Below are positions 1-64,000 of a stretch of DNA of 64,000 bases, piece after piece. The notes under the pieces were generated by a model. That model worked only from the letters and a program-made list of their open reading frames with translations. It ran no database searches and had not been told where the DNA came from. The DNA is from Ornithinimicrobium sufpigmenti (GTDB lineage: Bacteria; Actinomycetota; Actinomycetes; Actinomycetales; Dermatophilaceae): assembly GCF_004322775.1 (NCBI RefSeq), contig NZ_CP036403.1, forward strand, positions 3,286,001-3,350,000, in the 5' to 3' direction. The translations under genes and the position numbers were made by a program. Within the stretch, counting starts at the first letter, position 1. Each line of letters starts with the position of its first letter.

Positions 1-925
1 CGGCGAAGTCGGAGTCGACGCTCGGCAGCCGCTCCGGCGGGATCCCCGACAGGATGTCCAGCTCCCCGGCCTGCGCGTCGAGGTATGCGGTGTTGAGGTC
101 GCTGTAGATGCGCCACTGGATGCGCTCGGCGACCCCGGGCTCCTCGCCCGGCCAGTCCTCGTAGCGGACCATCGAGATCTGGACGTCGTGCTCCCAGGCG
201 CCGTCCATCATGTACCGGCCGTTGCCGATCGGCTCTTCCTGGAAGGCGTTGATGTCCTCGAACGCCACCTCCGGCAGCGGGTAGAAGGCGGTGTAGCTGA
301 GCAGGGAGGGCAGTGGGGAGAACGGCTCGGTGAGGGTGATCTCCAGGGTGGTGTCGTCGGGGGCGCTCACCCCGGACAGCTCGGTGGCCCCGCCCTCGGT
401 GACCTCGGTGTAGCCCTCGATCTTGTCGAAGAAGGAGACCGCCTCCTGGGCGTTCTCCGGGTTCACGATCCAGTTCCAGGTGTCGACGAAGGTCTGCGCC
501 GTGACGGGGTCGCCGTTGTGGAAGGTGAAGTCGTCGCGCAGGGTGAAGGTCCAGGTCTGTGCGTCCTCGGTCTCCCAGTCGGTCGCCACCATGCCGACCA
601 CCTCACCGGTGTCGTAGTCCACGGTGGTCAGGCCGCTGAAGAGCTGGTCCATGACCCGGCCGCCGCAGACCTCACCCTGGGCGCCGGTGTTGAGGGACCG
701 GGGCTCGCAGTTGTGGATGGTGAACGAGCCACCCGAGGCGGCTGCTGCCTCCTCCGACGTCTGCCCGGGCTCGTCGCCGGCGTCGGAACCGGTCTGCCCA
801 GCCTCCGGTGCTGGGTCCGATGCCGGGTCCGGGTCCTCGTCCTGGCCGCTGCACGCGGCCAGCAGAAGCGCGGCCGCGGCCAGGGTGGCGATCGTCGGGC
901 GGCGATATCCGGGGGTGGGTGTCAT
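1..925 (-). CDS. Peptide ABC transporter substrate-binding lipoprotein (SBP_bac_5), partial
   Basis: Extracytoplasmic solute-binding lipoprotein of the DppA/OppA type, expected to capture oligopeptides for an ABC importer. Translation from the ATG at 925 gives a signal peptide ending in LLLAAC with Cys25 as the lipidation site, then an acidic linker, then family sequence (TWTFTLRDDFTFHNGDPVTA, followed by PLPEVAFEDI). The start is set by an AAGGAG Shine-Dalgarno about 7 bases upstream. About 308 codons lie in the window and the C-terminal part is off the left edge. It lies 77 bases downstream of the M20 peptidase gene on the same strand, so it is probably the third gene of a peptide-scavenging operon whose permease and ATPase genes would lie further left. 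Peptide specificity is inferred from these neighbours. Confidence 0.88.
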   Translation of the reverse strand, partial: MTPTPGYRRPTIATLAAAALLLAACSGQDEDPDPASDPAPEAGQTGSDAGDEPGQTSEEAAAASGGSFTIHNCEPRSLNTGAQGEVCGGRVMDQLFSGLTTVDYDTGEVVGMVATDWETEDAQTWTFTLRDDFTFHNGDPVTAQTFVDTWNWIVNPENAQEAVSFFDKIEGYTEVTEGGATELSGVSAPDDTTLEITLTEPFSPLPSLLSYTAFYPLPEVAFEDINAFQEEPIGNGRYMMDGAWEHDVQISMVRYEDWPGEEPGVAERIQWRIYSDLNTAYLDAQAGELDILSGIPPERLPSVDSDFA

Positions 926-1002
926 GGGCAGCTCCTTCGCTGTGGCCCCGGCGGCACTCCCGTCCGGGATCGCGTCACCTTACAACGGGTCGTTCGGCCC
1001 GG

Positions 1003-2403
1003 TCAGCGGTCTGCGGGCGACGCGCCGTGCAGCCGCTCGAGCAGCTCGGCGGTGAACCGGACGTGCTCGGCGAACAGCTCCAGCGAGCCCCGTTCGTCGG
1101 CCACGTGGATGCCGCCGCCCGGCTCCAGGGTGCCGGAGGGCGAGGCGACGGGGCAGCCGTACCGTTCGGTGAAGACGTGACCCGGGCCGGCGCCGGTCAT
1201 CAGGGGGTAGAGCACGCACGAGCTGCGCACCGCCACCCACGCCTCGCGCACGTGGTCCACGAACGACGACGCGGGGTCCGTGTAGGCCGGGGGGATGGCC
1301 CGCACCCGACGGACGTGGACCCGCGGGTCCGTCTCGTGGATGAGTGTCGTCAGGGCGTCCTGGACCTCGTCGACGTCCAGGCCGGGGACGATGCCGACGC
1401 GCAGCGACAGCGAGGCCGAGGACGGGATCGAGGTGCGGACCTGGGCCGTCTCGGGCATCGAGGCGAGGGTGATCCGGGGCGTGTAGATGAAGTCGCTCGT
1501 CAGCTGGTCGATCTGCGCCTGCGTGTGGCCGGCCCGGCTCTTGCCGACCTCGTCCCAGGGCAGCTGGATGCCGGACTGTGCCAGGGCCGTCCGGTCCGGC
1601 GTGACCGGCTGCTGCTGCAGGCGGTCGAGCAGTGCGGCCGGGTAGGGCCCGAGCAGCGGCGCGACGACCCGCAGCAGGTCGGCGACCGGGTCCTCGACGA
1701 TGGCGGCGTAGGAGGGGTGGATGGGCTTGCGGGCCTCCTCGCGGGTGAGCTCGAGCTCCAGCGCCCCCCGGCTGCCCAGTCCGACGACGGCGCCGCCGCC
1801 GGTCTCGCGCAGGTAGCTCTCCCAGAGGACGCCCTCGGGACGGGCGCCCGGCAGCAGCTGGTCCAGGGCAGTGCCGAGGCCGGGACTGCCGACCTCCTCC
1901 GCCCCGTCCAGCACGAGATGGATGGTGCAGGTCGGCGGGGAGGTCAGTGCGGAGGCGGCCCACGCCTGGTGCAGCACGGCGATCCGCGCCGCGACGTCCG
2001 CCTTGTCGTCGCAGGCTCCCGGTCCGTACAGGTACCCGTCGGCCTCGACCGCCGCGTGCGGCTCGTGCGTCCAGTCGGCGGGATCGGTCTGCACCACGTC
2101 GTAGTGCTGGTAGAAGACGTACTCCGGGCCGTCCTGGCTGGTCCCCTCGAAGGTCGCGCAGACCACCGGCCCGTGCCCCGCCACCTCGGCGAGCCGGACC
2201 TCCCGGGCCGGTCCCGCGCGGAGGAGGTCGACGAGCTGGTGCGCCAGTGCGGTGCAGGCCTCGGCGTCGGTGGACGGGCTGGGGGTCGCGATGAGCCGGC
2301 GCCACAGCGCCGTGGCCTCGGGCAGGGCAGCCTCGGCGACGACGGCGGCGGACGGCGCCCGAGTCAGGTCGCCGCTCAGGTCGCCGCTCAGGTCGCCGCT
2401 CAT
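1003..2403 (-). CDS. M20-family metallopeptidase (dipeptidase-like)
   Basis: 466-residue cytosolic zinc peptidase of the M20/M25/M40 clan, likely cleaving short peptides. Visible landmarks are the HxD zinc ligand pair in YQHYDVVQ (His100, Asp102), the bridging-Asp region GPGACDDKAD (127-136) and the paired glutamates in DGAEEVGSPG (169-170), with a late GPGHVF that would supply the last His ligand. The ATG at 2403 overlaps the stop of the M24 gene by four bases (ATGA), so the two are translationally coupled. The N-terminus carries three SGDL units encoded by a 12-bp tandem repeat; a start after the repeat is possible but no better ATG exists there. Exact substrate is unknown. Confidence 0.88.
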   Translation of the reverse strand: MSGDLSGDLSGDLTRAPSAAVVAEAALPEATALWRRLIATPSPSTDAEACTALAHQLVDLLRAGPAREVRLAEVAGHGPVVCATFEGTSQDGPEYVFYQHYDVVQTDPADWTHEPHAAVEADGYLYGPGACDDKADVAARIAVLHQAWAASALTSPPTCTIHLVLDGAEEVGSPGLGTALDQLLPGARPEGVLWESYLRETGGGAVVGLGSRGALELELTREEARKPIHPSYAAIVEDPVADLLRVVAPLLGPYPAALLDRLQQQPVTPDRTALAQSGIQLPWDEVGKSRAGHTQAQIDQLTSDFIYTPRITLASMPETAQVRTSIPSSASLSLRVGIVPGLDVDEVQDALTTLIHETDPRVHVRRVRAIPPAYTDPASSFVDHVREAWVAVRSSCVLYPLMTGAGPGHVFTERYGCPVASPSGTLEPGGGIHVADERGSLELFAEHVRFTAELLERLHGASPADR

Positions 2404-3554
2404 GTCGCCGCGACCGGCGTCAGCTCGAAGGGGTGCTCGGTGAGGACCTCGTTGCCGTCCTCGGTCAGCACGATGCAGTCCTCCAGGCGGACCCCGCCGA
2501 AGCCCTGGCGGTAGCAACCGGGCTCTACCGCCAGGATCTCGCCCGCCTGGAGCACCGTGTCGTTCTGGTTCAGCGCCGGGAACTCGTGGATGTCCAGCCC
2601 GATCCCGTGACCGAGGGAGTGGAAGTAGCCCTCGAGCAGCACCTCGCCCGGCTGACGGTCCAGCTGGGTGCGGAAGCCTGCCTGGGCGATCGGCTCCGCG
2701 GAGATGCGGTGCAGCTCGGCGGCGGTGATCCCCGGCCGGGCGTGCTCGATGACGAGGTCGTAGGACTGTTTGACGACCTCGTAGTAGGTCCTCAGCTCAT
2801 CGTTCACCTCGCCGTGCACGAAGGTCCGGGTGACGTCGGAGTAGATCCCGGTCGCCAGGTCGCGCGGGCAGATGTCGACGGTGACGGGCTCACCGGTGCG
2901 GATGGTCCCGGAGCCGGAGTGGTGACCGATGCAGGTCTGCGGACCGTGGGCGACGATCATCTCCGAGCCCTCGCAGCCCAGGTCGAGCCAGACGTGCCGG
3001 ATGGCCACCTTGAGCCGCTCACAGGTCAACGGCTCACCCTCCAGGTAGAGCCGGCCGCCCTCGCGCACGTCGGCCCGTGCGAGGGCGTCGGAGACCAGGG
3101 ACACGCCGGCCATGGCGGCCCGCCCGGCCCGTCTGGCCCCCTCGACCTGGGTGTCGGACTTGCGCCGGCGGCGCTCGACGAAGAGGTCGGCGGCCACCTC
3201 CAGGCCCACCCCCAGGGCGCGGAGCTCGTCAGCGAGTGCCACCGGGAAGTCCGGTGGCACCGCCAGCGCGCTCGCGCCGAGATCGCGCAGCGCCTCGGCA
3301 TACAGCTCGGCGTTGCCCGCACCCGGCCGCACCCCTGGCCGGCCCGAGAGGGCCTCGATGGTGTGCACCCGCAGGCCTGGCACCGCCTCCATCCGCTGGG
3401 ACTCCAGGGCCCGGACGACCACGGCGCGGGCGCCGGCGGACTCGAGCACGGGCACGGACTCGAGGTACAGGAACGGGTCAGCGACCGAGTGCTCGATCCC
3501 CTGGCGCATGTTCGGGTCCGCAGTGGAGGCATGGACGGCGAGAAACCTGGTCAA
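2400..3554 (-). CDS. M24-family aminopeptidase (Xaa-Pro peptidase-like)
   Basis: 384-residue metallopeptidase of the pita-bread fold, probably an Xaa-Pro aminopeptidase-like enzyme working on imported peptides. The five metal ligands are readable: Asp in TVDICPRD, Asp in IYSDVTRTF, His in HSLGHGIGLDIHE, Glu in LAVEPGCY and Glu in VRLEDCIV near the C-terminus. I chose a TTG start at 3554 because it has a GAGAGGA ribosome site at the right distance and begins the creatinase-N-like N-domain strand TRFLAVHAS; the next in-frame ATG would remove that strand. The open frame continues far upstream but that part is a shadow of the divergent lipoprotein gene. First gene of the peptide operon. Confidence 0.87.
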   Translation of the reverse strand: MTRFLAVHASTADPNMRQGIEHSVADPFLYLESVPVLESAGARAVVVRALESQRMEAVPGLRVHTIEALSGRPGVRPGAGNAELYAEALRDLGASALAVPPDFPVALADELRALGVGLEVAADLFVERRRRKSDTQVEGARRAGRAAMAGVSLVSDALARADVREGGRLYLEGEPLTCERLKVAIRHVWLDLGCEGSEMIVAHGPQTCIGHHSGSGTIRTGEPVTVDICPRDLATGIYSDVTRTFVHGEVNDELRTYYEVVKQSYDLVIEHARPGITAAELHRISAEPIAQAGFRTQLDRQPGEVLLEGYFHSLGHGIGLDIHEFPALNQNDTVLQAGEILAVEPGCYRQGFGGVRLEDCIVLTEDGNEVLTEHPFELTPVAAT

Positions 3555-3711
3555 GGCGCATCCTCTCGGTCGACTGCCGGACGACGCTGGTCCCGGCCCG
3601 CTGAACGTTAGCAAGCCGCGGCCGGAAGACGCGGCAGGCGACGAGCGCCCTGAGAGTCGGCTGGATGCTTCCTGGCCGCGGCACCCAGGAGCGGCGCGTA
3701 ACGTCGCCCGG

Positions 3712-4545
3712 ATGCGACCCACCACGCCCGTCCGCCTGTCGGCCCTCGCGCTCGCCGGCGCCCTGATCCTCGGTGGCTGCTCGGACTCCTCGTCTGACAC
3801 CGCCCCGACCGGCGACAACGCCGGCACCACGGCGACGGAGGGCTCCTCGGCCACAGCTGGCCCCGGTGGCGACCCGGTGGACGGCTCCGTCGAGTCCGGT
3901 GACTCCGCGCCCGACCAGGCCTCGGTCACGCTCGACACCGAGGACCTGCCCGACCCGGTCGCCGAGGTCAACGGGGAGCAGATCAGCAAGGACGCCTTCC
4001 TGACCGCCTTCGAGACGCAGCGGGACGGCGCCCGGCAGCAGGCCGAGATGAGCGGCATGCCGGTCGACGAGACCGCGCTGCGCGACGACGTCCTCGACCT
4101 GCTGGTGGACTCCGAGCTGCTGGAGCAGGAGAGCGAGCGGCTTGGCCTGACGGCGACCGAGCAGGAGATCGACGCCGAGCTCGAGACGCTCGCCGGGCAG
4201 GCCGGCACCCCGTCCACCGACGAGCTGCTGGCTCTGCTCGCGGAGCAGGGCTTCGACGAGGAGGCGGTGCGCGAGGAGCTCGGGCGCGTCGTCCTCGTCG
4301 ACAAGCTCGTCGAGGAGCGCGGCGGCATCGAGGAGCCCGACGAGCAGGAGCTCAAGGACTACTACGAGGAGCTGACCGGCCAGTCCGCCGACGAGGAGCA
4401 GGCCACGAGCGACCCCGGCGCCCCCGGCTACGACGAGCTGCGCGACATGCTGGCGGACCAGCTGGTCCAGGAGCAGGAGTTCGCCTCACTCACGGCCCTG
4501 CTGGAGGAGCTGCGGCAGGACGCCGACATCGTCACCCACCTCTGA
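3712..4545 (+). CDS. SurA N-terminal-domain lipoprotein (foldase-like)
   Basis: 277-residue lipoprotein with signal sequence and lipobox LILGGC (Cys23), an acidic Ser/Thr/Gly linker to about residue 75, then a SurA/PrsA-type N-terminal chaperone domain (VAEVNGEQISKDAFLTAF, residues about 82-100) rich in charged helices. No parvulin PPIase domain is seen, so it would be a chaperone-like holdase at the outer face of the membrane and not a prolyl isomerase; this is inferred. The ATG at 3712 follows a gap of 157 bases that must hold promoters for both this gene and the divergent peptide operon. Its last 14 bases overlap the end of the convergent Nudix gene. Confidence 0.82.
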   Translation: MRPTTPVRLSALALAGALILGGCSDSSSDTAPTGDNAGTTATEGSSATAGPGGDPVDGSVESGDSAPDQASVTLDTEDLPDPVAEVNGEQISKDAFLTAFETQRDGARQQAEMSGMPVDETALRDDVLDLLVDSELLEQESERLGLTATEQEIDAELETLAGQAGTPSTDELLALLAEQGFDEEAVREELGRVVLVDKLVEERGGIEEPDEQELKDYYEELTGQSADEEQATSDPGAPGYDELRDMLADQLVQEQEFASLTALLEELRQDADIVTHL

Positions 4546-5011
4546 GCGGCGCCGCCTCCGGGTCGAGCAGGTCGGCCAACCCGGGCGGCACGAGGGTGGG
4601 TAGCCCGGGACCGCCCCAGGGACGCCATACCCCCACGTCGGTCGGGGCGTCCAGGACCGGGAAGGGTCCCTCCCCCAGGAGCCGGTCGTCGCACAGCCGC
4701 GCCGCGTGGACGACGGCCCACTCGTGCCCCGGGGCGCCGTTGAAGGTGAACAGGCTCTCGATCACCGCCAGTCGCTCACCGACCTCCACCTCGGTGGCGA
4801 ACTCCTCGCGCATCTCCCGGCGGAGCGCCTCCTGGGCCGTCTCACCGAACTCGATGCCTCCGCCGGGCGGACGGTGCAGCACCAGCCCACGCGCGGAGTC
4901 GATGAACTCGGTCATCAGGTACGCCCCGGTCTGGGGGTGCCGCACGAGCGCCAGCGCCAGGACCCGGATGCGGCCAGGCGGGACGTAGTCGGACGGCTGA
5001 GCCGCGGTCAT
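4532..5011 (-). CDS. Nudix hydrolase
   Basis: 159-residue Nudix hydrolase. The Nudix box is clear: GGGIEFGETAQEALRREMRE is the GX5EX7REUXEE signature, at about residues 49-68. Family members hydrolyse nucleoside diphosphates linked to other groups; the substrate here cannot be read from sequence. The ATG at 5011 overlaps the stop of the HMG-CoA lyase gene by four bases (ATGA), so it is the second gene of that pair. The 3' end overlaps the convergent lipoprotein gene by 14 bases. A longer upstream open frame in the same reading frame is a shadow of the lyase and GH65 genes. Confidence 0.87.
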   Translation of the reverse strand: MTAAQPSDYVPPGRIRVLALALVRHPQTGAYLMTEFIDSARGLVLHRPPGGGIEFGETAQEALRREMREEFATEVEVGERLAVIESLFTFNGAPGHEWAVVHAARLCDDRLLGEGPFPVLDAPTDVGVWRPWGGPGLPTLVPPGLADLLDPEAAPLRGG

Positions 5012-5949
5012 CCGCCGGCGAGCGCCCGGACCACCCTGGAGGGCGCCGGACGGCCCAGCTGCTCGGCCATCCAGGTGCTGGCCGCGACCAGCTGGGTCAG
5101 GTCGGCGCCGTGCTCGATGCCCAGACCGTCCAGCGCCCAGACGAGGTCCTCGGTGGCCAGGTTGCCGGTCGCGGACCGGGCGTAGGGGCAGCCGCCGAGG
5201 CCGCCGGTGGAGGCGTCGACGACCCGGACCCCTCGGCGGATCGCGGCCATCGTGTTGGCCAGGGCCTGGCCGTAGGTGTCGTGGAAGTGGACGGCGGTCT
5301 GGTCCGGCCCGATGCCGGCGTCGTCGAGGGCGTCGAGCAGGCGCAGCACGTGGCCCGGTGTGCCGACCCCGATGGTGTCGCCGAGAGAGAGCTGGTCGCA
5401 GCCCAGGTCCATCAGCCGTTGGCAGACGTCGACCACCTGCTCGACCGGCACCGGGCCCTCCCACGGGTCGCCGAAGCACATCGAGACGTAGGCGCGCACC
5501 CAGGCACCCGCGTCGAGCGCGCGCTTGACCACGGGGGCGAACATCTGGACCGACTCGGCGACGGAGCGGTTGAGGTTCTTGCGCGCGAAGGTCTCGGTGG
5601 CGCTGCCGAAGATGGCCACGGAGGTGACGCCGCACTCCACGGCCCGGTCCAGGCCGCGCTCGTTGGGCACCAGCACGGGCCGCTGCTGACCCAACCCCTG
5701 CGCCCCGAGCAGCTCGAGCAGCTCCTCGGCGTCGCCCAGCTGCGGGACCCATTTCTGCGGCACGAAGCTGGTCAGCTCGACCGTCTCCAGACCCGCCGCG
5801 AGCAGGCGACGGACGAACTCGGCCTTGACCTCGACGGGCACCGCCGTCTTCTCGTTCTGCAGCCCGTCGCGGGGGCCGACCTCGTAGATCGTCACCCGGT
5901 CGGGCATCCCCGGCATCGGCTCGGTCATCGGCAGCGACGGCGTGGTCAT
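5008..5949 (-). CDS. mvaB: Hydroxymethylglutaryl-CoA lyase
   Basis: 313-residue TIM-barrel lyase of the HMGL-like family that splits 3-hydroxy-3-methylglutaryl-CoA into acetoacetate and acetyl-CoA, the last step of leucine and ketone-body breakdown. Seen: IYEVGPRDGLQNE at the N-terminus (catalytic Arg-Asp), HFHDTYGQALAN (metal-binding His pair) and the signature GGLGGCPYARSATGN with the catalytic Cys. I chose the ATG at 5949 because GGGAGGAT precedes it; in-frame ATGs further upstream (to 5991) lie in repeated ATGCCGTCCGAG units and lack a good ribosome site. Coupled to the downstream Nudix gene. The acetoacetate product fits with the AtoE-type transporter at the right end, though they are far apart. 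Confidence 0.92.
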   Translation of the reverse strand: MTTPSLPMTEPMPGMPDRVTIYEVGPRDGLQNEKTAVPVEVKAEFVRRLLAAGLETVELTSFVPQKWVPQLGDAEELLELLGAQGLGQQRPVLVPNERGLDRAVECGVTSVAIFGSATETFARKNLNRSVAESVQMFAPVVKRALDAGAWVRAYVSMCFGDPWEGPVPVEQVVDVCQRLMDLGCDQLSLGDTIGVGTPGHVLRLLDALDDAGIGPDQTAVHFHDTYGQALANTMAAIRRGVRVVDASTGGLGGCPYARSATGNLATEDLVWALDGLGIEHGADLTQLVAASTWMAEQLGRPAPSRVVRALAGG

Positions 5950-5991
5950 GTGACCATCCTCCCGCATCTCGGACGGCATCTCGGACGGCAT

Positions 5992-8340
5992 CTAGGTCGA
6001 GGGCTCTCGACCGACCGGCTGCCGCGGCTCCGGCAGGAGCGGCTCGGGCACCACCAGCGGGCGGGTGACGGGGGCACCGACGTCGACCTGCACCTGGGTC
6101 CCGTCGATGCGCACGGTCACCGGTCCCTCGCCCCGCCGGACGGACACGGTGGTGCCGTCCCGCGTCGTCTCCACGCGCAGCAGGGTGCCCCGCCAGGTCA
6201 CGTGGTATGCCGTGCGCTCCAGCCCTGCGGGCAGGCGCGGGGCGAGCTCGAGCTCGGGCTGGTCGTCGCGCAGACCGCCCAGCCCCTGGACCAGCGCGAG
6301 CCAGGACCCGGCGACAGCCGCCAGGTGCAGGCCGTTCCCGGTGTCGCCCTGGACGTCGCGCAGGTCGACGAGGGCGCACTCGCGCAGGTAGCGCAGGGCC
6401 AGGTCCAGATGACCGGCGTGGGCGCAGACCACCGCCTGGACGGCCGCCGAGAGGGAGGAGTCGCGCACGGTGCGGGCCTCGTAGTAGTCCAGGTCGCGGG
6501 CCACCTGGTCGTCGGTGAAGTCCTCCCGGCACCACCACAGCGCCAGGGCCAGGTCGGCCTGCTTGAGCACCTGGCGGCGGTAGATCTTGGCGTAGTGGTG
6601 GTGCTGCTGCAGCGGGTAGCTGTCCCGGTGGTCCTCGAACCGCCACTCCCGGTAGGTGGTGAACCCGGTGTTCGACGGGTGCACGCCCAGCCGGTCGTCC
6701 CACGGGACGTGCACGCGGCGGGCCGCGTCCCGCCAGCGCTCGACCTCCTCCGCCTCGACCCGCAGCTGCTCCGCGAGCGCCGGCTCGTGCTCCACCGCCT
6801 CGGCCGCGCGGACCAGGTTGCGCCGGGCCATGAGGTTGGTGAAGACGTTGTCGTCGACGACACCGGTGTACTCGTCGGGACCGGTCATCCCCAGCAGGTG
6901 CCAACCACCGTCCGCGTCCTCGTGCCCCATCGACATCCACAGCCGCGCGGTCTCGACCAGGACCTCGAGGACCGACAGGTCACCGAACCGGGACGCGGTG
7001 ACGTTGTGGTGCAGCCAGAAGGCGCGGGCGATGTCGGCGTTGACGTGCATGGCCGCGGTGCTGGCGGGCCAGTAGGGCGAGCACTCGCGGCCGTCGATGG
7101 TCCGCCAGGCGAAGGAGGCCCCCTGCAGGTCGAGCACCTCGGCGCGGTGCCGTGCCTCGTCCAGGGTCGCTGCCCGCCAGCGCAGCAGCTCGGCCGCGGC
7201 CTGCGGCCGCAGCAGGCTCAGCGCGGGGACCACGAAGCCCTCGACGTCCCAGAAGGTGTGGCCGTCGTAGCCCAGCCCGGTCAGCCCCTTGGCCCCGACC
7301 GGCGCCCCGCTGATCCTGGCGGCAGCGCAGAACAGCTGGAACAGTCCATAGCGCAGGGCCTGCTGCAACGCCATGCTGTCGTCGTCCCCGTCGACCTCGA
7401 CGTCGGCGCTCTCCCAGAACTCCTCGAGCACCGCCCGCTGCTCCTCCAGCAGCCGGTCCCAGCCCCGGTCCAGGGCCGAGGCCACGGCCGCCTCGGCGAC
7501 GTCGAGCTGGCCGTCGGGCTGCCCGTCCCGCTGCCAGGCGTAGCCCAGCACCTTGGTGAGCACCACCTCCTCCCCCGCCGCCAGGTCCGCGCTGACCGTC
7601 GTGCGGAGGGCGTGGTCGCGCAGCTCGGTGCCCTCCACCTCGCCGCCCTCGACCGTGTGGTCGACGACCGCGGCGGCCGCGATCCCGGACCGGTGCGTGC
7701 ACCCCGCCATCCCGCCGCCGCTGCGGTGGTGGTGGTCGGCCATCAGCTCGAACGGCTCCGACAGCGCCTCGGCCACCCGCGGGTCCCCCTTGGTCACCGC
7801 CGGCCGGCCCACCATCCGCGCCAGCTCCGAGCTCAGGACGACGTGCGCCGGGCCGTCGACCGCGCGCACGGCATACCGGATGAGGCACACCGAGCGCTCG
7901 GCGAGCGAGACCATCCGCCGGGAGCGCACCTCCAGCGTGGTGCCCGACGGCAGCCGCCAGCGCACCACCCGGTCCAGGGTGCCGGCCCGGAGGTCGAGGG
8001 TGCGTTCATGGCGCTCGGGCGGCACCCCGGTCACGTCCAGGGCCGTGCCGTCGGCGACGGTCCTGATCACGGTGCCGTCGGCGACCGAGACCAGCGCCTG
8101 GCCCTCCTCCGGGTGGCCGTAGCCGCCCTCGGGGTAGGACAGCGGGAAGGTCTCGAAGACCCCCGAGCAGTAGGTGCCGCGCAGCTGGCTCGGGGTGTCC
8201 TCGTCCAGGGTGCCGCGCACGCCGAGGTAGCCGTTGGACAGGGCGAAGACCGACTCCGTGGCCGCCAGCCGGTCCGGATCGACGTCGATCCGGGGTTCTC
8301 GCACCTGCCAGGGGTCCACCTCGAGGTCAGCGGCGGTCAT
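5992..8340 (-). CDS. Glycoside hydrolase family 65 phosphorylase (maltose/trehalose/kojibiose type)
   Basis: 782-residue GH65 protein, expected to phosphorolyse an alpha-glucosyl disaccharide to beta-glucose 1-phosphate and glucose. Features: N-terminal beta-sandwich starting ESVFALSNGYLGVRGT, (alpha/alpha)6 barrel with TFWDVEGFVVPAL, the catalytic-acid segment TGPDEYTGVVDDNVFTN (Glu490) and the phosphate-site region KQADLALALWW. Length matches stand-alone members. ATG at 8340. Maltose, trehalose and kojibiose phosphorylases cannot be separated by eye. A HAD phosphatase that could be the partner phosphoglucomutase lies about 1.8 kb away across the divergent XPB gene. It shares a 123-base divergent promoter region with that gene. 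The 42 bases between its stop and the lyase start hold no terminator. Confidence 0.9.
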   Translation of the reverse strand: MTAADLEVDPWQVREPRIDVDPDRLAATESVFALSNGYLGVRGTLDEDTPSQLRGTYCSGVFETFPLSYPEGGYGHPEEGQALVSVADGTVIRTVADGTALDVTGVPPERHERTLDLRAGTLDRVVRWRLPSGTTLEVRSRRMVSLAERSVCLIRYAVRAVDGPAHVVLSSELARMVGRPAVTKGDPRVAEALSEPFELMADHHHRSGGGMAGCTHRSGIAAAAVVDHTVEGGEVEGTELRDHALRTTVSADLAAGEEVVLTKVLGYAWQRDGQPDGQLDVAEAAVASALDRGWDRLLEEQRAVLEEFWESADVEVDGDDDSMALQQALRYGLFQLFCAAARISGAPVGAKGLTGLGYDGHTFWDVEGFVVPALSLLRPQAAAELLRWRAATLDEARHRAEVLDLQGASFAWRTIDGRECSPYWPASTAAMHVNADIARAFWLHHNVTASRFGDLSVLEVLVETARLWMSMGHEDADGGWHLLGMTGPDEYTGVVDDNVFTNLMARRNLVRAAEAVEHEPALAEQLRVEAEEVERWRDAARRVHVPWDDRLGVHPSNTGFTTYREWRFEDHRDSYPLQQHHHYAKIYRRQVLKQADLALALWWCREDFTDDQVARDLDYYEARTVRDSSLSAAVQAVVCAHAGHLDLALRYLRECALVDLRDVQGDTGNGLHLAAVAGSWLALVQGLGGLRDDQPELELAPRLPAGLERTAYHVTWRGTLLRVETTRDGTTVSVRRGEGPVTVRIDGTQVQVDVGAPVTRPLVVPEPLLPEPRQPVGREPST

Positions 8341-8463
8341 GGCCTTGTTCCTACCTCCTGCGTGCCCGTCCGGCGACCTGACCCGGGAGCAGGCCGGGCC
8401 GTCGGCGGGCCCTGGCAGTGACGCTGCGGGTGGCCACCGGAATGTTGCGACCCCCGCCCGTCG

Positions 8464-10179
8464 TTGACGTCCCTGATGAATGGCCCCCTGATCGTCCAGT
8501 CCGACAAGACCCTGCTGCTCGAGGTCGACCATCCCGACGCCGAGGCGGCGCGGCGCGACATCGCGCCGTTCGCCGAGCTCGAGCGTGCCCCCGAGCACAT
8601 TCACACCTACCGCGTCACCCCGCTGGGACTGTGGAACGCCCGTGCCGCCGGCCACGACGCCGAGCAGGTCGTGCACGCGCTGATCACCCACAGCCGCTAC
8701 CCGGTGCCGCAGGCGCTGCTGGTCGACGTCGCCGAGACGATGGACCGCTACGGCCGGCTGACCCTGCTCAAGGAGCCGGTCGACGGTGAGAACGACCCCG
8801 AGACCGGGCTGCCGATGACGCGGCTCGTCCTGCGCACCACCGACCGTGCCGTGCTGGCAGAAGTTCTGCGGCACAAGAAGATCAAGCCGCTGACGGGCGA
8901 CCGGGTCGACGAGGACACGGTCGTCGTCCACCCCTCCGAGCGTGGCCACCTCAAGCAGGAGCTGCTCAAGGTCGGCTGGCCCGCCGAGGACCTCGCCGGC
9001 TACGTGGACGGTGAGGCGCACACCATCGAGCTCGACCATGGAGGCCACGACCAGCTCAAGGCGTGGGAGCTGCGGCCCTACCAGCAGCAGGCCGTGGACG
9101 GGTTCTGGGACGGCGGTTCCGGGGTCGTGGTGCTGCCCTGCGGTGCGGGCAAGACGCTGGTCGGGGCCGGGGCGATGGCCCGCTCGCAGACCACCACGCT
9201 CATCCTGGTGACGAACACGGTCAGCGCCCGTCAGTGGCGCGAGGAGCTGCTGCGGCGGACCAGCCTCACCGAGGACGAGATCGGCGAGTACTCCGGGTCC
9301 CGCAAGGAGATCCGGCCGGTGACGATCGCGACCTACCAGGTGCTCACCACGCGCCGCAAGGGCGTCTACACCCACCTGGACCTGCTGGACGCCCGGGACT
9401 GGGGCCTCGTGGTCTACGACGAGGTGCACCTGCTGCCGGCCCCGATCTTCCGGATGACCGCCGACCTGCAGGCGCGGCGTCGCCTGGGCCTGACCGCCAC
9501 GCTGGTGCGCGAGGACGGCCGGGAGTCCGACGTCTTCTCCCTCATCGGGCCCAAGCGCTACGACGCGCCGTGGAAGGACATCGAGGCGCAGGGCTGGATC
9601 GCGCCGGCCGACTGCGTCGAGGTCCGGGTCACCATGCCGGAGTCGATGCGGATGGCGTATGCCGTGGCCGAGCCGGACGAGCGCTACCGGTTCGCCGCCT
9701 GCGCCCCCGCCAAGGACACGGTCGTGGACGAGCTCGTCGCCCGCCACGCCGGTAACCAGACGCTGGTCATCGGCCAGTACCTGGACCAGCTCGAGCAGCT
9801 CTCCCAGCGGCTGGACGCCCCGCTCATCACCGGGGAGACCAGCGTGCCCCGGCGCCAGGAGCTGTTCCGCCAGTTCCGCGAGGGCGAGATCTCGCTGCTC
9901 GTGGTGAGCAAGGTGGCCAACTTCAGCATCGACCTGCCGGAGGCCTCGGTCGCCATCCAGGTCAGCGGCACCTTCGGCTCGCGGCAGGAGGAGGCGCAAC
10001 GACTCGGCCGGGTGCTGCGGCCCAAGGAGGACGGGCGCACGGCGCACTTCTACACCGTCGTGGCCCGCGACACCGTGGACGCCGAGTTCGCGGCGCACCG
10101 CCAGCGGTTCCTCGCCGAGCAGGGCTACGCCTACCGCATCGTCGACGCCGACGACCTCGAGACCCTGGAGACCACATGA
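8464..10179 (+). CDS. XPB-type DNA repair helicase (superfamily 2)
   Basis: 571-residue SF2 helicase of the bacterial XPB family known from actinobacteria. Order: N-terminal helicase-associated region to about residue 180, motif I VLPCGAGKTLVG, motif II DEVH within VVYDEVHLLPA, motif III GLTATLVREDGRES, then the second RecA-like domain with the arginine-finger motif EEAQRLGRVLRPKEDG near the C-terminus. An ATP-dependent DNA unwinding or repair role follows from the family. A TTG at 8464 gives MTSLMNG; the ATG at 8476 is a possible alternative. No strong ribosome site is visible, so a leaderless or near-leaderless start is possible. The stop overlaps the ATG of the next gene (ATGA). Confidence 0.9.
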   Translation: MTSLMNGPLIVQSDKTLLLEVDHPDAEAARRDIAPFAELERAPEHIHTYRVTPLGLWNARAAGHDAEQVVHALITHSRYPVPQALLVDVAETMDRYGRLTLLKEPVDGENDPETGLPMTRLVLRTTDRAVLAEVLRHKKIKPLTGDRVDEDTVVVHPSERGHLKQELLKVGWPAEDLAGYVDGEAHTIELDHGGHDQLKAWELRPYQQQAVDGFWDGGSGVVVLPCGAGKTLVGAGAMARSQTTTLILVTNTVSARQWREELLRRTSLTEDEIGEYSGSRKEIRPVTIATYQVLTTRRKGVYTHLDLLDARDWGLVVYDEVHLLPAPIFRMTADLQARRRLGLTATLVREDGRESDVFSLIGPKRYDAPWKDIEAQGWIAPADCVEVRVTMPESMRMAYAVAEPDERYRFAACAPAKDTVVDELVARHAGNQTLVIGQYLDQLEQLSQRLDAPLITGETSVPRRQELFRQFREGEISLLVVSKVANFSIDLPEASVAIQVSGTFGSRQEEAQRLGRVLRPKEDGRTAHFYTVVARDTVDAEFAAHRQRFLAEQGYAYRIVDADDLETLETT

Positions 10180-10922
10180 GCCCGACGCACGACACCGTCA
10201 TCCTCGACGTCGACGGCACCCTGGCCGACACCAACTACCTGCACACCCTGGCCTGGGCCCGGGCCTTCGCCCGCGTCGACCTGCACCCGCCGATGTGGCA
10301 GCTGCACCGGGCCATCGGCATGGGCGGGGACAAGCTGGTGGCGGCCGTGGCCGGCGACGGGGCCGAGCAGGAGCACGGTGACGCGCTGCGCGAGGCCTGG
10401 GAGGAGGAGTATGCCGAGCTGCTGCCGGAGGTGCGCCTGCTCCCTGGTGCCCGCGACCTCGTCCTGGCGCTGGCCGACCGCGGGCTGACGGTGGTCCTGG
10501 CCTCCTCGGGCAAGGAGCAGTTCACCCAGCACGTCCTCGACCTGCTCGACCTGCCGGAGGGCGCGCTCGCGGCCCAGGCCAGCAGCGACGAGGCCGAGGA
10601 GTCCAAGCCGGAGCCCGACGTCCTCGAGGTGGCCCTGGACAAGGTCGGCGAGGGCTCTGCCCTGCTCGTCGGGGACACCCCGTACGACGTCGCGGCCGCG
10701 GCGAAGGTCGGTGCCCCGTGCGCGGCGGTCCTGACGGGCGGGTTCGGGGACGAGGAGCTGTCCCGCGCGGGGGCGGTGATCGTGGTGGACTCCCCCGCCG
10801 CCCTGGTGGACCTCCCGTCGCAGACCTGGGCCGACCTGTTGCACGCCGTCCCACCCGAGCACGCGGCCACCACGTTCTCGCCGCTGCCGGACCCTCCCTC
10901 GAAGGCTGGCTCGGGATCCTGA
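10176..10922 (+). CDS. HAD-superfamily hydrolase (phosphoglycolate/beta-phosphoglucomutase-like)
   Basis: 248-residue HAD phosphatase. Motif I is DVDGTLADTN, motif II is the Ser in LASSGK, motif III the Lys in ESKPEPDV and motif IV GDTPYD; a helical cap sits between motifs I and II (about residues 20-85). Family members hydrolyse phosphate esters or move phosphate on sugars. It starts with an ATG that overlaps the XPB helicase stop (ATGA), so the two are co-translated. A role removing 3'-phosphoglycolate ends in repair, or as partner of the nearby GH65 phosphorylase, are both possible; neither is shown by the sequence. Confidence 0.86.
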   Translation: MSPTHDTVILDVDGTLADTNYLHTLAWARAFARVDLHPPMWQLHRAIGMGGDKLVAAVAGDGAEQEHGDALREAWEEEYAELLPEVRLLPGARDLVLALADRGLTVVLASSGKEQFTQHVLDLLDLPEGALAAQASSDEAEESKPEPDVLEVALDKVGEGSALLVGDTPYDVAAAAKVGAPCAAVLTGGFGDEELSRAGAVIVVDSPAALVDLPSQTWADLLHAVPPEHAATTFSPLPDPPSKAGSGS

Positions 10923-11039
10923 GGGGGCGCGACGAGGGCGTGGCCCCGTACCCGCCTCCCCTCCATGCCCCTTGAGTGAATCCCTACGCCCTCAGCGAAC
11001 TCCCAGACAGTTTTCAGGCCGGGTGGGCAGACTAGACGG

Positions 11040-11759
11040 ATGAGCGCCTCCAGCACCACGCACGAGCCCGAGGCCACCCTGCTGGTGGTCGAGGACGAGA
11101 CGAACATCCGTGAGCTGCTGACGACGAGCCTGCGCTTCGCCGGGTTCGCCGTGCACGCAGCACCCGACGGCCGGACGGCCCTGCAGCTGGCCGGCGAGCA
11201 CGACATCGACCTGGCCGTGCTCGACATCATGCTGCCGGACATGGACGGGTTCACCGTCACCCGCACCCTGCGCGAGCGGGGGACGGACCTGCCGATCGTC
11301 TTCCTCACCGCCCGTGACTCCCTCGACGACAAGGTCAAGGGGCTGACCGTGGGCGGGGACGACTACGTGACCAAGCCGTTCAGCCTCGAGGAGGTCGTGG
11401 CCCGGATCCGTGCCGTCCTGCGGCGGACCCGGATGGTCGACGAGGAGGACGGCCACGTGCTGCGCGTCGCCGACCTGGAGCTGGACGAGGACAGCCACGA
11501 GGTGCGTCGTGCCGGCAAGGTGATCGAGGTCTCGCCCACCGAGTTCAAGCTCCTGCGCTACCTCATGCTCAACCCCGGCCGGGTGCTGTCCAAGAGCCAG
11601 ATCCTGGACCACGTCTGGGACTACGACTTCCGGGGCGAGATGAACATCGTCGAGTCCTACATCTCCTACCTGCGCCGCAAGATCGACGTCGTCGGTGAGC
11701 CGATGATCCACACCAAGCGCGGCGTCGGCTACGTCCTGCGCGCCCCGCGCCCGGCGTGA
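11040..11759 (+). CDS. OmpR-family response regulator (PhoP/TrcR-like)
   Basis: 239-residue two-component response regulator: receiver domain (residues about 13-125) with the acidic pocket VVEDE and phospho-acceptor Asp62 in VLDIMLPDMDG, the switch Thr in FLTARDS and the conserved Lys in TKPFSLEEV, followed by a winged-helix DNA-binding domain (SPTEFKLLRYLMLNPGRVLS, then IVESYISYLRRKID). It closely recalls mycobacterial PhoP/TrcR. Its kinase follows after 31 bases. The 117-base upstream region holds no terminator that I can support and presumably carries the operon promoter. The signal sensed is unknown. Confidence 0.9.
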   Translation: MSASSTTHEPEATLLVVEDETNIRELLTTSLRFAGFAVHAAPDGRTALQLAGEHDIDLAVLDIMLPDMDGFTVTRTLRERGTDLPIVFLTARDSLDDKVKGLTVGGDDYVTKPFSLEEVVARIRAVLRRTRMVDEEDGHVLRVADLELDEDSHEVRRAGKVIEVSPTEFKLLRYLMLNPGRVLSKSQILDHVWDYDFRGEMNIVESYISYLRRKIDVVGEPMIHTKRGVGYVLRAPRPA

Positions 11760-11790
11760 CCGGCGGCTGACCGCGGCCTCGCCCAGACTT

Positions 11791-13344
11791 GTGATCTCCC
11801 GCCTGCGCCGGTTCGCCTACGCCCGTCTGCACGGGCTGTCGCTGACGCGACGGCTGGTGACGGTGGTGGTCCTGCTGGTGCTCGCGGCCTACCTGCTCAC
11901 CACCTCCGTCACCATGATGATGATGCGGAACTACCTCGTCGACCGCATCGACGAGGACCTGGTCAACTACAGCCAGCCGCTGGCGGACAACGCGTACGCG
12001 GCCATCCTCTCCGCGGCCGGCCAGGGCCCCGTGGCGCGCCCGCAGCCGCTCATCCCGCCCAGCCCGTACTACGTGCTGGTCACCCCGGCCGACGACGACG
12101 TCAACTCCATCTCCCTGGCCTATCCGCAGGTCCGGTCGGTCCCGCCCGACCTGCAGCGCATCGAGCCCGGTGACGAGCGGCTCGGCGAGCCGTTCACCGC
12201 CCCGGCCGGCGACGGCGACGGGACCTGGCGGGTGCTGGCCCGGACCGCCACCAACCCGTCGGGTCAGGTCGTGGGCACCGTCGCGGTGGCCCTGCCGCTG
12301 GACACGGCGGAGAGCACGGTGCGCCAGCTGGCGGTCATCATCACCGTCATCGGGCTCACCACGCTGGTGCTGGTCGGGGTCCTCGGCTTCTTCGCGGTGC
12401 GCCGCGCCTTCCGGCCGCTGACCCGCATCGAGGACACGGCCGCGGCCATCGCGGCGGGGGACCTCTCGCGGCGGGTGCCGCCCGGTGGGGCCCGGGACGA
12501 GATCGCCTCCCTCTCGGAGTCGGTGAACGCCATGCTCGCCCAGATCGAGCAGTCGTTCGCGGTGCGGGAGGCCTCTGAGCAGCGGATGCGCGACTTCGTC
12601 GCCGACGCCTCGCACGAGCTGCGCACACCGCTGGCGACGGTCAAGGGGTATGCCGAGCTGCACCGGTTCGGCGCGATGACCGACTCCGAGGACGTGGCCG
12701 GGGCGATGCGGCGGATCGAGGGTGAGGCCACCCGGATGACCACGCTCGTGGAGGACCTGCTCACCCTCACCCGCTGGGACAGCCAGCCCACGATGTCGCC
12801 CACCCGGGTCGACCTGACCGTGCTGGCCTCCGACGTCGTGCAGGACGCGACCGTGCGCGCCCCGGACCGCAGGGTCACCTTGGTGCCGCTCGTGCCGCCG
12901 GCTCGGGGAGAGTCCGTCGACCCGCCGGCGCCCGTGGTGGTGGGTGAGGACGGTGCGCTGCGCCAGGTGCTGACCAACCTCGTCGCCAACGCGCTGGCGC
13001 ACACGCCTGCCGGGACACCGGTCGAGGTGGCGGTGGGCCATGTCGATGACCGGGTGGTCGTCGAGGTGCGCGACCACGGCACCGGCCTGACCCCCGACGC
13101 CGCCGAGCGGGTCTTCGAGCGGTTCTACCGGGCGGACAAGTCCCGCAGCCGCGCCTCGGGCGGCACCGGCCTGGGCCTGGCCATCGTCGCCGCGATCGTG
13201 GGGCGGCACCGGGGCAGCGTCCGGCACGTGCCGACGCCTGGCGGCGGGGCGACCTTCCGGGTCGACCTGCCCGCGGCGGCACCGATGCTGTCAGACGACT
13301 CCGACGATCACGACGAGATCGACCACCCCGACCAGATCGACTAG
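11791..13344 (+). CDS. HAMP-domain sensor histidine kinase
   Basis: 517-residue membrane kinase partnered with the preceding response regulator. Two membrane spans (about residues 27-50 and 170-195) bracket an extracytoplasmic sensor region; then a HAMP domain (RRAFRPLTRIEDT onward), the phospho-acceptor segment DASHELRTPL (His275), N-box LTNLVANALAHTP, G1 box RDHGTGL and G2 box GGTGLGLAI. It starts with GTG at 11791. The last 42 codons and the stop lie within a 130-bp sequence repeated exactly beyond the adjacent insertion element. The gene remains full length because the insertion lies four bases past its stop. The C-terminal tail is unusually rich in Asp (SDDSDDHDE). Confidence 0.92.
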   Translation: MISRLRRFAYARLHGLSLTRRLVTVVVLLVLAAYLLTTSVTMMMMRNYLVDRIDEDLVNYSQPLADNAYAAILSAAGQGPVARPQPLIPPSPYYVLVTPADDDVNSISLAYPQVRSVPPDLQRIEPGDERLGEPFTAPAGDGDGTWRVLARTATNPSGQVVGTVAVALPLDTAESTVRQLAVIITVIGLTTLVLVGVLGFFAVRRAFRPLTRIEDTAAAIAAGDLSRRVPPGGARDEIASLSESVNAMLAQIEQSFAVREASEQRMRDFVADASHELRTPLATVKGYAELHRFGAMTDSEDVAGAMRRIEGEATRMTTLVEDLLTLTRWDSQPTMSPTRVDLTVLASDVVQDATVRAPDRRVTLVPLVPPARGESVDPPAPVVVGEDGALRQVLTNLVANALAHTPAGTPVEVAVGHVDDRVVVEVRDHGTGLTPDAAERVFERFYRADKSRSRASGGTGLGLAIVAAIVGRHRGSVRHVPTPGGGATFRVDLPAAAPMLSDDSDDHDEIDHPDQID

Positions 13345-13348
13345 GACT
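13219..13348. repeat. 130-bp direct repeat, left copy (end of histidine kinase gene)
   Basis: This stretch is identical, base for base, to 15115-15244. It covers the last 42 codons of the kinase gene, its TAG and four further bases, and abuts the left end of the IS1634-like element. The flanking bases differ at both sides, so the boundary is sharp. Best read as a long target-site duplication. Confidence 0.95.
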
Positions 13349-15115
13349 CCTGAGTTGGGTCACAAGTCGCTGATTCTTCGGGGCGCGGGGCTGTGACCTG
13401 CGGTGATGTAGTGGCTTGGTGCGTCGTTTAGGCACTAACCGGGGCCCTAGGATCGGGTGATGGCGTGGATTCGGCGGGTGCGGACGGCCTCGGGTGCGAC
13501 CGCGGTGCAGATCGCCGAGTCCGTGGGCGGGCGGCGGCGCATCGTGCGGCACGTGGGGTCGGCGCACGATGAGACCGAGCTCGGGCTGCTGATGGATCGG
13601 GCGCGCAAGCTGCTCGAGGACGACGCCCAGGGGCAGCTGGACCTGGGACTGTCGCTGCCGGTGACCAGGGCGGCCATGGTGCCGGCCCCGACCCAGACGC
13701 TGTTCGACGAGCCAGCCACCGTCCCGGCACGGCGCCCGGTGGTGGCCGCGCCGCAGGTGCTGCGCACGTCTTCGGCGGTGCTGTATGACGCCCTGGCCGG
13801 GGTGTACACCGACCTGGGCCTCGACGCCCTGGAGGATGAGGTGTTCCGCGACCTGGTCATCGCCCGGGTGGTGGAGCCGACCAGCCTGCTGGACGTCGAC
13901 CGGGTGCTGGCCGACCTGGGCCGGACCTCGGCGAGCCTGTCGACCCGCAAACGCACGCTGGGCCGTTGCCAGGACGGGGCCTACCGTGACCAGATCGCCG
14001 AGCTCTGCTTCCAGCACGCCCGGGCCAGCGGAGACGTGTCGCTGTGTCTGTACGACGTGACCACGCTGCACTTCGAAGCCGCCGAGGAAGACGCCTTGCG
14101 CAAGGTCGGCTACTCCAAGGAGCGTCGGGTCGACCCACAGATCATCGTCGGCCTGCTGGTCGACCGACACGGCTTCCCTCTGGAGATCGGCTGCTGGGAG
14201 GGCAACAAGGCCGAGACCCACACCATCGTGCCGATCATCGAGGCGTTCGCCGCGCGGCACGGCATCACCGACCTGGTCGTTGTCGCGGATGCCGGGATGC
14301 TGTCCGCGGCCAACCTGAGAGCCCTGGACGAGGCCGGGCACACCTTCATCGTCGGGTCCAAGACCGCCAAGGCCCCGATCGACCTGATCTCTCACTTCCG
14401 CTGGCACGGGGATGCGTTCACCGATGGCCAGATCATCGACACCGTGACCCCCAAGGTCGGCAAGAACACCGACAACGACCCCGCCCTGCGTCGCGAGCCG
14501 GCCTGGGACCCCGAGCAGCACCCCAGCTCCTGGCGGGCGGTGTGGTCCTACTCGGCCAAGCGGTTCGCGAGGGACAACAAGACCCTCACCGCCCAGGAGA
14601 ACCGAGCCCGCGCGGCCATCGAGGGCGACAAACCAGCCCGCACCCCCAGGTTCGTCAAGACCCAGAGCGACGGCCTGGTCCTGGACGAAGCGGCGCTGGC
14701 CAGAGCCCGCCGGCTGGCCGGGCTCAAGGGCTTCGTCACCAACATCCCGGCCACGGCCCTGCCCGCGGCCGAGGTGATCGACTCCTACCGAGACCTATGG
14801 CACGTGGAGCAGACGTTCCGGATGTCCAAGAGCGACCTGCGAGCCCGTCCCTTGTTCGCCCGACGACGCGACTCGATCGAGGCGCACCTGACCATCGTGT
14901 TCACCGCCCTGGCGATCGCTCGCACCGTCCAGGCCCGGACCGGACTCTCCCTGCGCCGATTCCTGCGCCAGATCCGCCCACTGCGCTCAGCCACCATCGA
15001 GGCCAACGGCGCCGTCCAGACCCTGCCACCAGCCCTCAGCTCCAGCGATCAAGCCGTCCTCAACGACCTCAAGAACGGCGCGACCTAGGCACTAAGCCTT
15101 TTGACCCAACTCAGG
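13349..15115. mobile_element. IS1634-family-like insertion sequence
   Basis: A 1.77-kb element bounded by perfect 14-base inverted repeats, CCTGAGTTGGGTCA at 13349-13362 and its complement at 15102-15115; the last base is also the first base of the right direct repeat. It carries one transposase gene and about 95 bases of left leader. It sits between the 3' ends of the convergent histidine kinase and ehuA genes and is flanked by a 130-bp exact duplication, matching the long variable direct repeats described for IS1634 of Mycoplasma mycoides. The exact repeats and intact transposase suggest recent insertion. Confidence 0.88.
13460..15088 (+). CDS. IS1634-family DDE transposase
   Basis: About 542-residue transposase of the IS4 superfamily, IS1634-like. 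The catalytic acids are likely the Asp in LCLYDVTTLHFE, the Asp in VVVADAGMLSA and the Glu in LWHVEQTFRMSKSDL (the YREK-like region with Tyr in DSYRDLW). A GTG three bases upstream is an alternative start. The frame is intact with no interruption, so the element may still be mobile. Codon use is like the rest of the window. No other copy of this transposase is present here. Confidence 0.88.
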   Translation: MAWIRRVRTASGATAVQIAESVGGRRRIVRHVGSAHDETELGLLMDRARKLLEDDAQGQLDLGLSLPVTRAAMVPAPTQTLFDEPATVPARRPVVAAPQVLRTSSAVLYDALAGVYTDLGLDALEDEVFRDLVIARVVEPTSLLDVDRVLADLGRTSASLSTRKRTLGRCQDGAYRDQIAELCFQHARASGDVSLCLYDVTTLHFEAAEEDALRKVGYSKERRVDPQIIVGLLVDRHGFPLEIGCWEGNKAETHTIVPIIEAFAARHGITDLVVVADAGMLSAANLRALDEAGHTFIVGSKTAKAPIDLISHFRWHGDAFTDGQIIDTVTPKVGKNTDNDPALRREPAWDPEQHPSSWRAVWSYSAKRFARDNKTLTAQENRARAAIEGDKPARTPRFVKTQSDGLVLDEAALARARRLAGLKGFVTNIPATALPAAEVIDSYRDLWHVEQTFRMSKSDLRARPLFARRRDSIEAHLTIVFTALAIARTVQARTGLSLRRFLRQIRPLRSATIEANGAVQTLPPALSSSDQAVLNDLKNGAT

Positions 15116-15244
15116 TCCGGCACGTGCCGACGCCTGGCGGCGGGGCGACCTTCCGGGTCGACCTGCCCGCGGCGGCACCGATGCTGTCAGACGACTCCGA
15201 CGATCACGACGAGATCGACCACCCCGACCAGATCGACTAGGACT
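15115..15244. repeat. 130-bp direct repeat, right copy (orphan kinase gene end)
   Basis: Exact second copy of 13219-13348 on the right side of the insertion element. It contains the last 42 codons and stop of the histidine kinase gene but has no start and is not a gene. It runs up to three bases before the end of ehuA, so before the insertion the kinase and ehuA genes must have ended about two to six bases apart. Confidence 0.95.
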
Positions 15245-15246
15245 GC

Positions 15247-16080
15247 CTAGACCACGGCCTCCAGGAACTTCTGGGTCCGTTCGTGGCGCGGGTTGGTGAA
15301 CATCTCGTCGGGCGAGGCCTCCTCGATGATCCGGCCGCCGTCGAACATCATCACGCGCTGGGAGACGTCGCGGGCGAACTGCATCTCGTGGGTGACGATG
15401 AGCATCGTGATGTCGGTGTTGGCGGCCACGTCCTCCAGGACGCGCAGCACCTCCCCCACCAGCTCCGGGTCCAGCGCGGAGGTCACCTCGTCCAGCAGCA
15501 GGATCTCCGGATCCATGGCCAGGGCCCTGGCGATCGCGACGCGCTGCTGCTGACCGCCGGACAGCTCGGTCGGGTGGGCGTCCGCCCGGTGCCGCAGCCC
15601 GACCCGGTCCAGCAGGGTGAGGGCCTTCTCCTTGGCCTCCTCCTCGGGAAGGCCCAGGACGTGGACCGGTGCCTCGGTGATGTTCTGCAGCACGTTCATG
15701 TTGGGGAACAGGTTGAACTGCTGGAAGACCATGCCGATCCGCTTGCGCACCTGGGAGACCTCGCGCGGCTTGAGCTCCACCCGCTTGCCGTCGCGACGGT
15801 CGTGGGTCAGCGGCTGGCCGTCGATCCAGATGTAGCCGCCGGACAGCCGCTCCAGAGTCATCACCAGCCGCAGGATCGTGGTCTTGCCCGACCCCGACGG
15901 GCCGATGAGGGTGACGCGCTCGCCGCGGTCCACCGAGAAGTTGAGGTCCTCGAGCACCGTGGTCCGGCCGAACTTCTTCAGCACGTCCTCGAAGCGGATC
16001 CGCGGCTGGCCGTTGACGTTGGTGGCGTCGGCGCTGGCGTTGGCGCGGGCCGGATCGGTGGGGTTGGGATCAGTAGGCAA
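15247..16080 (-). CDS. ehuA: Amino-acid/ectoine-type ABC transporter ATP-binding protein
   Basis: 277-residue ABC ATPase of the polar amino-acid/ectoine importer class. Walker A GPSGSGKTT, Q-loop MVFQQFNLFP, signature LSGGQQQR, Walker B ILLLDEVTSALDPE and switch His in IVTHEMQF are all canonical. The first 27 residues are a polar Asn/Ala/Pro-rich extension. TTG start at 16080, preceded by GGAG at seven bases and overlapping the end of ehuD by eleven bases. Last gene of the ehuBCDA run. Assignment as ectoine importer rests mainly on the binding protein; a general polar amino-acid importer is the alternative. Confidence 0.8.
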   Translation of the reverse strand: MPTDPNPTDPARANASADATNVNGQPRIRFEDVLKKFGRTTVLEDLNFSVDRGERVTLIGPSGSGKTTILRLVMTLERLSGGYIWIDGQPLTHDRRDGKRVELKPREVSQVRKRIGMVFQQFNLFPNMNVLQNITEAPVHVLGLPEEEAKEKALTLLDRVGLRHRADAHPTELSGGQQQRVAIARALAMDPEILLLDEVTSALDPELVGEVLRVLEDVAANTDITMLIVTHEMQFARDVSQRVMMFDGGRIIEEASPDEMFTNPRHERTQKFLEAVV

Positions 16081-16708
16081 GTTTCTTCTCCAGCTTTCGC
16101 ATGAGGATCGCGGTCGGGTAGCTGGCCACGAGGAACAGGATGCCGGCCACGGTGAAGGCCTCGATGTAGGTGAAGTGCTTCCCGCCGAACTCGCGGGCCG
16201 CGGTGACCATCTCCGGGACGGAGATGAAGATCAGGAACGGGGTGTCCTTGAACATCGCGATCGCCCAGTTGCCCAGGGAGGGCAGGGTGTTGCGCACGGC
16301 CTGCGGCATGATCACCGCCCGCCAGGTCCGGCTGCGGGGCAGCGAGAGAGCGGTGGCCGCCTCCCACTGACCCCTGCCGATCGACTCGATCCCCGAGCGG
16401 TAGGACTCGGCCATGTAGGTCGAGTAGTGGATCCCGATCACCACGACCCCGACGGTCATCGCGGAGATCCCGGGGAAGCCGTGGTAGATGACGAGCAGGT
16501 GGACCGGCAGAGGGGTCATCCGGATGAAGTCCAGGACCCAGCCCAGCGGCTTGGCCAGCCAGCTCGGGAGCTCGCGCTGGGCGATGGCCCAGACCAGCCC
16601 GAGGATGGCGGCGATCAGGGACCCCAGCACCGTGACCACGAGGGTGATCTCCACGAACTGCCGGAGCAGGATCGGGAAGGCTTCGAGGAAGAGCTCGGTC
16701 TCCCACAT
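16070..16708 (-). CDS. ehuD: ABC transporter permease, ectoine/amino-acid type (EhuD-like)
   Basis: 212-residue inner-membrane permease of the HisM/GlnP class with about five spans. The EAA loop, which contacts the ATPase, is QWEAATALSLPRSRTWRAVI. N-terminal segment FVEITLVVTVLGSLIAAILG is the first span. The ATG at 16708 shares one base with the stop of ehuC (TGATG), so translation is coupled. It pairs with EhuC to form the channel fed by the EhuB lipoprotein. Name taken from gene order and family resemblance. Confidence 0.78.
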   Translation of the reverse strand: MWETELFLEAFPILLRQFVEITLVVTVLGSLIAAILGLVWAIAQRELPSWLAKPLGWVLDFIRMTPLPVHLLVIYHGFPGISAMTVGVVVIGIHYSTYMAESYRSGIESIGRGQWEAATALSLPRSRTWRAVIMPQAVRNTLPSLGNWAIAMFKDTPFLIFISVPEMVTAAREFGGKHFTYIEAFTVAGILFLVASYPTAILMRKLEKKLAY

Positions 16709-17520
16709 CAGGAACTCCCCCCCTTGCGTCCCACATCGTCATCCGGGCCCGGCGTGCTACCGACGCCGCCTGCGACACCCATGGACCCGCCGGCTGCGGC
16801 AGCGCCGGCCATGGCCTGGGCGGCATCCTTCTTCGCCTGGGCCAGCTGGGAGTCACGCAGCCCGAGGCGCTGCTGCGCGTGCCGCTCCATCCGGCGCAGG
16901 ACCAGGGAGACCGCCAGCGCGATGAGGAAGTAGAGGATGAGGACGGCGAGGTATGCCGGCCAGGTGCCGTAGAGGCGTCGGGCGCGGTCGGCCTCGAAGG
17001 TGAGGTCGGCCACCAGCACCAGGCTCACCACGGCGGTGCCCTTGACGAGCATCACCAGCAGGTTGTTGAAGCCGGGCAGCATCAGGGCCCAGGCCTGGGG
17101 CCAGATGACCCGGCGCATCTTGGTCAGCCAGGGCATCGACAGCGCGGTGCTCGACTCCCACTGCACCTTGGGCACGGCGTTGAGGGAGCCACGGACGATC
17201 TCGGCGCCGTAGGCACCGTAGTTGAGGCCGAGCCCCAGGATGGCCGCGCCCGTGGAGCCCAGGTCGAAACCGGTCAGGGTGGGGATGACGTAGAAGAGGA
17301 AGAACAGCTGGACGACGAGGCTGGTGCCGCGGAAGAGCTCGACGATGACGCGGGCGATCCCCCGCATCCAGGCGGGTCCCTGGTGGAGTGCGAGCCCGAG
17401 CAGGACGGCCAGCAGGACCGTCAGCACGGCACCGCCGCCGAAGGCGGTGAGGGTGGCCAGCAGGCCCTCCCTCACCAGCCTCGGCAGCACCTCGCCGATG
17501 TCGGCGAGTAGGTCGATCAC
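16708..17520 (-). CDS. ehuC: ABC transporter permease, ectoine/amino-acid type (EhuC-like)
   Basis: 270-residue permease with family signature LFRGTSLVVQLFFLFYVIP, NYGAYGAEIVRGSL and EAA-loop sequence QWESSTALSMPWLTKMRRVI. I chose GTG at 17520, 13 bases after the ehuB stop; a longer frame to ATG 17577 would overlap ehuB by 44 bases and add an unlikely Arg-rich leader. Compared with a usual length near 220, it has a C-terminal extension of about 45 residues (Gln/Lys/Ala-rich, then a Gly/Ala/Met stretch and an acidic end). The extension follows the last membrane span and so would lie in the cytoplasm. Confidence 0.78.
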   Translation of the reverse strand: MIDLLADIGEVLPRLVREGLLATLTAFGGGAVLTVLLAVLLGLALHQGPAWMRGIARVIVELFRGTSLVVQLFFLFYVIPTLTGFDLGSTGAAILGLGLNYGAYGAEIVRGSLNAVPKVQWESSTALSMPWLTKMRRVIWPQAWALMLPGFNNLLVMLVKGTAVVSLVLVADLTFEADRARRLYGTWPAYLAVLILYFLIALAVSLVLRRMERHAQQRLGLRDSQLAQAKKDAAQAMAGAAAAGGSMGVAGGVGSTPGPDDDVGRKGGSS

Positions 17521-17533
17521 GGGAGGGGTCTGC

Positions 17534-18448
17534 TCAGCCGTCGCTCTGGAGCGCCTCGTTGGCCGCCTCCAGGTCACCCTCGCAGAGCATCTCGGTGGTC
17601 AGGCCCTCCGGCGGGCGCTCGGCCTCGGTGAAGCCGAACTCGCCGACGATGGACTCAAAGCGCTCCGGGTCGCTGACGATCTTGGCCAGCTCCTCGTTGT
17701 AGGCCTCGAGCAGCTCGGTGTCGTCCGGGCGGAAGACGGTGGCGCCGGCGCTGACCTGGGCCACGCCGTTGACCTCGGCGACGAAGGCATCGGTGGCCTC
17801 CAGGCCCTCGCCCTGGTCGGCGAGCGCGTTCATCGTGATGGCGGTCAGCGCGAAGGCGTCGGCCCGCCCGCTGGTGACCGCGTCCATCCCGTCGGTGGAG
17901 GAGTTCACCGTCATCGTGTTCTCCAGGCCCATCTCGTCGGCGTAGCCCTGCTCGATGGCGCCGGACTGCACCGCCAGGACGGCGTCGGAGCCCTCGAAGG
18001 AGGACATGTCCGTCAGGCCCATCGGGTTGCCCTCCGGCACCAGCAGCGCGGTGGTGTACATCAGGCTGGGGTGGGAGAAGGCCGCGCGCTCGCACCGGTC
18101 CGGCAGGATCGACATACCTGCCGACACCGAGTCGTAGGAGCCGCGGTTGAGGCCCGGGATCAGCGCGTCCCACTCGACGAGCTGGCCGTTGACCTCCTCG
18201 ATGCCGAGGGCGGCGTAGATCTCCCGGTCCAGCGCGATGGTCGCGCCGGTGAGCTCGCCGTTCTCGTCCTCGTAGCTGTAGGGGATCTCGCCGGCGAACG
18301 CGACGGTGATCGATCCCTCTTCGCGCAGGCGCTCCAGCGTGGAGCCGGCCTCGCCGTCCCCGTCCCCGTTGCCGCTGTCACCGCAGGCGGCGAGCAGAAG
18401 GGAGGCCGCCGAGACGGTCGCCAGCGCAGTCATCCTGAAATTGGCCAT
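17534..18448 (-). CDS. ehuB: Ectoine/hydroxyectoine-type ABC substrate-binding lipoprotein
   Basis: 304-residue periplasmic-type binding lipoprotein (SBP_bac_3 fold). Signal peptide with lipobox LLLAAC (Cys22), then GDSGNGDGDGE linker and mature domain from SITVAFAGEIPYSYEDENG. Segments resembling EhuB include MSILPDRCERAAFSHPSL, LLEAYNEELAKIVSDPERF and a C-terminal TTEMLCEG. ATG at 18448; AAAGGA lies eleven bases upstream. First gene of a four-gene minus-strand importer operon. Ectoine uptake, an osmolyte or nutrient role, is inferred from family resemblance; an amino-acid ligand is possible. Confidence 0.78.
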   Translation of the reverse strand: MANFRMTALATVSAASLLLAACGDSGNGDGDGEAGSTLERLREEGSITVAFAGEIPYSYEDENGELTGATIALDREIYAALGIEEVNGQLVEWDALIPGLNRGSYDSVSAGMSILPDRCERAAFSHPSLMYTTALLVPEGNPMGLTDMSSFEGSDAVLAVQSGAIEQGYADEMGLENTMTVNSSTDGMDAVTSGRADAFALTAITMNALADQGEGLEATDAFVAEVNGVAQVSAGATVFRPDDTELLEAYNEELAKIVSDPERFESIVGEFGFTEAERPPEGLTTEMLCEGDLEAANEALQSDG

Positions 18449-18579
18449 GGTTGACCAGGTCCTTTCGGTTGGACGAGGCACATGCCTCCTACACCGCATG
18501 CGTGCACGCCGCAGGCAACACGTCGCCCCGATTGGACGGTTGTGACTAGGCCTTGAACATAGCGAGGACGCGGGGTCAA

Positions 18580-18605
18580 CCTCAATCGCCGTCCCCCGAT
18601 TGAGG
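18580..18605. promoter_or_regulatory. 9-bp inverted repeat in the ehuB-htrA divergent region
   Basis: CCTCAATCG and its exact complement CGATTGAGG are separated by eight bases. The site lies in the 286-base region between the divergent ehuB and htrA genes, 132 bases upstream of ehuB. There is no T-run, so an operator is more likely than a terminator. The regulator is unknown. Confidence 0.55.
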
Positions 18606-18734
18606 CGATTCATCCGGTTTCGTTACGCCTTCGATACCGTTCCGAGATCTTGTCGTAATCAACTACTACCCACCTCCCCTCCCAGCGATCCCTCAGCGGC
18701 TCGTCAGGAACCGTGGACCTGCGCGGTGTTGGAT

Positions 18735-20045
18735 ATGGCTATGACCAGCCCCCTCGACCCCACGCCGGGCAACCAGGCGCACCACACGGCGTCGCAGCCC
18801 ACCCCTGCCCAGACCACCGCCCCGCAGGCCACCGCCCCGCAGACCCCGGCCCCTGCGCGCGGACCCCGGACCGGTCGCCGTCCCTTCACCGACCTGCTGG
18901 CGGTCGGCTTCATCTCCGCGGCGCTGGCCACGGGCGGCACGTATGCCGCGGTGCGGATCGGGGAGAACGTCGGGGACGACGGCCCGGGGGTCGTGCAGAG
19001 CGACTCCTCTGCGGACGCGCCGGCGCTCAGCGCCGAACCGGTCGCCGACGCGACGGGTGAGGACATGACGGATGCCGACGGCACGTCGCCGGTGGGCCAG
19101 GGCGACTGGGCCGCCGTGGCGGAGGCCGTCTCCCCGGGCGTGGTGTCCATCGCCGTCCTGGGCCAGCAGGGTCAGGGCTCCGGCTCCGGGGTGGTCTGGG
19201 ACGCCGAGGGCCACGTGGTCACCAACGCCCACGTCGTCGCGGGCGCGCAGCTCGTCGAGGTGACCCTGGCCGACGGCCGCACCTACGCCGCCGACGTGGT
19301 GGGCAGCGACACGGCCAGCGACCTGGCCGTCGTCCGGCTGCAGACCGTCCCCGAGGACCTGGCGCCGCTCGACGTCGGCCCGGCGTCGGAGCTGGCCGTC
19401 GGCGACCCGGTCATGGCCATCGGCAACCCGCTCGGCCTGTCCGGGACCGTCACCACCGGCATCGTCAGTGCTCTGGACAGGCCGGTCACGACCCGTTCGG
19501 CCGGGTCGACCCCCGGCTCGCCGTCGGTCCCCGTGGTGACCAACGCCATCCAGACCTCCGCGGCGATCAACCCGGGCAACTCCGGTGGTGCCCTGGTCAA
19601 CGCGGCCGGCGAGCTGATCGGGATCAACACCGCCATCGCCACCCTCTCCCAGGGGGCCGCCGGCCAGGGCGGGTCCATCGGCATCGGCTTCGCCATCCCC
19701 TCCGAGGCCGTCCAGCGGGTCGCCGACCAGCTCATCACCACCGGACGAGCCAGCCACGCATTCCTGGGGGTTGGCCTCTCCGACGGCCGCACCGAGGTCG
19801 ACGGGGCCGCCCTGTCCGGCGCGCAGGTGGAGCAGGTCGAGCCCGGCTCGCCCGCCGACGAGGCGGGCCTGCAGCGGGGCGACCTGGTCACCGCGGTGGA
19901 CGGCGACCAGGTGTCGAGCGCGACCGCCCTCGTCGGCCAGGTCCGCGAGCGCGGCGCCGAGGACACCGCCACGCTCACGATCGTGCGTGACGGCGTCCTG
20001 CAGGAGGTCCCGGTCACCTTCGCGACACGACCCGACGAAGGCTGA
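18735..20045 (+). CDS. HtrA/DegP-like membrane serine protease with PDZ domain
   Basis: 436-residue protein: Ala/Thr/Gln/Pro-rich cytoplasmic N-terminus (to about residue 45), one membrane span (FISAALATGGTYAAV), acidic linker, trypsin-like protease domain and a C-terminal PDZ domain (about residues 340-435). The catalytic triad reads His166 in VTNAHVV, Asp196 in ASDLAVV and Ser283 in NPGNSGGAL. An envelope quality-control protease role follows from the family. I chose ATG 18735; an ATG six bases later is equally possible and the frame upstream to 18600 has no support. No strong ribosome site is seen. Confidence 0.9.
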   Translation: MAMTSPLDPTPGNQAHHTASQPTPAQTTAPQATAPQTPAPARGPRTGRRPFTDLLAVGFISAALATGGTYAAVRIGENVGDDGPGVVQSDSSADAPALSAEPVADATGEDMTDADGTSPVGQGDWAAVAEAVSPGVVSIAVLGQQGQGSGSGVVWDAEGHVVTNAHVVAGAQLVEVTLADGRTYAADVVGSDTASDLAVVRLQTVPEDLAPLDVGPASELAVGDPVMAIGNPLGLSGTVTTGIVSALDRPVTTRSAGSTPGSPSVPVVTNAIQTSAAINPGNSGGALVNAAGELIGINTAIATLSQGAAGQGGSIGIGFAIPSEAVQRVADQLITTGRASHAFLGVGLSDGRTEVDGAALSGAQVEQVEPGSPADEAGLQRGDLVTAVDGDQVSSATALVGQVRERGAEDTATLTIVRDGVLQEVPVTFATRPDEG

Positions 20046-20194
20046 GCCGCAGGCAGGCCTGGTTACCCTCGACCCTGGGCCTGGGCGCCGGTTGATACCT
20101 TGACCTGCGGCGCCCACCCAGCGGCGGCGCCCGCGCGCAGGCCGACAGCAGCCAGCCCCAGCCCCATCCCAGCCAACCCGCGAGGAGTGACCCT

Positions 20195-21367
20195 GTGCGG
20201 ATCGCCATCTTCACCGAGGTCTTCCTCCCCAAGGTTGATGGCGTCGTCACCCGCCTGCAGCGCACACTGGAGGAGCTGGAGCAGCTCGGCCACGAGGCCA
20301 TCGTCTTCGCCCCCGGCCACCCGCCCCGGCGCTTCGGTACCCACCGGATCTTCCCGGTCCGGTCGGTGTCCTTCCGTCCGTGGTACCCCGAGATCCGCGT
20401 CGGCCTGCCCACCGGCCGGATCGGCCGGGAGATGCACGCCTTCCGCCCGGACGTGGTGCACGCCGTCAACCCCGTCTGGCTCGCCGCCTACGGGGTGCTC
20501 TCCGCCCGCCGCCGCGACCTGCCGCTGCTGGCCAGCTTCCACACCGACGTGCCCACCTACACCACCCGGCTCGGTCTCTCCCTGCTCCGGGCGCCGTCGC
20601 AGTCCTGGATCGTGCACCTGCACAACCTCGCCGACGTCAACCTCTGCCCCTCCCCCCAGCTCGTGGACTGGGCGCTGTCCGCGGGGGTGCGCGAGATCGG
20701 GCTGTGGCCCAAGGCGGTCGACACCGTCGGCTACCACCCGTCCCGACGGACCCGGGAGATGCGCGAGCGGCTGACCGGCGGCCACCCCGAGGCGCCGCTG
20801 CTGCTCTACGTGGGTCGGCTGTCCCGTGAGAAGGACCTGGACCAGCTGCTCGAGCCGGTCCGGCGGCTGGCACCGCAGGGGGTGCGGCTGGCCATGGTCG
20901 GGTCGGGCCCGGCGAAGGCCGAGCTGGAGCGCGCCTTCGCCGGCACGCCGACGGTGTTCACCGGCTACCTGGCCGGTGAGGAGCTGGCCCAGGCCTTCGC
21001 CTCCGCCGACGTCTTCGCCTTCCCCTCGACCACCGACACCCTGGGGCTGGTCGGGCTCGAGGCGATGGCCAGCGGCGTGCCCGTCGTGGGCGCCGACGCC
21101 GGCGGCATCCCTTTCGTGGTCCAGGACGGCGTGACCGGTTACCTGGTGCAGCCCGGTGACACCGACGGCTGGACCGACCGGCTCAGGCACCTGCTGCTCG
21201 ACCCGCAGGCCCGGCAGCAGATGTCCCAGGCTGCTCGCCGGGACGCCGAGCGCTACTCCTGGCGCACGGCAACCGAGTCGGTCGTCGAGTCCTACCAGCT
21301 CGCGATCGATCGCCAGCGGGACCGGCCCAAGACGCTCAAGCCGCTCCGCGTCATCCGCAAGCCCTGA
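20195..21367 (+). CDS. GT4-family glycosyltransferase (mannosyltransferase-like)
   Basis: 390-residue GT-B enzyme: N-terminal Rossmann domain opening RIAIFTEVFLPKVDGV, C-terminal donor domain with YVGRLSREKDLDQLL and the EX7E-type nucleotide-sugar site in TDTLGLVGLEAMASGVPVV. It recalls actinobacterial GDP-mannose-dependent alpha-mannosyltransferases of the MgtA/PimB type, acting on lipid-linked acceptors at the inner face of the membrane; SqdX-like sulfolipid transferases are the alternative. GTG start with GAGGAG eight bases upstream. A strong hairpin follows the gene. Confidence 0.86.
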   Translation: MRIAIFTEVFLPKVDGVVTRLQRTLEELEQLGHEAIVFAPGHPPRRFGTHRIFPVRSVSFRPWYPEIRVGLPTGRIGREMHAFRPDVVHAVNPVWLAAYGVLSARRRDLPLLASFHTDVPTYTTRLGLSLLRAPSQSWIVHLHNLADVNLCPSPQLVDWALSAGVREIGLWPKAVDTVGYHPSRRTREMRERLTGGHPEAPLLLYVGRLSREKDLDQLLEPVRRLAPQGVRLAMVGSGPAKAELERAFAGTPTVFTGYLAGEELAQAFASADVFAFPSTTDTLGLVGLEAMASGVPVVGADAGGIPFVVQDGVTGYLVQPGDTDGWTDRLRHLLLDPQARQQMSQAARRDAERYSWRTATESVVESYQLAIDRQRDRPKTLKPLRVIRKP

Positions 21368-21397
21368 GCCCCGGGCCGCCTGCCCGCAGCCCGGGGC
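21368..21397. terminator. Bidirectional hairpin between convergent genes
   Basis: A perfect 9-bp stem (GCCCCGGGC / GCCCGGGGC) with a 12-base loop immediately after the GT4 stop and 26 bases before the end of the convergent DUF1648 gene. No T-run, as is common in high-G+C genomes. Confidence 0.65.
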
Positions 21398-21422
21398 CCT
21401 CGCCCCACCGCCCCGCCGTCCC

Positions 21423-22436
21423 TCAGCCCCGCAGGCGCAGGCCTTCGAGCACGCTGGCCGCGGCCGTCGCATCGTCCACGGTGATGATGAAGGTGCGTCC
21501 TGCCTCCCGCTCCACCTGCAGAGCCGACCCGTGCCGGGTGACGATCGCGGTCGCCCCGGGCACCGACCGGACGCCATATCCGCCGTAGTCACCCGGACGC
21601 ACCTGCACCACGCTCACCTGGGTCACGTCCTCGAGCGGCACGTGCCCGCGGGGCACGCCGAGGGCCGAGCGCCAGGTGAGGCCGCCGCGGTCGACGGTCA
21701 CCGTGAAGACCGTCGTGGCCGGGAAGAGCAGCAGCAGGAGCACCGCGACCAGCCACAGCCACCAGACCCCGGTGGCCAGGAACGCGAGCACCACGAGCAC
21801 CACCGCGGCCAGCAGAGCCAGGAGCACCGACTGGGCGCTGCGCGCACGCCCGAACCACGACACCCGGTCGCTCGGGGAGATGGCCAGCGGCTCGGCGCGC
21901 TCGGGTATCGGCTGCGGCAGCGGGGGCGGCAGCAGCGCGACCACCACCAGCCCGACGCCGACCGCGACGGCCAGCGGGCCCAGCAGCAGCCACGGGCTCA
22001 TCCGCACCTCCCCGGCGTCCGGCCCGCTCCGCAGTGCGTCGAGTCCGGCTCCCCCGGCCGCGGACCAGAGCAGCCAGGCGAACATCGCCACGAGACCGAC
22101 GGCCACCCCGCAGACGAGCGCCGTGACGAACCGCGCGGACGAGCCCCGCCACCACTCGCCGGCCGCGAAGATCACCAGCAGCAGCACCGGCAGCCCCAGG
22201 CCGACGAGGCCGAACGCGACCAGCGCGACCCCCCGGTCCAGCCAGCCGTCAGCCACACCGTCCACCCCGAAGTGCACAGGTACCTGCGCCGGCAGGTCGC
22301 TCGCGACCAGTGCGGCCACCGCCAGGTAGCCGACCGCCAGAACGGCCAGCAGAGCGCAGCACGCCACCAGGTGCGCCCGGCGCACGCGCTGCTCCTGCCG
22401 GGTGAGGGTCGGGGTTCGGGGCTGGGCATCGGTCAT
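21423..22436 (-). CDS. DUF1648-domain membrane protein
   Basis: 337-residue membrane protein with about six hydrophobic spans. The DUF1648 signature is near residues 47-65 (LPAQVPVHFGVDGVADGW). After the last span a soluble C-terminal domain of about 95 residues resembles a bacterial PH-like domain (FTVTVDRGGLTWRSALG). The ATG at 22436 overlaps the stop of a GntR-family gene by four bases. Such GntR-DUF1648 pairs are common in actinobacteria and are thought to be autoregulated membrane-stress modules, but the function is not established. Confidence 0.8.
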   Translation of the reverse strand: MTDAQPRTPTLTRQEQRVRRAHLVACCALLAVLAVGYLAVAALVASDLPAQVPVHFGVDGVADGWLDRGVALVAFGLVGLGLPVLLLVIFAAGEWWRGSSARFVTALVCGVAVGLVAMFAWLLWSAAGGAGLDALRSGPDAGEVRMSPWLLLGPLAVAVGVGLVVVALLPPPLPQPIPERAEPLAISPSDRVSWFGRARSAQSVLLALLAAVVLVVLAFLATGVWWLWLVAVLLLLLFPATTVFTVTVDRGGLTWRSALGVPRGHVPLEDVTQVSVVQVRPGDYGGYGVRSVPGATAIVTRHGSALQVEREAGRTFIITVDDATAAASVLEGLRLRG

Positions 22437-22789
22437 CGGATGCCTCCTTCGTCGTCGAGGGCTCGGTGCAGGTCAGCCAGGGGTATGTCGTGCCGCCGGG
22501 CCAGGGCGACCAGGTCGCGCAGCGCGGCGCTCACCTCGCTCGGGGTGTTCGGCGCGGCGGTCACCACCGCGCCCCGGCCCCGGCGCAGCTCGATCACGCC
22601 GTCGTCGCGCAGCTCGGCGTAGGCCCGGAGGACGGTATGCATGTTGACGTCCAGCGACCGGGCCAGCTCACGGGCCGCGGGGAGCCGGTCCCCCACGCCG
22701 ACCTCGCCGGCCGTGACCGCACGGCGGATCTCCCGCACCAGCTGTGCGTAGATCGGCTCGGCGGCCTGCGGGTCGATGCGGATGAGCAT
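22433..22789 (-). CDS. GntR-family regulator, YtrA-like
   Basis: 118-residue repressor: winged-helix GntR N-terminal domain (PIYAQLVREIRRAVTAGEV, RLPAARELARSLDVNMHTVL) and only a short helical tail, as in the YtrA subfamily, so no large effector-binding domain. It is the first gene of a two-gene operon with the DUF1648 membrane protein. A perfect inverted repeat 15 bases upstream of the start is the probable site of self-repression. Confidence 0.88.
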   Translation of the reverse strand: MLIRIDPQAAEPIYAQLVREIRRAVTAGEVGVGDRLPAARELARSLDVNMHTVLRAYAELRDDGVIELRRGRGAVVTAAPNTPSEVSAALRDLVALARRHDIPLADLHRALDDEGGIR

Positions 22790-22803
22790 GCTCGCACCCT
22801 ATA

Positions 22804-22822
22804 GTTATAGTTGCTCTATAAC
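22804..22822. promoter_or_regulatory. Palindromic operator of the GntR gene
   Basis: GTTATAG and its exact complement CTATAAC, separated by TTGCT. It stands out as an A/T-rich island 15 bases upstream of the GntR ATG, and a further TATAG precedes it at 22801 or so. Position and symmetry fit a GntR/YtrA autoregulatory site overlapping the promoter. Confidence 0.75.
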
Positions 22823-23045
22823 AAGCCTCTGGCTGAAGTTAACCTGACGACCCCGTTCCGGACCCTTCCAGCGCGGTCGCGGAGCGTGTAGCCTCTTCTC
22901 CCGCCCTTTCCCGCCGCCCCCTCTTGTGGTCTGGCCTGTCCGCCGATCTCCTCCCGGCCACCCCTCCCTCGCCACCCCTCCCTCCCCACCCCTCCCTCGC
23001 CACCCCCTGCCCGATGCTCCGGTGCATCCCGGACGGAGGCCTATC

Positions 23046-25235
23046 GTGCCCGCGCGCCCACCGCATACCTCCACTGCCAGCCCCGCGGCCCCCGCCGCCA
23101 CCTCCCACGCCACCACCGCCCTCGACACCACCGATCTCGACACCACCGATCGCGTCATGGACTCTCCGACGAACCCCGTCACCGAGCTGGCGCACGAGCG
23201 TGCCCACCTGGTCCGGGCCCGGACCGAGCTGGCGCGGATGCGCGAGCACACCCTGTCCCTGGCGGCCGACGGCGGTGACGCGATCGCCGGGGAGGCACTG
23301 GCGCGGACGCTGTGGCTGCGCGCCAAGGCGTTGCAGGACGACCCGGGCACCACGCTGTTCTTCGGCCGCGTCGACGGCGAGGAGGCGCTGTACATCGGCC
23401 GTCGGCACGTCTCCGACGGCGAGGGTGACCCGGTCGTGCTCGACTGGCGGGCTGAGGTCTCGCGGCCCTTCTACCGCGCCAGCGTGGCCGACCCGATGGG
23501 CCTGGTCCGGCGGCGCAGGTTCGGTGTCGAGGGCGGCGAGATCACAGCCTACGAGGACGAGTGGCTGGCGAGCGCGGACAGCGGTGCCGGCGACAGCGCG
23601 GACAGGGCAGGGGACAGGGGTGGCAGCCCACGCACCAGCGCGCTGCTCGCCCGGGAGATCGAGCGGCCCCGCGTGGGACCCATGCGGGACATCGTGGCCA
23701 CCATCCAGCCCGAGCAGGACGAGATCGTCCGGGCGGATGTCACGACGACCGTGTGCGTGCAGGGAGCACCCGGCACCGGCAAGACCGCGGTCGGGCTGCA
23801 CCGGGCCGCCTGGCTGCTCTACGCCTACCGCGACCGGCTCTCCCGCTCCGGGGTCCTGGTCGTCGGACCCAACCGGGCCTTCCTGGAGCACGTGGGCGCC
23901 GTGCTGCCCTCGCTGGGCGAGGTGACCGTCCGGCACACCACCGTGGAGGAGCTCGTCGCGCACGCGCAGGTCCGGGCCGTCGACACCCCGCACGTCGCCA
24001 GGCTCAAGGGCGAGGCCCGGATGGCCGAGGTGCTGCGGGACGCTCTGTGGGCGAACGTCCGGCCGGCGACCGAGGCGCTCGTCGTGCCGCGCGGGTCGCG
24101 CAAGTGGCGGGTGCCGGCCTACGAGGTGCAGGACATGCTCGACGAGCTGCGCACCCGCGGGGTCCGGTATGCCGCGGCCCGCGCCATGCTGCCCCAGCGG
24201 CTCGCGCACGCCGTGCTGGTCGCCATGGAGCGCTCCGGCGACTCCCCCGACGACCGGGTGCAGGACGCCGTGGCTCGGTCGGTCGCGGTGAAGGCGTACG
24301 TGAAGAGCCTGTGGCCGGACCTGCGACCGACCGCGGTGCTCGCGCACCTCCTGTCGACCGGCGAGGGCCTGGCGCAGGACCAGCGGGCGATGGTCTGGGA
24401 CAAGGCCCCTCGCTCCCCCGGGTCGGCCCGGTGGAGCGCCGCGGACCTCGTGCTGCTGGACGAGCTGAGCGACCTCATCGAGCGCACTCCCAGCCTGGGG
24501 CACGTCATCCTCGACGAGGCGCAGGACCTGTCCCCCATGCAGCTGCGCGCGGTGGGCCGCCGGGCCTCGACCGGCTCGCTCACCGTGCTCGGGGACCTCG
24601 CCCAGGGCACCACCCCCTGGGCCACCGGGTCGTGGGCCGAGTCCCTGCGCCACCTCGGCAAGGACCTCGCGGCGCCCGGCACCCACCTGGAGGAGCTGGT
24701 CCGCGGCTTCCGGGTGCCCGGAGCCGTCATCGACTTCGCCGCCCGACTGCTGCCCTCGATCGCGCCGGGTCTCACCCCGCCGGAGTCGGTGCGGAGCAAC
24801 CCCGGACGGCTGGACGTCCTCCCGGTCTCCGACGCCGTCAGCGGCGCTGCCCGTGCCGCGCACGAGGCGTCCACCGCCCACCCCGGCACGGTCGGCGTGA
24901 TCGTCCCGGACGGGTGGACCGGGCGGGTGTCTGACGCCCTGCGGTCGGTCGGCCTCGAGCACGAGGTGCTGGACGGCGCGCACGCGGGTGAGCGGGTCCT
25001 GCGCGTCCACCTCGTGCCGGCGACCGTCGCCAAGGGCCTGGAGTTCGACCAGGTCGTCGTCGTGGAGCCGGCAGCCATCGCGGCGGCGGAGCCGGACGAG
25101 CGCACGGGCCTGAGACGGCTCTACGTGGTGCTCACCCGGGCGGTGTCCGGGCTCACCGTGGTCCACGCCGAACCGCTTCCCGAGGCGCTGGTCAGCACGT
25201 CGCAACGGCCTGACCGGGCACCCCTCACGGGCTAG
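23046..25235 (+). CDS. helD: HelD-like UvrD-family ATPase (RNA polymerase-associated)
   Basis: 729-residue SF1 ATPase. Walker A is GAPGTGKTA, motif II DEAQDLSP, with a split 1A/2A arrangement and N-terminal coiled region (TELAHERAHLVRARTELARM) typical of HelD, the factor that removes RNA polymerase from stalled complexes and in actinobacteria can protect against rifamycins. I chose GTG at 23046 because GGAGG stands six bases upstream; this adds a Pro/Ala/Thr-rich leader with a 15-bp tandem repeat (LDTTD twice, 23121-23150). The ATG at 23157 is the alternative. Its stop shares the palindrome CTAG with the stop of the convergent GT2 gene. Confidence 0.84.
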   Translation: MPARPPHTSTASPAAPAATSHATTALDTTDLDTTDRVMDSPTNPVTELAHERAHLVRARTELARMREHTLSLAADGGDAIAGEALARTLWLRAKALQDDPGTTLFFGRVDGEEALYIGRRHVSDGEGDPVVLDWRAEVSRPFYRASVADPMGLVRRRRFGVEGGEITAYEDEWLASADSGAGDSADRAGDRGGSPRTSALLAREIERPRVGPMRDIVATIQPEQDEIVRADVTTTVCVQGAPGTGKTAVGLHRAAWLLYAYRDRLSRSGVLVVGPNRAFLEHVGAVLPSLGEVTVRHTTVEELVAHAQVRAVDTPHVARLKGEARMAEVLRDALWANVRPATEALVVPRGSRKWRVPAYEVQDMLDELRTRGVRYAAARAMLPQRLAHAVLVAMERSGDSPDDRVQDAVARSVAVKAYVKSLWPDLRPTAVLAHLLSTGEGLAQDQRAMVWDKAPRSPGSARWSAADLVLLDELSDLIERTPSLGHVILDEAQDLSPMQLRAVGRRASTGSLTVLGDLAQGTTPWATGSWAESLRHLGKDLAAPGTHLEELVRGFRVPGAVIDFAARLLPSIAPGLTPPESVRSNPGRLDVLPVSDAVSGAARAAHEASTAHPGTVGVIVPDGWTGRVSDALRSVGLEHEVLDGAHAGERVLRVHLVPATVAKGLEFDQVVVVEPAAIAAAEPDERTGLRRLYVVLTRAVSGLTVVHAEPLPEALVSTSQRPDRAPLTG

Positions 25236-26203
25236 GTCTGCTGCCCCGGTGTCTCCGGGCGCCCCGACGTGAGCTCCGCCGAGTCGTGCGCCACGTAGTA
25301 GGTCGGCCGGGCCAGCTGGGCGGTGTACATGCGGCCGACGTACTCACCCAGGATGCCCAGGCACAGCAGCTGGGTGCCGCCGACGAAGGTGACGATCACG
25401 ATGGTGGAGGCCCACCCGGGGACGGTGAGGCCGACGGCATACCCGATCAGGGCGTAGGCGAGCAGCAGCATCGCGACCACGAAGCCCAGCACGCCGGTCC
25501 ACGTCGCCAGCCGCAGGGGCGCGATGCTGGCGCCGGTGATGCTGTCGACCGCCAGGCGCAGCATCTTGGCCAGCGGGTACTTGGACCGCCCGGCTGCCCG
25601 CTGCTCGCGGCGGTAGGTGAGCACGCCGCTGGGGAAGCCGAGCTGGGGCACGACCAGCCGGAGCACCCGGTGGTGCTCGGGCAGCGCGTTGACGGCGTCC
25701 ACCGTCGCGCGCGACATCAACCGGTAGTCCCCGGCGTGCCTGGGCCCGTGGTCGGCGCCGAGGCGGCGCATCGTGTCGTAGTAGCCACGGGCGGTGACCC
25801 GCTTGAAGGCGGTGTCGGTCGTGCGGTCCGAACGCGCGCCGTAGACGACGTCGAGCTGCTCGTCCCGGGCGAGTCGCAGCATGTCGCCGATCAGCTCCGG
25901 CGGGTCCTGCAGGTCGGCGTCGATGGTGACCACGTAGTCACCCCGCGACCGGGCCAGCCCTGCGGAGATCGCTGCCTGGTGCCCGGCGTTCGCGCGTAGC
26001 CGCAGCACCCGCAGCTCGGGCCAGGTATGCCGGTGCTGCTGCAGCAGGATCGGGGTGCGGTCGCGGCTGCCGTCGTCGACGACGAGGACCTCGTAGGGCA
26101 CACCCAGCCCGTCGACCACGGGGCGTAGCCGTTCCACGAACAGCGGCAGCACGTCCTCCTCGTCGAACATGGGCACGACGACCGTCAGCACCGGCTGCGG
26201 CAT
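25232..26203 (-). CDS. GT2-family glycosyltransferase (polyprenyl-phosphate type) with two membrane spans
   Basis: 323-residue GT-A enzyme. The catalytic domain has VVVPMFDEEDVL, VDDGSRDRT and the metal-binding DADLQDP; two C-terminal membrane spans (about residues 230-300) place it with CsbB/GtrB-type enzymes that load a sugar onto undecaprenyl phosphate. The product would then be flipped and used for cell-wall decoration; the sugar is unknown. ATG at 26203 with GGAG upstream; the frame extends further but without support. No GtrA flippase gene is adjacent. Confidence 0.87.
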   Translation of the reverse strand: MPQPVLTVVVPMFDEEDVLPLFVERLRPVVDGLGVPYEVLVVDDGSRDRTPILLQQHRHTWPELRVLRLRANAGHQAAISAGLARSRGDYVVTIDADLQDPPELIGDMLRLARDEQLDVVYGARSDRTTDTAFKRVTARGYYDTMRRLGADHGPRHAGDYRLMSRATVDAVNALPEHHRVLRLVVPQLGFPSGVLTYRREQRAAGRSKYPLAKMLRLAVDSITGASIAPLRLATWTGVLGFVVAMLLLAYALIGYAVGLTVPGWASTIVIVTFVGGTQLLCLGILGEYVGRMYTAQLARPTYYVAHDSAELTSGRPETPGQQT

Positions 26204-26378
26204 GGCTGCTCCGTTCGACGTGCGGTGGGCGGACGTGCACGCCTGGTCCTGCCAGGGTGGTCGAGGGGCGGGAGCGGCGTGATTCACCCGGCATCTTACG
26301 TGGGGCCGGGTCGCAGGCCGGGGCCACAAGGCATACGGTGGGACCACGGACCCCCTCCCCTCCACAGAAGGAGCGACC

Positions 26379-27029
26379 ATGCACCCCACCCATGTCCCGC
26401 TGCGCGTCGCCACCGGCGCCTACATCCTGAACTCCGGCATCAACAAGCTCAAGGCCGAGCCGGAGGAGCAGGAGCAGATGCACGGGTGGGCGTCCGGTGT
26501 CTACCCGATCCTCAAGGACCTGAAGCCGGCCGAGTTCGGCAAGCTGCTCGCCTACGGCGAGATCGGCCTGGGTGCGGCGCTGCTCATCCCCAAGGTGCCG
26601 TCCGCCGTGGCCGGCGCTGGCCTGGCCGGCTTCGGTGCCGCGCTGACCGGGATGTACCTGAAGACCCCGGGCATGACCCAGGACGACGGGATCCGCCCGA
26701 CCGCCGAGGGCACCTCGCTGGCCAAGGACGTCTGGCTGGTGGGCGCCGGTCTGACCCTGGCGCTGCAGTCCTTCCTCTCCGGCACCAAGAGCGCGGCCAA
26801 GAACGTCGTGGGCGGCGTCACCGGCGCGGCCGGTGCGGTGGCCGGCGGCGTCACCGGCGCGGCGAGCTCGGTGGGCCACGGCATCACCGGCGCGCTGAGC
26901 TCCGGCAGCTCCAAGAGCAAGAGCGGGGTGTCCGGCCTGATCGGCTCGGCCATGTCGACCGCGCACGACAAGCGCGAGGACCTGGCCGACGCCCTGGCCG
27001 ACCTCGCCGACTCCCTCGTGCGTCGCTGA
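26379..27029 (+). CDS. DoxX-like/conserved actinobacterial membrane protein
   Basis: 216-residue protein. The N-terminal half (LRVATGAYILNSGINKL, then EIGLGAALLIPKVPSAVAG) has hydrophobic helices like DoxX-type proteins; a third follows DVWLVGAGLTLALQSFL. The C-terminal third is Gly/Ala/Ser-rich with repeated GGVTGAA units and ends in an amphipathic helix (DLADALADLADSL). AGAAGGAG ribosome site before ATG 26379. A hairpin terminator follows. Function unknown. Confidence 0.75.
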   Translation: MHPTHVPLRVATGAYILNSGINKLKAEPEEQEQMHGWASGVYPILKDLKPAEFGKLLAYGEIGLGAALLIPKVPSAVAGAGLAGFGAALTGMYLKTPGMTQDDGIRPTAEGTSLAKDVWLVGAGLTLALQSFLSGTKSAAKNVVGGVTGAAGAVAGGVTGAASSVGHGITGALSSGSSKSKSGVSGLIGSAMSTAHDKREDLADALADLADSLVRR

Positions 27030-27064
27030 CCCGACCTCTCCTCCGTCGCTGACCCGACCTCCTC

Positions 27065-27094
27065 GCGCCCCCGTGACCCTCGTTCCGGGGGCGC
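27065..27094 (+). terminator. Hairpin terminator after the DoxX-like gene
   Basis: An 8-bp stem (GCGCCCCC / GGGGGCGC) with a 14-base loop, 35 bases after the stop; followed by TTGGT and no T-run. Confidence 0.6.
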
Positions 27095-27192
27095 TTGGTC
27101 GTGCCCCCGCTCGCGTGGCCGCCTCGCTCACCACGCTGTCCTCGGAGCACTGACCGCCGGGGACGCCCAGGTCCCGAAGGAACCGGACAGCC

Positions 27193-27228
27193 CCGACACC
27201 TCCGACACCCCCGACACCCCCGACACCC
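27193..27228. repeat. 9-bp tandem repeat, four units
   Basis: Four copies of CCGACACC plus one variable base in a row, in the 214-base gap between the DoxX-like gene and the end of the DUF222 gene. No gene is seen there. Confidence 0.85.
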
Positions 27229-27243
27229 CGAGAGCAACCCTGT

Positions 27244-29112
27244 CTACGCCGCCTCGTCCGGTTCCGCAGAGACCTGCCGATCCGTCACCACCTCCCAGGT
27301 ACCGCGTCGGGGGTCGTCCCACGCCACCTCGTCACCGAAGGCGTCATCCCAGGTGTCGGACGACCCGCCGCCGGTCATGACGGAGGCTGACGCCGGATCC
27401 TGCTGCCTCCAGTAGGCGATCAGCTCCGCCGTCACTGCGCTGATGTCCAGAGGCTCGCCGAACCAGCCGCCGGTCACGGTCCGAGGACCGATGGTCCGCT
27501 GCGCGAGGATGCGGTCCGCCTGCCCAGCGACGGCGGGAGCAGGGTGGATGACGTCGTCGGAGGTCGCGTCGACGAACTCGAACTGCTGGTCGCCGAGGGC
27601 GGTGATCCGCAGTCGACCTAGGTGCACCGCACGATGGCACGCGCTGCACAGCAGGACGGCGTTGTCGAGGTCGGTCAGTCCGCCGTGCCACCAGTACACG
27701 ACATGGTGGGCGTGCAGGAAGCGGGTCCGACCGCATCCGGGGGTCTGGCAGCAGCCGTCCCCCAGCCGCAGTGCCTTGAGCTGGGTCGCGGAGAACAGGC
27801 GACGTCTGCGGCCGTACGCCAACACCGAGCCCTTCGCTCCCTGCACCACGCACCGGGCGGAGGCTCCGCACAGCACCTCCTCCCCGGCGTCCTTGTCGAG
27901 GACCGGCCCCTCGTCCGCGCTGACCCGGCCGGTTCGACCGCCGTCCACCTCTGATGCCTGTCCCCCGTCGTCCGCGACGTGCAGGTAGATGACCTCGGCG
28001 GCCGCAGCGTGGGCAGGAGCATGCTGAGCGGCCAGTCCTATCTGCGCCAGCGCGATCAGGGCCGGCCCGGCGTCCGACGGCGGCGGGGCGGTGCGGTCCA
28101 CGGCGTCCGAGGATCCACCCGGATCGACCGGCTCACCCCTCCCGCCCCTATCCTGCTGCTGACCTTCTTCGGCCCTTCCTCCGTCCTCGTGCTGCTGCGT
28201 CCGGATGCGCTCCAGCTCCGCCCTGGTCAGGGCCGCCAGGAGGACCTTCCCGTCGGCTCCCCCGAAACGGCCCCACACGACAAGTTCGTCCGTCTCCTCA
28301 TCCCACCGCCATCGAAGCCGTTGCGACGGGGCCGTTCGCGGCTCGCCGACCGCGCCGGGCTCAGCGGAAGGCTGGCCTGATCCGCCGGGCCTCGTCTCGG
28401 CCGCCGCCCCGTGACCCGGCTCCTGCGCTCGAGCCCCCTGTTGATCCGGCTCCTGCGTTGGTGGCCTTTCCTCACCCGATCCCTGCGCTCCAGGCTCCGG
28501 CTCCTCCGGTGTCGGCGCCTCACCCTCCGCGCCGCTGTCTCGCCCTTCCACGCCCTCCTCGCCCGGCTCGCCGCGTGTTGGACCGGCACCACCTGACTGC
28601 GGGTCCCATGGCCGCGGCTTCGGCAGCGGCACCTTGCGAAGGCCCGCCACGACCCGCTCGACGTGGGCCGCGGGCGCGTTCTTGGCCATCCTGGCCAGGC
28701 TGTCCTCGTTCATCGGCGTCGCCACCCGCGTCAGCGCCCGCACCTTGGAGAAGGACAGCTCCCCCGCCTCGAACGCTCGGCTGATCGACGGTAGCCGCCG
28801 GAGCGCTCGCGCCATGCGGATGTGCTCCTGAGCAGTGCGCAAACTCATCCCGGCTCGCCACGACAACCACTGTGCGAGGGAGCGGATTCCCGGGCCACCC
28901 CAGCCGCCCCAGGCGTCGAACTCCCCCAGCAGCCGGAGAAACCGGGCCTCGGCCGCAGCGATCTGTCCCGCCAGCTGGGCGATCTCATCACCCAGGGCTG
29001 CCAGGTCGTCCTGGGTCGGGCGTGCTGAGCCCATCCCGGCGGTGACGCGGCGTCCGGCCTCTCCCCCAGTATCGGCCGACTCGGCAGCGCTCTTCTCGAT
29101 CCTCTTCTCCAT
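27244..29112 (-). CDS. DUF222/HNH endonuclease-domain protein (13E12-repeat type)
   Basis: 622-residue protein of the multi-copy actinobacterial DUF222-HNH family. DUF222 helices occupy the first 165 residues (RFLRLLGEFDAWGGWGG, LAQWLSWRAGMSLRTAQEHI); residues about 168-263 are a disordered Glu/Pro/Gly/Gln-rich insert; DUF222 resumes at RLRWRWDEETDELVVWG; the HNH nuclease is near residues 440-500, with HAHHVVYWWHGG, DNAVLLCSACH and zinc-like Cys pairs. Start at ATG 29112 preceded by AAGGAGG. Nuclease activity is likely but its biological role in this family is not settled; many copies are thought to spread as repeats. Confidence 0.88.
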   Translation of the reverse strand: MEKRIEKSAAESADTGGEAGRRVTAGMGSARPTQDDLAALGDEIAQLAGQIAAAEARFLRLLGEFDAWGGWGGPGIRSLAQWLSWRAGMSLRTAQEHIRMARALRRLPSISRAFEAGELSFSKVRALTRVATPMNEDSLARMAKNAPAAHVERVVAGLRKVPLPKPRPWDPQSGGAGPTRGEPGEEGVEGRDSGAEGEAPTPEEPEPGAQGSGEERPPTQEPDQQGARAQEPGHGAAAETRPGGSGQPSAEPGAVGEPRTAPSQRLRWRWDEETDELVVWGRFGGADGKVLLAALTRAELERIRTQQHEDGGRAEEGQQQDRGGRGEPVDPGGSSDAVDRTAPPPSDAGPALIALAQIGLAAQHAPAHAAAAEVIYLHVADDGGQASEVDGGRTGRVSADEGPVLDKDAGEEVLCGASARCVVQGAKGSVLAYGRRRRLFSATQLKALRLGDGCCQTPGCGRTRFLHAHHVVYWWHGGLTDLDNAVLLCSACHRAVHLGRLRITALGDQQFEFVDATSDDVIHPAPAVAGQADRILAQRTIGPRTVTGGWFGEPLDISAVTAELIAYWRQQDPASASVMTGGGSSDTWDDAFGDEVAWDDPRRGTWEVVTDRQVSAEPDEAA

Positions 29113-29378
29113 CTCGCCCCTCCTTCCCCACCCGGCCCCTCCGGGCTGTGCCTGCACGCTAGCGGCGAGGCCCGACATACCCTCCAGAACGGGCTGCCAA
29201 CGCCGTGACCTGCGGTGATGAGGCGTTCCGCGGAACGTTATCTCCTCGGCCCTCCCACCTCGGCGCTGTCACCTCGACCTTCGCGACCGCCCAACCCGCA
29301 CGGCTCGACCATCAGTGCCGGGCCCGGCCGCCCGCATGGCACAGTGGAGTCTCCGCCTGCCACAAGGAGCCCCGCACG

Positions 29379-30092
29379 ATGACCTCGCCCGTCGCGGCAC
29401 TCGCCGAACCGCTGCTGGACCGGTGGCTCTCCGACGCGGCCCAGCTGGCGCCGGACGCCGGGCGAGACCTGTGGCTGGCCGAAGGCTCGCTGCTGCTACG
29501 CGGCTGGTCCGAGCCGCACCGGAGCTACCACACCGCCGAGCACCTCGCCGAGACGCTGGCCGCGGTGGACGAGCTGGAGGAAGCAGGCGAGGTGGACGCC
29601 GACGAGGCGCTGGTGGTGCGGGGAGTCCTCTGGTACCACGACCTCGTCTACGACCCTCGCGCCGCGGCGGGCAGCAACGAGCACCGCTCGGCCATGATGG
29701 CGCGCGACCACCTCCACCGGCTGGGGGTGCACACCGCGACCGTCGAGGTCATCGAGGCGGGGGTGCTGATGACCTTCGGCCACGAGGTCCCGTCGCGCGC
29801 GGCGACGCCCCGGGTGCTGGACGCCGTGCACGACGCGGACCTGTGGATCCTCGGTGCCCCCGTCGAGCGCTACGCGGCCTACCGCAGGCAGGTGCGTCGG
29901 GAGTACGCCCACGTGCCCGACCCTGACTTCGCTCGCGGCCGGGCCGCGATCATGGGTCCCTTCCTGCACCGCGAGCGCCTCTACCGCACCTCGCACGCCC
30001 ACCTGGCCTGGACCGACCGGGCTCGTGCCAACCTCGCCGCCGAGCTCGCCGACCTCTCCACCGACCCCGGAGCACCACCCGATGGGGTATGA
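29379..30092 (+). CDS. HD-domain metal-dependent phosphohydrolase
   Basis: 237-residue all-helical protein of the predicted HD superfamily phosphohydrolases. Metal-binding residues are seen in RSYHTAEHL (about residue 48) and WYHDLVYDP (about 87), followed by a histidine in EHRSAMMARDHL. Substrate unknown. ATG with AAGGAG ribosome site. The 266 bases upstream, divergent from the DUF222 gene, show no gene. Its last 11 bases overlap the start of the AlkD-like gene, so the two are probably co-translated. Confidence 0.83.
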   Translation: MTSPVAALAEPLLDRWLSDAAQLAPDAGRDLWLAEGSLLLRGWSEPHRSYHTAEHLAETLAAVDELEEAGEVDADEALVVRGVLWYHDLVYDPRAAAGSNEHRSAMMARDHLHRLGVHTATVEVIEAGVLMTFGHEVPSRAATPRVLDAVHDADLWILGAPVERYAAYRRQVRREYAHVPDPDFARGRAAIMGPFLHRERLYRTSHAHLAWTDRARANLAAELADLSTDPGAPPDGV

Positions 30093-30804
30093 CGTCGCGT
30101 TCGGCTATGACGTCGCGCTCGTCGACGCGGTCCGCTCGGCCCTGACCGAGGCGGCGGACCCTGACCGCGCCGCCGGGCAGCAGGCCTACATGAAGAGCGC
30201 GATGCCCTTCCACGGCATCACCACCCCCGACCTGCGGCGGATCCTCGTCCCGGTCCTGCGGCAGCATGCCCCCGACGACCGACTGGTCTGGGAGGCCACC
30301 GTGCGCGAACTGTGGGACGGCGCCACCCATCGTGAGCAGCGGTATGCCGCGCTCGCCCTCGCCCAGCACCGGTCAGCGCGGGCGTGGCAGGACCCCTCCG
30401 TGCTCACGCTCCACCGGCACCTCGTCGTGACCGGTGCATGGTGGGACCTGGTCGACCAGATCGCCACCCGCCTGGTCGGGCCGGTGCTGCTGAGGCACCG
30501 GAGGAGTGTCACACCGGTCATCGAGGCGTGGGCCGGTGCGGACGACCTCTGGCTTCGCCGCACGGCGATCCTGTCCCAGCTGGGGCACCGCGAGGAGACC
30601 GACACCGCCCTGCTGGAGCGCTGCATCGCGGCGAACCTCACCGACAGCGACTTCGGTGACCGGTTCTTCGTGCGGAAAGCGATCGGCTGGGCGCTACGCC
30701 AGCACGCGAGGACCGACCCAGCCTGGGTCGTAAACCTCCTCGAGCGGTATGCCGACCGGCTGAGCCCGCTCAGCCGCCGCGAGGCGCTGAAGCACCTGGG
30801 GTGA
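30082..30804 (+). CDS. AlkD-like DNA alkylation repair protein (HEAT-like repeats)
   Basis: 240-residue alpha-helical protein of the AlkD family, DNA glycosylases that remove 3- and 7-alkylpurines. Seen: YMKSAMPFHGITTPDLRRI, WDLVDQIA, WLRRTAILSQLGHREETD and SDFGDRFFVRKAIGWALRQ, matching helices with the DNA-binding Trp/Asp cleft. The N-terminus duplicates GYDVA (an exact 12-base unit twice), which hints at start ambiguity or slippage. ATG at 30082 lies inside the end of the HD-domain gene. Confidence 0.87.
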   Translation: MGYDVAFGYDVALVDAVRSALTEAADPDRAAGQQAYMKSAMPFHGITTPDLRRILVPVLRQHAPDDRLVWEATVRELWDGATHREQRYAALALAQHRSARAWQDPSVLTLHRHLVVTGAWWDLVDQIATRLVGPVLLRHRRSVTPVIEAWAGADDLWLRRTAILSQLGHREETDTALLERCIAANLTDSDFGDRFFVRKAIGWALRQHARTDPAWVVNLLERYADRLSPLSRREALKHLG

Positions 30805-30834
30805 CGCGTGGGCGCCCCGGCCGGTCGGCTCTGG

Positions 30835-31611
30835 TCAGGGTCCCTGCGGCCGGTCGCGCCACCGGGCCAGGAGCGGCCAGAACACCTGCCCGCCGGCGCG
30901 CCGCTCCGCCTCTGTCCAGGACAGCCACTCTGCCTCGGCGATCTCGGTCGGGTCTGGGCGCAGCGGCTCGGGCGCGGGCAGCGGGGCACCGAAGACAGCC
31001 AGGTGGTTGGTCTGGTCCCAGGGCGGGGGTGCCGCGGCCTGGGAGGGGAAGAGGATCCGCTGGTAGCCGACCGGCACCAAGTGGTCGGGGTCCAGGCTCA
31101 GGCCCACCTCCTCGCGGAGCTCACGGACGGCGGTCTGTCGGACGGTCTCGCCGGGGTCACGCTTACCTCCGGGCGCGGCCCAGCCCTGTCGGCTGGTGTT
31201 GCGCACGAGCAGGAGCAGGTCGGCGGTGGTCACCAGGATCACGGCGGCCCCGGCCGACGAGGGTGGCTCCAGTGCCGAGGCCACGACCTCGACGACGTGC
31301 TCGTCGGGGATCCACTCCAGCCCGTTCGGGCGCCGCCCCAGGGGCCGCTCGCCCCGCCGCTTGCGGAAGCGCAGCCCGCTGTCCCGCAGGCGTCGGGCCA
31401 GCTCGCCCGCCGGCACCGGCACGGCGCCCGCGGCGACGGCGTCGGCATACCGCTCCTGCGGCACGTCGTAGTGGTCGCCCTCGAAGGCCTGCGGCGGCAG
31501 TCCCGCCCGCCGGGCAACCTCGTGCAGCTCCTCGAGGGAGGTGTCGCTGGCGAGGTGGGAGAAGAGGCGCCCGTGCGCGGCCCAGGCTGGCGGGTCGATG
31601 AGCACGGTCAC
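30835..31611 (-). CDS. DUF4031-Nudix fusion hydrolase
   Basis: 258-residue two-domain protein. Residues 1-85 match DUF4031 (VLIDPPAWAAHGRLFSHL, GDHYDVPQERY); residues about 118-250 are a Nudix domain with the box GGKRDPGETVRQTAVRELRE. The GTG start at 31611 follows from the conserved DUF4031 opening. Convergent with the AlkD-like gene (30-base gap) and divergent from the WXG100 gene. Substrate unknown. Confidence 0.87.
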   Translation of the reverse strand: MTVLIDPPAWAAHGRLFSHLASDTSLEELHEVARRAGLPPQAFEGDHYDVPQERYADAVAAGAVPVPAGELARRLRDSGLRFRKRRGERPLGRRPNGLEWIPDEHVVEVVASALEPPSSAGAAVILVTTADLLLLVRNTSRQGWAAPGGKRDPGETVRQTAVRELREEVGLSLDPDHLVPVGYQRILFPSQAAAPPPWDQTNHLAVFGAPLPAPEPLRPDPTEIAEAEWLSWTEAERRAGGQVFWPLLARWRDRPQGP

Positions 31612-31722
31612 GCAGCGACCTTACCCGCGGGCAGGTGCGGTGCTGCCGTCAAGCCTCACCCATGGACAGCCGAGCATCCGGGCCGTCGACGCCGTCGTCG
31701 ATCGCTGTCGACCGAGCAGCAC

Positions 31723-31731
31723 TGTGGATAA
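31723..31731. promoter_or_regulatory. Single DnaA-box-like site
   Basis: TGTGGATAA, the complement of the consensus DnaA box TTATCCACA, in the divergent region upstream of the WXG100 gene. It is isolated, so it is not evidence of an origin. Confidence 0.35.
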
Positions 31732-31813
31732 CTCCTGCGGGACGTGACCACCCCGGCCTAGCGTCAGGTGCACCGGGTGGCAGACCGTCGCCCACCACTG
31801 GAGGGGATGAACC

Positions 31814-32110
31814 ATGAGCAACACCTTTGCCGTCGACACCGCCCGGATCGCTGCCGCGTCCGGGGACATCGAGCGCATCGCGGCCAGCATCGAGTCCGAG
31901 GTCCGCGCGATGATGGCCAAGCTCAACGCGCTGCAGGACTGCTGGCGGGGCTCGGCCGCGGGTCAGTTCCACACGGTGACCCAGGACTGGAGCGCCACGC
32001 AGGAACGGGTGCGGACGAGCCTGCAGCAGATCTCCACGACGCTGCGCACCGCGGGCCAGGACTACGAGCTGGTCGAGCAGACCAACCGGATGCGCTTCAC
32101 GCCGGCCTGA
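31814..32110 (+). CDS. WXG100-family (ESX-type) small protein, orphan
   Basis: 98-residue helical-hairpin protein with the WXG turn in CWRGSAAGQF (Trp44) and flanking amphipathic helices; the C-terminal helix has AGQDYELVE, close to the YxxxD/E export signal of type VII substrates. GGAGGGG ribosome site. No EccC-type ATPase, partner WXG gene or LXG toxin is in the window, so it would use a secretion system encoded elsewhere or have another role. Confidence 0.88.
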   Translation: MSNTFAVDTARIAAASGDIERIAASIESEVRAMMAKLNALQDCWRGSAAGQFHTVTQDWSATQERVRTSLQQISTTLRTAGQDYELVEQTNRMRFTPA

Positions 32111-32190
32111 CCCGGCTCCCGCCCCGACCCCCGACCCCCGGCGGCGTGGCTGCCCCTGGCGTCACCCCGAGCCATGGCCCCGGGACGCCG

Positions 32191-32229
32191 CAGGGCGGCC
32201 CCCGCAGCAGATCTGCGAGGGCCGCCCTG
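32191..32229. terminator. Bidirectional hairpin between WXG100 gene and groEL
   Basis: A perfect 11-bp stem (CAGGGCGGCCC / GGGCCGCCCTG) around a 17-base loop, between the convergent WXG100 and groEL genes, suited to end both transcripts. Confidence 0.7.
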
Positions 32230-32277
32230 TCGTGCTCGTCGCCGGGCTCCGGTCGAGCCGCCCGGCGGGAGGCTGGA

Positions 32278-34048
<1,771 letters not shown>

Positions 34049-34056
34049 GTCCATCA

Positions 34057-34083
34057 TTAGCACTCGACCCCCTTGAGTGCAAA
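34057..34083. promoter_or_regulatory. CIRCE-like element 2 (HrcA site) upstream of groEL
   Basis: TTAGCACTC, nine bases, GAGTGCAAA. One arm is perfect consensus and the other keeps GAGTGC. It lies eight bases upstream of element 1 and only eleven bases from the end of the preceding MBL gene. Confidence 0.87.
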
Positions 34084-34094
34084 TGCCAGGCGGG

Positions 34095-34931
34095 CTAGTG
34101 CCGCAGCTCCAGGACCCGCACCGCCGCCTCGCGCAGGGTGTGCGTCTCCAGCCCGATCCCCCGGCACGCGCTGACGAAGGCCTCGACCCCGACGCCGCCG
34201 TCCGAGACGACCTCGGAGCACCGTGCGGCCAGCTCGGCCAGGACGTCCGCCTGCTCGTCGACGAAGGCGCGGTCCACCACGTCACCGTGCCCCGGGACCC
34301 AGAGGTCGGCGTCCGCCGCAGGGGCCTTGGCCGCCAGCCCACGCAGGGTCTGCGCCCACTCCAGCGGGAAGGAGTCCTCCATCGCCGGGTCCGCGCCCTC
34401 CTCGACGAGGTCGCCGGCGAAGACCACCCCGACGTCCGGCGCCGCCACCGCCAGGTCGTGGTCGGTGTGCCCGCGGCCGGCGTAGAGCAGCTCCACGCTG
34501 CGCCCGCCCAGGTCGACCGTGGTGTCCCCCTCGACCAGGTAGAAGGGCAGGACGATCTCGGTGGCGGCCATCGCGTTGGCCATGTCGTCGCGCTGCGTGC
34601 GACGCAGATGGGCGACGACCTGCTCGCGCTGGTCCTCCCCCGAGCGGCGCAGCTCCTCGGCCGCACCGACGTGAGCGTAGATCTGGGAGTCGCGGAAGGC
34701 GGAGTTGCCGAAGCAGTGGTCGTAGTGCGCGTGCGTGTTGACCACGACGACCTCCCGGTCGGTGACCTCGCGCACCGCGGCGAGCAGCTCCATACCGTGC
34801 TCGTGGAAGCTGCGCGTGTCCACGAGCAGCGCCCGCTGCTCGCCCACGACGAGGCCGCAGTTGAGGTTGAGCTCCTCGTGCCGGCGCACGTACACGCCGG
34901 TCGCGATCTGCCGGAAGGTCACCTCAGCCAT
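34095..34931 (-). CDS. MBL-fold metallo-hydrolase
   Basis: 278-residue metallo-beta-lactamase-fold hydrolase. The zinc motif HxHxDH is in VNTHAHYDHCFGN, the third ligand in GRGHTDHDL, the bridging Asp in FAGDLVEEG and the last His in VPGHGDVV. Such proteins hydrolyse thioesters, lactones or phosphoesters; substrate unknown. It ends eleven bases before the CIRCE region, so groEL is not simply read through from it without crossing the HrcA sites. Confidence 0.87.
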   Translation of the reverse strand: MAEVTFRQIATGVYVRRHEELNLNCGLVVGEQRALLVDTRSFHEHGMELLAAVREVTDREVVVVNTHAHYDHCFGNSAFRDSQIYAHVGAAEELRRSGEDQREQVVAHLRRTQRDDMANAMAATEIVLPFYLVEGDTTVDLGGRSVELLYAGRGHTDHDLAVAAPDVGVVFAGDLVEEGADPAMEDSFPLEWAQTLRGLAAKAPAADADLWVPGHGDVVDRAFVDEQADVLAELAARCSEVVSDGGVGVEAFVSACRGIGLETHTLREAAVRVLELRH

Positions 34932-35021
34932 GCCTTCCAGTGTATGAAGGGGCGCGCGCGCCCCGGGCGGGAGCGGGCCGCGAGGACGGGTGGGAGGACG
35001 GGGCGGTGGGGAGGCCGCGCA

Positions 35022-36689
35022 TCAGGACAGCCCGACGATCGTGCCGTCGTCGAAGACGTCCATGCCGTTGGCCGCGGGCACCCTGGGCAGGCCGGGCATC
35101 CGCAGGATGTCGCCGGTCAGGGCCACGACGAAGCCCGCCCCGGCGTTGACGACGAGGTCGCGGACGGTGATCCGGAAACCTCGTGGCGCGCCGAGCAGGG
35201 TGGGGTCGTCAGAGAAGGAGTACTGGGTCTTGGCCATGCACACCGGCAAGTTGCCGTAGCCCTCCTGCTCGATCTGGGTCAGCTGGGCCACCGCCGGCCC
35301 GACGAAGTCGACGCCGTCGGCGCGGTAGACCTCGGTGGCGATCTTCTCGATCTTGGTCCGCAGGCTGTCGGCGCTGTCGTAGATCGGGGCGAAGGAGCTG
35401 TTCTGCTCGCACAGCTCGACCACCTTGCGGGCCAGGTCCTCGCCCCCCTCGCCGCCCTGGGCGAAGACCTCGGAGAGGGCGACGTCGGCGCCGAGCTGGG
35501 CGCAGCGCTCCCGGACCAGGTCCAGCTCGGCATCGGTGTCCGTGGGGAAACGGTTGAGCGCGACCACGGCGGGGACGCCGAACTTCTGCAGGTTCTCCAG
35601 GTGCTGCTCCAGGTTGACCAGCCCGGCTCCGAGCGCCTCGAGGTCCTCCTCGGCCAGCTGCTTCTTGTCCCGGCCGCCGTTGAGCTTCAGGGCACGGACG
35701 GTCGCGACGACCACGACGGCGTCCGGCGTGAGATTCCCTGCCGGGCAGACGATGTCGAAGAACTTCTCGGCGCCCAGGTCGGCGCCGAAGCCGGCCTCGG
35801 TGACCACGTAGTCGGCGAGCTTGAGGGCGGTCTGGGTGGCGACCACGGAGTTGTTGCCGTGTGCGATGTTGGCGAACGGGCCGCCGTGGATGATCGCGGG
35901 CGTGTTCTCCAGGGTCTGCACCAGGTTCGGCTTGATCGCGTCCTTCATCAGCAGCGCCATCGCGCCGGGGGCCTCGAGCTGGGCGGCGGTCACCGGCTGC
36001 TTGTCGTAGGTGTAGGCCACGATCATCCGGCCGAACCGCTCCTTGAGGTCCTCCAGCCCGGAAGCCAGGCAGAGCGCGGCCATGATCTCGCTGGCCACGG
36101 TGATCTCGAAGCCTGACTCCCGCACCACCCCGTCGCCGACCTTGCCCATGCCGATGACGATGTTGCGCAGGGCGCGGTCGTTCATGTCCAGGACGCGCTT
36201 CCAGACGATCCGCTTGGGGTTGATGCCCAGCGGGTTGCCCTGGTGGATCGAGTTGTCGAGCAGCGCGGAGAGCAGGTTGTGGGCCGAGGTGATGGCGTGG
36301 AAGTCGCCGGTGAAGTGCAGGTTGATGTCGTCCATCGGCACGACCTGGGCGTAGCCGCCACCGGCCGCGCCGCCCTTCATCCCGAAGCAGGGCCCCAGGG
36401 AGGGCTCGCGCAGGGTGGTCATCGCCTTCTTGCCGATGCGGTTGAGCGCCATGCTCAAACCGACATTGGTCGTGGTCTTGCCCTCCCCCGCGGCGGTCGG
36501 GTTGATCCCCGTGCACAGGATGAGCTTGCCGTCCGGCTGGTCCTTGCGCCGGGCGAGCACGTCCAGGTTGATCTTGGCCTTGTCGTGGCCGTACGGCTCG
36601 TAGTCGCTGACGTCCAGCCCCAGCCCCGCCGCGATCTCACCGATCGGCTTCAGTGTGGCTGCCTGCGCGATCTGGACATCGGTCTGCAT
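35022..36689 (-). CDS. fhs: Formate--tetrahydrofolate ligase
   Basis: 555-residue ATP-dependent ligase that makes 10-formyl-tetrahydrofolate from formate, feeding one-carbon metabolism. P-loop region [17 protein letters not shown], then [20 protein letters not shown] and [20 protein letters not shown] are hallmark segments; length is standard. ATG at 36689. Flanked by a 90-base gap to the MBL gene and a DUF3263 gene upstream on the same strand. No folD or purine genes are adjacent. Confidence 0.96.
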
Positions 36690-36778
36690 CGACCCGGTCT
36701 CCTCGCCGTCCACGGGCCCAGTGCGGCCCTCCCAGGCACAAACTACCCCGCGGACTGGGGCGGTATGACGTGAGTGGG

Positions 36779-37069
36779 TCAGACCTGCATGCCCAGCCGG
36801 CGCATCGAGCGGGTGCGCTGGCGGCGGGCACGCTCCCGGCGCAGCCGCTTGACCAGCAGCGGCTTGTGGGCCAGGGCGGCCTCGGTGTCGATGAGCTGGT
36901 TGAGGATCTGGTAGTACCGCGTCGTGGAGAGGTCGAAGAGGTCCTTGATGGACTCCTCCTTCGACCCCGGGTAGGTCCAGTGCCGGCCCTCGAACTCCAG
37001 GATCTGCCGGTCTCGCTCGGAGAGGCCGGAAGAAGGGTCGGCCTGCTCCACGCGGGTGACGGCGCCCAT
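36779..37069 (-). CDS. DUF3263 small protein
   Basis: 96-residue actinobacterial protein: [20 protein letters not shown] followed by [19 protein letters not shown], the DUF3263 signature, with a basic C-terminus. Looks like a small helix-turn-helix-type protein; a regulatory role is a guess. ATG at 37069 with AAAGGA seven bases upstream; an ATG seven codons earlier is less likely. Confidence 0.85.
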
Positions 37070-37159
37070 GCAGATGTCCTTTCGTCGCACGACTCGGCAG
37101 TGGTTTCCCCATCCTAGGCCACCGGACTTACACGCGTGTCATTCGACGCGCGGCCGATC

Positions 37160-37226
37160 CCGACCGGCGACACGCTCTGCTTCCGACCGGGGACACGCTG
37201 TGCCCCCGACCGGCGACACGCTCTGC
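37160..37226. repeat. Three-unit 23-bp tandem repeat upstream of ung
   Basis: Units start at 37160, 37183 and 37206; each holds a 21-base core (CCGACCGGCGACACGC then TCTGC), the middle one with two changes, separated by two bases. Together with a perfect palindrome ACACGCGTGT at 37130-37139 it fills most of the 185-base divergent region between the DUF3263 gene and ung. Could be a multi-site operator. Confidence 0.85.
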
Positions 37227-37254
37227 CGCCACAGCCGGCACGGCACGTCATACA

Positions 37255-37944
37255 GTGACCGGCGTGAAGCCCGCCACTCCCCTGCGTGACCTGGTGCACC
37301 CGAGCTGGGCGGAGGCGCTGGCCCCCGCCGAGCAGACCGTCGCCGCCCTGGGCGAGTTCCTGCGCTCCGAGATGGCGGCCGGGCGCAGCTATCTGCCTGC
37401 GGGGCAGCACGTCCTCCGGGTCTTCGAGCAGCCGCTGGACCAGGTGCGGGTCCTCATCGTCGGGCAGGACCCGTACCCGACACCGGGCCATGCCGTCGGC
37501 CTGAGCTTCTCGGTCGCGCCCGACGTCACGCCGATCCCCCGCAGCCTGGCCAACATCTACTCCGAGCTCGTCGACGACCTCGGCGTGGCGCGCCCCTCGA
37601 CCGGTGACCTCTCCCCGTGGGCGGAGCGCGGGGTCATGCTGCTCAACCGGGTGCTCACGGTGCGCCCCGGAGCCCCGGCCAGCCATCGCGGCAAGGGTTG
37701 GGAGGAGGTCACCGACCTGGCGATCGAGGCTCTCGTCGCCCGCGGCGGGCCACTGGTCGCGATCCTCTGGGGCCGCGACGCCCGCACCCTGGGGCCACGA
37801 CTCGGTGAGGTCCCTCGCGTCGAGTCCGCCCACCCTTCTCCGCTGTCCGCCCGTGGCGGCTTCTTCGGCAGCCGTCCGTTCAGCCGGACCAACGACCTGC
37901 TCGCCCGCCAGGGCGCCGACCCGATCGACTGGAGCCTGCCGTGA
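37255..37944 (+). CDS. ung: Uracil-DNA glycosylase
   Basis: 229-residue family 1 uracil-DNA glycosylase that starts base-excision repair of deaminated cytosine. Catalytic motif [17 protein letters not shown] and the DNA-intercalation motif [21 protein letters not shown] are both present. GTG at 37255 or a second GTG three codons later could be the start. Its stop overlaps the next gene by four bases (GTGA). Confidence 0.95.
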
Positions 37945-38906
37945 CCCGATCCTCCGAACCCGCCGACAAGCAGAGTCCGCTCCTGCTGGTCCACGGTGAC
38001 GCAGGCCCGACGGTGCACGGCCTGGCCGGCAGCGTCCGGCCGCAGCCGCGGGCCTGGAGCCGCTACGTCGCGATCGGCGACTCGTTCACCGAGGGGATGA
38101 GCGACCCCGACCCGGCCACCCCCGGGGCGTACATTGGCTGGGCCGACCGGCTCGCGGCGCTCCTGTCGTCGCACGCCCCCGACTTCGCCTACGCCAACCT
38201 GGCCGTGCGCGGCCGCAAGCTCGCCGACGTCGCCGGTCCCCAGCTCGAGGCGGCCCTCGACCTGGGGCCGGACCTGGTCAGCATCGTCGGGGGCGGCAAC
38301 GACATACTGCGTCCCCGCGCCGATATCGACGCGCTCGCCGTCCAGCTCGACCACGCCGTCGCACGGATCCGCGCCACCGGGGCGGACGTGCTCATGGCCA
38401 CCCCCACCGACCCGATCGGCGCGCCGATCATCGGCCGCACCCGCGGCCGCGTGGGCACCTACATCTCCCACATCTGGTCCATCGCCCAGCGGCACGGCTG
38501 CTACGTGCTCAACCAGTGGGCCTGCGACTTCCTCAAGGACTGGCGCATGTGGTCCGAGGACCGCATCCACATGACGCCGGAGGGGCACCGCCGGGTCGCG
38601 CTCACGGCATACCTCGCGCTGGGGCACACGGCCGAGGAGGCGGACTGGCGCGCCCCGCTCCCGCCGCAGGCCCCGGCCCGGACGATCGAGACACTGCGGG
38701 GCCACGCCCAGTGGGCCCGGGTGTATGCCGGGCCGTGGGTCCAGCGGCGGCTGCAGGGCCGGTCCTCGGGCGACCTGATCAGCCCCAAGCGGCCTGTGTG
38801 GGAGCCCGTGGGCGGCGAGATGAGCGCGGGTCAGCCGCCGGACGACAGCTCTGCGGGTGACGGTCCTGCGGGTGACGGTGGGACCGACAGGGGGACGCTG
38901 CGATGA
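37941..38906 (+). CDS. SGNH/GDSL-family hydrolase
   Basis: 321-residue esterase-like protein. Block [11 protein letters not shown] (nucleophile Ser), block III GGGND and block [11 protein letters not shown] (catalytic Asp/His) define the SGNH fold; the expected Gly block lies in [12 protein letters not shown] 40-residue leader has no clear signal peptide, so it is probably cytosolic. The C-terminus (after residue 290) is a polar Gly/Asp/Ser tail with no fold visible. GTG start coupled to ung; its stop overlaps the ATG of the aldolase gene. Confidence 0.86.
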
Positions 38907-39595
38907 CTGACCTGACCTCCCCGATGGGCCTGTGGTTGGGGCTGCTCGGGCCGGACTCGCTGGAGGCGCTCCCCACCGAAGGCCTGGGCTGGCTGGGTGT
39001 CGACCTGCAGCACGGGAGGTATGACGTCGCGGACCTCACGGGGCTGCTGCGGGTGGCCAGGGTGCCGGTCCTGGCGCGGGCGGCCTCGCAGGCGGCGGAC
39101 CACCTGGCGCGTGTGCTGGACACCGGGGTGGACGGGGTGATCGTGCCGGGGGTCGAGTCGACCGCGCAGGCTGCGGCCCTCGTGCAGGCGGTCCGCTTCC
39201 CGCCCGAAGGCGTGCGCAGCACCGGGGTGACCCGCTCGGTGCTGACCGGAGGCCCGGCGCGGCCGCTCCTGCTGCCGATGGTGGAGACCCGCGGGGCGCT
39301 GGACGACGTGGAGGCCATCGCCTCCCTGCCGGGGGTCGACGGGGTGTTCGTCGGCCCGTACGACCTGTCCCTGTCGCTGGCACGGCCCTCCGTGGTGGAC
39401 GACGAGGTCGTCGGTGCGATCGGCCGGGTGCACCGCGCTGCCCGGGAGGCCGGGGTGCTGTGCGGGGCCTTCTCAGGAAACCGGGACCTGGATCCTCTCC
39501 TACCTGCCGACCTGGACCTGGTAGCCGTCGACACCGACGTCTCGGTGGTCCGGGAGGGTGCGCGGGCCGTCCTTGAGCGCCGCGTCCGACGTTAA
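38903..39595 (+). CDS. HpcH/HpaI-family aldolase
   Basis: 230-residue class II pyruvate aldolase-like TIM-barrel protein. Seen: GVDLQHGRYD (conserved Gln-His region), VPGVEST, PMVETRGALDDVEAIASLPG (metal-binding Glu) and VFVGPYDLSLSL (metal Asp and substrate loop). It would cleave or form 2-keto-3-deoxy acids; a citrate lyase beta-like role is possible. It is shorter than usual (about 250). Third gene of the coupled ung run; no terminator is evident before the molybdate operon. Confidence 0.85.
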   Translation: MTDLTSPMGLWLGLLGPDSLEALPTEGLGWLGVDLQHGRYDVADLTGLLRVARVPVLARAASQAADHLARVLDTGVDGVIVPGVESTAQAAALVQAVRFPPEGVRSTGVTRSVLTGGPARPLLLPMVETRGALDDVEAIASLPGVDGVFVGPYDLSLSLARPSVVDDEVVGAIGRVHRAAREAGVLCGAFSGNRDLDPLLPADLDLVAVDTDVSVVREGARAVLERRVRR

Positions 39596-39651
39596 GTGCG
39601 TAGGCACCCGCTGCATGGGTGAGCGGACCCGTCGACTGCCGACGCCACTGT

Positions 39652-39693
39652 CGCAGATGCGGCAGATAGACTGCATTCATGACGCAGATGCGG
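39652..39693 (+). promoter_or_regulatory. Putative molybdate-operon promoter with 11-bp direct repeats
   Basis: CGCAGATGCGG occurs at 39652-39662 and again at 39683-39693, inside the first codons of the regulator gene. TAGACT (39667-39672) matches a -10 box seven bases before the ATG, which suggests a leaderless or near-leaderless message. The repeats could be binding sites for the regulator itself. Confidence 0.4.
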
Positions 39694-40074
39694 GTGAGCG
39701 AGGCTGCTGAGCTCCTCGGGGTGTCCTCCGACACCGTGCGGCGGGCGATCGAGGCCGGTCGGCTGCCCGCTGCCAAGGACGCTGCAGGACGCACCGTGGT
39801 CGAGGGCAGGGACGTCGCCGCCCTCGCCCAGGACCAGGCGCACCCGGCCGAGGTCGGGACGGTCGGGTCCAGCTCGGCCCGCAACCGCATGCGCGGCATC
39901 GTCACCCGAGTCAAGAGCGACGCGGTGATGTCGCAGGTCGACATCCAGGCCGGGCCGTTCCGGCTGGTGTCCCTCCTGTCCACCGAGGCCGTCGAGGAGA
40001 TGGGGCTGGAGCCGGGCAGCGTGGTGATCGCCTCGGTCAAGGCCACGCATGTGACCGTCGGCACCCCGTCATGA
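39679..40074 (+). CDS. HTH-TOBE molybdate-responsive regulator
   Basis: 131-residue two-domain protein: a MerR/excisionase-like helix-turn-helix (residues about 4-50, MRVSEAAELLGVSSDTVRRAIEA) and a single Mop/TOBE molybdate-binding domain (about 68-129, RNRMRGIVTRVKSDAVMSQV, GSVVIASVKATHV). This layout suits a small ModE substitute that senses molybdate. It is the first gene of the mod operon and overlaps modA by four bases (ATGA), so it is made together with the importer. Confidence 0.87.
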   Translation: MTQMRVSEAAELLGVSSDTVRRAIEAGRLPAAKDAAGRTVVEGRDVAALAQDQAHPAEVGTVGSSSARNRMRGIVTRVKSDAVMSQVDIQAGPFRLVSLLSTEAVEEMGLEPGSVVIASVKATHVTVGTPS

Positions 40075-40886
40075 GCCCCATCCCCCGACAGGACACCCGG
40101 AAACCCCCGACAGGGCACGGGGAAGGGCCCCACCGAGCACGTCATACTCTCCGGGTCGTCGCGCTGGGCGCCCTGCTGGGCCTGTGCGGCTGCTCCGCCG
40201 AGGGCCCCGCGGACTCCCCCGGGCCGCAGACGCTCACCGTGCTCGCGGCCGCGTCGCTGACCGACGCCTTTCGGCTCGTCGCCGACGACTTCGAGGCCGA
40301 CCACCCCGGGGTGAGCGTCGAGCAGAGCTTCGCGGCCAGCTCCACCATTGTCCAGCAGGTCAACGAAGGCGCACCGGCCGATGTCATCGCGCTGGCCGGG
40401 ATGAGCTCTCTGGAGCCTCTCGCCGAGGAGCACCGGGTCGGCGAGGTGCACGAGTTCACCAGCAACAGCCTCCAGCTGGCGGTGCCACCGGACAACCCGG
40501 CCGGGATCAACGGCGTCGACGACCTCACCGACGACGGCATCCGGCTCGTCGTCTGCGCCGAGCAGGTCCCGTGCGGCGCGGCCACCGCGACCCTGTTCGA
40601 GACCCTCGGCATCGACCCGGCCGTCGCCTCCCTCGAGCACGACGTGCGGGCGACGCTGACCAAGGTCGAGCTCGGCGAGGCCGACGTGGGGATCGTCTAC
40701 CGCACCGACGTCGCCACGGCCGGCGACCGCGTGCTGGGTGTGGAGATCCCCGACGACGTCAACGCCGTCAACAGCTACCCCATCCTCGCCGTCTCCGACG
40801 CTCCCCTGGCCCAGGCGTTCGTCGGGGAGGTGCTGTCCGAGCGAGGCCAGCAGCACCTGACCGACGCGGGGTTCGTCGCACCGTGA
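40071..40886 (+). CDS. modA: Molybdate ABC transporter substrate-binding lipoprotein
   Basis: 271-residue binding protein. A long basic leader precedes the hydrophobic core ALGALLGLCGC with lipid Cys41. The mature part starts TLTVLAAASLTDAF and continues VSVEQSFAASSTIVQQV and GEADVGIVYRTDV, the ModA pattern for oxyanion capture. ATG overlaps the regulator stop; its own stop overlaps the modB GTG. Confidence 0.92.
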   Translation: MSPIPRQDTRKPPTGHGEGPHRARHTLRVVALGALLGLCGCSAEGPADSPGPQTLTVLAAASLTDAFRLVADDFEADHPGVSVEQSFAASSTIVQQVNEGAPADVIALAGMSSLEPLAEEHRVGEVHEFTSNSLQLAVPPDNPAGINGVDDLTDDGIRLVVCAEQVPCGAATATLFETLGIDPAVASLEHDVRATLTKVELGEADVGIVYRTDVATAGDRVLGVEIPDDVNAVNSYPILAVSDAPLAQAFVGEVLSERGQQHLTDAGFVAP

Positions 40887-41752
40887 GCAGCCTGCGCACC
40901 CGGGGGGCGACCCGGACCCGCCGCGCGCCCCGAGCCCGCCGCGCGCCCCGAGCCCGCCGCGCGCCCCGGGCCTGCGGCGCGACCCGGGCCCGCCTGCCGC
41001 TCCTGGTGCCGGCTTGGCTGGGTGTGGCCTTCATCGTGCTGCCGCTCCTCGCCCTGTTCATCCGGGCCGACTGGGCCAACATCACCACCCATCTCGCGGC
41101 ACCGGTCGTCGGCCAGGCGCTGCGGCTGTCGGCCATCACCACGGTCATCACCATGGTGGTGGTCTGGGTCGTCGGCACCCCGCTGGCCTGGCTCCTCGCC
41201 CGCTCCGACCACCCCCTCACCGCCTGGGGACGGGCGCTGATCACGGTCCCGCTCGTCCTGCCCCCCGTGGTCGGCGGCGTGGCGTTGCTCATGACCTGGG
41301 GACGCCGCGGGGTGCTGGGCGGCTGGCTCGACGAGACCTTCGGGATCACCCTGCCGTTCACCACCGCCGCGGTGATCATGGCCGAGATCTTTGTCGCGAT
41401 GCCGTTCTACGTCATCTCCGTCGAGGGCTCCATGCGCAGCCTGGACCGCCGCTACGACGAGATCGCCGCCACCCTCGGCGCCGGACCCGTCCGCACCTTC
41501 TCCACCGTCGCTCTCCCGATGGTGCTGCCCGGCATCGCCGCCGGGTCAGCGCTGGCCTGGGCACGGGCCCTCGGCGAGTTCGGGGCGACGATCACCTTCG
41601 CCGGCAACTTCCCGGGCCGGACCCAGACCGCCCCGCTCGGGGTCTACTCCGCCCTGGAGAGCGACCCGCAGGCGGCGATCGCGCTGTCGCTGGTGATGCT
41701 GCTCGTCAGCGTCCTGGTGCTGAGCCTGCTCCGCAGCAGGTGGTTGCGATGA
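40883..41752 (+). CDS. modB: Molybdate ABC transporter permease
   Basis: 289-residue permease with about six spans and the EAA loop RRYDEIAATLGAGPVRTFSTV, followed by ARALGEFGATITFAGN, a ModB signature. The GTG at 40883 overlaps the modA stop. Residues about 9-32 form a strongly basic run built from an 18-bp tandem repeat (RRAPRA three times, 40923-40976), unusual for this family; a later start is possible but no good candidate is seen. Confidence 0.9.
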   Translation: MSSLRTRGATRTRRAPRARRAPRARRAPRACGATRARLPLLVPAWLGVAFIVLPLLALFIRADWANITTHLAAPVVGQALRLSAITTVITMVVVWVVGTPLAWLLARSDHPLTAWGRALITVPLVLPPVVGGVALLMTWGRRGVLGGWLDETFGITLPFTTAAVIMAEIFVAMPFYVISVEGSMRSLDRRYDEIAATLGAGPVRTFSTVALPMVLPGIAAGSALAWARALGEFGATITFAGNFPGRTQTAPLGVYSALESDPQAAIALSLVMLLVSVLVLSLLRSRWLR

Positions 41753-42948
41753 GCCGGCTGGAGGCCCAGCTCGCCGTCGACCTGGGCGACTTCCACCTCG
41801 ACCTCGACCTGCGCTGTGACCGGGGCGTCACCGCGGTGCTCGGCCCCAACGGGTCGGGCAAGACGACCGCGCTCAAGGCGGTGGCGGGGCTGCATACCCT
41901 CACCTCCGGGCAGGTGCGGGTGGACGGCCAGACCTGGGCCGACCACGGCGCCCGCCTGCACCTGCCGCCCGAGGCCCGCAGCGTCGGGATGCTGCTCGCC
42001 GACCCCCTGCTCTTCCCGCACCTGAGCCTGCTGGACAACGTCGCCTACGGCCCCCGGTCACGCGGTATGCCGCGCCGCGCCGCCCGCGAGCGCGCCGCCG
42101 CCGAGCTGGGCCGGGTCGGCCTGGCCGAGCTCGCCGACCGCCGGCCCGCGCAGGTCTCCCAGGGCCAGGCGCAGCGCGCGGCGCTGGCCCGGGCGCTGGC
42201 CACCGACCCCGCCGTGCTGCTGCTGGACGAGCCGCTGTCGGCGCTCGACCCGCAGACCCGGTCCGCGACCCGCGCCGAGCTGTCGCACCGGCTGCGGGAG
42301 TTCGACGGGGTGACGGTGCTGGTCACCCACGACGCGCTGGACGCGCTCACCCTCGGCGACCGGCTGGTCTTCGTCGAGGAGGGACGGGAGGTGCAGTCCG
42401 GGACGCCGGCGGAGGTCATCTCCCGGCCACGTTCGCCCTACGTCGCCGGGGTGGTCGGGCTCAACCTGCTGCGCGGGACCCTGGTGCACGAGACCCCGGT
42501 GCACGAGACCCTGGTGCACGAGACCTTGGTGCACGAACGGTGCGACACATCCGTCGCTGCGACCACGGATGTGTCACACCGTTCCGGCACAGGGCTCGCG
42601 AGCGAGGGTCAGGCACCGGCCAACATCATCGACCTCGGCGACGGCGCGCACCTGGTGCTCGCCGAGGTGCCCGAGGACGTGCGCCACGGTGAGGCGGTCT
42701 GGGCCACCGTCGCCCCCGAGGCGGTCGCCCTGTTCACCCGGCGTCCGCAGACCTCGGCGCGCAATGTCTGGCCGCTCACGGTCGCCGCGGTCACGGTGAC
42801 CGGCCCGCGGGCCCGGATCCACCTCACCGGAGCCGTCCACCTCGTCGCGGAGGTGACGCTGGGCGCGGTGGCCGAGCTGGAGCTCATCGCCGGCCGGGAG
42901 GTGTGGGCGAGCGTGAAGGCCACGGAGGTGACCGCATACCCGGCCTGA
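41749..42948 (+). CDS. modC: Molybdate ABC transporter ATP-binding protein
   Basis: 399-residue ATPase with C-terminal Mop/TOBE domains. Walker A GPNGSGKTT, signature-like VSQGQAQR, Walker B VLLLDEPLSALDP and the switch His in LVTHDALDAL are present. The Q-loop Gln is replaced by Ala84 (LLADPLLFPHL). Between the ATPase part and the TOBE region (residues about 245-290) lie four five-residue LVHET-type repeats and a sequence encoded by a 50-base palindrome. ATG overlaps modB by four bases. Last gene of the operon. Confidence 0.9.
   Translation: MSRLEAQLAVDLGDFHLDLDLRCDRGVTAVLGPNGSGKTTALKAVAGLHTLTSGQVRVDGQTWADHGARLHLPPEARSVGMLLADPLLFPHLSLLDNVAYGPRSRGMPRRAARERAAAELGRVGLAELADRRPAQVSQGQAQRAALARALATDPAVLLLDEPLSALDPQTRSATRAELSHRLREFDGVTVLVTHDALDALTLGDRLVFVEEGREVQSGTPAEVISRPRSPYVAGVVGLNLLRGTLVHETPVHETLVHETLVHERCDTSVAATTDVSHRSGTGLASEGQAPANIIDLGDGAHLVLAEVPEDVRHGEAVWATVAPEAVALFTRRPQTSARNVWPLTVAAVTVTGPRARIHLTGAVHLVAEVTLGAVAELELIAGREVWASVKATEVTAYPA
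42481..42540 (+). repeat. 15-bp tandem repeat within modC
   Basis: Four units of CTGGTGCACGAGACC with minor changes encode LVHET, PVHET, LVHET and LVHER. In frame; sits directly before the palindrome at 42535. Confidence 0.9.
42535..42584. repeat. In-frame 20-bp inverted repeat (palindromic element) within modC
   Basis: Arms 42535-42554 and 42565-42584 are complementary with one mismatch around a 10-base loop. The left arm starts GAACGGTGCGACAC. It adds about 17 codons without breaking the frame and lies in a domain linker. Looks like an inserted REP- or MITE-like palindrome, or a coding hairpin. Confidence 0.8.
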
Positions 42949-43006
42949 GGTGCTGTGCACCTGCGCGGTTATCGGCTGACGCCACGTCCACGTCTACCCT
43001 GCCGCC

Positions 43007-44176
43007 ATGGCCCTGACCGTGTCGCCCCAGCGCGTCCTCCCGACCGAGGAGGCCCGTGACCTGCTCGCGCTCGTCCGGGAGATCGCCGACGAGCAGCTGC
43101 TGCCCCAGGTGGACCAGGCGGAGGCCGAGCACCGCTTCCCGCGGGAGGTCTTCACCATGCTCGGCCAGACCGGGCTGCTCTCGCTGGCCTACCCCGAGGA
43201 GTTCGGTGGCGGCGCGCAGCCCTACGAGGTGTACCTGCAGGTCGTCGAGGAGATCGCCCGGGCCTGGATGTCGGTCGCGGTCGGTGTCTCCGTGCACTCG
43301 CTGACCGCCTTCCCGATGGCCACCTTCGGCAGCCCCGAGCAGCAGCAGCGCTGGCTGCCCGGCATGCTCGGCGGCGAGCAGCTCGGCGCCTACTGCCTCT
43401 CCGAGCCGCAGGCCGGCTCCGACGTGGCCGCGATCCGGACCCGCGCGGTCCGCGACGGTGAGGACTACGTCCTGACCGGCGGCAAGGCGTGGATCAGCCA
43501 TGCCGGGCACGCCGACTTCTACACCACCTTCGTGCGCACCTCCGACGACGGCGGGCGGGGCCTGTCCTGCTTCCACATCCCTGCGGGCACGCCCGGCCTG
43601 AGCTTCGCCGAGCCCGAGCGCAAGATGGGCCTGCACAGCGACACAGTCGGCGAGGTGCTCCTGGAGGGGGTGCGGCTGCCGGCCGACCACCTCATCGGCC
43701 AGGAGGGGCAGGGTATGCCGATCGCCCTCGCCGCGCTCGACTCCGGCCGGCTCGGCATCGCCGCGGCCGCGACGGGGCTGGCTCAGCGGGCACTGGAGGT
43801 CGCGTCGACGTACGCCACCGAGCGGGAGCAGTTCGGCCGCCCGATCGCCGACAACCAGGGGCTGGCCTTCCTCATCGCCGACATGGCTGCGGCGGTGGGG
43901 TCGGCGCGCGCGACGTACCTGCACGCCGCTCGGCTCAAGGACGCCGGCCAGCCGCACACGCAGGAGGCCTCGATCGCCAAGCTGGTCTGCACCGACGCCG
44001 CGATGAAGGTCACGACCGACGCCGTCCAGGTCCTCGGCGGCTACGGCTACACCACCGACTTCCCGGTCGAGCGGATGATGCGCGAGGCCAAGGTGACCCA
44101 GATCTTCGAGGGCACCAACCAGATCCAGCGGCTGGTCATCAGCCGTCAGCAGCTGGCCAGGGTCGCCGGACGCTGA
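43007..44176 (+). CDS. Acyl-CoA dehydrogenase
   Basis: 389-residue flavoprotein of the acyl-CoA dehydrogenase family, which introduces the alpha-beta double bond of an acyl-CoA and passes electrons to ETF. Seen: CLSEPQAGSDVAAIRT (FAD/substrate), GGKAWISHAGHADFY, REQFGRPIADNQG and VLGGYGYTTDFPVERMMREA, with the catalytic-base segment IFEGTNQIQR. The chain-length preference cannot be read. ATG follows a 58-base gap after modC; the HSD10-like gene lies 93 bases downstream and may be its pathway partner. Confidence 0.93.
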   Translation: MALTVSPQRVLPTEEARDLLALVREIADEQLLPQVDQAEAEHRFPREVFTMLGQTGLLSLAYPEEFGGGAQPYEVYLQVVEEIARAWMSVAVGVSVHSLTAFPMATFGSPEQQQRWLPGMLGGEQLGAYCLSEPQAGSDVAAIRTRAVRDGEDYVLTGGKAWISHAGHADFYTTFVRTSDDGGRGLSCFHIPAGTPGLSFAEPERKMGLHSDTVGEVLLEGVRLPADHLIGQEGQGMPIALAALDSGRLGIAAAATGLAQRALEVASTYATEREQFGRPIADNQGLAFLIADMAAAVGSARATYLHAARLKDAGQPHTQEASIAKLVCTDAAMKVTTDAVQVLGGYGYTTDFPVERMMREAKVTQIFEGTNQIQRLVISRQQLARVAGR

Positions 44177-44269
44177 GCCGCCGGTCTGCTGTACTCGTGT
44201 CACCGCACCCGCACGCGTTGGCCCACCCCTAGCGCGCACGCAGACGCACCGCACTCGCACGGAGGAAGC

Positions 44270-45043
44270 ATGCAGATCACCGACTCGACCGTCGCCCTCA
44301 TCACCGGGGCCGCCAGCGGCCTGGGCGAGCAGACCGCCCGCCGCCTGCTCGACGCCGGCGCCCGCGTGCTGCTGGTCGACCTGCCCGGTGGGCGCGGCCA
44401 GGAGCTGTCCGACGAGCTCGGCGAGCGCACCCACTTCGCCGGCGCCGACGTCCGTGACCCGGAGCAGGTCACCGCCGCCGTGGCCGCCGCCACCGCGATG
44501 GGCGAGCTGCGGATCGTGGTCAACTGCGCCGGCGTCGCGACCCCAGGACGGATCCTGTCCCGCCGCGGCGTGCTCGACCTGGACGCCTACCGCACCGTGA
44601 TCGAGATCAACCTCATCGGCACCTTCAACGTCCTGCGCCTGGCCGCCGAGGCGATGGCGTCCAACGAGCCGGCGGGCGGCACCGGTGGAGACCGCGGCGT
44701 GATCGTGATGACCGCCAGCGTCGCCGCCTTCGACGGTCAGATCGGCCAGGCCGCCTACGCCAGCTCCAAGGCCGGCGTCGTCGGCCTCACCCTCACCGCC
44801 GCCCGCGACCTGGCCGACAAGGCCATCCGGGTCATGACCATCGCCCCGGGCGTCTTCGAGACCCCCATGATGGCCGGCCTCGGCGAGGACGTGAAGTCCT
44901 CCCTGGAGGCCCTCGTCCCCCACCCCTCGCGGCTCGGCAAGCCCGAGGAGTACGCCTCCCTCGTGGCCCACATCGTCGACAACCCCCTCCTCAACGGCGA
45001 GGTCATCCGCCTCGACGGCGCGCTGCGGATGCCGCCGCGCTGA
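44270..45043 (+). CDS. SDR-family 3-hydroxyacyl-CoA dehydrogenase (HSD10-like)
   Basis: 257-residue short-chain dehydrogenase. Cofactor motif [10 protein letters not shown], Asp in LVDLPGG favouring NAD, structural NCAGVA and the catalytic Ser/YASSK set. The C-terminal [11 protein letters not shown] and KPEEYASLV resemble type II 3-hydroxyacyl-CoA (17beta-HSD10) enzymes that oxidise 2-methyl-3-hydroxybutyryl-CoA in isoleucine breakdown. CACGGAGGAAGC before ATG is a good ribosome site. With the acyl-CoA dehydrogenase it forms a plausible branched-chain acid module. Confidence 0.9.
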
Positions 45044-45061
45044 CGGCCGAGCGCCGCACCC

Positions 45062-45469
45062 CTAGGCGACGCGGCGCGCCTCCAACTGGTCGAGCTCCTC
45101 GACCAGCACGCCGGGCAGCACCACGGCCCTGCCGTCGACGAGAGCGGTGACCCTGCGGGCGTCCGCGCCGGGCTGGTCGGTGCCCAGACGCTCGACCCGC
45201 TCCCAGCGGAGGCGGCGCGTGGTCAGGCCGTTCGACAACGTCATACCCGTCCGGTCCACGGTGGTGCCGGCCCGCATGGCGCCGATCCAGAAGAGCACCA
45301 TCCCGAGGATGAAGACGGCGCGCACGACTGTCCCGGCCGTCCACCCGTCCTCCAGCACCCCGACCACGCCGACCGCGACTGAGGTCAGGATCAGCACCAG
45401 CACGGCCCAGAAGAGGAAGGTCCGATGTGGTGGGCGCAGCGTGAGGTATGTCGTGCCGGCGTCGGTCAT
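45062..45469 (-). CDS. Membrane protein with PH-like domain
   Basis: 135-residue protein with two membrane spans (FWAVLVLILTSVAVGVVGVL and VVRAVFILGMVLFWIG) and a short PH-like beta domain (TVDRTGMTLSNGLTTRRLRWERVERL). Similar small proteins are common and uncharacterised in actinobacteria. Convergent with the SDR gene. Confidence 0.75.
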   Translation of the reverse strand: MTDAGTTYLTLRPPHRTFLFWAVLVLILTSVAVGVVGVLEDGWTAGTVVRAVFILGMVLFWIGAMRAGTTVDRTGMTLSNGLTTRRLRWERVERLGTDQPGADARRVTALVDGRAVVLPGVLVEELDQLEARRVA

Positions 45470-45591
45470 GCTCTCAGGGTACGGACGCTTTGGAGTGGGT
45501 CGGTCGGCCTGTGCGCCGGTAGCGCCGTAGACATCACTCGTATGGGTCGGGACTCTCCCCTCCCCAGGTCGAGGGGTCGCGGGGTCGCCGG

Positions 45592-45843
45592 CTACTGCTC
45601 ACCGACACCCGGCGGGTCACCGATCCGGCGCAGAATCTCCTCCGCATCCAAACCTTTGGCGACGGCCGCCCCCAGTGCGTAGGTGGCGATCGGCGCCAGC
45701 GGCCTGGCCCGCCCGTGCGCGGTGCGCTTGGCCAGCCCCAGGATGCGGGTGACCACCTCGAGGTCGAGCGGCTCCCCCGTCACCTCGGAGACCCAGGTCA
45801 GCCACTCACGATGCTCGGCCTCGATCTCCGCCGGGGTGCTCAT
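45592..45843 (-). CDS. DUF6457-like small protein
   Basis: 83-residue helical protein; GLAKRTAHGRARPLAPIATYALGAA recalls DUF6457, often found beside molybdopterin-guanine dinucleotide genes. That is consistent with the molybdate operon 2.6 kb away, but a direct link is not shown. ATG at 45843; the open frame extends upstream but without start support. Confidence 0.7.
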   Translation of the reverse strand: MSTPAEIEAEHREWLTWVSEVTGEPLDLEVVTRILGLAKRTAHGRARPLAPIATYALGAAVAKGLDAEEILRRIGDPPGVGEQ

Positions 45844-46004
45844 CGCCCCATTGTGCCGAGGTCGTGGGACGGACACCACACGGTGAACGCACAACAGGGT
45901 GGCCGAGGGGACGACGTGGAGCAGACCGGCGAGCGCAGACCGAATCAACTCGGCGTGGTGGAGCCGCCCCGCCCAGGCCGGACGGCACGGCGGGATGCCG
46001 GGGA

Positions 46005-49000
46005 TCAGGCCTCGCCGGGGACGGCCTCCGCGATCTCGGCCTGGATGCCGGCGGCGAGGCCAGCGAGCCAGGCCATGAAGTTGAAGCCGCCGACGAAGCT
46101 GCCGTCCGGGTTCCACACCATCGTGTCCAGCTCAGTCGGCTCGGGCGACGGCGCCTCCAGCACCTCCGGTGTCAGCCGCACCCCGCCGCCGCGGGTGGAC
46201 AGGGTCCGCACCGCACGCACCAGCTGCTCGGGGTCCTCGGGCAGCAGCGTGGGGGCCAGCCCGAGCCGGCCGGCGATGAGCGCCCGGCGGAACGCGACCA
46301 CCTCGGACGGGCGGCCCCGGTCGAGCCGCTCGTCGAACACCGCCACCGCCAGGGAGGTGTCGAAAGACAGCCCTCGCCGCCACAGGTGGGTGCCGCCGGT
46401 GAGCGCCCAGGCGTCGTCGACCACGACCGAGGTCGCGTCCAGGTGCAGCGAGCGGCCCGGCCCGGTCACAGGCGTGAACGCCGCGACCCGGTGCCCGCCC
46501 GCCTGCCGCAGTGCCGCCAACCCCGCCATCACCCCGGCGTTGCGCACGCGGCCCAGCTTGCTCGGAGCTCCGGGCGGCAGCCGCATCGGCACGCACACCA
46601 GCACGTGCAGTGCGGGGTTCGCCGCCAACCGCGCGGTCAGCGACCCCATCACGTCGAGCTCGTCGTCGCCCGACCCCAGCGGCAGCGCGTCCAGCGCTGG
46701 TGTCTCGAGGTAGACGAAGTCCTGCGCGCCCGCGAGCCGTGCCGCCAGCGCTGTCGCGGTCTCCCGGTAGCCCCACCGCGCTCCCAGCATCCTCCGGTTC
46801 AGTGCCCGCTGCATGCTGGTCGCAGCCTGGTCCACCACGTCCGGCACCGGGATGCCTTGACCCACCAGCCAGGTCCTCAGGTCGGCCAGCGGCTGCTCCC
46901 ACGGAAAGTCGCCCAGGCCGAGGGTGTCCATCACCTCGACCACACCTGGCTCACACTCCACCCGCGCCGCGACCGTGCGCAGCGTTGCTGCCCAGGACCC
47001 GGCGATGGTCGGCGCCGCCGGTGCGGGCAGAGGGGTCGCCGAGGCCAGGGCCAGCGCCGGCGTCTCGGGCGAGGTCCGTTCCCGAGCCAGCTCCGCGACC
47101 GCCACCACCGCCGGTCCACGCAGCCGAGCCGCCGTGCCGTGCCGCTCGTCATCGGCCGGCGCTCCTGGGTGGCCGGCTTGGTGCGTGCCCAGCTCGTGGT
47201 GCGTGCCGAGCGGTCGCACCCCTGCCACCGTCGCCTCTGCCACCCCAGACGACAGCGCAACCGCGACCACTTCGTCGCGTGCCTGCGTCGGCAGCGGTGA
47301 GGCGACCACGGGTGGTCGCAGCAGGAGGGTCCGGGCCAGCGCTCGGACGCTGGCCCCGGTGCCGGCCAGCGCTGCGTCCGTCTCGCCGCCGCGCCACCCG
47401 CGCCACGCGGGCTCGGTCAGCACGACGGTGTCTCCCGCGCCCAGCGCCTGCCCCACGGCGGGAGCGGCCCATGCCGAGGCGGGTATGGAGGTCGGGTCCA
47501 CCAGGCTGGGCGGCGTCGCCAGTGCCACGAGTGTGGAGCCGGACGGCACGGAACCGGCAGCCACCGGACCGGTCAGCTCGGTTCCGGTCTCACACACCAG
47601 GACGCTCCCGCCGGCCGAACCCAGGGCGACCATCGCGCCACCGACCGGCGCCGGCCGCTCGAGCCGCACCTCCGGGTAGCGCGTGGTGGCGGCCGCGGTC
47701 ACGACCATGATGTCGAGTCCCATCCGGTTGTTCGGCGCGACTGCCCCGTCAGCCAGACGCACCACGACGCGGGCGTTCCCGGCCGCGTCGACCAGTCCGC
47801 CGCCGCCCGCGCCCCGCAGGTGCCGACCCTTGGTCGGGTCGAAGTACTGCGGCCACACCCGGACCCAGGCCCCGGCGAGCGCCGGTCCCGTCGGCACCGT
47901 CACCAGGATCCGCTGCCCCAGGACCACGCCACCGTCGGCCGTGCCGCCCCCGGTCAGCGGTGTCGCCGTCACCCCGGTGATCGACGCCGGTGGCGGGTCG
48001 GTCGGCAGCGACGGCGCGGTGAGCGCGCCGGCACCCCGGTCGAGCACCGGCGCCAGCACGGTCGCCGGGCCTGCGTCGATCGCCGCAACGATGCTGGCCA
48101 TGGCTGCGTCCGCGCTCGCCAGCAGCACAGTGTCAGCAGCCTCCACCGTGGCGCGCGCGACGAGCGTCGACGTCGATGCTCGTGCTTGGTCAGCCGCCCG
48201 GCGCGTCACCGCGTCCGAGGCACCCGAGGGCGCCGCCCGTCGCTGCCCCGTCAGGTGCTCCTCGACGTCGACCAGCGCAATGCGCACACAGTCCCGCGTC
48301 ACGCCACCGACCGCGCTGCCACCTGCCCACAGCGAGGCCGACGGACCATAGGTGCCCCTCGGCAGGACTGCCACCCGCGGCAGTGCCGCGTCCGCCTGGC
48401 CACCCGCGGTGAGGGCGACCGTCGCTGTCTCGCTGCCCGCCACCCGAACAGCGCCGGCGCCGGTCATCCCCGTGGCCGAGAGTCGCGCGAGCACGCCTTC
48501 AGCCGCCGGCGACTCGTCGGGCCCGCACAGGATGACGGTGCGCTGGGCGTCGACGGTCGCGGTCCGCTCGTCCGCGCCGGATGCCCACAGGTTGGTGAAC
48601 GACGTCGCCAGCCGCGCCCACCACGCCGCCACCGCACCGGGGTCGATCGCACGGCCGCGGGCGTCGAACGCGAACAGCCGCACCGTGGCCTCGGTGTCGA
48701 AGTCGAGCACCGCGTCGGTGCCGCCCAGGAAGGTGCCCGGCCGCTTGAGGTCGGCGATCGGGGTGCCCTCCAGCCCCAGGTAGCGGCGCTTCTCCTCATC
48801 GCTCATCGACCCCGGCAGCGGCGGCACCAGCCTGTCCTCCAGGCTGCTCAGCGATCCCGGGTCACCGGGCAGCTCGAGCGCGAACGTGCGCACCACCGCC
48901 CGGGTGACGCCGGTGCTCGACCCGTCGGCCGCGGGGACGTCGGCCAGCAGCGCCCCGAGCCGGGCCTCCACCTCGGGGAGCAGCCGGAACGTCGCCACGT

Positions 49001-49247
49001 ACCGTCCGTCCTGGAACGGCGGTGTCCCGGCAGGGCCCCGCATCCCGGCGAGCGGTGTCGTGCCGGCCACCGCGAAGGACAGCAGCCCAGTCGCCGGAGG
49101 CAGCCAGCTGGTGCCGTCCGGGATGGTCAGGGTCACCCCGAGGTCGTCGGACGAGGGCACCGGCAGCGTGAGGTCGGTGGAGAACCAGGGTCCGAGCAGC
49201 GGCGCCTCGAGGCCGAGCTGCCCGGGTGCCGGCACGAGCGCGGTCAT
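46005..49247 (-). CDS. Giant-operon protein 3: beta-rich protein with degenerate PLD-like module
   Basis: 1080-residue protein that I do not recognise as a whole. No signal peptide or membrane span. Residues about 400-560 contain a beta-rich Ig-like stretch (GQRILVTVPTGPALAGAWVRVWPQ). Residues about 820-990 resemble a phospholipase-D half-domain: LHLDATSVVVDDAWALTGG, followed by RRGLSFDTSLAVAVFDE. The catalytic HxK is changed to His935-Leu-Asp937, so phosphodiesterase activity is doubtful. The ATG at 49247 overlaps the stop of protein 2, with GGAGG ten bases upstream. Last gene of the operon; 161 bases separate it from the DUF6457 gene. Confidence 0.85.
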   Translation of the reverse strand: MTALVPAPGQLGLEAPLLGPWFSTDLTLPVPSSDDLGVTLTIPDGTSWLPPATGLLSFAVAGTTPLAGMRGPAGTPPFQDGRYVATFRLLPEVEARLGALLADVPAADGSSTGVTRAVVRTFALELPGDPGSLSSLEDRLVPPLPGSMSDEEKRRYLGLEGTPIADLKRPGTFLGGTDAVLDFDTEATVRLFAFDARGRAIDPGAVAAWWARLATSFTNLWASGADERTATVDAQRTVILCGPDESPAAEGVLARLSATGMTGAGAVRVAGSETATVALTAGGQADAALPRVAVLPRGTYGPSASLWAGGSAVGGVTRDCVRIALVDVEEHLTGQRRAAPSGASDAVTRRAADQARASTSTLVARATVEAADTVLLASADAAMASIVAAIDAGPATVLAPVLDRGAGALTAPSLPTDPPPASITGVTATPLTGGGTADGGVVLGQRILVTVPTGPALAGAWVRVWPQYFDPTKGRHLRGAGGGGLVDAAGNARVVVRLADGAVAPNNRMGLDIMVVTAAATTRYPEVRLERPAPVGGAMVALGSAGGSVLVCETGTELTGPVAAGSVPSGSTLVALATPPSLVDPTSIPASAWAAPAVGQALGAGDTVVLTEPAWRGWRGGETDAALAGTGASVRALARTLLLRPPVVASPLPTQARDEVVAVALSSGVAEATVAGVRPLGTHHELGTHQAGHPGAPADDERHGTAARLRGPAVVAVAELARERTSPETPALALASATPLPAPAAPTIAGSWAATLRTVAARVECEPGVVEVMDTLGLGDFPWEQPLADLRTWLVGQGIPVPDVVDQAATSMQRALNRRMLGARWGYRETATALAARLAGAQDFVYLETPALDALPLGSGDDELDVMGSLTARLAANPALHVLVCVPMRLPPGAPSKLGRVRNAGVMAGLAALRQAGGHRVAAFTPVTGPGRSLHLDATSVVVDDAWALTGGTHLWRRGLSFDTSLAVAVFDERLDRGRPSEVVAFRRALIAGRLGLAPTLLPEDPEQLVRAVRTLSTRGGGVRLTPEVLEAPSPEPTELDTMVWNPDGSFVGGFNFMAWLAGLAAGIQAEIAEAVPGEA

Positions 49248-52200
49248 GGTGCGACCACCTCCTCGCTCGGTGCGGCGCGGCGGCCGATCGGGTCGGTCAC
49301 GACCACCCGGTATGCCGTGCCCACCGGAACCGTCGGGTCCGGGTCGACGACGTCGAAGACGCCGCCGGTCCCGGCCATCCCCGGCACGGCTGTCGCCAGG
49401 CGCGCTGTTCCGCCCGGAGGTCGCCGGTACACGTCGATCGTGTAACCAGCGCTCGCACCCGGTGCCAACGGCCCCGGATGGGTGAACCGCACGTGCACGC
49501 CGGCCGCGTCACGGACGACGGACAGCCCGGTCACCCCGGCGGGCGGCTCTGCGGGCATCACCGTCGTCGACGCGGGTGCCGAGGCCGGTGACCATTCACC
49601 CTCCGGGCCGCCGCCGGGCAGGTCCGGACCCGCCACCTCGACCCGCCAGGCGTAGCGAACCCACCCCGAGAGCGAGGTCCGGGTCACGCCGGGTGCGGCA
49701 CCGACGTCCACGATCTCGAAGCTCTGCTGGCCGCCGCTGGGCGCGCCGGGCGGGACCACCCCTTCGGCGACGATCGGCATGAGGGCCGGGTCGGTCGTGG
49801 CAGTCGCGCGCCGCATCCGCCAGCGCGCCGCGAGCGTGGGGCCGACGGGCACGGTCACCGTGATTCGAGCATGCAGCTCGCCCGCGGCGGTCGTGGTCGG
49901 CCGCACCCCGATGGCCGGTGTCCGCGGCGCCAGCGCGTTCGGGACCGCGCGCGGCAGGATCGGCGAGCTGCGGAAGTCGGACTCGACGCTCGCGGCGCTG
50001 ACCGCGACCACCCGGTAGAGCACCAGCACCGTCAGTGACCCGGAGACCTGGTGCCGGAACGTGGTGGTGGGGGTGGCAGGGAGTGGCTCGGCCGTGAGCT
50101 GGAGGAACCACCGTCGCGGGAGTATCTCCTTGTGGACCTCCCACGCCTGGGCCCGCTCGGGAGTCCCGGGAGCCCCCGAGAGGTCGTCCAGCAGTGCCTG
50201 CGCCTGCGCGGCCGAGGGCGCCTCGCCGGCATCCCCCTCCGCGAGGATGCCGGCCGCGATCTCCTCGAGCTTGGACCGCATCGTGGACTCGTCGGCCACG
50301 AACACCCGGAACGACGCCTGGCCCGGCTGCGACGTCCAGGACAACGTGGTCTGTGCCCATCCGGTCACGTCCGGTCGAGCGGTGTAGGTCAGGTCTGCCG
50401 GCAGCAGCACCGGGGCAGGTGCACGCGGGTCGTGCAGAGTGGCGCTGCGTGGCTCGCTGGCCTCCGAGGCCACACCGGCCGTGTCGAACCATCGCGCGGT
50501 CACGGTCACCGTCCCTGACGTGGTGGGCAGCAGCGCGGGCCCGGGCACCGTCACCACGACGGTGTCCCCCGAGACCGGGTGCACTGACACGGTGGGACCG
50601 CCGGTGCTCGGCGTCACGGTCAGCTCGGCCTGCGCGAGTGCGCGGCCACCGGGCGGCAGCGAGGAGATCGGTGGCACCGGCACCTCGATCCGCACCGTCC
50701 CTGCGAGGGGCCCGGTCGGTGGGGGGAGGGGGACGACAGGGGGCGAGCTGGCCAGCAGGACCACCGGCCGTGGCGGCCTCGGGCGCGGTGCGGGGCCGAA
50801 CGGCCGCCGCCTCCAGCCCGACCATCGGCCGAACCAGTCCGCCTGCGCGATCTGCCACGTGCCGTCGTCCTCGCTGACGCCGCGGTCGGTCAGTCGCCCC
50901 TGCATGGGCGAGGTCGCCGTCGGTGGCTGGCTGGGGCCGAGCAGCGTCATGCGGCCGCTGCCGTCGTCCAGGTGCCGGCTCTGCGGGTCCTTGCCGTTCG
51001 GCTGGGCGATCGCGGAGGCGAGTGCCGCCGCGGCGACGAGTCCGTCGAGGTCGGCGGTCAGCCGGCGGGAGGCGGTGGGTGGGGCGACCGACTGCCAGGT
51101 GCCGTCCCAGGTGACGTTCATCGCCGGGGGGCTGGGCACGTCGAGCGGTTCGAAGGCGGGCGCCACGAGCACCATCGTGAGGCGGACGGTCGGCCCCGTC
51201 TCGTCCCCGCCGTCCCAGGACTCGTCCACCTCCGTGGCCAGCTCCTCGACCACCTCGCGCGGCTTCTGCGCATCCGGCAGCGATCCGCTCAGCCCGAGCT
51301 TGCCGATGGTGTCCAGGTCGGCCGCGAACGCGCCGGTGACGTGGTAGACGGCGACCACCGTCTGGTCCATCTCCTCCAGGTCGATGTCGCCGAACGGCAG
51401 CCACCGGGCGACGCCGGGGTCGAGGGTCGCCTGCAGCAGCGTGGCCAGCAGGCTCCGGTCGGAGGTGCCGGCTGCTGGACCGACCCCGGTGAGGGGCGCG
51501 GCGTCGACCAGGTCCTGCTGGCTGGCCGAGGTGTCGTTGACGAGCCGGTCCAGATCCTTGCGCAGGGCGTGACCGAGGTGGTTGACGCGCGCCTCCTCCT
51601 CGCCGGGGCCGGCGGGGTCACAGGCGGCCGGTCCGGCGGCCAACGGTTGCTCGTGCAGACCGTAGCGGGTGGGTGACGCGTCGCGCGCCCTGGCGATGCC
51701 GCGGTCCCAGCCGTCCGACGGCCCGGCGTACCGGGCACCGGGGCCGCAGGGCAGCGGCAGCGTGCGTGCGGGCCTGCCCACCGGCAGGTCTGCGGGCCGC
51801 AGCCACCGGATTCCGTTCACGGTGCCGGACCCGCTGAGCACCACGCGCTCCAGGTGAGAGGCATACACGAGGTATGGGGCCCGCGAGCGCTGGGCGACCG
51901 ACGCGTCACCCAGGGCCGTGCCGACCACACCCTGCACCCGCAGCCCCGCCTGCCGCGTCCGCGCCGGATCGCGTCCCGGCGTCACGACCGGGGGTCGCGT
52001 CGGCTCCACCACGAGGTCGTCTGCGGACCGGACCAGGTCGAGCGGACGCAGGATCGGGCGGACCGGTCCGCGGATCGGTCCGCTGGGGCCATCGCCGACC
52101 GTCTTGCCCGGCCTGGCCTCCACCCACGCCCAGCACGCCGACTGCGGCAGATGCCCGGTCACCGGGTTGTCCGGGGTGACGGTGAAGGGCGGGGTGAGGA

Positions 52201-52414
52201 TCGTGCCGTTGCTGGCGACCCAGATGACGTCCGTGCGGGCGAGTCGCACCAGGTGGGCGAGGGTGGTCCGCTCCTGGTGCACGACGATCGGGCACACCGG
52301 TAGCCCGAGCAGCGGGTTGGTGACGATGCGCAGGTGGGTGCCCTCGGCCAGGTGGGTGTCACCGTGGCCGTGCAGAGCCTGGCCGCTCATCGCCCAGGAG
52401 GGTGAGAGGTTCAC
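49244..52414 (-). CDS. Giant-operon protein 2: Ig/FN3-like repeat protein
   Basis: 1056-residue protein of unknown function. Residues 1-120 form a compact N-terminal domain (IVTNPLLGLPVCPIVVHQ, DVIWVASNGTILTPPF). Residues about 270-420 are helical (NHLGHALRKDLDRLVND). From about 540 there are several beta-sandwich repeats like Ig or fibronectin type III, for example TVRIEVPVPPISSLPPGG, TTLSWTSQPGQASFRVFVAD and ITVTVPVGPTLAARWRMRRA, joined by Pro-rich linkers. No signal peptide. GTG start overlaps protein 1 by four bases, with GGAGG seven bases upstream. Likely structural or adhesive, by inference only. Confidence 0.85.
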   Translation of the reverse strand: MNLSPSWAMSGQALHGHGDTHLAEGTHLRIVTNPLLGLPVCPIVVHQERTTLAHLVRLARTDVIWVASNGTILTPPFTVTPDNPVTGHLPQSACWAWVEARPGKTVGDGPSGPIRGPVRPILRPLDLVRSADDLVVEPTRPPVVTPGRDPARTRQAGLRVQGVVGTALGDASVAQRSRAPYLVYASHLERVVLSGSGTVNGIRWLRPADLPVGRPARTLPLPCGPGARYAGPSDGWDRGIARARDASPTRYGLHEQPLAAGPAACDPAGPGEEEARVNHLGHALRKDLDRLVNDTSASQQDLVDAAPLTGVGPAAGTSDRSLLATLLQATLDPGVARWLPFGDIDLEEMDQTVVAVYHVTGAFAADLDTIGKLGLSGSLPDAQKPREVVEELATEVDESWDGGDETGPTVRLTMVLVAPAFEPLDVPSPPAMNVTWDGTWQSVAPPTASRRLTADLDGLVAAAALASAIAQPNGKDPQSRHLDDGSGRMTLLGPSQPPTATSPMQGRLTDRGVSEDDGTWQIAQADWFGRWSGWRRRPFGPAPRPRPPRPVVLLASSPPVVPLPPPTGPLAGTVRIEVPVPPISSLPPGGRALAQAELTVTPSTGGPTVSVHPVSGDTVVVTVPGPALLPTTSGTVTVTARWFDTAGVASEASEPRSATLHDPRAPAPVLLPADLTYTARPDVTGWAQTTLSWTSQPGQASFRVFVADESTMRSKLEEIAAGILAEGDAGEAPSAAQAQALLDDLSGAPGTPERAQAWEVHKEILPRRWFLQLTAEPLPATPTTTFRHQVSGSLTVLVLYRVVAVSAASVESDFRSSPILPRAVPNALAPRTPAIGVRPTTTAAGELHARITVTVPVGPTLAARWRMRRATATTDPALMPIVAEGVVPPGAPSGGQQSFEIVDVGAAPGVTRTSLSGWVRYAWRVEVAGPDLPGGGPEGEWSPASAPASTTVMPAEPPAGVTGLSVVRDAAGVHVRFTHPGPLAPGASAGYTIDVYRRPPGGTARLATAVPGMAGTGGVFDVVDPDPTVPVGTAYRVVVTDPIGRRAAPSEEVVAP

Positions 52415-55400
52415 GTCCCGACCTCCTGGTAGACGGTCCGGGGAGCCACGAGCGCCGACCGGGCGCCGGTGACGACGGTCGACGACGTGCCACCGGTGCG
52501 GTCGGTGACGGTGCGGGTCAGCTGCACCACGAGCGGGCCGGCCTGGAACGCGTCGGTCCCGGAGGGACTGACGGCGGTGGGTGCGGCGGGCGCGAGCAGC
52601 ACCCGGGTGCCGTTGGTGTTGCGTCGGCGTGCGGTGAGCGGCACCCCTCCGTGCACGCAGGAGGTGACCTCCAGTGCGCGTCGACCGGTGCGCACGATGG
52701 GCTCCGGCAGCTCCAGGACCACGCCCGCCAGCAGCCAGTCGTCACCGTCGCGCCACCACAGCACGCTCGTGCGCCCGGCCTCCGGCAGCGGCCAGGGGTC
52801 GAGCCCGACCGCAGCCATCGCCTCGTCGAGCTCACGGTCACCGACCACGAGCGGTCCCGGCGGCACCGGGCCGGTGACGATCGCGTCCGGGGCCACCAGC
52901 GGGTTGGGATCCGCGGTGAGACCCAGGGCGGCGAGCAGCTCGCGGGTGTCGCGGTGCCAGGACGCCTGGAAGTGCGCCCGCTGCACCACGAGGTCCTCGG
53001 AGTCGGGGTCAGCGCTCGGTGTCGCCATCAGCATGAGGTCGTACCAGGCACCGGGGACGAGGTCGGCCGTGATCTCCCCGGTGCTGCCGCCCAGTGGTGG
53101 CTCCTCCAGGCACGGCGCGTCCCGTACCGCCTCGAGGAACCGTTTCTGCCCCAGCGGCCGGTAGGCGTCGTGCAAGGGTCCCCAGGTGACGTCGATCGGC
53201 TCGTCCGGTGCGTGCGGCAGGCCGGCGAGGGAGCCCGGCGGCGGGTCGGTGCGGCGCAGCCGCATCCCCAGCCGGCGCCCGTACAACGCCGCCAGCTGGT
53301 CGAGGTGGTCCACCGCCAGGTGCACCCGCAGCTCGTCGTCGAGCAGGTGCGGGGCCTGCCCGGTGTCCGGCTCGAACGCCAGCAGGTAGCGCATCAGCGA
53401 GCGCGGGTCGAAGCTCTTCTCATCGGTGAGCTCGGTGGGCGGGTTGCCGCTGGTCGTCGCGTGCGACGCGGTCCGGAACCGGCGGACCACGTCTGGCCCG
53501 TCCTGCCACTCGGACGGGCTGGGGAGGGCGTCCGGTTGGGGCTTGGCCTCGGACTTCGCCCAGCCCTGCCACTGCCACCTGACCCTGACCCGGTATGCCG
53601 TGCCGGCGGCGAGCAGGCTACGGTGCGGCGCCACCAGGCTGTCACCGCCCAGCCCGTTGATGACGGCGGTGAGCCCGTCGGCGTAGGCGGCGTTGCCGTC
53701 GGCCAGCAGCTGCGCCGAGCCGCTGACCCCGCACAGCCGCTGCCAGCCGACCCGGGCCGGCGGCCGCCTGCCGCCCGCCCACTCGTGGACCCTCACACCG
53801 CGCCAGGGGCCGGGCTCCCGCGGCCGGTACACGACGACTGCGCAGGTCCCGGTGCCGTTCCGGTAGACGTGCTCGACCGTGGGTTCCCACTCCCGCTCGC
53901 CGCCGCCCACCGGCGACCCGGTGACCCGCGGCAGCTCGCTGCCCTCGGGCTGCTCGGGCGATGAGGAGCCCCAGCAGATGCGCTCGATCCCGAGCCAGGT
54001 GGCGCCATACAGCTCGACCGCCACGATGCCGGCGCCGGTCAGCACGATCGTCTGCTCCCAGTCGCCCTGCGGGTCGACAAACCCGCTGTCCACCCCGTGG
54101 CCGTGCTCATCGAGGGCGTTGAGCTTGACCGACCCGTTGTCCCACATCCGGATCCGCACCTCGACACGGTCGGACGTCTGCGGCAGGTGGGCGATCATGC
54201 CGCCCTCGGGCACCAGCACGGTGACCGGGTGGCCGCGCGTGGTGAACGTCCCGCCGTGGGAGTCGATCTTGACGCCGTCGATCGAGCTGGAGGTCCCCAG
54301 GTCCAGGTCGGCCCGGTGGTGGTCGGCCACGATCGCGCAACGTCCGGCGCGGGGCTGCTGCGGACGCTCGCGATGGTCGTCGCAGACGACGAGCACCAGC
54401 TCGGGGTCGATCACCTCGGGCGCGAGCGTCACCCGCAGCTCGGTCGTCCTCTCGGTGAAGCCGAGCCGGGTGGCGGCGGCGAGCCAGAAGACGTCCTCGG
54501 CGACGTGACCGGGGACCAGGGCGAGGCCCTGCTCGGTCAGCCACGGCGCGGCGAGCTCCAGCAGCCGGCCGGCGATCCGTTCCCGGGCGTGGCCCGCGAA
54601 CCGGGACGGGAACGGTGGGAGGCCGAGGTCCTCGGGCGGCAGGTGCACCGCGTCGATGCCGGTGCGTTCGGCGTGCTGGCCGAGCAGGCACGCGCGGGTC
54701 GGCTGCGGCCGTGGCTCGCACAGCCGGCCGGGGGTCTGAGCCGGGTCGCCGTCGGTGCCGGCGCCACCGTCGGTGAGCCAGTACGTCCACGGCGCCGGGT
54801 CCCACGACATCAGCGCGAGAAACATCGCCTCTTCGGCGGAGACGGCGACGTCGCCGCCGGCCAGGACGCCTGGGCGGTGGGTGGGCAGCCACCAGCCCGA
54901 GGCCAGCGGTCCGTCCAGCGCTGCTCCGCCGTCGGGCACGATCTCGACGCCGGTCAGCCGATAGGCGTACTTCATCTCTGAGGTGCCCGACCACACCGGT
55001 CCCGGCGGGGGCGCACCGGGCGCGAACGCCGATCCTGACAGGTCGAGGGCCATGTGGTGGGTCAGCTCGATCACGGGCACCGTGTCCGGCCAGACCGTCT
55101 GCTCCGGTCCAGGTGCGCCGCTGGTCGCCTCGGCGGTCGTGTGGCCGCGCCGGTCGGTGAGCGAGACCTTCCCGACCGGGGGTGGCGGTGGCGGCGCGGT
55201 GGGTGTCAGCGGGTCGCCGATCGAGATCCCGACGCACCCGGAGACGGAGAAGAAGAAGAAGGAGACCTTGCCGCAGAACTTCCCGGAGAGGTTGACCTTG
55301 ACCCCGCCTTGCTCCCAGACCGTGCAGATCAGCTCGCCAGAGACCTCCAGCTCGACGATGACCAGCGACAGGGTGCCCCATACCTCGAACAGGCCCTTGA

Positions 55401-58400
55401 GCAGGAACGGGCTGGTGCCCAGGCCCACGAGCATCCGGGCGCCGGCTGCGAGCTTGAGCGGTCCCGCCTCCCAGCCGATCTCGATGCCGGCCCCGAAACC
55501 GATCGAGAACCCGTCGAAGCTGAAGCGGGGGTCCCCGCCCAGCTTGTGCAGCTTCTTCTCCTCGACCATGAGGAAGGAGTACGCCTCGATGTCGAGGGTG
55601 CCGGGCAGCAGGATGATCTGCACCGGGTCGCCGCCGCGACCCTCGGAGATCACGCCGTCGGAACCGACCCGCACGAACGCGTCCTGGGGGGTGCTCGGGT
55701 AGGGGAAGTAGCCGTCGATCGGGACGTTGAGGGTGAGCACCTTGGGGATCTCGTACCGGCCGCGGATCCCGACGAGCACAGCCGTATCGTCGATGACCAC
55801 CAGCCCCAGGATCTCCAGCCCGCTGCCGGGGGCGCTGCCTTGGGCCTTGGGCACCAGGTCCGGCTTGCTCGCCAGCTTTGCGTCGATCGCGAAGATCACC
55901 TCCGGGTCGGGGAACGCGACCACGAGCATCCCGACCGCGTTGAAGGTGAAGGCCTGGTCGGGCATGGTTCCGACCACGACCCCCAGCCCGATCGCCCACT
56001 GTCCGCGCTCGGGTCCGAACTTGTCGAGCAGCGGGGTGTTGCGGTACCAGGCGATCTCCCGGCCGACAGGGTCGTGCTCGAAGCCGCTCGGCAGCTGCCG
56101 GGCCCCGTTGGAGACGAACATCCCGAGGAAGCCGTAGATGCCGAGCCCGGTCGCGCCCAGCGGGATCCCGACCGGGAGCAGCAGCCCGAGCTGGATCGAG
56201 AGGTAGTCGTGCGCCGGGTAGAACTCCAGCGCGCCCATGCCCTTGGCACCCACCGAGACCAGCTCGAGCTCCAGCGAGGCCCCGAAGGCGCCGCCCTCGC
56301 CGAGCACCACCTGTCCGCTGCCGCGGAGCACGCCCGGGATGTCCACGCCCAGGGCGAGGCCGCGCACCTCGGCCGAGATGCCGCCGTCGGCGAAGATCAC
56401 CCGCACCGTGGCGCCCTGGATGCTCACCACCCCGAGGTCGAGCGCGAACGCCAGGTCGCACTCGAACCACGACGAGCCGGAACCGGCCCGGGTGGCGGTG
56501 ATCGCCAGCAGGTCGCCGAGCGGGCCGTCGATCTTCCACCGGCCGGGGTCGGAGACCTCGAACGAGACGTCCTCGAAGACGAAGCCGACCTTGTCGTACC
56601 ACTCGGTGGCCGTGTCGTCATACTCGAGCCCGACCTTGGTGTACCGGACCTTGAGCGGGTGCCCGTCCGCGGTGGCGATGGAGCCGAGGCCGGCAGCAGG
56701 CACGTTGAGGCCGACGGCGGCCGTGTAGTCGACCGTGACCCGCAGCTTCATCCCCCGTGTCGACTCGATCGACGGGGCCCGGTACTCGGCCGAGACGGTA
56801 TGCAGGACGATCCAACCCTCCTTGGTGATGGTCGCCATCACGGCACTCGCGATGGCCAGGGCCGACATCTGCACCACGCCGTCGGCCGCTCCCCCGCCGC
56901 CGATGCCGCCGAGCAGCGCGGGTGCGAGCGCGAGGGCGACCGCGAGGAAGGACGACTCGAGCTTCGCGATGCCCTCCGGGTCGCCCTCCGAGGCGACCGA
57001 CACCGAGAACAGCGTCTGACCTGACCGGTTGTCGTAGGCCCAGCGTCCGGTGATGATCCAGATCTCGGTCGAGGGCGTGCCAGCGGATCCGGACGGCGAC
57101 GTGACCGGCACATCGGTCTCGTTGTCGTTCTCGTCGGTCATCGTCACGTGGTCGCTGGACCAGGCGAGCGTGATCTCGGCCAGGGTCGGGACGGCGTCGG
57201 CCCAGCTGGTGACGGTCGGCGAGTCCCACGCCACGTGCAGCCGCACGAGGTAGCCGAGCCGGCTGTTGGGGTCCCCCGGCGGGGCGATCACGGTCGCGTC
57301 GGGACCGGGCACGTAGGAGCGGCGCAGCGCCGGATCGGTGGTCTGCGGGGCGGTCGAGGCCTGCTGCCCCTGGGCCGGGGCGTCCGCCGGCGGGGTGTAG
57401 GTGCCGCCGACGGCGTAGACGTCGACGCGACGGTAGCGCTCCCGGACCGGGTGGGGGCGGATGGCCTGGCCGTTGGCGTCGACCCAGGTGTCCCGGGTGG
57501 CCTGCGAGTGGTCCAGCATGATCGTGCGGCCGGCGGCCCGCTCGCTCGCGCTCATCTCCGAGATGGGCACACTCTGCTGGGTGGTCAGCACGGCACCGGT
57601 GGCGGCCTCCTGCTCGCCCCGTGCGTCCACGACGCCGCTGGGCAGATGCTGGGCGATCGAGGCGATACGGCTGCGGGCCAGACCCCGGTTCTGGTCGTCG
57701 CTGCCGATGTCGCAGCAGTGCCCCACGACGAGGAACCGGGCGCCCGGGAAGCAGCGTGCCCACTGCCGGATCTCGACCGGGACGTTGCCGGTGGTGCTGT
57801 TGGGCGCATAGCTGCCCCAGCCCTCGGGGTCGGCGCTGTTGAAGCCGTAGCGCACCGACAGGTGCCGGATCTCCGCCTCGGTGACCGGGGGCGGCGGCGT
57901 GCTCGGGTCGGTGCCGGCGCCCCGCCCGAGGGTGACGGCGGCCAACGCCCCCTCCGGGACGGTGACGCCGACCGTGCCGCCCAGCGTCGCCGGCTCGCCG
58001 GCCGTGACATAGCTGCCGTCGCGGTGGAAGCGGGTGAGGTCGTAGGTGGACTCCACACCGCGGACCTCGACCAGTGCCCCGTTGGCGTCGCGGACCCCGT
58101 CCTCGCAGCCGATCAGCAGCTCGCCGTCCTCGAGCACGTCCACGCGGATCCGGCGCGTGCGGTCCTCGATGCTGACCTCGACGTAGGAGGTGCCGACCTC
58201 CTCGACCAGCACGACGAAGTCGTCCCCGCGGCGGACCCGGGCGTCGGCGCCGGTGCCGTGCTGCCAGGTGACCTGGGACTCCTCGCCGGGCTGCGGAGGG
58301 TCGACCATGGCGGCGAGGCTGACCAGGTTGACGGCCTCCCGTGAGCCGGAGATCGACACCACGTTGGGGTGGCTGTGCGCCTCGGTGCTGACCTGCGGGC

Positions 58401-59571
58401 CGTGCTGGGGGTCGCCGGCCTCCTGGGTGAAGGTGTAGGTGATCGGGAGGTCGTCACGGCGTTCGCCCTCCACCACCTCGGAGTAGACGGCCTTCATGTT
58501 CTCGCCGACCGAGGTGGCGAACCAGCCGGTGTCCGGCTCCTCCACCCTGGTCGTGTCCGGCAGCGTCCAGCTGATGCGGGGCTGGGTCGGTTGACCCTGC
58601 ACCGCGTCGGAGAGCTGGGCGCGCATCCGCCCGGTCTGCGGGGTGTCGGTGACGAACGGCACCGTCAGCTCACGTCCGCTGCCGGCGGGGCTGCGCGGAT
58701 GTTCGGTGCCCTCGACGTCCTGGGTGAACTGCACGGCGGCACCCGAGATCGGGGTGCGGCCCAGTTCGACCGAGACGCTGCCCTGCAGGCCTGCGGGGCT
58801 GCCGAGGATGACGTCCTTCACCGAGACGTTGATCTGCTCGACGGCCGTGCCCTTGATCGGCAGCATCACGGTCGCCTCGGCGATGGCGATGCCCTGCCAG
58901 CCGGCGGTCTGGCCGCGCGCGGTCACCTCCGGCGGCGAGATCTGCTCGGTCGCGTCATACACGACCCGATCCACGACCATGCCGTAGTCGGAGTCACCGA
59001 AGGTAAAGCTGATCGGGTCGAAGGTCAGGGTGCCGACCGTGCCGTTCGGTGCAGCGGGGTCGAACGGGTCAGGAAAGTCGACGAACCGCATGAGCTCTGC
59101 TGCACCGGTGAGGTCGATCCGCAGCACGCCGGAGCCGACGAGCCGGACGACGCCCCCTGCCCGGTTCGGGATCAGGTGGGCGGGCGAGCTGCTGGTCGCC
59201 GGCACCAGCGTCGCGGGCCGCAGGCCCGGGAAGGTGACGGCAACCCGGTCGACCACCAGGTCGAGGTATGCGGAGTCGGCGGCCGGCTCCAGCGTCTGGC
59301 CTGCGGAGGGCTGTCGCCTGACCCGCACAAGCCGGAACGGCAGCCCGGTGTTGAGGCCAGGGATCTCGACGGGCCAGCTGCGCAGGGTCACCGGGTCGAC
59401 GTCGAGCAAGGGCCGCACCACGCCCTCGTGGATGAAGGTGCCGGGGCTGGTCGAACTGTGCAGGTCGGTGACCGCGAGGTTCTCCAGCCACGTCGCGATC
59501 TCATCCGGCAGCAGCGCCTGCCCGCCCCCCGGCGCGAACAGGTCGAGCAACGTGACACCGCGCTTCGCCAT
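52411..59571 (-). CDS. Giant-operon protein 1: 2386-residue protein with OmpA-like module and glycine-rich beta region
   Basis: Very large protein, not recognised as a whole. It opens MAKRGVTLLDLFAPGGGQAL with no signal peptide. Residues 1-350 are beta-rich. Residues 565-725 resemble an OmpA C-terminal domain (VVGHCCDIGSDDQNRGL, RYRRVDVYAVGG). Residues 870-915 are hydrophobic (SFLAVALALAPALLGGI). Residues 950-1455 form a long Gly-rich beta region (GLGIYGFLGMF, GFGAGIEIGWEAGPLKL) reminiscent of DUF6603 proteins. The C-terminal 900 residues contain carbohydrate-binding-like and Ig-like segments. First gene of a coupled three-gene operon; GGGGG precedes the ATG. Composition matches the surrounding genome, so recent transfer is not obvious. 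Confidence 0.87.
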   Translation of the reverse strand: MAKRGVTLLDLFAPGGGQALLPDEIATWLENLAVTDLHSSTSPGTFIHEGVVRPLLDVDPVTLRSWPVEIPGLNTGLPFRLVRVRRQPSAGQTLEPAADSAYLDLVVDRVAVTFPGLRPATLVPATSSSPAHLIPNRAGGVVRLVGSGVLRIDLTGAAELMRFVDFPDPFDPAAPNGTVGTLTFDPISFTFGDSDYGMVVDRVVYDATEQISPPEVTARGQTAGWQGIAIAEATVMLPIKGTAVEQINVSVKDVILGSPAGLQGSVSVELGRTPISGAAVQFTQDVEGTEHPRSPAGSGRELTVPFVTDTPQTGRMRAQLSDAVQGQPTQPRISWTLPDTTRVEEPDTGWFATSVGENMKAVYSEVVEGERRDDLPITYTFTQEAGDPQHGPQVSTEAHSHPNVVSISGSREAVNLVSLAAMVDPPQPGEESQVTWQHGTGADARVRRGDDFVVLVEEVGTSYVEVSIEDRTRRIRVDVLEDGELLIGCEDGVRDANGALVEVRGVESTYDLTRFHRDGSYVTAGEPATLGGTVGVTVPEGALAAVTLGRGAGTDPSTPPPPVTEAEIRHLSVRYGFNSADPEGWGSYAPNSTTGNVPVEIRQWARCFPGARFLVVGHCCDIGSDDQNRGLARSRIASIAQHLPSGVVDARGEQEAATGAVLTTQQSVPISEMSASERAAGRTIMLDHSQATRDTWVDANGQAIRPHPVRERYRRVDVYAVGGTYTPPADAPAQGQQASTAPQTTDPALRRSYVPGPDATVIAPPGDPNSRLGYLVRLHVAWDSPTVTSWADAVPTLAEITLAWSSDHVTMTDENDNETDVPVTSPSGSAGTPSTEIWIITGRWAYDNRSGQTLFSVSVASEGDPEGIAKLESSFLAVALALAPALLGGIGGGGAADGVVQMSALAIASAVMATITKEGWIVLHTVSAEYRAPSIESTRGMKLRVTVDYTAAVGLNVPAAGLGSIATADGHPLKVRYTKVGLEYDDTATEWYDKVGFVFEDVSFEVSDPGRWKIDGPLGDLLAITATRAGSGSSWFECDLAFALDLGVVSIQGATVRVIFADGGISAEVRGLALGVDIPGVLRGSGQVVLGEGGAFGASLELELVSVGAKGMGALEFYPAHDYLSIQLGLLLPVGIPLGATGLGIYGFLGMFVSNGARQLPSGFEHDPVGREIAWYRNTPLLDKFGPERGQWAIGLGVVVGTMPDQAFTFNAVGMLVVAFPDPEVIFAIDAKLASKPDLVPKAQGSAPGSGLEILGLVVIDDTAVLVGIRGRYEIPKVLTLNVPIDGYFPYPSTPQDAFVRVGSDGVISEGRGGDPVQIILLPGTLDIEAYSFLMVEEKKLHKLGGDPRFSFDGFSIGFGAGIEIGWEAGPLKLAAGARMLVGLGTSPFLLKGLFEVWGTLSLVIVELEVSGELICTVWEQGGVKVNLSGKFCGKVSFFFFSVSGCVGISIGDPLTPTAPPPPPPVGKVSLTDRRGHTTAEATSGAPGPEQTVWPDTVPVIELTHHMALDLSGSAFAPGAPPPGPVWSGTSEMKYAYRLTGVEIVPDGGAALDGPLASGWWLPTHRPGVLAGGDVAVSAEEAMFLALMSWDPAPWTYWLTDGGAGTDGDPAQTPGRLCEPRPQPTRACLLGQHAERTGIDAVHLPPEDLGLPPFPSRFAGHARERIAGRLLELAAPWLTEQGLALVPGHVAEDVFWLAAATRLGFTERTTELRVTLAPEVIDPELVLVVCDDHRERPQQPRAGRCAIVADHHRADLDLGTSSSIDGVKIDSHGGTFTTRGHPVTVLVPEGGMIAHLPQTSDRVEVRIRMWDNGSVKLNALDEHGHGVDSGFVDPQGDWEQTIVLTGAGIVAVELYGATWLGIERICWGSSSPEQPEGSELPRVTGSPVGGGEREWEPTVEHVYRNGTGTCAVVVYRPREPGPWRGVRVHEWAGGRRPPARVGWQRLCGVSGSAQLLADGNAAYADGLTAVINGLGGDSLVAPHRSLLAAGTAYRVRVRWQWQGWAKSEAKPQPDALPSPSEWQDGPDVVRRFRTASHATTSGNPPTELTDEKSFDPRSLMRYLLAFEPDTGQAPHLLDDELRVHLAVDHLDQLAALYGRRLGMRLRRTDPPPGSLAGLPHAPDEPIDVTWGPLHDAYRPLGQKRFLEAVRDAPCLEEPPLGGSTGEITADLVPGAWYDLMLMATPSADPDSEDLVVQRAHFQASWHRDTRELLAALGLTADPNPLVAPDAIVTGPVPPGPLVVGDRELDEAMAAVGLDPWPLPEAGRTSVLWWRDGDDWLLAGVVLELPEPIVRTGRRALEVTSCVHGGVPLTARRRNTNGTRVLLAPAAPTAVSPSGTDAFQAGPLVVQLTRTVTDRTGGTSSTVVTGARSALVAPRTVYQEVGT

Positions 59572-59696
59572 GGTCGACCCCCGGCGTTGGAATAGTGCTG
59601 CGAACGTAACACCGGGCCGACCAGCGCGTCAGGAGAATGCCTGAGCCGCCGCTGAAGCCGTCGCCCTGGCCGTGCCGCTCCCCCGCTCGGCGACGT
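59572..59696. promoter_or_regulatory. Likely promoter region of the giant three-gene operon
   Basis: 125 bases between the start of protein 1 and the stop of the oxidoreductase gene, both on the minus strand. The first 50 bases upstream of the start are less G+C-rich than their surroundings and contain TACGTT and ACTATT. No terminator hairpin was found, so read-through from the oxidoreductase gene is possible. Confidence 0.35.
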
Positions 59697-60677
59697 TCAG
59701 GTGAGGTAGGCGTCGGCGAAGAGCTCGACGGACCGTAGCCGCTCCTCCACCCGAGGGCCTTGGTGGGCGACGATGAGCTCATCGGCGCCGGTCTGCTCCG
59801 CGAACTCAGTCACCTTCTCGCGGACGACACCGGGTGTGCCGACCGCGGTGTAGGTCATCATCTGGTGCAGATGCTGGGCCTGCGGCAGGGCCAGCAGTTC
59901 GTCGGCCTGCTCGTCGGTGTACTGGGTGCCTGGACGCACGAGCAGTGCCACGCGGCTGCGCATGAGCTCCTGCAGCTGGCGCTCGGCCTCGGCCTGGTCG
60001 TCAGCGGCAACGACGTTGTACGCGGCCATGACGTAGGGCTTCTCGAGCTGCTCGGATGGCTGGAACTCACGCCGGTAGAGCGCGATCGCCTCCTGGAGGG
60101 CGGCCGGGGCGAAGTGCGAGGCAAAGGCGTAGGGCAGCCCGAGGGCAGCGGCCAACCCGGCTCCGAACAGTGATGAGCCGAGGATGTACAGCGGCACCCC
60201 GGTGCCCTTGCCCGGGTAGGCGTCGACATTGGGGATGAGTGACTGTCCACGCAGGTAGCCCTGGAGCTCGAGCACGTCCTGGGGGAAGCTGTTGGCGGAG
60301 GCGGCATCCCGCCGCAGAGCGCGCATCGTGTTCTGGTCACTGCCCGGCGCACGGCCCAGGCCCAGGTCGATCCGGCCGGGGTGGAGGGTCTCGAGCGTGC
60401 CGTACTGCTCGGCGATGATCAGCGGGGCGTGGTTGGGCAGCATGACCCCGCCGGAGCCGAGCCTGATGGTCTTGGTCTGGGCTGCGACGTGGGCGATGAG
60501 CACCGAGGTCGCGGAGGACGCGATCGAGGCCATGTTGTGGTGCTCGGCATACCAGACCCTCCCGTAGCCGGTCTCCTCCGCCTTCTGTGCCAGGGCCACC
60601 ATGCCGGCCAGGGACTCGGCGACCGTCTGGTCTCGGGCGACGGTGGCGAGGTCGAGCATGGAGATGGGGAGAGGCAT
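59697..60677 (-). CDS. Luciferase-like LLM-class flavin oxidoreductase
   Basis: 326-residue TIM-barrel flavin-dependent oxidoreductase. Hallmarks: [36 protein letters not shown] (the YxEHH motif) and [19 protein letters not shown]. It resembles the MsnO8-type monooxygenase group; substrate unknown, FMNH2 from a separate reductase expected. ATG at 60677 with GAAGGG upstream. Same strand as the giant operon, which begins 125 bases downstream, so it could be cotranscribed. Confidence 0.9.
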
Positions 60678-60979
60678 CGAGCACCCTTCTGTTCAGGAGG
60701 AGGCGCCGGCTGTGCCGGCAGACGTTCAGCTACCGGGACAACCCGTCAGGAGGCGCTTCTCATCCCGCTGCGCGCTCCTCAGTGTCAGAACTGGTGGTGC
60801 TTTTTGTGCCGCGACTGGGCCGGGCTCCGCCCAGAACTCCATTGCGACGAAGGCCCGGCCCAGGGTGGACGGGATCGCGAGGCGCCAGTTTGTCGGTCTG
60901 CGGGACGTCCACACCCGCGGGACGGCGATTGGCGTCATTACCAACACCGTGAGCCAGCACGATCGACACCCCTATGAGG
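60678..60979. other. Intergenic stretch without a convincing gene
   Basis: About 300 bases between the oxidoreductase start and the IS481 element. It should contain the oxidoreductase promoter. Short frames exist on both strands but show no family resemblance and no ribosome site. It may be decayed sequence next to the insertion. Confidence 0.5.
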
Positions 60980-60985
60980 CCTAGG

Positions 60986-62071
60986 TGTACTGACCACGGA
61001 GGTTAGGTACGGGACCGGGGTGTCGACGTGACATGAGGAAGACCTCCGAGTGAGGTGTGGAGCTGTCTAGGAACACACCCCTCATCCCGGAGGTCTTCAT
61101 GGTCCACGCTAACGCTCCGCTGTCTCCTGCTGGCCGGTTGCGGCTGGCTCGGTGCGTCGTCGATGACGGCTGGGCACCAGCTCGTGCTGCCGAGCGGTTC
61201 AACGTCTCGCTCACTACGGCCAGGCGGTGGGCCGGCCGGTACCGCGCCGAGGGGGTGGCGGGGATGGTGGACCGCTCGAGCCGGCCGACCAGCTGCCCGT
61301 ACCGCACCCCACGCCGACAGGAGCGGCGGGTGGTCGGGCTGCGGGTGTCCCGCCGCTGGGGACCGGCCCGGATCGCCTACCGCCTGGGCATGCACCCCTC
61401 GACCGTGCACAAGATCCTGACCCGCTACCGGTGCCTGCGGCTGTCCTGGACCGACCCGGCCACCGGGGCACCGGTGCGCGCGCAACGGCGCAAGGTCCGC
61501 CGCTACGAGCACGCCGCGGCCGGTGACCTGGTCCACGTGGACATCAAGAAGCTGGGCCGCATCCCCGACGGCGGCGGCCACAAGGTCGCCGGCCGCCAGG
61601 CCGGCAAGAAGAACCGCAAGGGCATCAGGCACGGCTACTGGTACATCCACAACGCCGTGGACGACCACAGCCGTCTGGCCTACAGCGAGCTGCTGCCCGA
61701 TGAGCGCAAGGAGACCGCCGCGGGGTTCTGGGCTCGCGCGAACGCCTACTTCGCCGCGGCCGGGATCACCGTGGCCAGGGTGCTGACCGACAACGGAGCC
61801 TGTTACCGCTCACACGCCTTCGCCGCCGCCCTCGGCGAGGACATCAAGCACAAGCGAACCCGGCCCTACCGACCGCAGACCAACGGCAAGGTCGAGCGGT
61901 TCAACCGCACCATGCTGGAGGAGTGGGCCTACGCCCGCCCGTACACCAGCGAGACCGAACGCGTCGCCGCCTTCCCGACCTTCCTTCATCACTACAATCA
62001 CCACCGCGGCCACACCGCACTCAAGGGCGCCCCACCGGCTGACCGCGTACCTAACCTCCGTGGGCAGAACA
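60986..62071. mobile_element. IS481-family insertion sequence
   Basis: A 1.09-kb element with 26-base inverted ends, 60986-61011 and 62046-62071, which differ at two positions and start TGT / end ACA. Both ends are flanked by CCTAGG (60980-60985 and 62072-62077), the likely target duplication. Because CCTAGG is its own complement it could instead be part of the ends. It carries one intact transposase gene. Confidence 0.88.
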
Positions 62072-62076
62072 CCTAG
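61099..62076 (+). CDS. IS481-family DDE transposase
   Basis: 325-residue integrase-type transposase: N-terminal helix-turn-helix (LARCVVDDGWAPARAAERFN), then the rve core with Asp in LVHVDIKKLG, Asp in VLTDNGACYRS and Glu in NGKVERFNRTMLEEW. Start at ATG 61099 just after CCGGAGG; an ATG at 61057 is less likely. The TAG stop lies in the CCTAGG next to the element's end, so the reading frame is closed by the target site rather than by the element. Confidence 0.92.
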   Translation: MVHANAPLSPAGRLRLARCVVDDGWAPARAAERFNVSLTTARRWAGRYRAEGVAGMVDRSSRPTSCPYRTPRRQERRVVGLRVSRRWGPARIAYRLGMHPSTVHKILTRYRCLRLSWTDPATGAPVRAQRRKVRRYEHAAAGDLVHVDIKKLGRIPDGGGHKVAGRQAGKKNRKGIRHGYWYIHNAVDDHSRLAYSELLPDERKETAAGFWARANAYFAAAGITVARVLTDNGACYRSHAFAAALGEDIKHKRTRPYRPQTNGKVERFNRTMLEEWAYARPYTSETERVAAFPTFLHHYNHHRGHTALKGAPPADRVPNLRGQNT

Positions 62077-62222
62077 GGAAGGCCTACGCAGGTTCGCCTG
62101 GTGGCTGCGGCTTGCCCCAGGAGTACGGCTGTGATGACGACGACGGGTTAGCGGCGCGACGCAACATGAGTCGGCGCAGGCGTCTTGTCAGGGGGGCCGG
62201 CTAGTTCGCAGTGTCTATGAAC

Positions 62223-62825
62223 TCAGCCTGCCCCTTCAGGCGCTGCGCGGGGCAGGATGCCGTTGAGGGCGAGATCAGTGAAGACGTCGGCGATCTCGTC
62301 AGGCGACATGGGCCCGTCTGGCCGCACCCAGATGTAGGTGTAGTGATGCAGGCCGAGAAGAGCCTTGACTGCGAGGTGGCCTGAGAACGAGGGCGCAAAC
62401 GTCCCGTCGTCGACGCCGCGCTGCAGCATCTGGGCCCATACCTGCTCATACTCTCGGTGCAGGTCTAGCACCTGGCCCCGCCGCCCCTCGGATACTCCGT
62501 GCAGGTCACGGAAGCAGACCGTCATCTCAGGCAGGTGCTCCACGATCTCCTGCAGCACCCTGCGGGAGAACAGCCGCAGGCGCTCAGCGGCCGGCAGTGC
62601 CTGGGCCAGGAGCTCATTGCCCGACTCGATCAGGCGGCGCAGGTACTCCGTCGTGATGCCGAAGAGGAGGTCATCCTTCCCCTTCACGTGGTGATAGATG
62701 CTTCCGCGGCTCAACCCGGTAGCTCGCTCGAGATCGGCGATGCCGGTCCCGTGATAGCCGTTCGCGGCGAACAGTTCGGCAGCTCCGCGAAACAGCGTCT
62801 CGCGACTGCGGTCTCCTCGCTCCAT
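62223..62825 (-). CDS. TetR-family transcriptional regulator
   Basis: 200-residue repressor. N-terminal helix-turn-helix (TLFRGAAELFAANGYHGTGI, ERATGLSRGSIYHHVKGKDDLL) and an all-helical ligand-binding domain. Divergent from the AtoE-type transporter, with a 42-bp palindrome 58 bases upstream of its ATG. The GACCG-TCGGTC half-sites recall KstR2/FadR-like regulators of acyl-CoA metabolism, so an acyl-CoA or short-chain acid effector is a reasonable guess. No terminator seen downstream. Confidence 0.9.
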   Translation of the reverse strand: MERGDRSRETLFRGAAELFAANGYHGTGIADLERATGLSRGSIYHHVKGKDDLLFGITTEYLRRLIESGNELLAQALPAAERLRLFSRRVLQEIVEHLPEMTVCFRDLHGVSEGRRGQVLDLHREYEQVWAQMLQRGVDDGTFAPSFSGHLAVKALLGLHHYTYIWVRPDGPMSPDEIADVFTDLALNGILPRAAPEGAG

Positions 62826-62882
62826 GTCTTCCCATCTGCGCGTTCCCTGCGGACTGTTTACAGACCGTCATCAGGAGTGTAC

Positions 62883-62924
62883 TGTACCGACCGTTCGGTC
62901 TAATTGGACCGATCGGTCGGTACA
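62883..62924. promoter_or_regulatory. 42-bp palindromic operator between tetR and the AtoE-type gene
   Basis: A near-perfect dyad starting TGTACCGACCG and ending in its complement, with only two mismatched pairs. It contains two inner 12-base dyads, GACCGTTCGGTC (62889-62900) and GACCGATCGGTC (62907-62918). Probably binds two TetR dimers and controls both divergent genes. Confidence 0.85.
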
Positions 62925-62970
62925 GGACCGCGTCCCAAGGGCGGGACGTGGCGGACGTGAGGAGATCCCG

Positions 62971-64000
62971 ATGGCTGACGACCTAGACACCAGGCCGCCC
63001 AAGAAGAGCAGGACGAACGACCGCCGATCTATGGAAGCGGTTATGGGTCCGCTCAACGCTGTGGTCGAGAAGTACATGCCCAGCGCCTTCCTCTTTGCCG
63101 TCGCGCTGACCGCGGTCGTCGCTGTCGCGGCGCTTATCGTGACCGACTCCGGGCCGGCCGAGGTCGTTGATGGCTGGGGCGACGGCCTATCCGGGCTGCT
63201 GGCCTTCACCATGCAGATGGTGCTGATCCTTCTGCTTGGCTACATGCTGGCGCACACCGGACCGGTGCACCGCCTCCTCGTCAAGCTGGGCTCTGTCCCC
63301 CGCAGCGAGGGACAGGCCTACGTCTTCGTCGTGGTCGTCACTGCGGTCGCCTCGCTCCTCACCTGGGGTCTCGGGCTGGTCGTCGGTGCAGTCATCGCCA
63401 AGGAGGTCGCACGCCAGGGAAAGGCCAAGGGTCTCCGGCTGCACTTCCCCCTCCTCGTGGCCGCCGGTTACTCGGGCTGGGTCGTCTGGCACATGGGCTA
63501 TTCCGGCTCCGGCCCGCTCGCTGCCGCATCGGAGGGTTCCTTTGTCACAGAGCTCACCGGCCAAGTGATTCCCATGTCGGAGACGACGTTCAGCCTCTGG
63601 AATATCACTGGGGCGGTGCTGACCGTGGTGGCCATCGCCACAGCGATGTACCTCATCCGTCCCCGCTCCACCTCGAGAATCGTCGAGGTGGACGCTGAAC
63701 AGGAGAGCGCTGCCTACATCCGGGAGGACATCAACACCCCTGCCGACCGCTTGGATGCCAGCCGCTGGCCGACCACGCTGCTCGGTCTCGCCCTCGCCTC
63801 ATACCTGGTGATGCACTTCGCGGGTGGCGGAACGCTGACGCTGGATATCGTCAACTGGTCGTTCATGATGCTCATCCTCCTGCTGGTCAGCTGCTCCAGC
63901 GAGATGCTCGCACTGGTCCGCAGCTCGGCCAGCAACGTCGGTGACGTGGTTTTCCAGTACCCGCTGTACGCCGGCATCCTCGGCATCATGGCCAGCACCG
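62971..64000 (+). CDS. AtoE-type short-chain fatty-acid transporter, partial
   Basis: At least 343 residues, running off the right edge. Polar N-terminus (PPKKSRTNDRRSMEAV) then a series of membrane spans (AFLFAVALTAVVAVAALIV, LLAFTMQMVLILLLGYMLA, AYVFVVVVTAVASLLTWGLG). The segments YVFVVVVTAVASLLTWG and GYSGWVVWHMGYSGSGPL match the SCFA_trans/AtoE family, importers of acetoacetate, butyrate and similar acids. ATG at 62971 with GGAG ribosome site. Under the divergent TetR gene and shared palindrome. Confidence 0.88.
   Translation, partial: MADDLDTRPPKKSRTNDRRSMEAVMGPLNAVVEKYMPSAFLFAVALTAVVAVAALIVTDSGPAEVVDGWGDGLSGLLAFTMQMVLILLLGYMLAHTGPVHRLLVKLGSVPRSEGQAYVFVVVVTAVASLLTWGLGLVVGAVIAKEVARQGKAKGLRLHFPLLVAAGYSGWVVWHMGYSGSGPLAAASEGSFVTELTGQVIPMSETTFSLWNITGAVLTVVAIATAMYLIRPRSTSRIVEVDAEQESAAYIREDINTPADRLDASRWPTTLLGLALASYLVMHFAGGGTLTLDIVNWSFMMLILLLVSCSSEMLALVRSSASNVGDVVFQYPLYAGILGIMAST

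Follow-up and report, generated by a model that had tools for sequence, protein, structure and literature searches.

A conserved three-gene cassette of giant proteins in distant bacteria points to an undescribed machine that may act at or outside the cell envelope

Three giant genes of Ornithinimicrobium sufpigmenti, designated A, B and C, have relatives that occur as trios in the same order in distant bacteria, which suggests that they encode a machine of several proteins that has not been described so far and that may act at the cell envelope or beyond it. The genes were analysed within a stretch of 64,000 nucleotides (hereafter the window) of a genome represented by a single contig of 4.17 Mb. 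From the sequence comparisons below we regard it as very nearly certain that A, B and C form one real system.

Results and Discussion

Operon layout

The coordinates, strand and lengths given for the three genes in the original prediction, which was made from the sequence of the window, were matched exactly (Table 1). The four-base overlaps that it described were also found, with GTGA at the A/B junction and ATGA at the B/C junction. Its assignment of a clear ribosome site to each gene was borne out for B and C, which are preceded by AGGAGG, but is weak for A, because a G-rich stretch alone lies upstream of that gene. When compared with the Serinicoccus copy of the cassette, dN/dS was 0.16 for A, 0.20 for B and 0.14 for C, and the corresponding values against the O. 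cavernae copy were 0.26, 0.31 and 0.22. Given this range (0.14–0.31), the three frames were accepted as real genes, all under purifying selection.

Table 1. Features of the A-B-C cassette (nucleotide positions are those of the window).
Feature	Position	Strand	Details
Gene A, core protein	52411-59571	minus	2386 aa, ATG start
Gene B, FN3-like adaptor candidate	49244-52414	minus	1056 aa, GTG start
Gene C, third protein, probable C-terminal PLD-like domain	46005-49247	minus	1080 aa, ATG start
AGGAGG ribosome site of B	52422-52427	minus	7 nt upstream of B start
AGGAGG ribosome site of C	49258-49263	minus	10 nt upstream of C start
OmpA-like domain of A (~residues 564-683)	57523-57882	minus	family profile, and Pfam in homologues
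Hydrophobic segment of A (residues 868-915)	56827-56970	minus	hydropathy
DUF6603-related amphipathic beta-type region of A (~residues 960-1450)	55222-56694	minus	
Ten-cysteine stretch of A	53110-55275	minus	residues 1433, 1446, 1618, 1628, 1730, 1745, 1866, 1910, 1947, 2154
FN3-like stretch of B (~residues 895-985; profile positions 893-982)	49460-49732	minus	best E 0.0025
Probable PLD-like domain of C (residues 835-977)	46317-46745	minus	H and K of HxKxxxxD replaced

Conserved gene order and co-divergence

Relatives in the protein database at E ≤ 1e-3, the window's own entries included, numbered at least 92 for A, at least 72 for B and at least 96 for C (lower bounds; ∼8000 candidates were scored per search). 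Where database names were given they were mostly "hypothetical protein", the exceptions being one A relative named OmpA-like and two C relatives named PLD-like. The nearest copies of the cassette were those of Serinicoccus, Ornithinimicrobium and Pseudactinotalea.

A scan restricted to one genome per species detected an A relative at 44 loci, distributed among the Actinomycetota, three proteobacterial classes, the Myxococcota and the Gemmatimonadota. Gene order was assessed by tblastn with the window proteins as queries, because antisense frames hid some of the B genes. B followed A in all 40 loci with room for it; in the remaining four, the contig ended inside or just past a partial A. C followed B in 32 of the 38 loci that could be assessed (it could not be judged in L010, L016, L024, L034, L037 and L043). 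In six loci C was absent despite sufficient room (L021, L022, L027, L029, L036 and L042), and a profile of C found no match among the frames of these loci; C is thus not always needed. Some B and C matches were partial, owing to contig ends or to broken frames such as those in L045 and L047. Every locus that held more than one of the genes had them in the same order and on the same strand, so that the triplet order across phyla, which had been put forward as the check on whether the three genes act together, was found to be kept.

The three proteins also diverged in parallel. Pairwise distances among 21 copies, including the window, were correlated at 0.989 (A-B), 0.982 (A-C) and 0.981 (B-C), and for each gene pair none of 5000 permutations reached the observed value. 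These comparisons drew on the 30 B loci and 24 C loci with whole matches, after removal of B from L033 and L035 (internal stop). For A, 37 of the 44 loci were taken into the alignment, with L045 and L047 left out as matched in several pieces, and removal of L030 (internal stop) and L044 (broken frame) left 35 sequences, or 36 with the window. The set for one A region (A3) comprised 34 loci plus the window, and that for C 23 loci plus the window. The broken frames of A in L030 and L044, as read from the contigs, and the matches in several pieces at L045 and L047 may reflect either decay or sequencing error.

Distribution, transfer and flanking genes

The cassette was sparsely distributed. A was present in 3 of 38 genomes in a first search of relatives (own genome included), in 6 of 296 genomes of the class sample (own genome plus five with distant A relatives) and in 2 of 396 genomes of the phylum sample, one of these by a weak match. 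A Serinicoccus contig matched the window at 85.7% over positions 46000-59582 and no further, within a compared span that extends ∼3.5 kb past C and only ∼350 bases before A. A same-genus genome free of the cassette was collinear with the window over 42862-45878, after which collinearity broke; no insertion site with both junctions could be defined from 27.6 kb of this relative, compared with the own genome as far as 60 kb beyond the window.

In a quick tree of the A region, Demequina (Actinomycetota) was placed among Alphaproteobacteria, Sphingobium with Anaeromyxobacter and Methylibium with Nannocystis, all at starred branches, although the tree was built without bootstraps and has long branches, and genome bins may contain foreign contigs. 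These placements fit transfer between phyla. A mobilizable Paracoccus plasmid carried A and B, with C not detected. Taken together, the cassette looks patchy and horizontally transferred between phyla, and the operon is not confined to actinobacteria. A phage origin was rejected, as no relative was present in viral contigs, phages or PHROGs, and no viral record encoding the cassette was found.

Clustering of neighbouring genes placed no family besides A, B and C in more than 4 of 48 records (a set that includes the window and L001-L003, which duplicate genomes, and that reaches only ∼3–4 kb past C), and a larger operon extending beyond the three genes was rejected on this basis. Flanking genes varied by host. 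Those that could be identified were ordinary (recBCD in Halomonas, for example), while Pfam gave no match for several others. In Halomonas nitroreducens (L018:205-9787) the cassette comes after recC-recB-recD-type genes, and two further Halomonas loci (L015 and L046) also have recB- and recD-type families upstream. In the window, a luciferase-like gene (59697-60677) is read in the same direction as the cassette and A starts 125 bases after it. Among 31 genus genomes searched, this gene had an 85–86% match in only one other, in two copies, and an IS481-type transposase gene (61057-62076) follows. In O. cavernae the cassette is bracketed by a 2088-aa PKD-repeat gene (L058:3500-9766, minus strand) and a 3138-aa RHS-repeat gene (L059:3867-13283, plus strand). 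The view that no toxin genes flank the operon therefore needs to be qualified, since toxin-type genes can do so elsewhere.

The genomic context also bears on whether the proteins could be cargo or accessories of extracellular contractile injection systems. A sheath gene was present in all four cassette-bearing genomes of the genus (G000, G007, G019 and G333, the last counted as positive by identical coordinates) versus 15 of the 27 others, for a genus rate of 19 of 31. However, across all cassette genomes a sheath match was obtained in only 18 of 39 (17 over the cut-off), leaving 21 without one, albeit with the caveat of incomplete genomes, and the sheath gene of the own genome is located ∼1.3 Mb from the cassette. 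Such a role is disfavoured by the 21 genomes lacking a match, and we consider it highly improbable. The own-genome gene in question belongs to the sheath family PF04984 (G000:C1:2037639-2037896) and possibly represents a contractile injection system or a prophage.

Deeper relatives and the third gene slot

Among more distant loci, the gene next to A was a distant B in L055, L056 and L057 (profile probabilities of 96, 95 and 94%, respectively). In L054, A was followed by a clear B (100%) and then, in place of C, by a 435-aa hemopexin-repeat protein (L054:16625-17932). Reading the latter as a metalloprotease, on the strength of a HEAVH motif noted by eye, was rejected when no Pfam support was obtained at E ≤ 5. 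A divergent A-B-C trio was located on megaplasmid pRtrCIAT899c of Rhizobium tropici CIAT 899 (L063:8278-22695), with an A-like protein at E 3e-108, a B-like protein at a probability of 84% and a C-like protein at E 5e-51 and 99.7%. Of all the pairings observed, A with B is thus the most constant, and C is an old partner that is kept less regularly.

A third slot that holds C, the hemopexin-repeat protein of L054 or nothing would suit a secretion-independent antagonism complex, with A as carrier, B as linker and C or its replacement as cargo or tip. Three-part toxin complexes consist of three large genes in one operon, with no signal peptides. A-B-C is alike in being a single operon of three giant proteins without signal peptides; it is also patchy and mobile, and it is flanked in O. 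cavernae by RHS and PKD genes. In contrast to this likeness, no family is common to A-B-C and toxin complexes at E ≤ 1 in Pfam or NCBIfam, the window copies matching no toxin-complex, RHS or effector family at that threshold, and no adjoining gene is common to more than 4 of the 48 records. Furthermore, C is conserved along its length (76–88% identical to three close relatives) and looks catalytically dead, unlike variable cargo. An antagonism complex of this kind is conceivable, though we think it unlikely.

Comparison with known families and systems

The original prediction that nothing identifies the operon with a described system held in searches of Pfam, NCBIfam, PADLOC and PHROGs. Neither A, B nor C of the window had an NCBIfam match better than E 0.3, or a match at E 0.1 in PADLOC or PHROGs, and window A matched no Pfam family at E ≤ 1; the lack of a PADLOC model match led us to reject a known defence system. 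Among the titles listed in literature searches, none dealt with the cassette. Thus we found no characterised system matching A-B-C by family, solved-structure-sequence or literature searches, although a fold search could change that.

One of the closest families is DUF6603 (PF20248), a domain of unknown function. Aligned over 770 columns, A shares 31% identity with a relative, P0084, which matches DUF6603 over residues 997-1226 with 26.8 bits against a cut-off of 27, and PF20248 was matched at E ≤ 0.01 by 4 of 10 more distant A relatives. The likeness to DUF6603 proteins accordingly consists of the P0084 link and of a B-like gene adjoining distant A relatives, whereas the window's own A differs in obtaining no PF20248 score at Pfam E ≤ 1.

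Architecture of protein A

Protein A comprises, in order, an N-terminal region, a possible Ig-like stretch, an OmpA-like domain, a hydrophobic segment, an amphipathic beta-type region and a cysteine-bearing C-terminal half. No convincing internal repeats were found in A, nor domains common to A, B and C. The OmpA-like module, claimed from the start, was supported. It had a Pfam match (PF00691) in 5 of 15 homologues, the window copy not being among them, and the A family profile matched solved OmpA-like domains with a best E of 1.5e-7. Key residues G617, D621, N628, L631, R635 and E653 were kept in 36 of 36 sequences, and we take the equivalents of D621 and R635 in other OmpA-like proteins to bind the diaminopimelate of peptidoglycan. 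Unlike other OmpA-like domains, this one resides within a 2386-aa protein that has no clear signal peptide and is also present in Gram-positive bacteria.

Within the amphipathic region, the beta-type hydrophobic moment reached 1.4–1.6 per 60-residue window at residues 1021-1140 and 1321-1460, whereas B and C, the only controls, peaked at 1.09 and 1.12, respectively. This alternating hydrophobicity, together with the hydrophobic segment 868-915 that precedes the region and the PLD-like partner C, would be compatible with a lipid-handling machine in which B and C anchor A and its amphipathic region shapes a hydrophobic groove or tube, as in bridge proteins of the AsmA or VPS13 type. That possibility is countered by the absence of any Pfam family for window A at E ≤ 1 and of any solved chain matching the A3 profile at E ≤ 10, and by the presence of the cassette in actinobacteria, which are without a proteobacterial-type outer membrane; judged from sequence features, it strikes us as improbable.

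Conservation of the ten cysteines of A ranged from 33 of 34 sequences to 36 of 36, while at the 90% level B had no conserved cysteine and C had one. Their conservation fits disulfides and hence a place outside the cytoplasm, although they could instead be metal ligands. Consistent with the predicted lack of a signal peptide, no clear export-type hydrophobic N-terminus was recognised in A by hydropathy (which is not a signal-peptide predictor) across 35 loci. The highest 19-residue value, 1.85, came from L040, where part of the stretch precedes the likely start; the stretch scanned in L033 is not an N-terminus. An assembly that stays inside the cell, as a cytoplasmic scaffold or storage structure, would agree with this result and with the lack of a recurrent export gene adjoining the cassette, but it sits poorly with the ten conserved cysteines and with an OmpA-like domain whose key residues are intact, and we rate it as quite unlikely. 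The proteins had been proposed to be either intracellular or non-classically exported; because the ten cysteines are kept and D621 and R635 are present in 36 of 36 sequences, an intracellular A appears less likely than an extracytoplasmic one.

Proteins B and C

Pfam matches of B were limited to weak Ig-like or tail-adaptor families (E 0.03–0.2, below cut-offs). The FN3-like sequence that had been suggested for B was supported in its C-terminal part, where the best match was to a contactin FN3 domain at E 0.0025.

Profile comparison of residues 835-977 of C with 17 phospholipase D (PLD) proteins (PF13091) from related genomes gave an alignment of 118 columns, which falls on the second catalytic domain of these proteins. 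The alignment scored 37.9, whereas 100 column shuffles reached at most 23.7 and the reversed profile scored 15.2; the profile probability was 51%, falling to 26–30% with a longer slice. Profile comparison did not find the first half of PLD in C, a search of solved chains with the C profile (A6) gave no hit at E 10, and the Pfam PLD families were matched by 0 of 16 members of the C family at E 0.1. None of the 24 rows of the alignment had an intact catalytic HxKxxxxD motif: D, A, S, M or T stood at the H position and T or S at the K position. The D of the motif was retained, as were a glycine and RRG, and many rows had an H two residues earlier. C thus resembles the PLD superfamily in its profile alignment and differs from it in the missing catalytic H and K and in the Pfam result. 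The degenerate PLD-like module foreseen for this protein is supported to that extent, and C probably carries a dead PLD-like domain. In vertebrate FAM83 proteins, an inactive PLD is described that serves as an anchor (PMC6008594).

Proposed mechanism and significance

Our tentative reading is that A-B-C is a horizontally spread assembly that may leave the cytoplasm without a classical signal and work at the cell envelope. Its starting points are the single conserved unit and the modules described above, of which the PLD-like module is the least certain, and the steps built on them are conditional. The complex would exit the cytoplasm by lysis or another route, after which A would be stabilised by disulfides and would dock on peptidoglycan through its OmpA-like domain, with the hydrophobic face of its beta region set against or into membrane or lipid. 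B may link A to C as an elongated FN3-type adaptor, and the dead PLD domain of C would serve for binding, of lipid, nucleic acid or a partner, and not for cutting. The lack of a clear export signal in A and of a recurrent neighbour gene speak against such envelope docking.

Regardless of mechanism, ∼4500 residues of coding capacity have stayed together in a single cassette in several phyla. The cassette is under purifying selection and shows signs of transfer, yet no characterised family explains it. One extension of the envelope-acting model, which on sequence grounds we find rather doubtful, is that A-B is an old two-protein chassis that spread between phyla and is assembled with no secretion signal. 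It would dock on peptidoglycan and contact membranes by its amphipathic body, with an exchangeable third slot taken by C, a hemopexin-repeat protein or nothing. If true, the A-B chassis would represent a kind of protein machine acting at the envelope for which no counterpart has been described. If A-B-C does prove to be an envelope-acting complex, it would be a type of machine present in both Gram-positive and Gram-negative bacteria.
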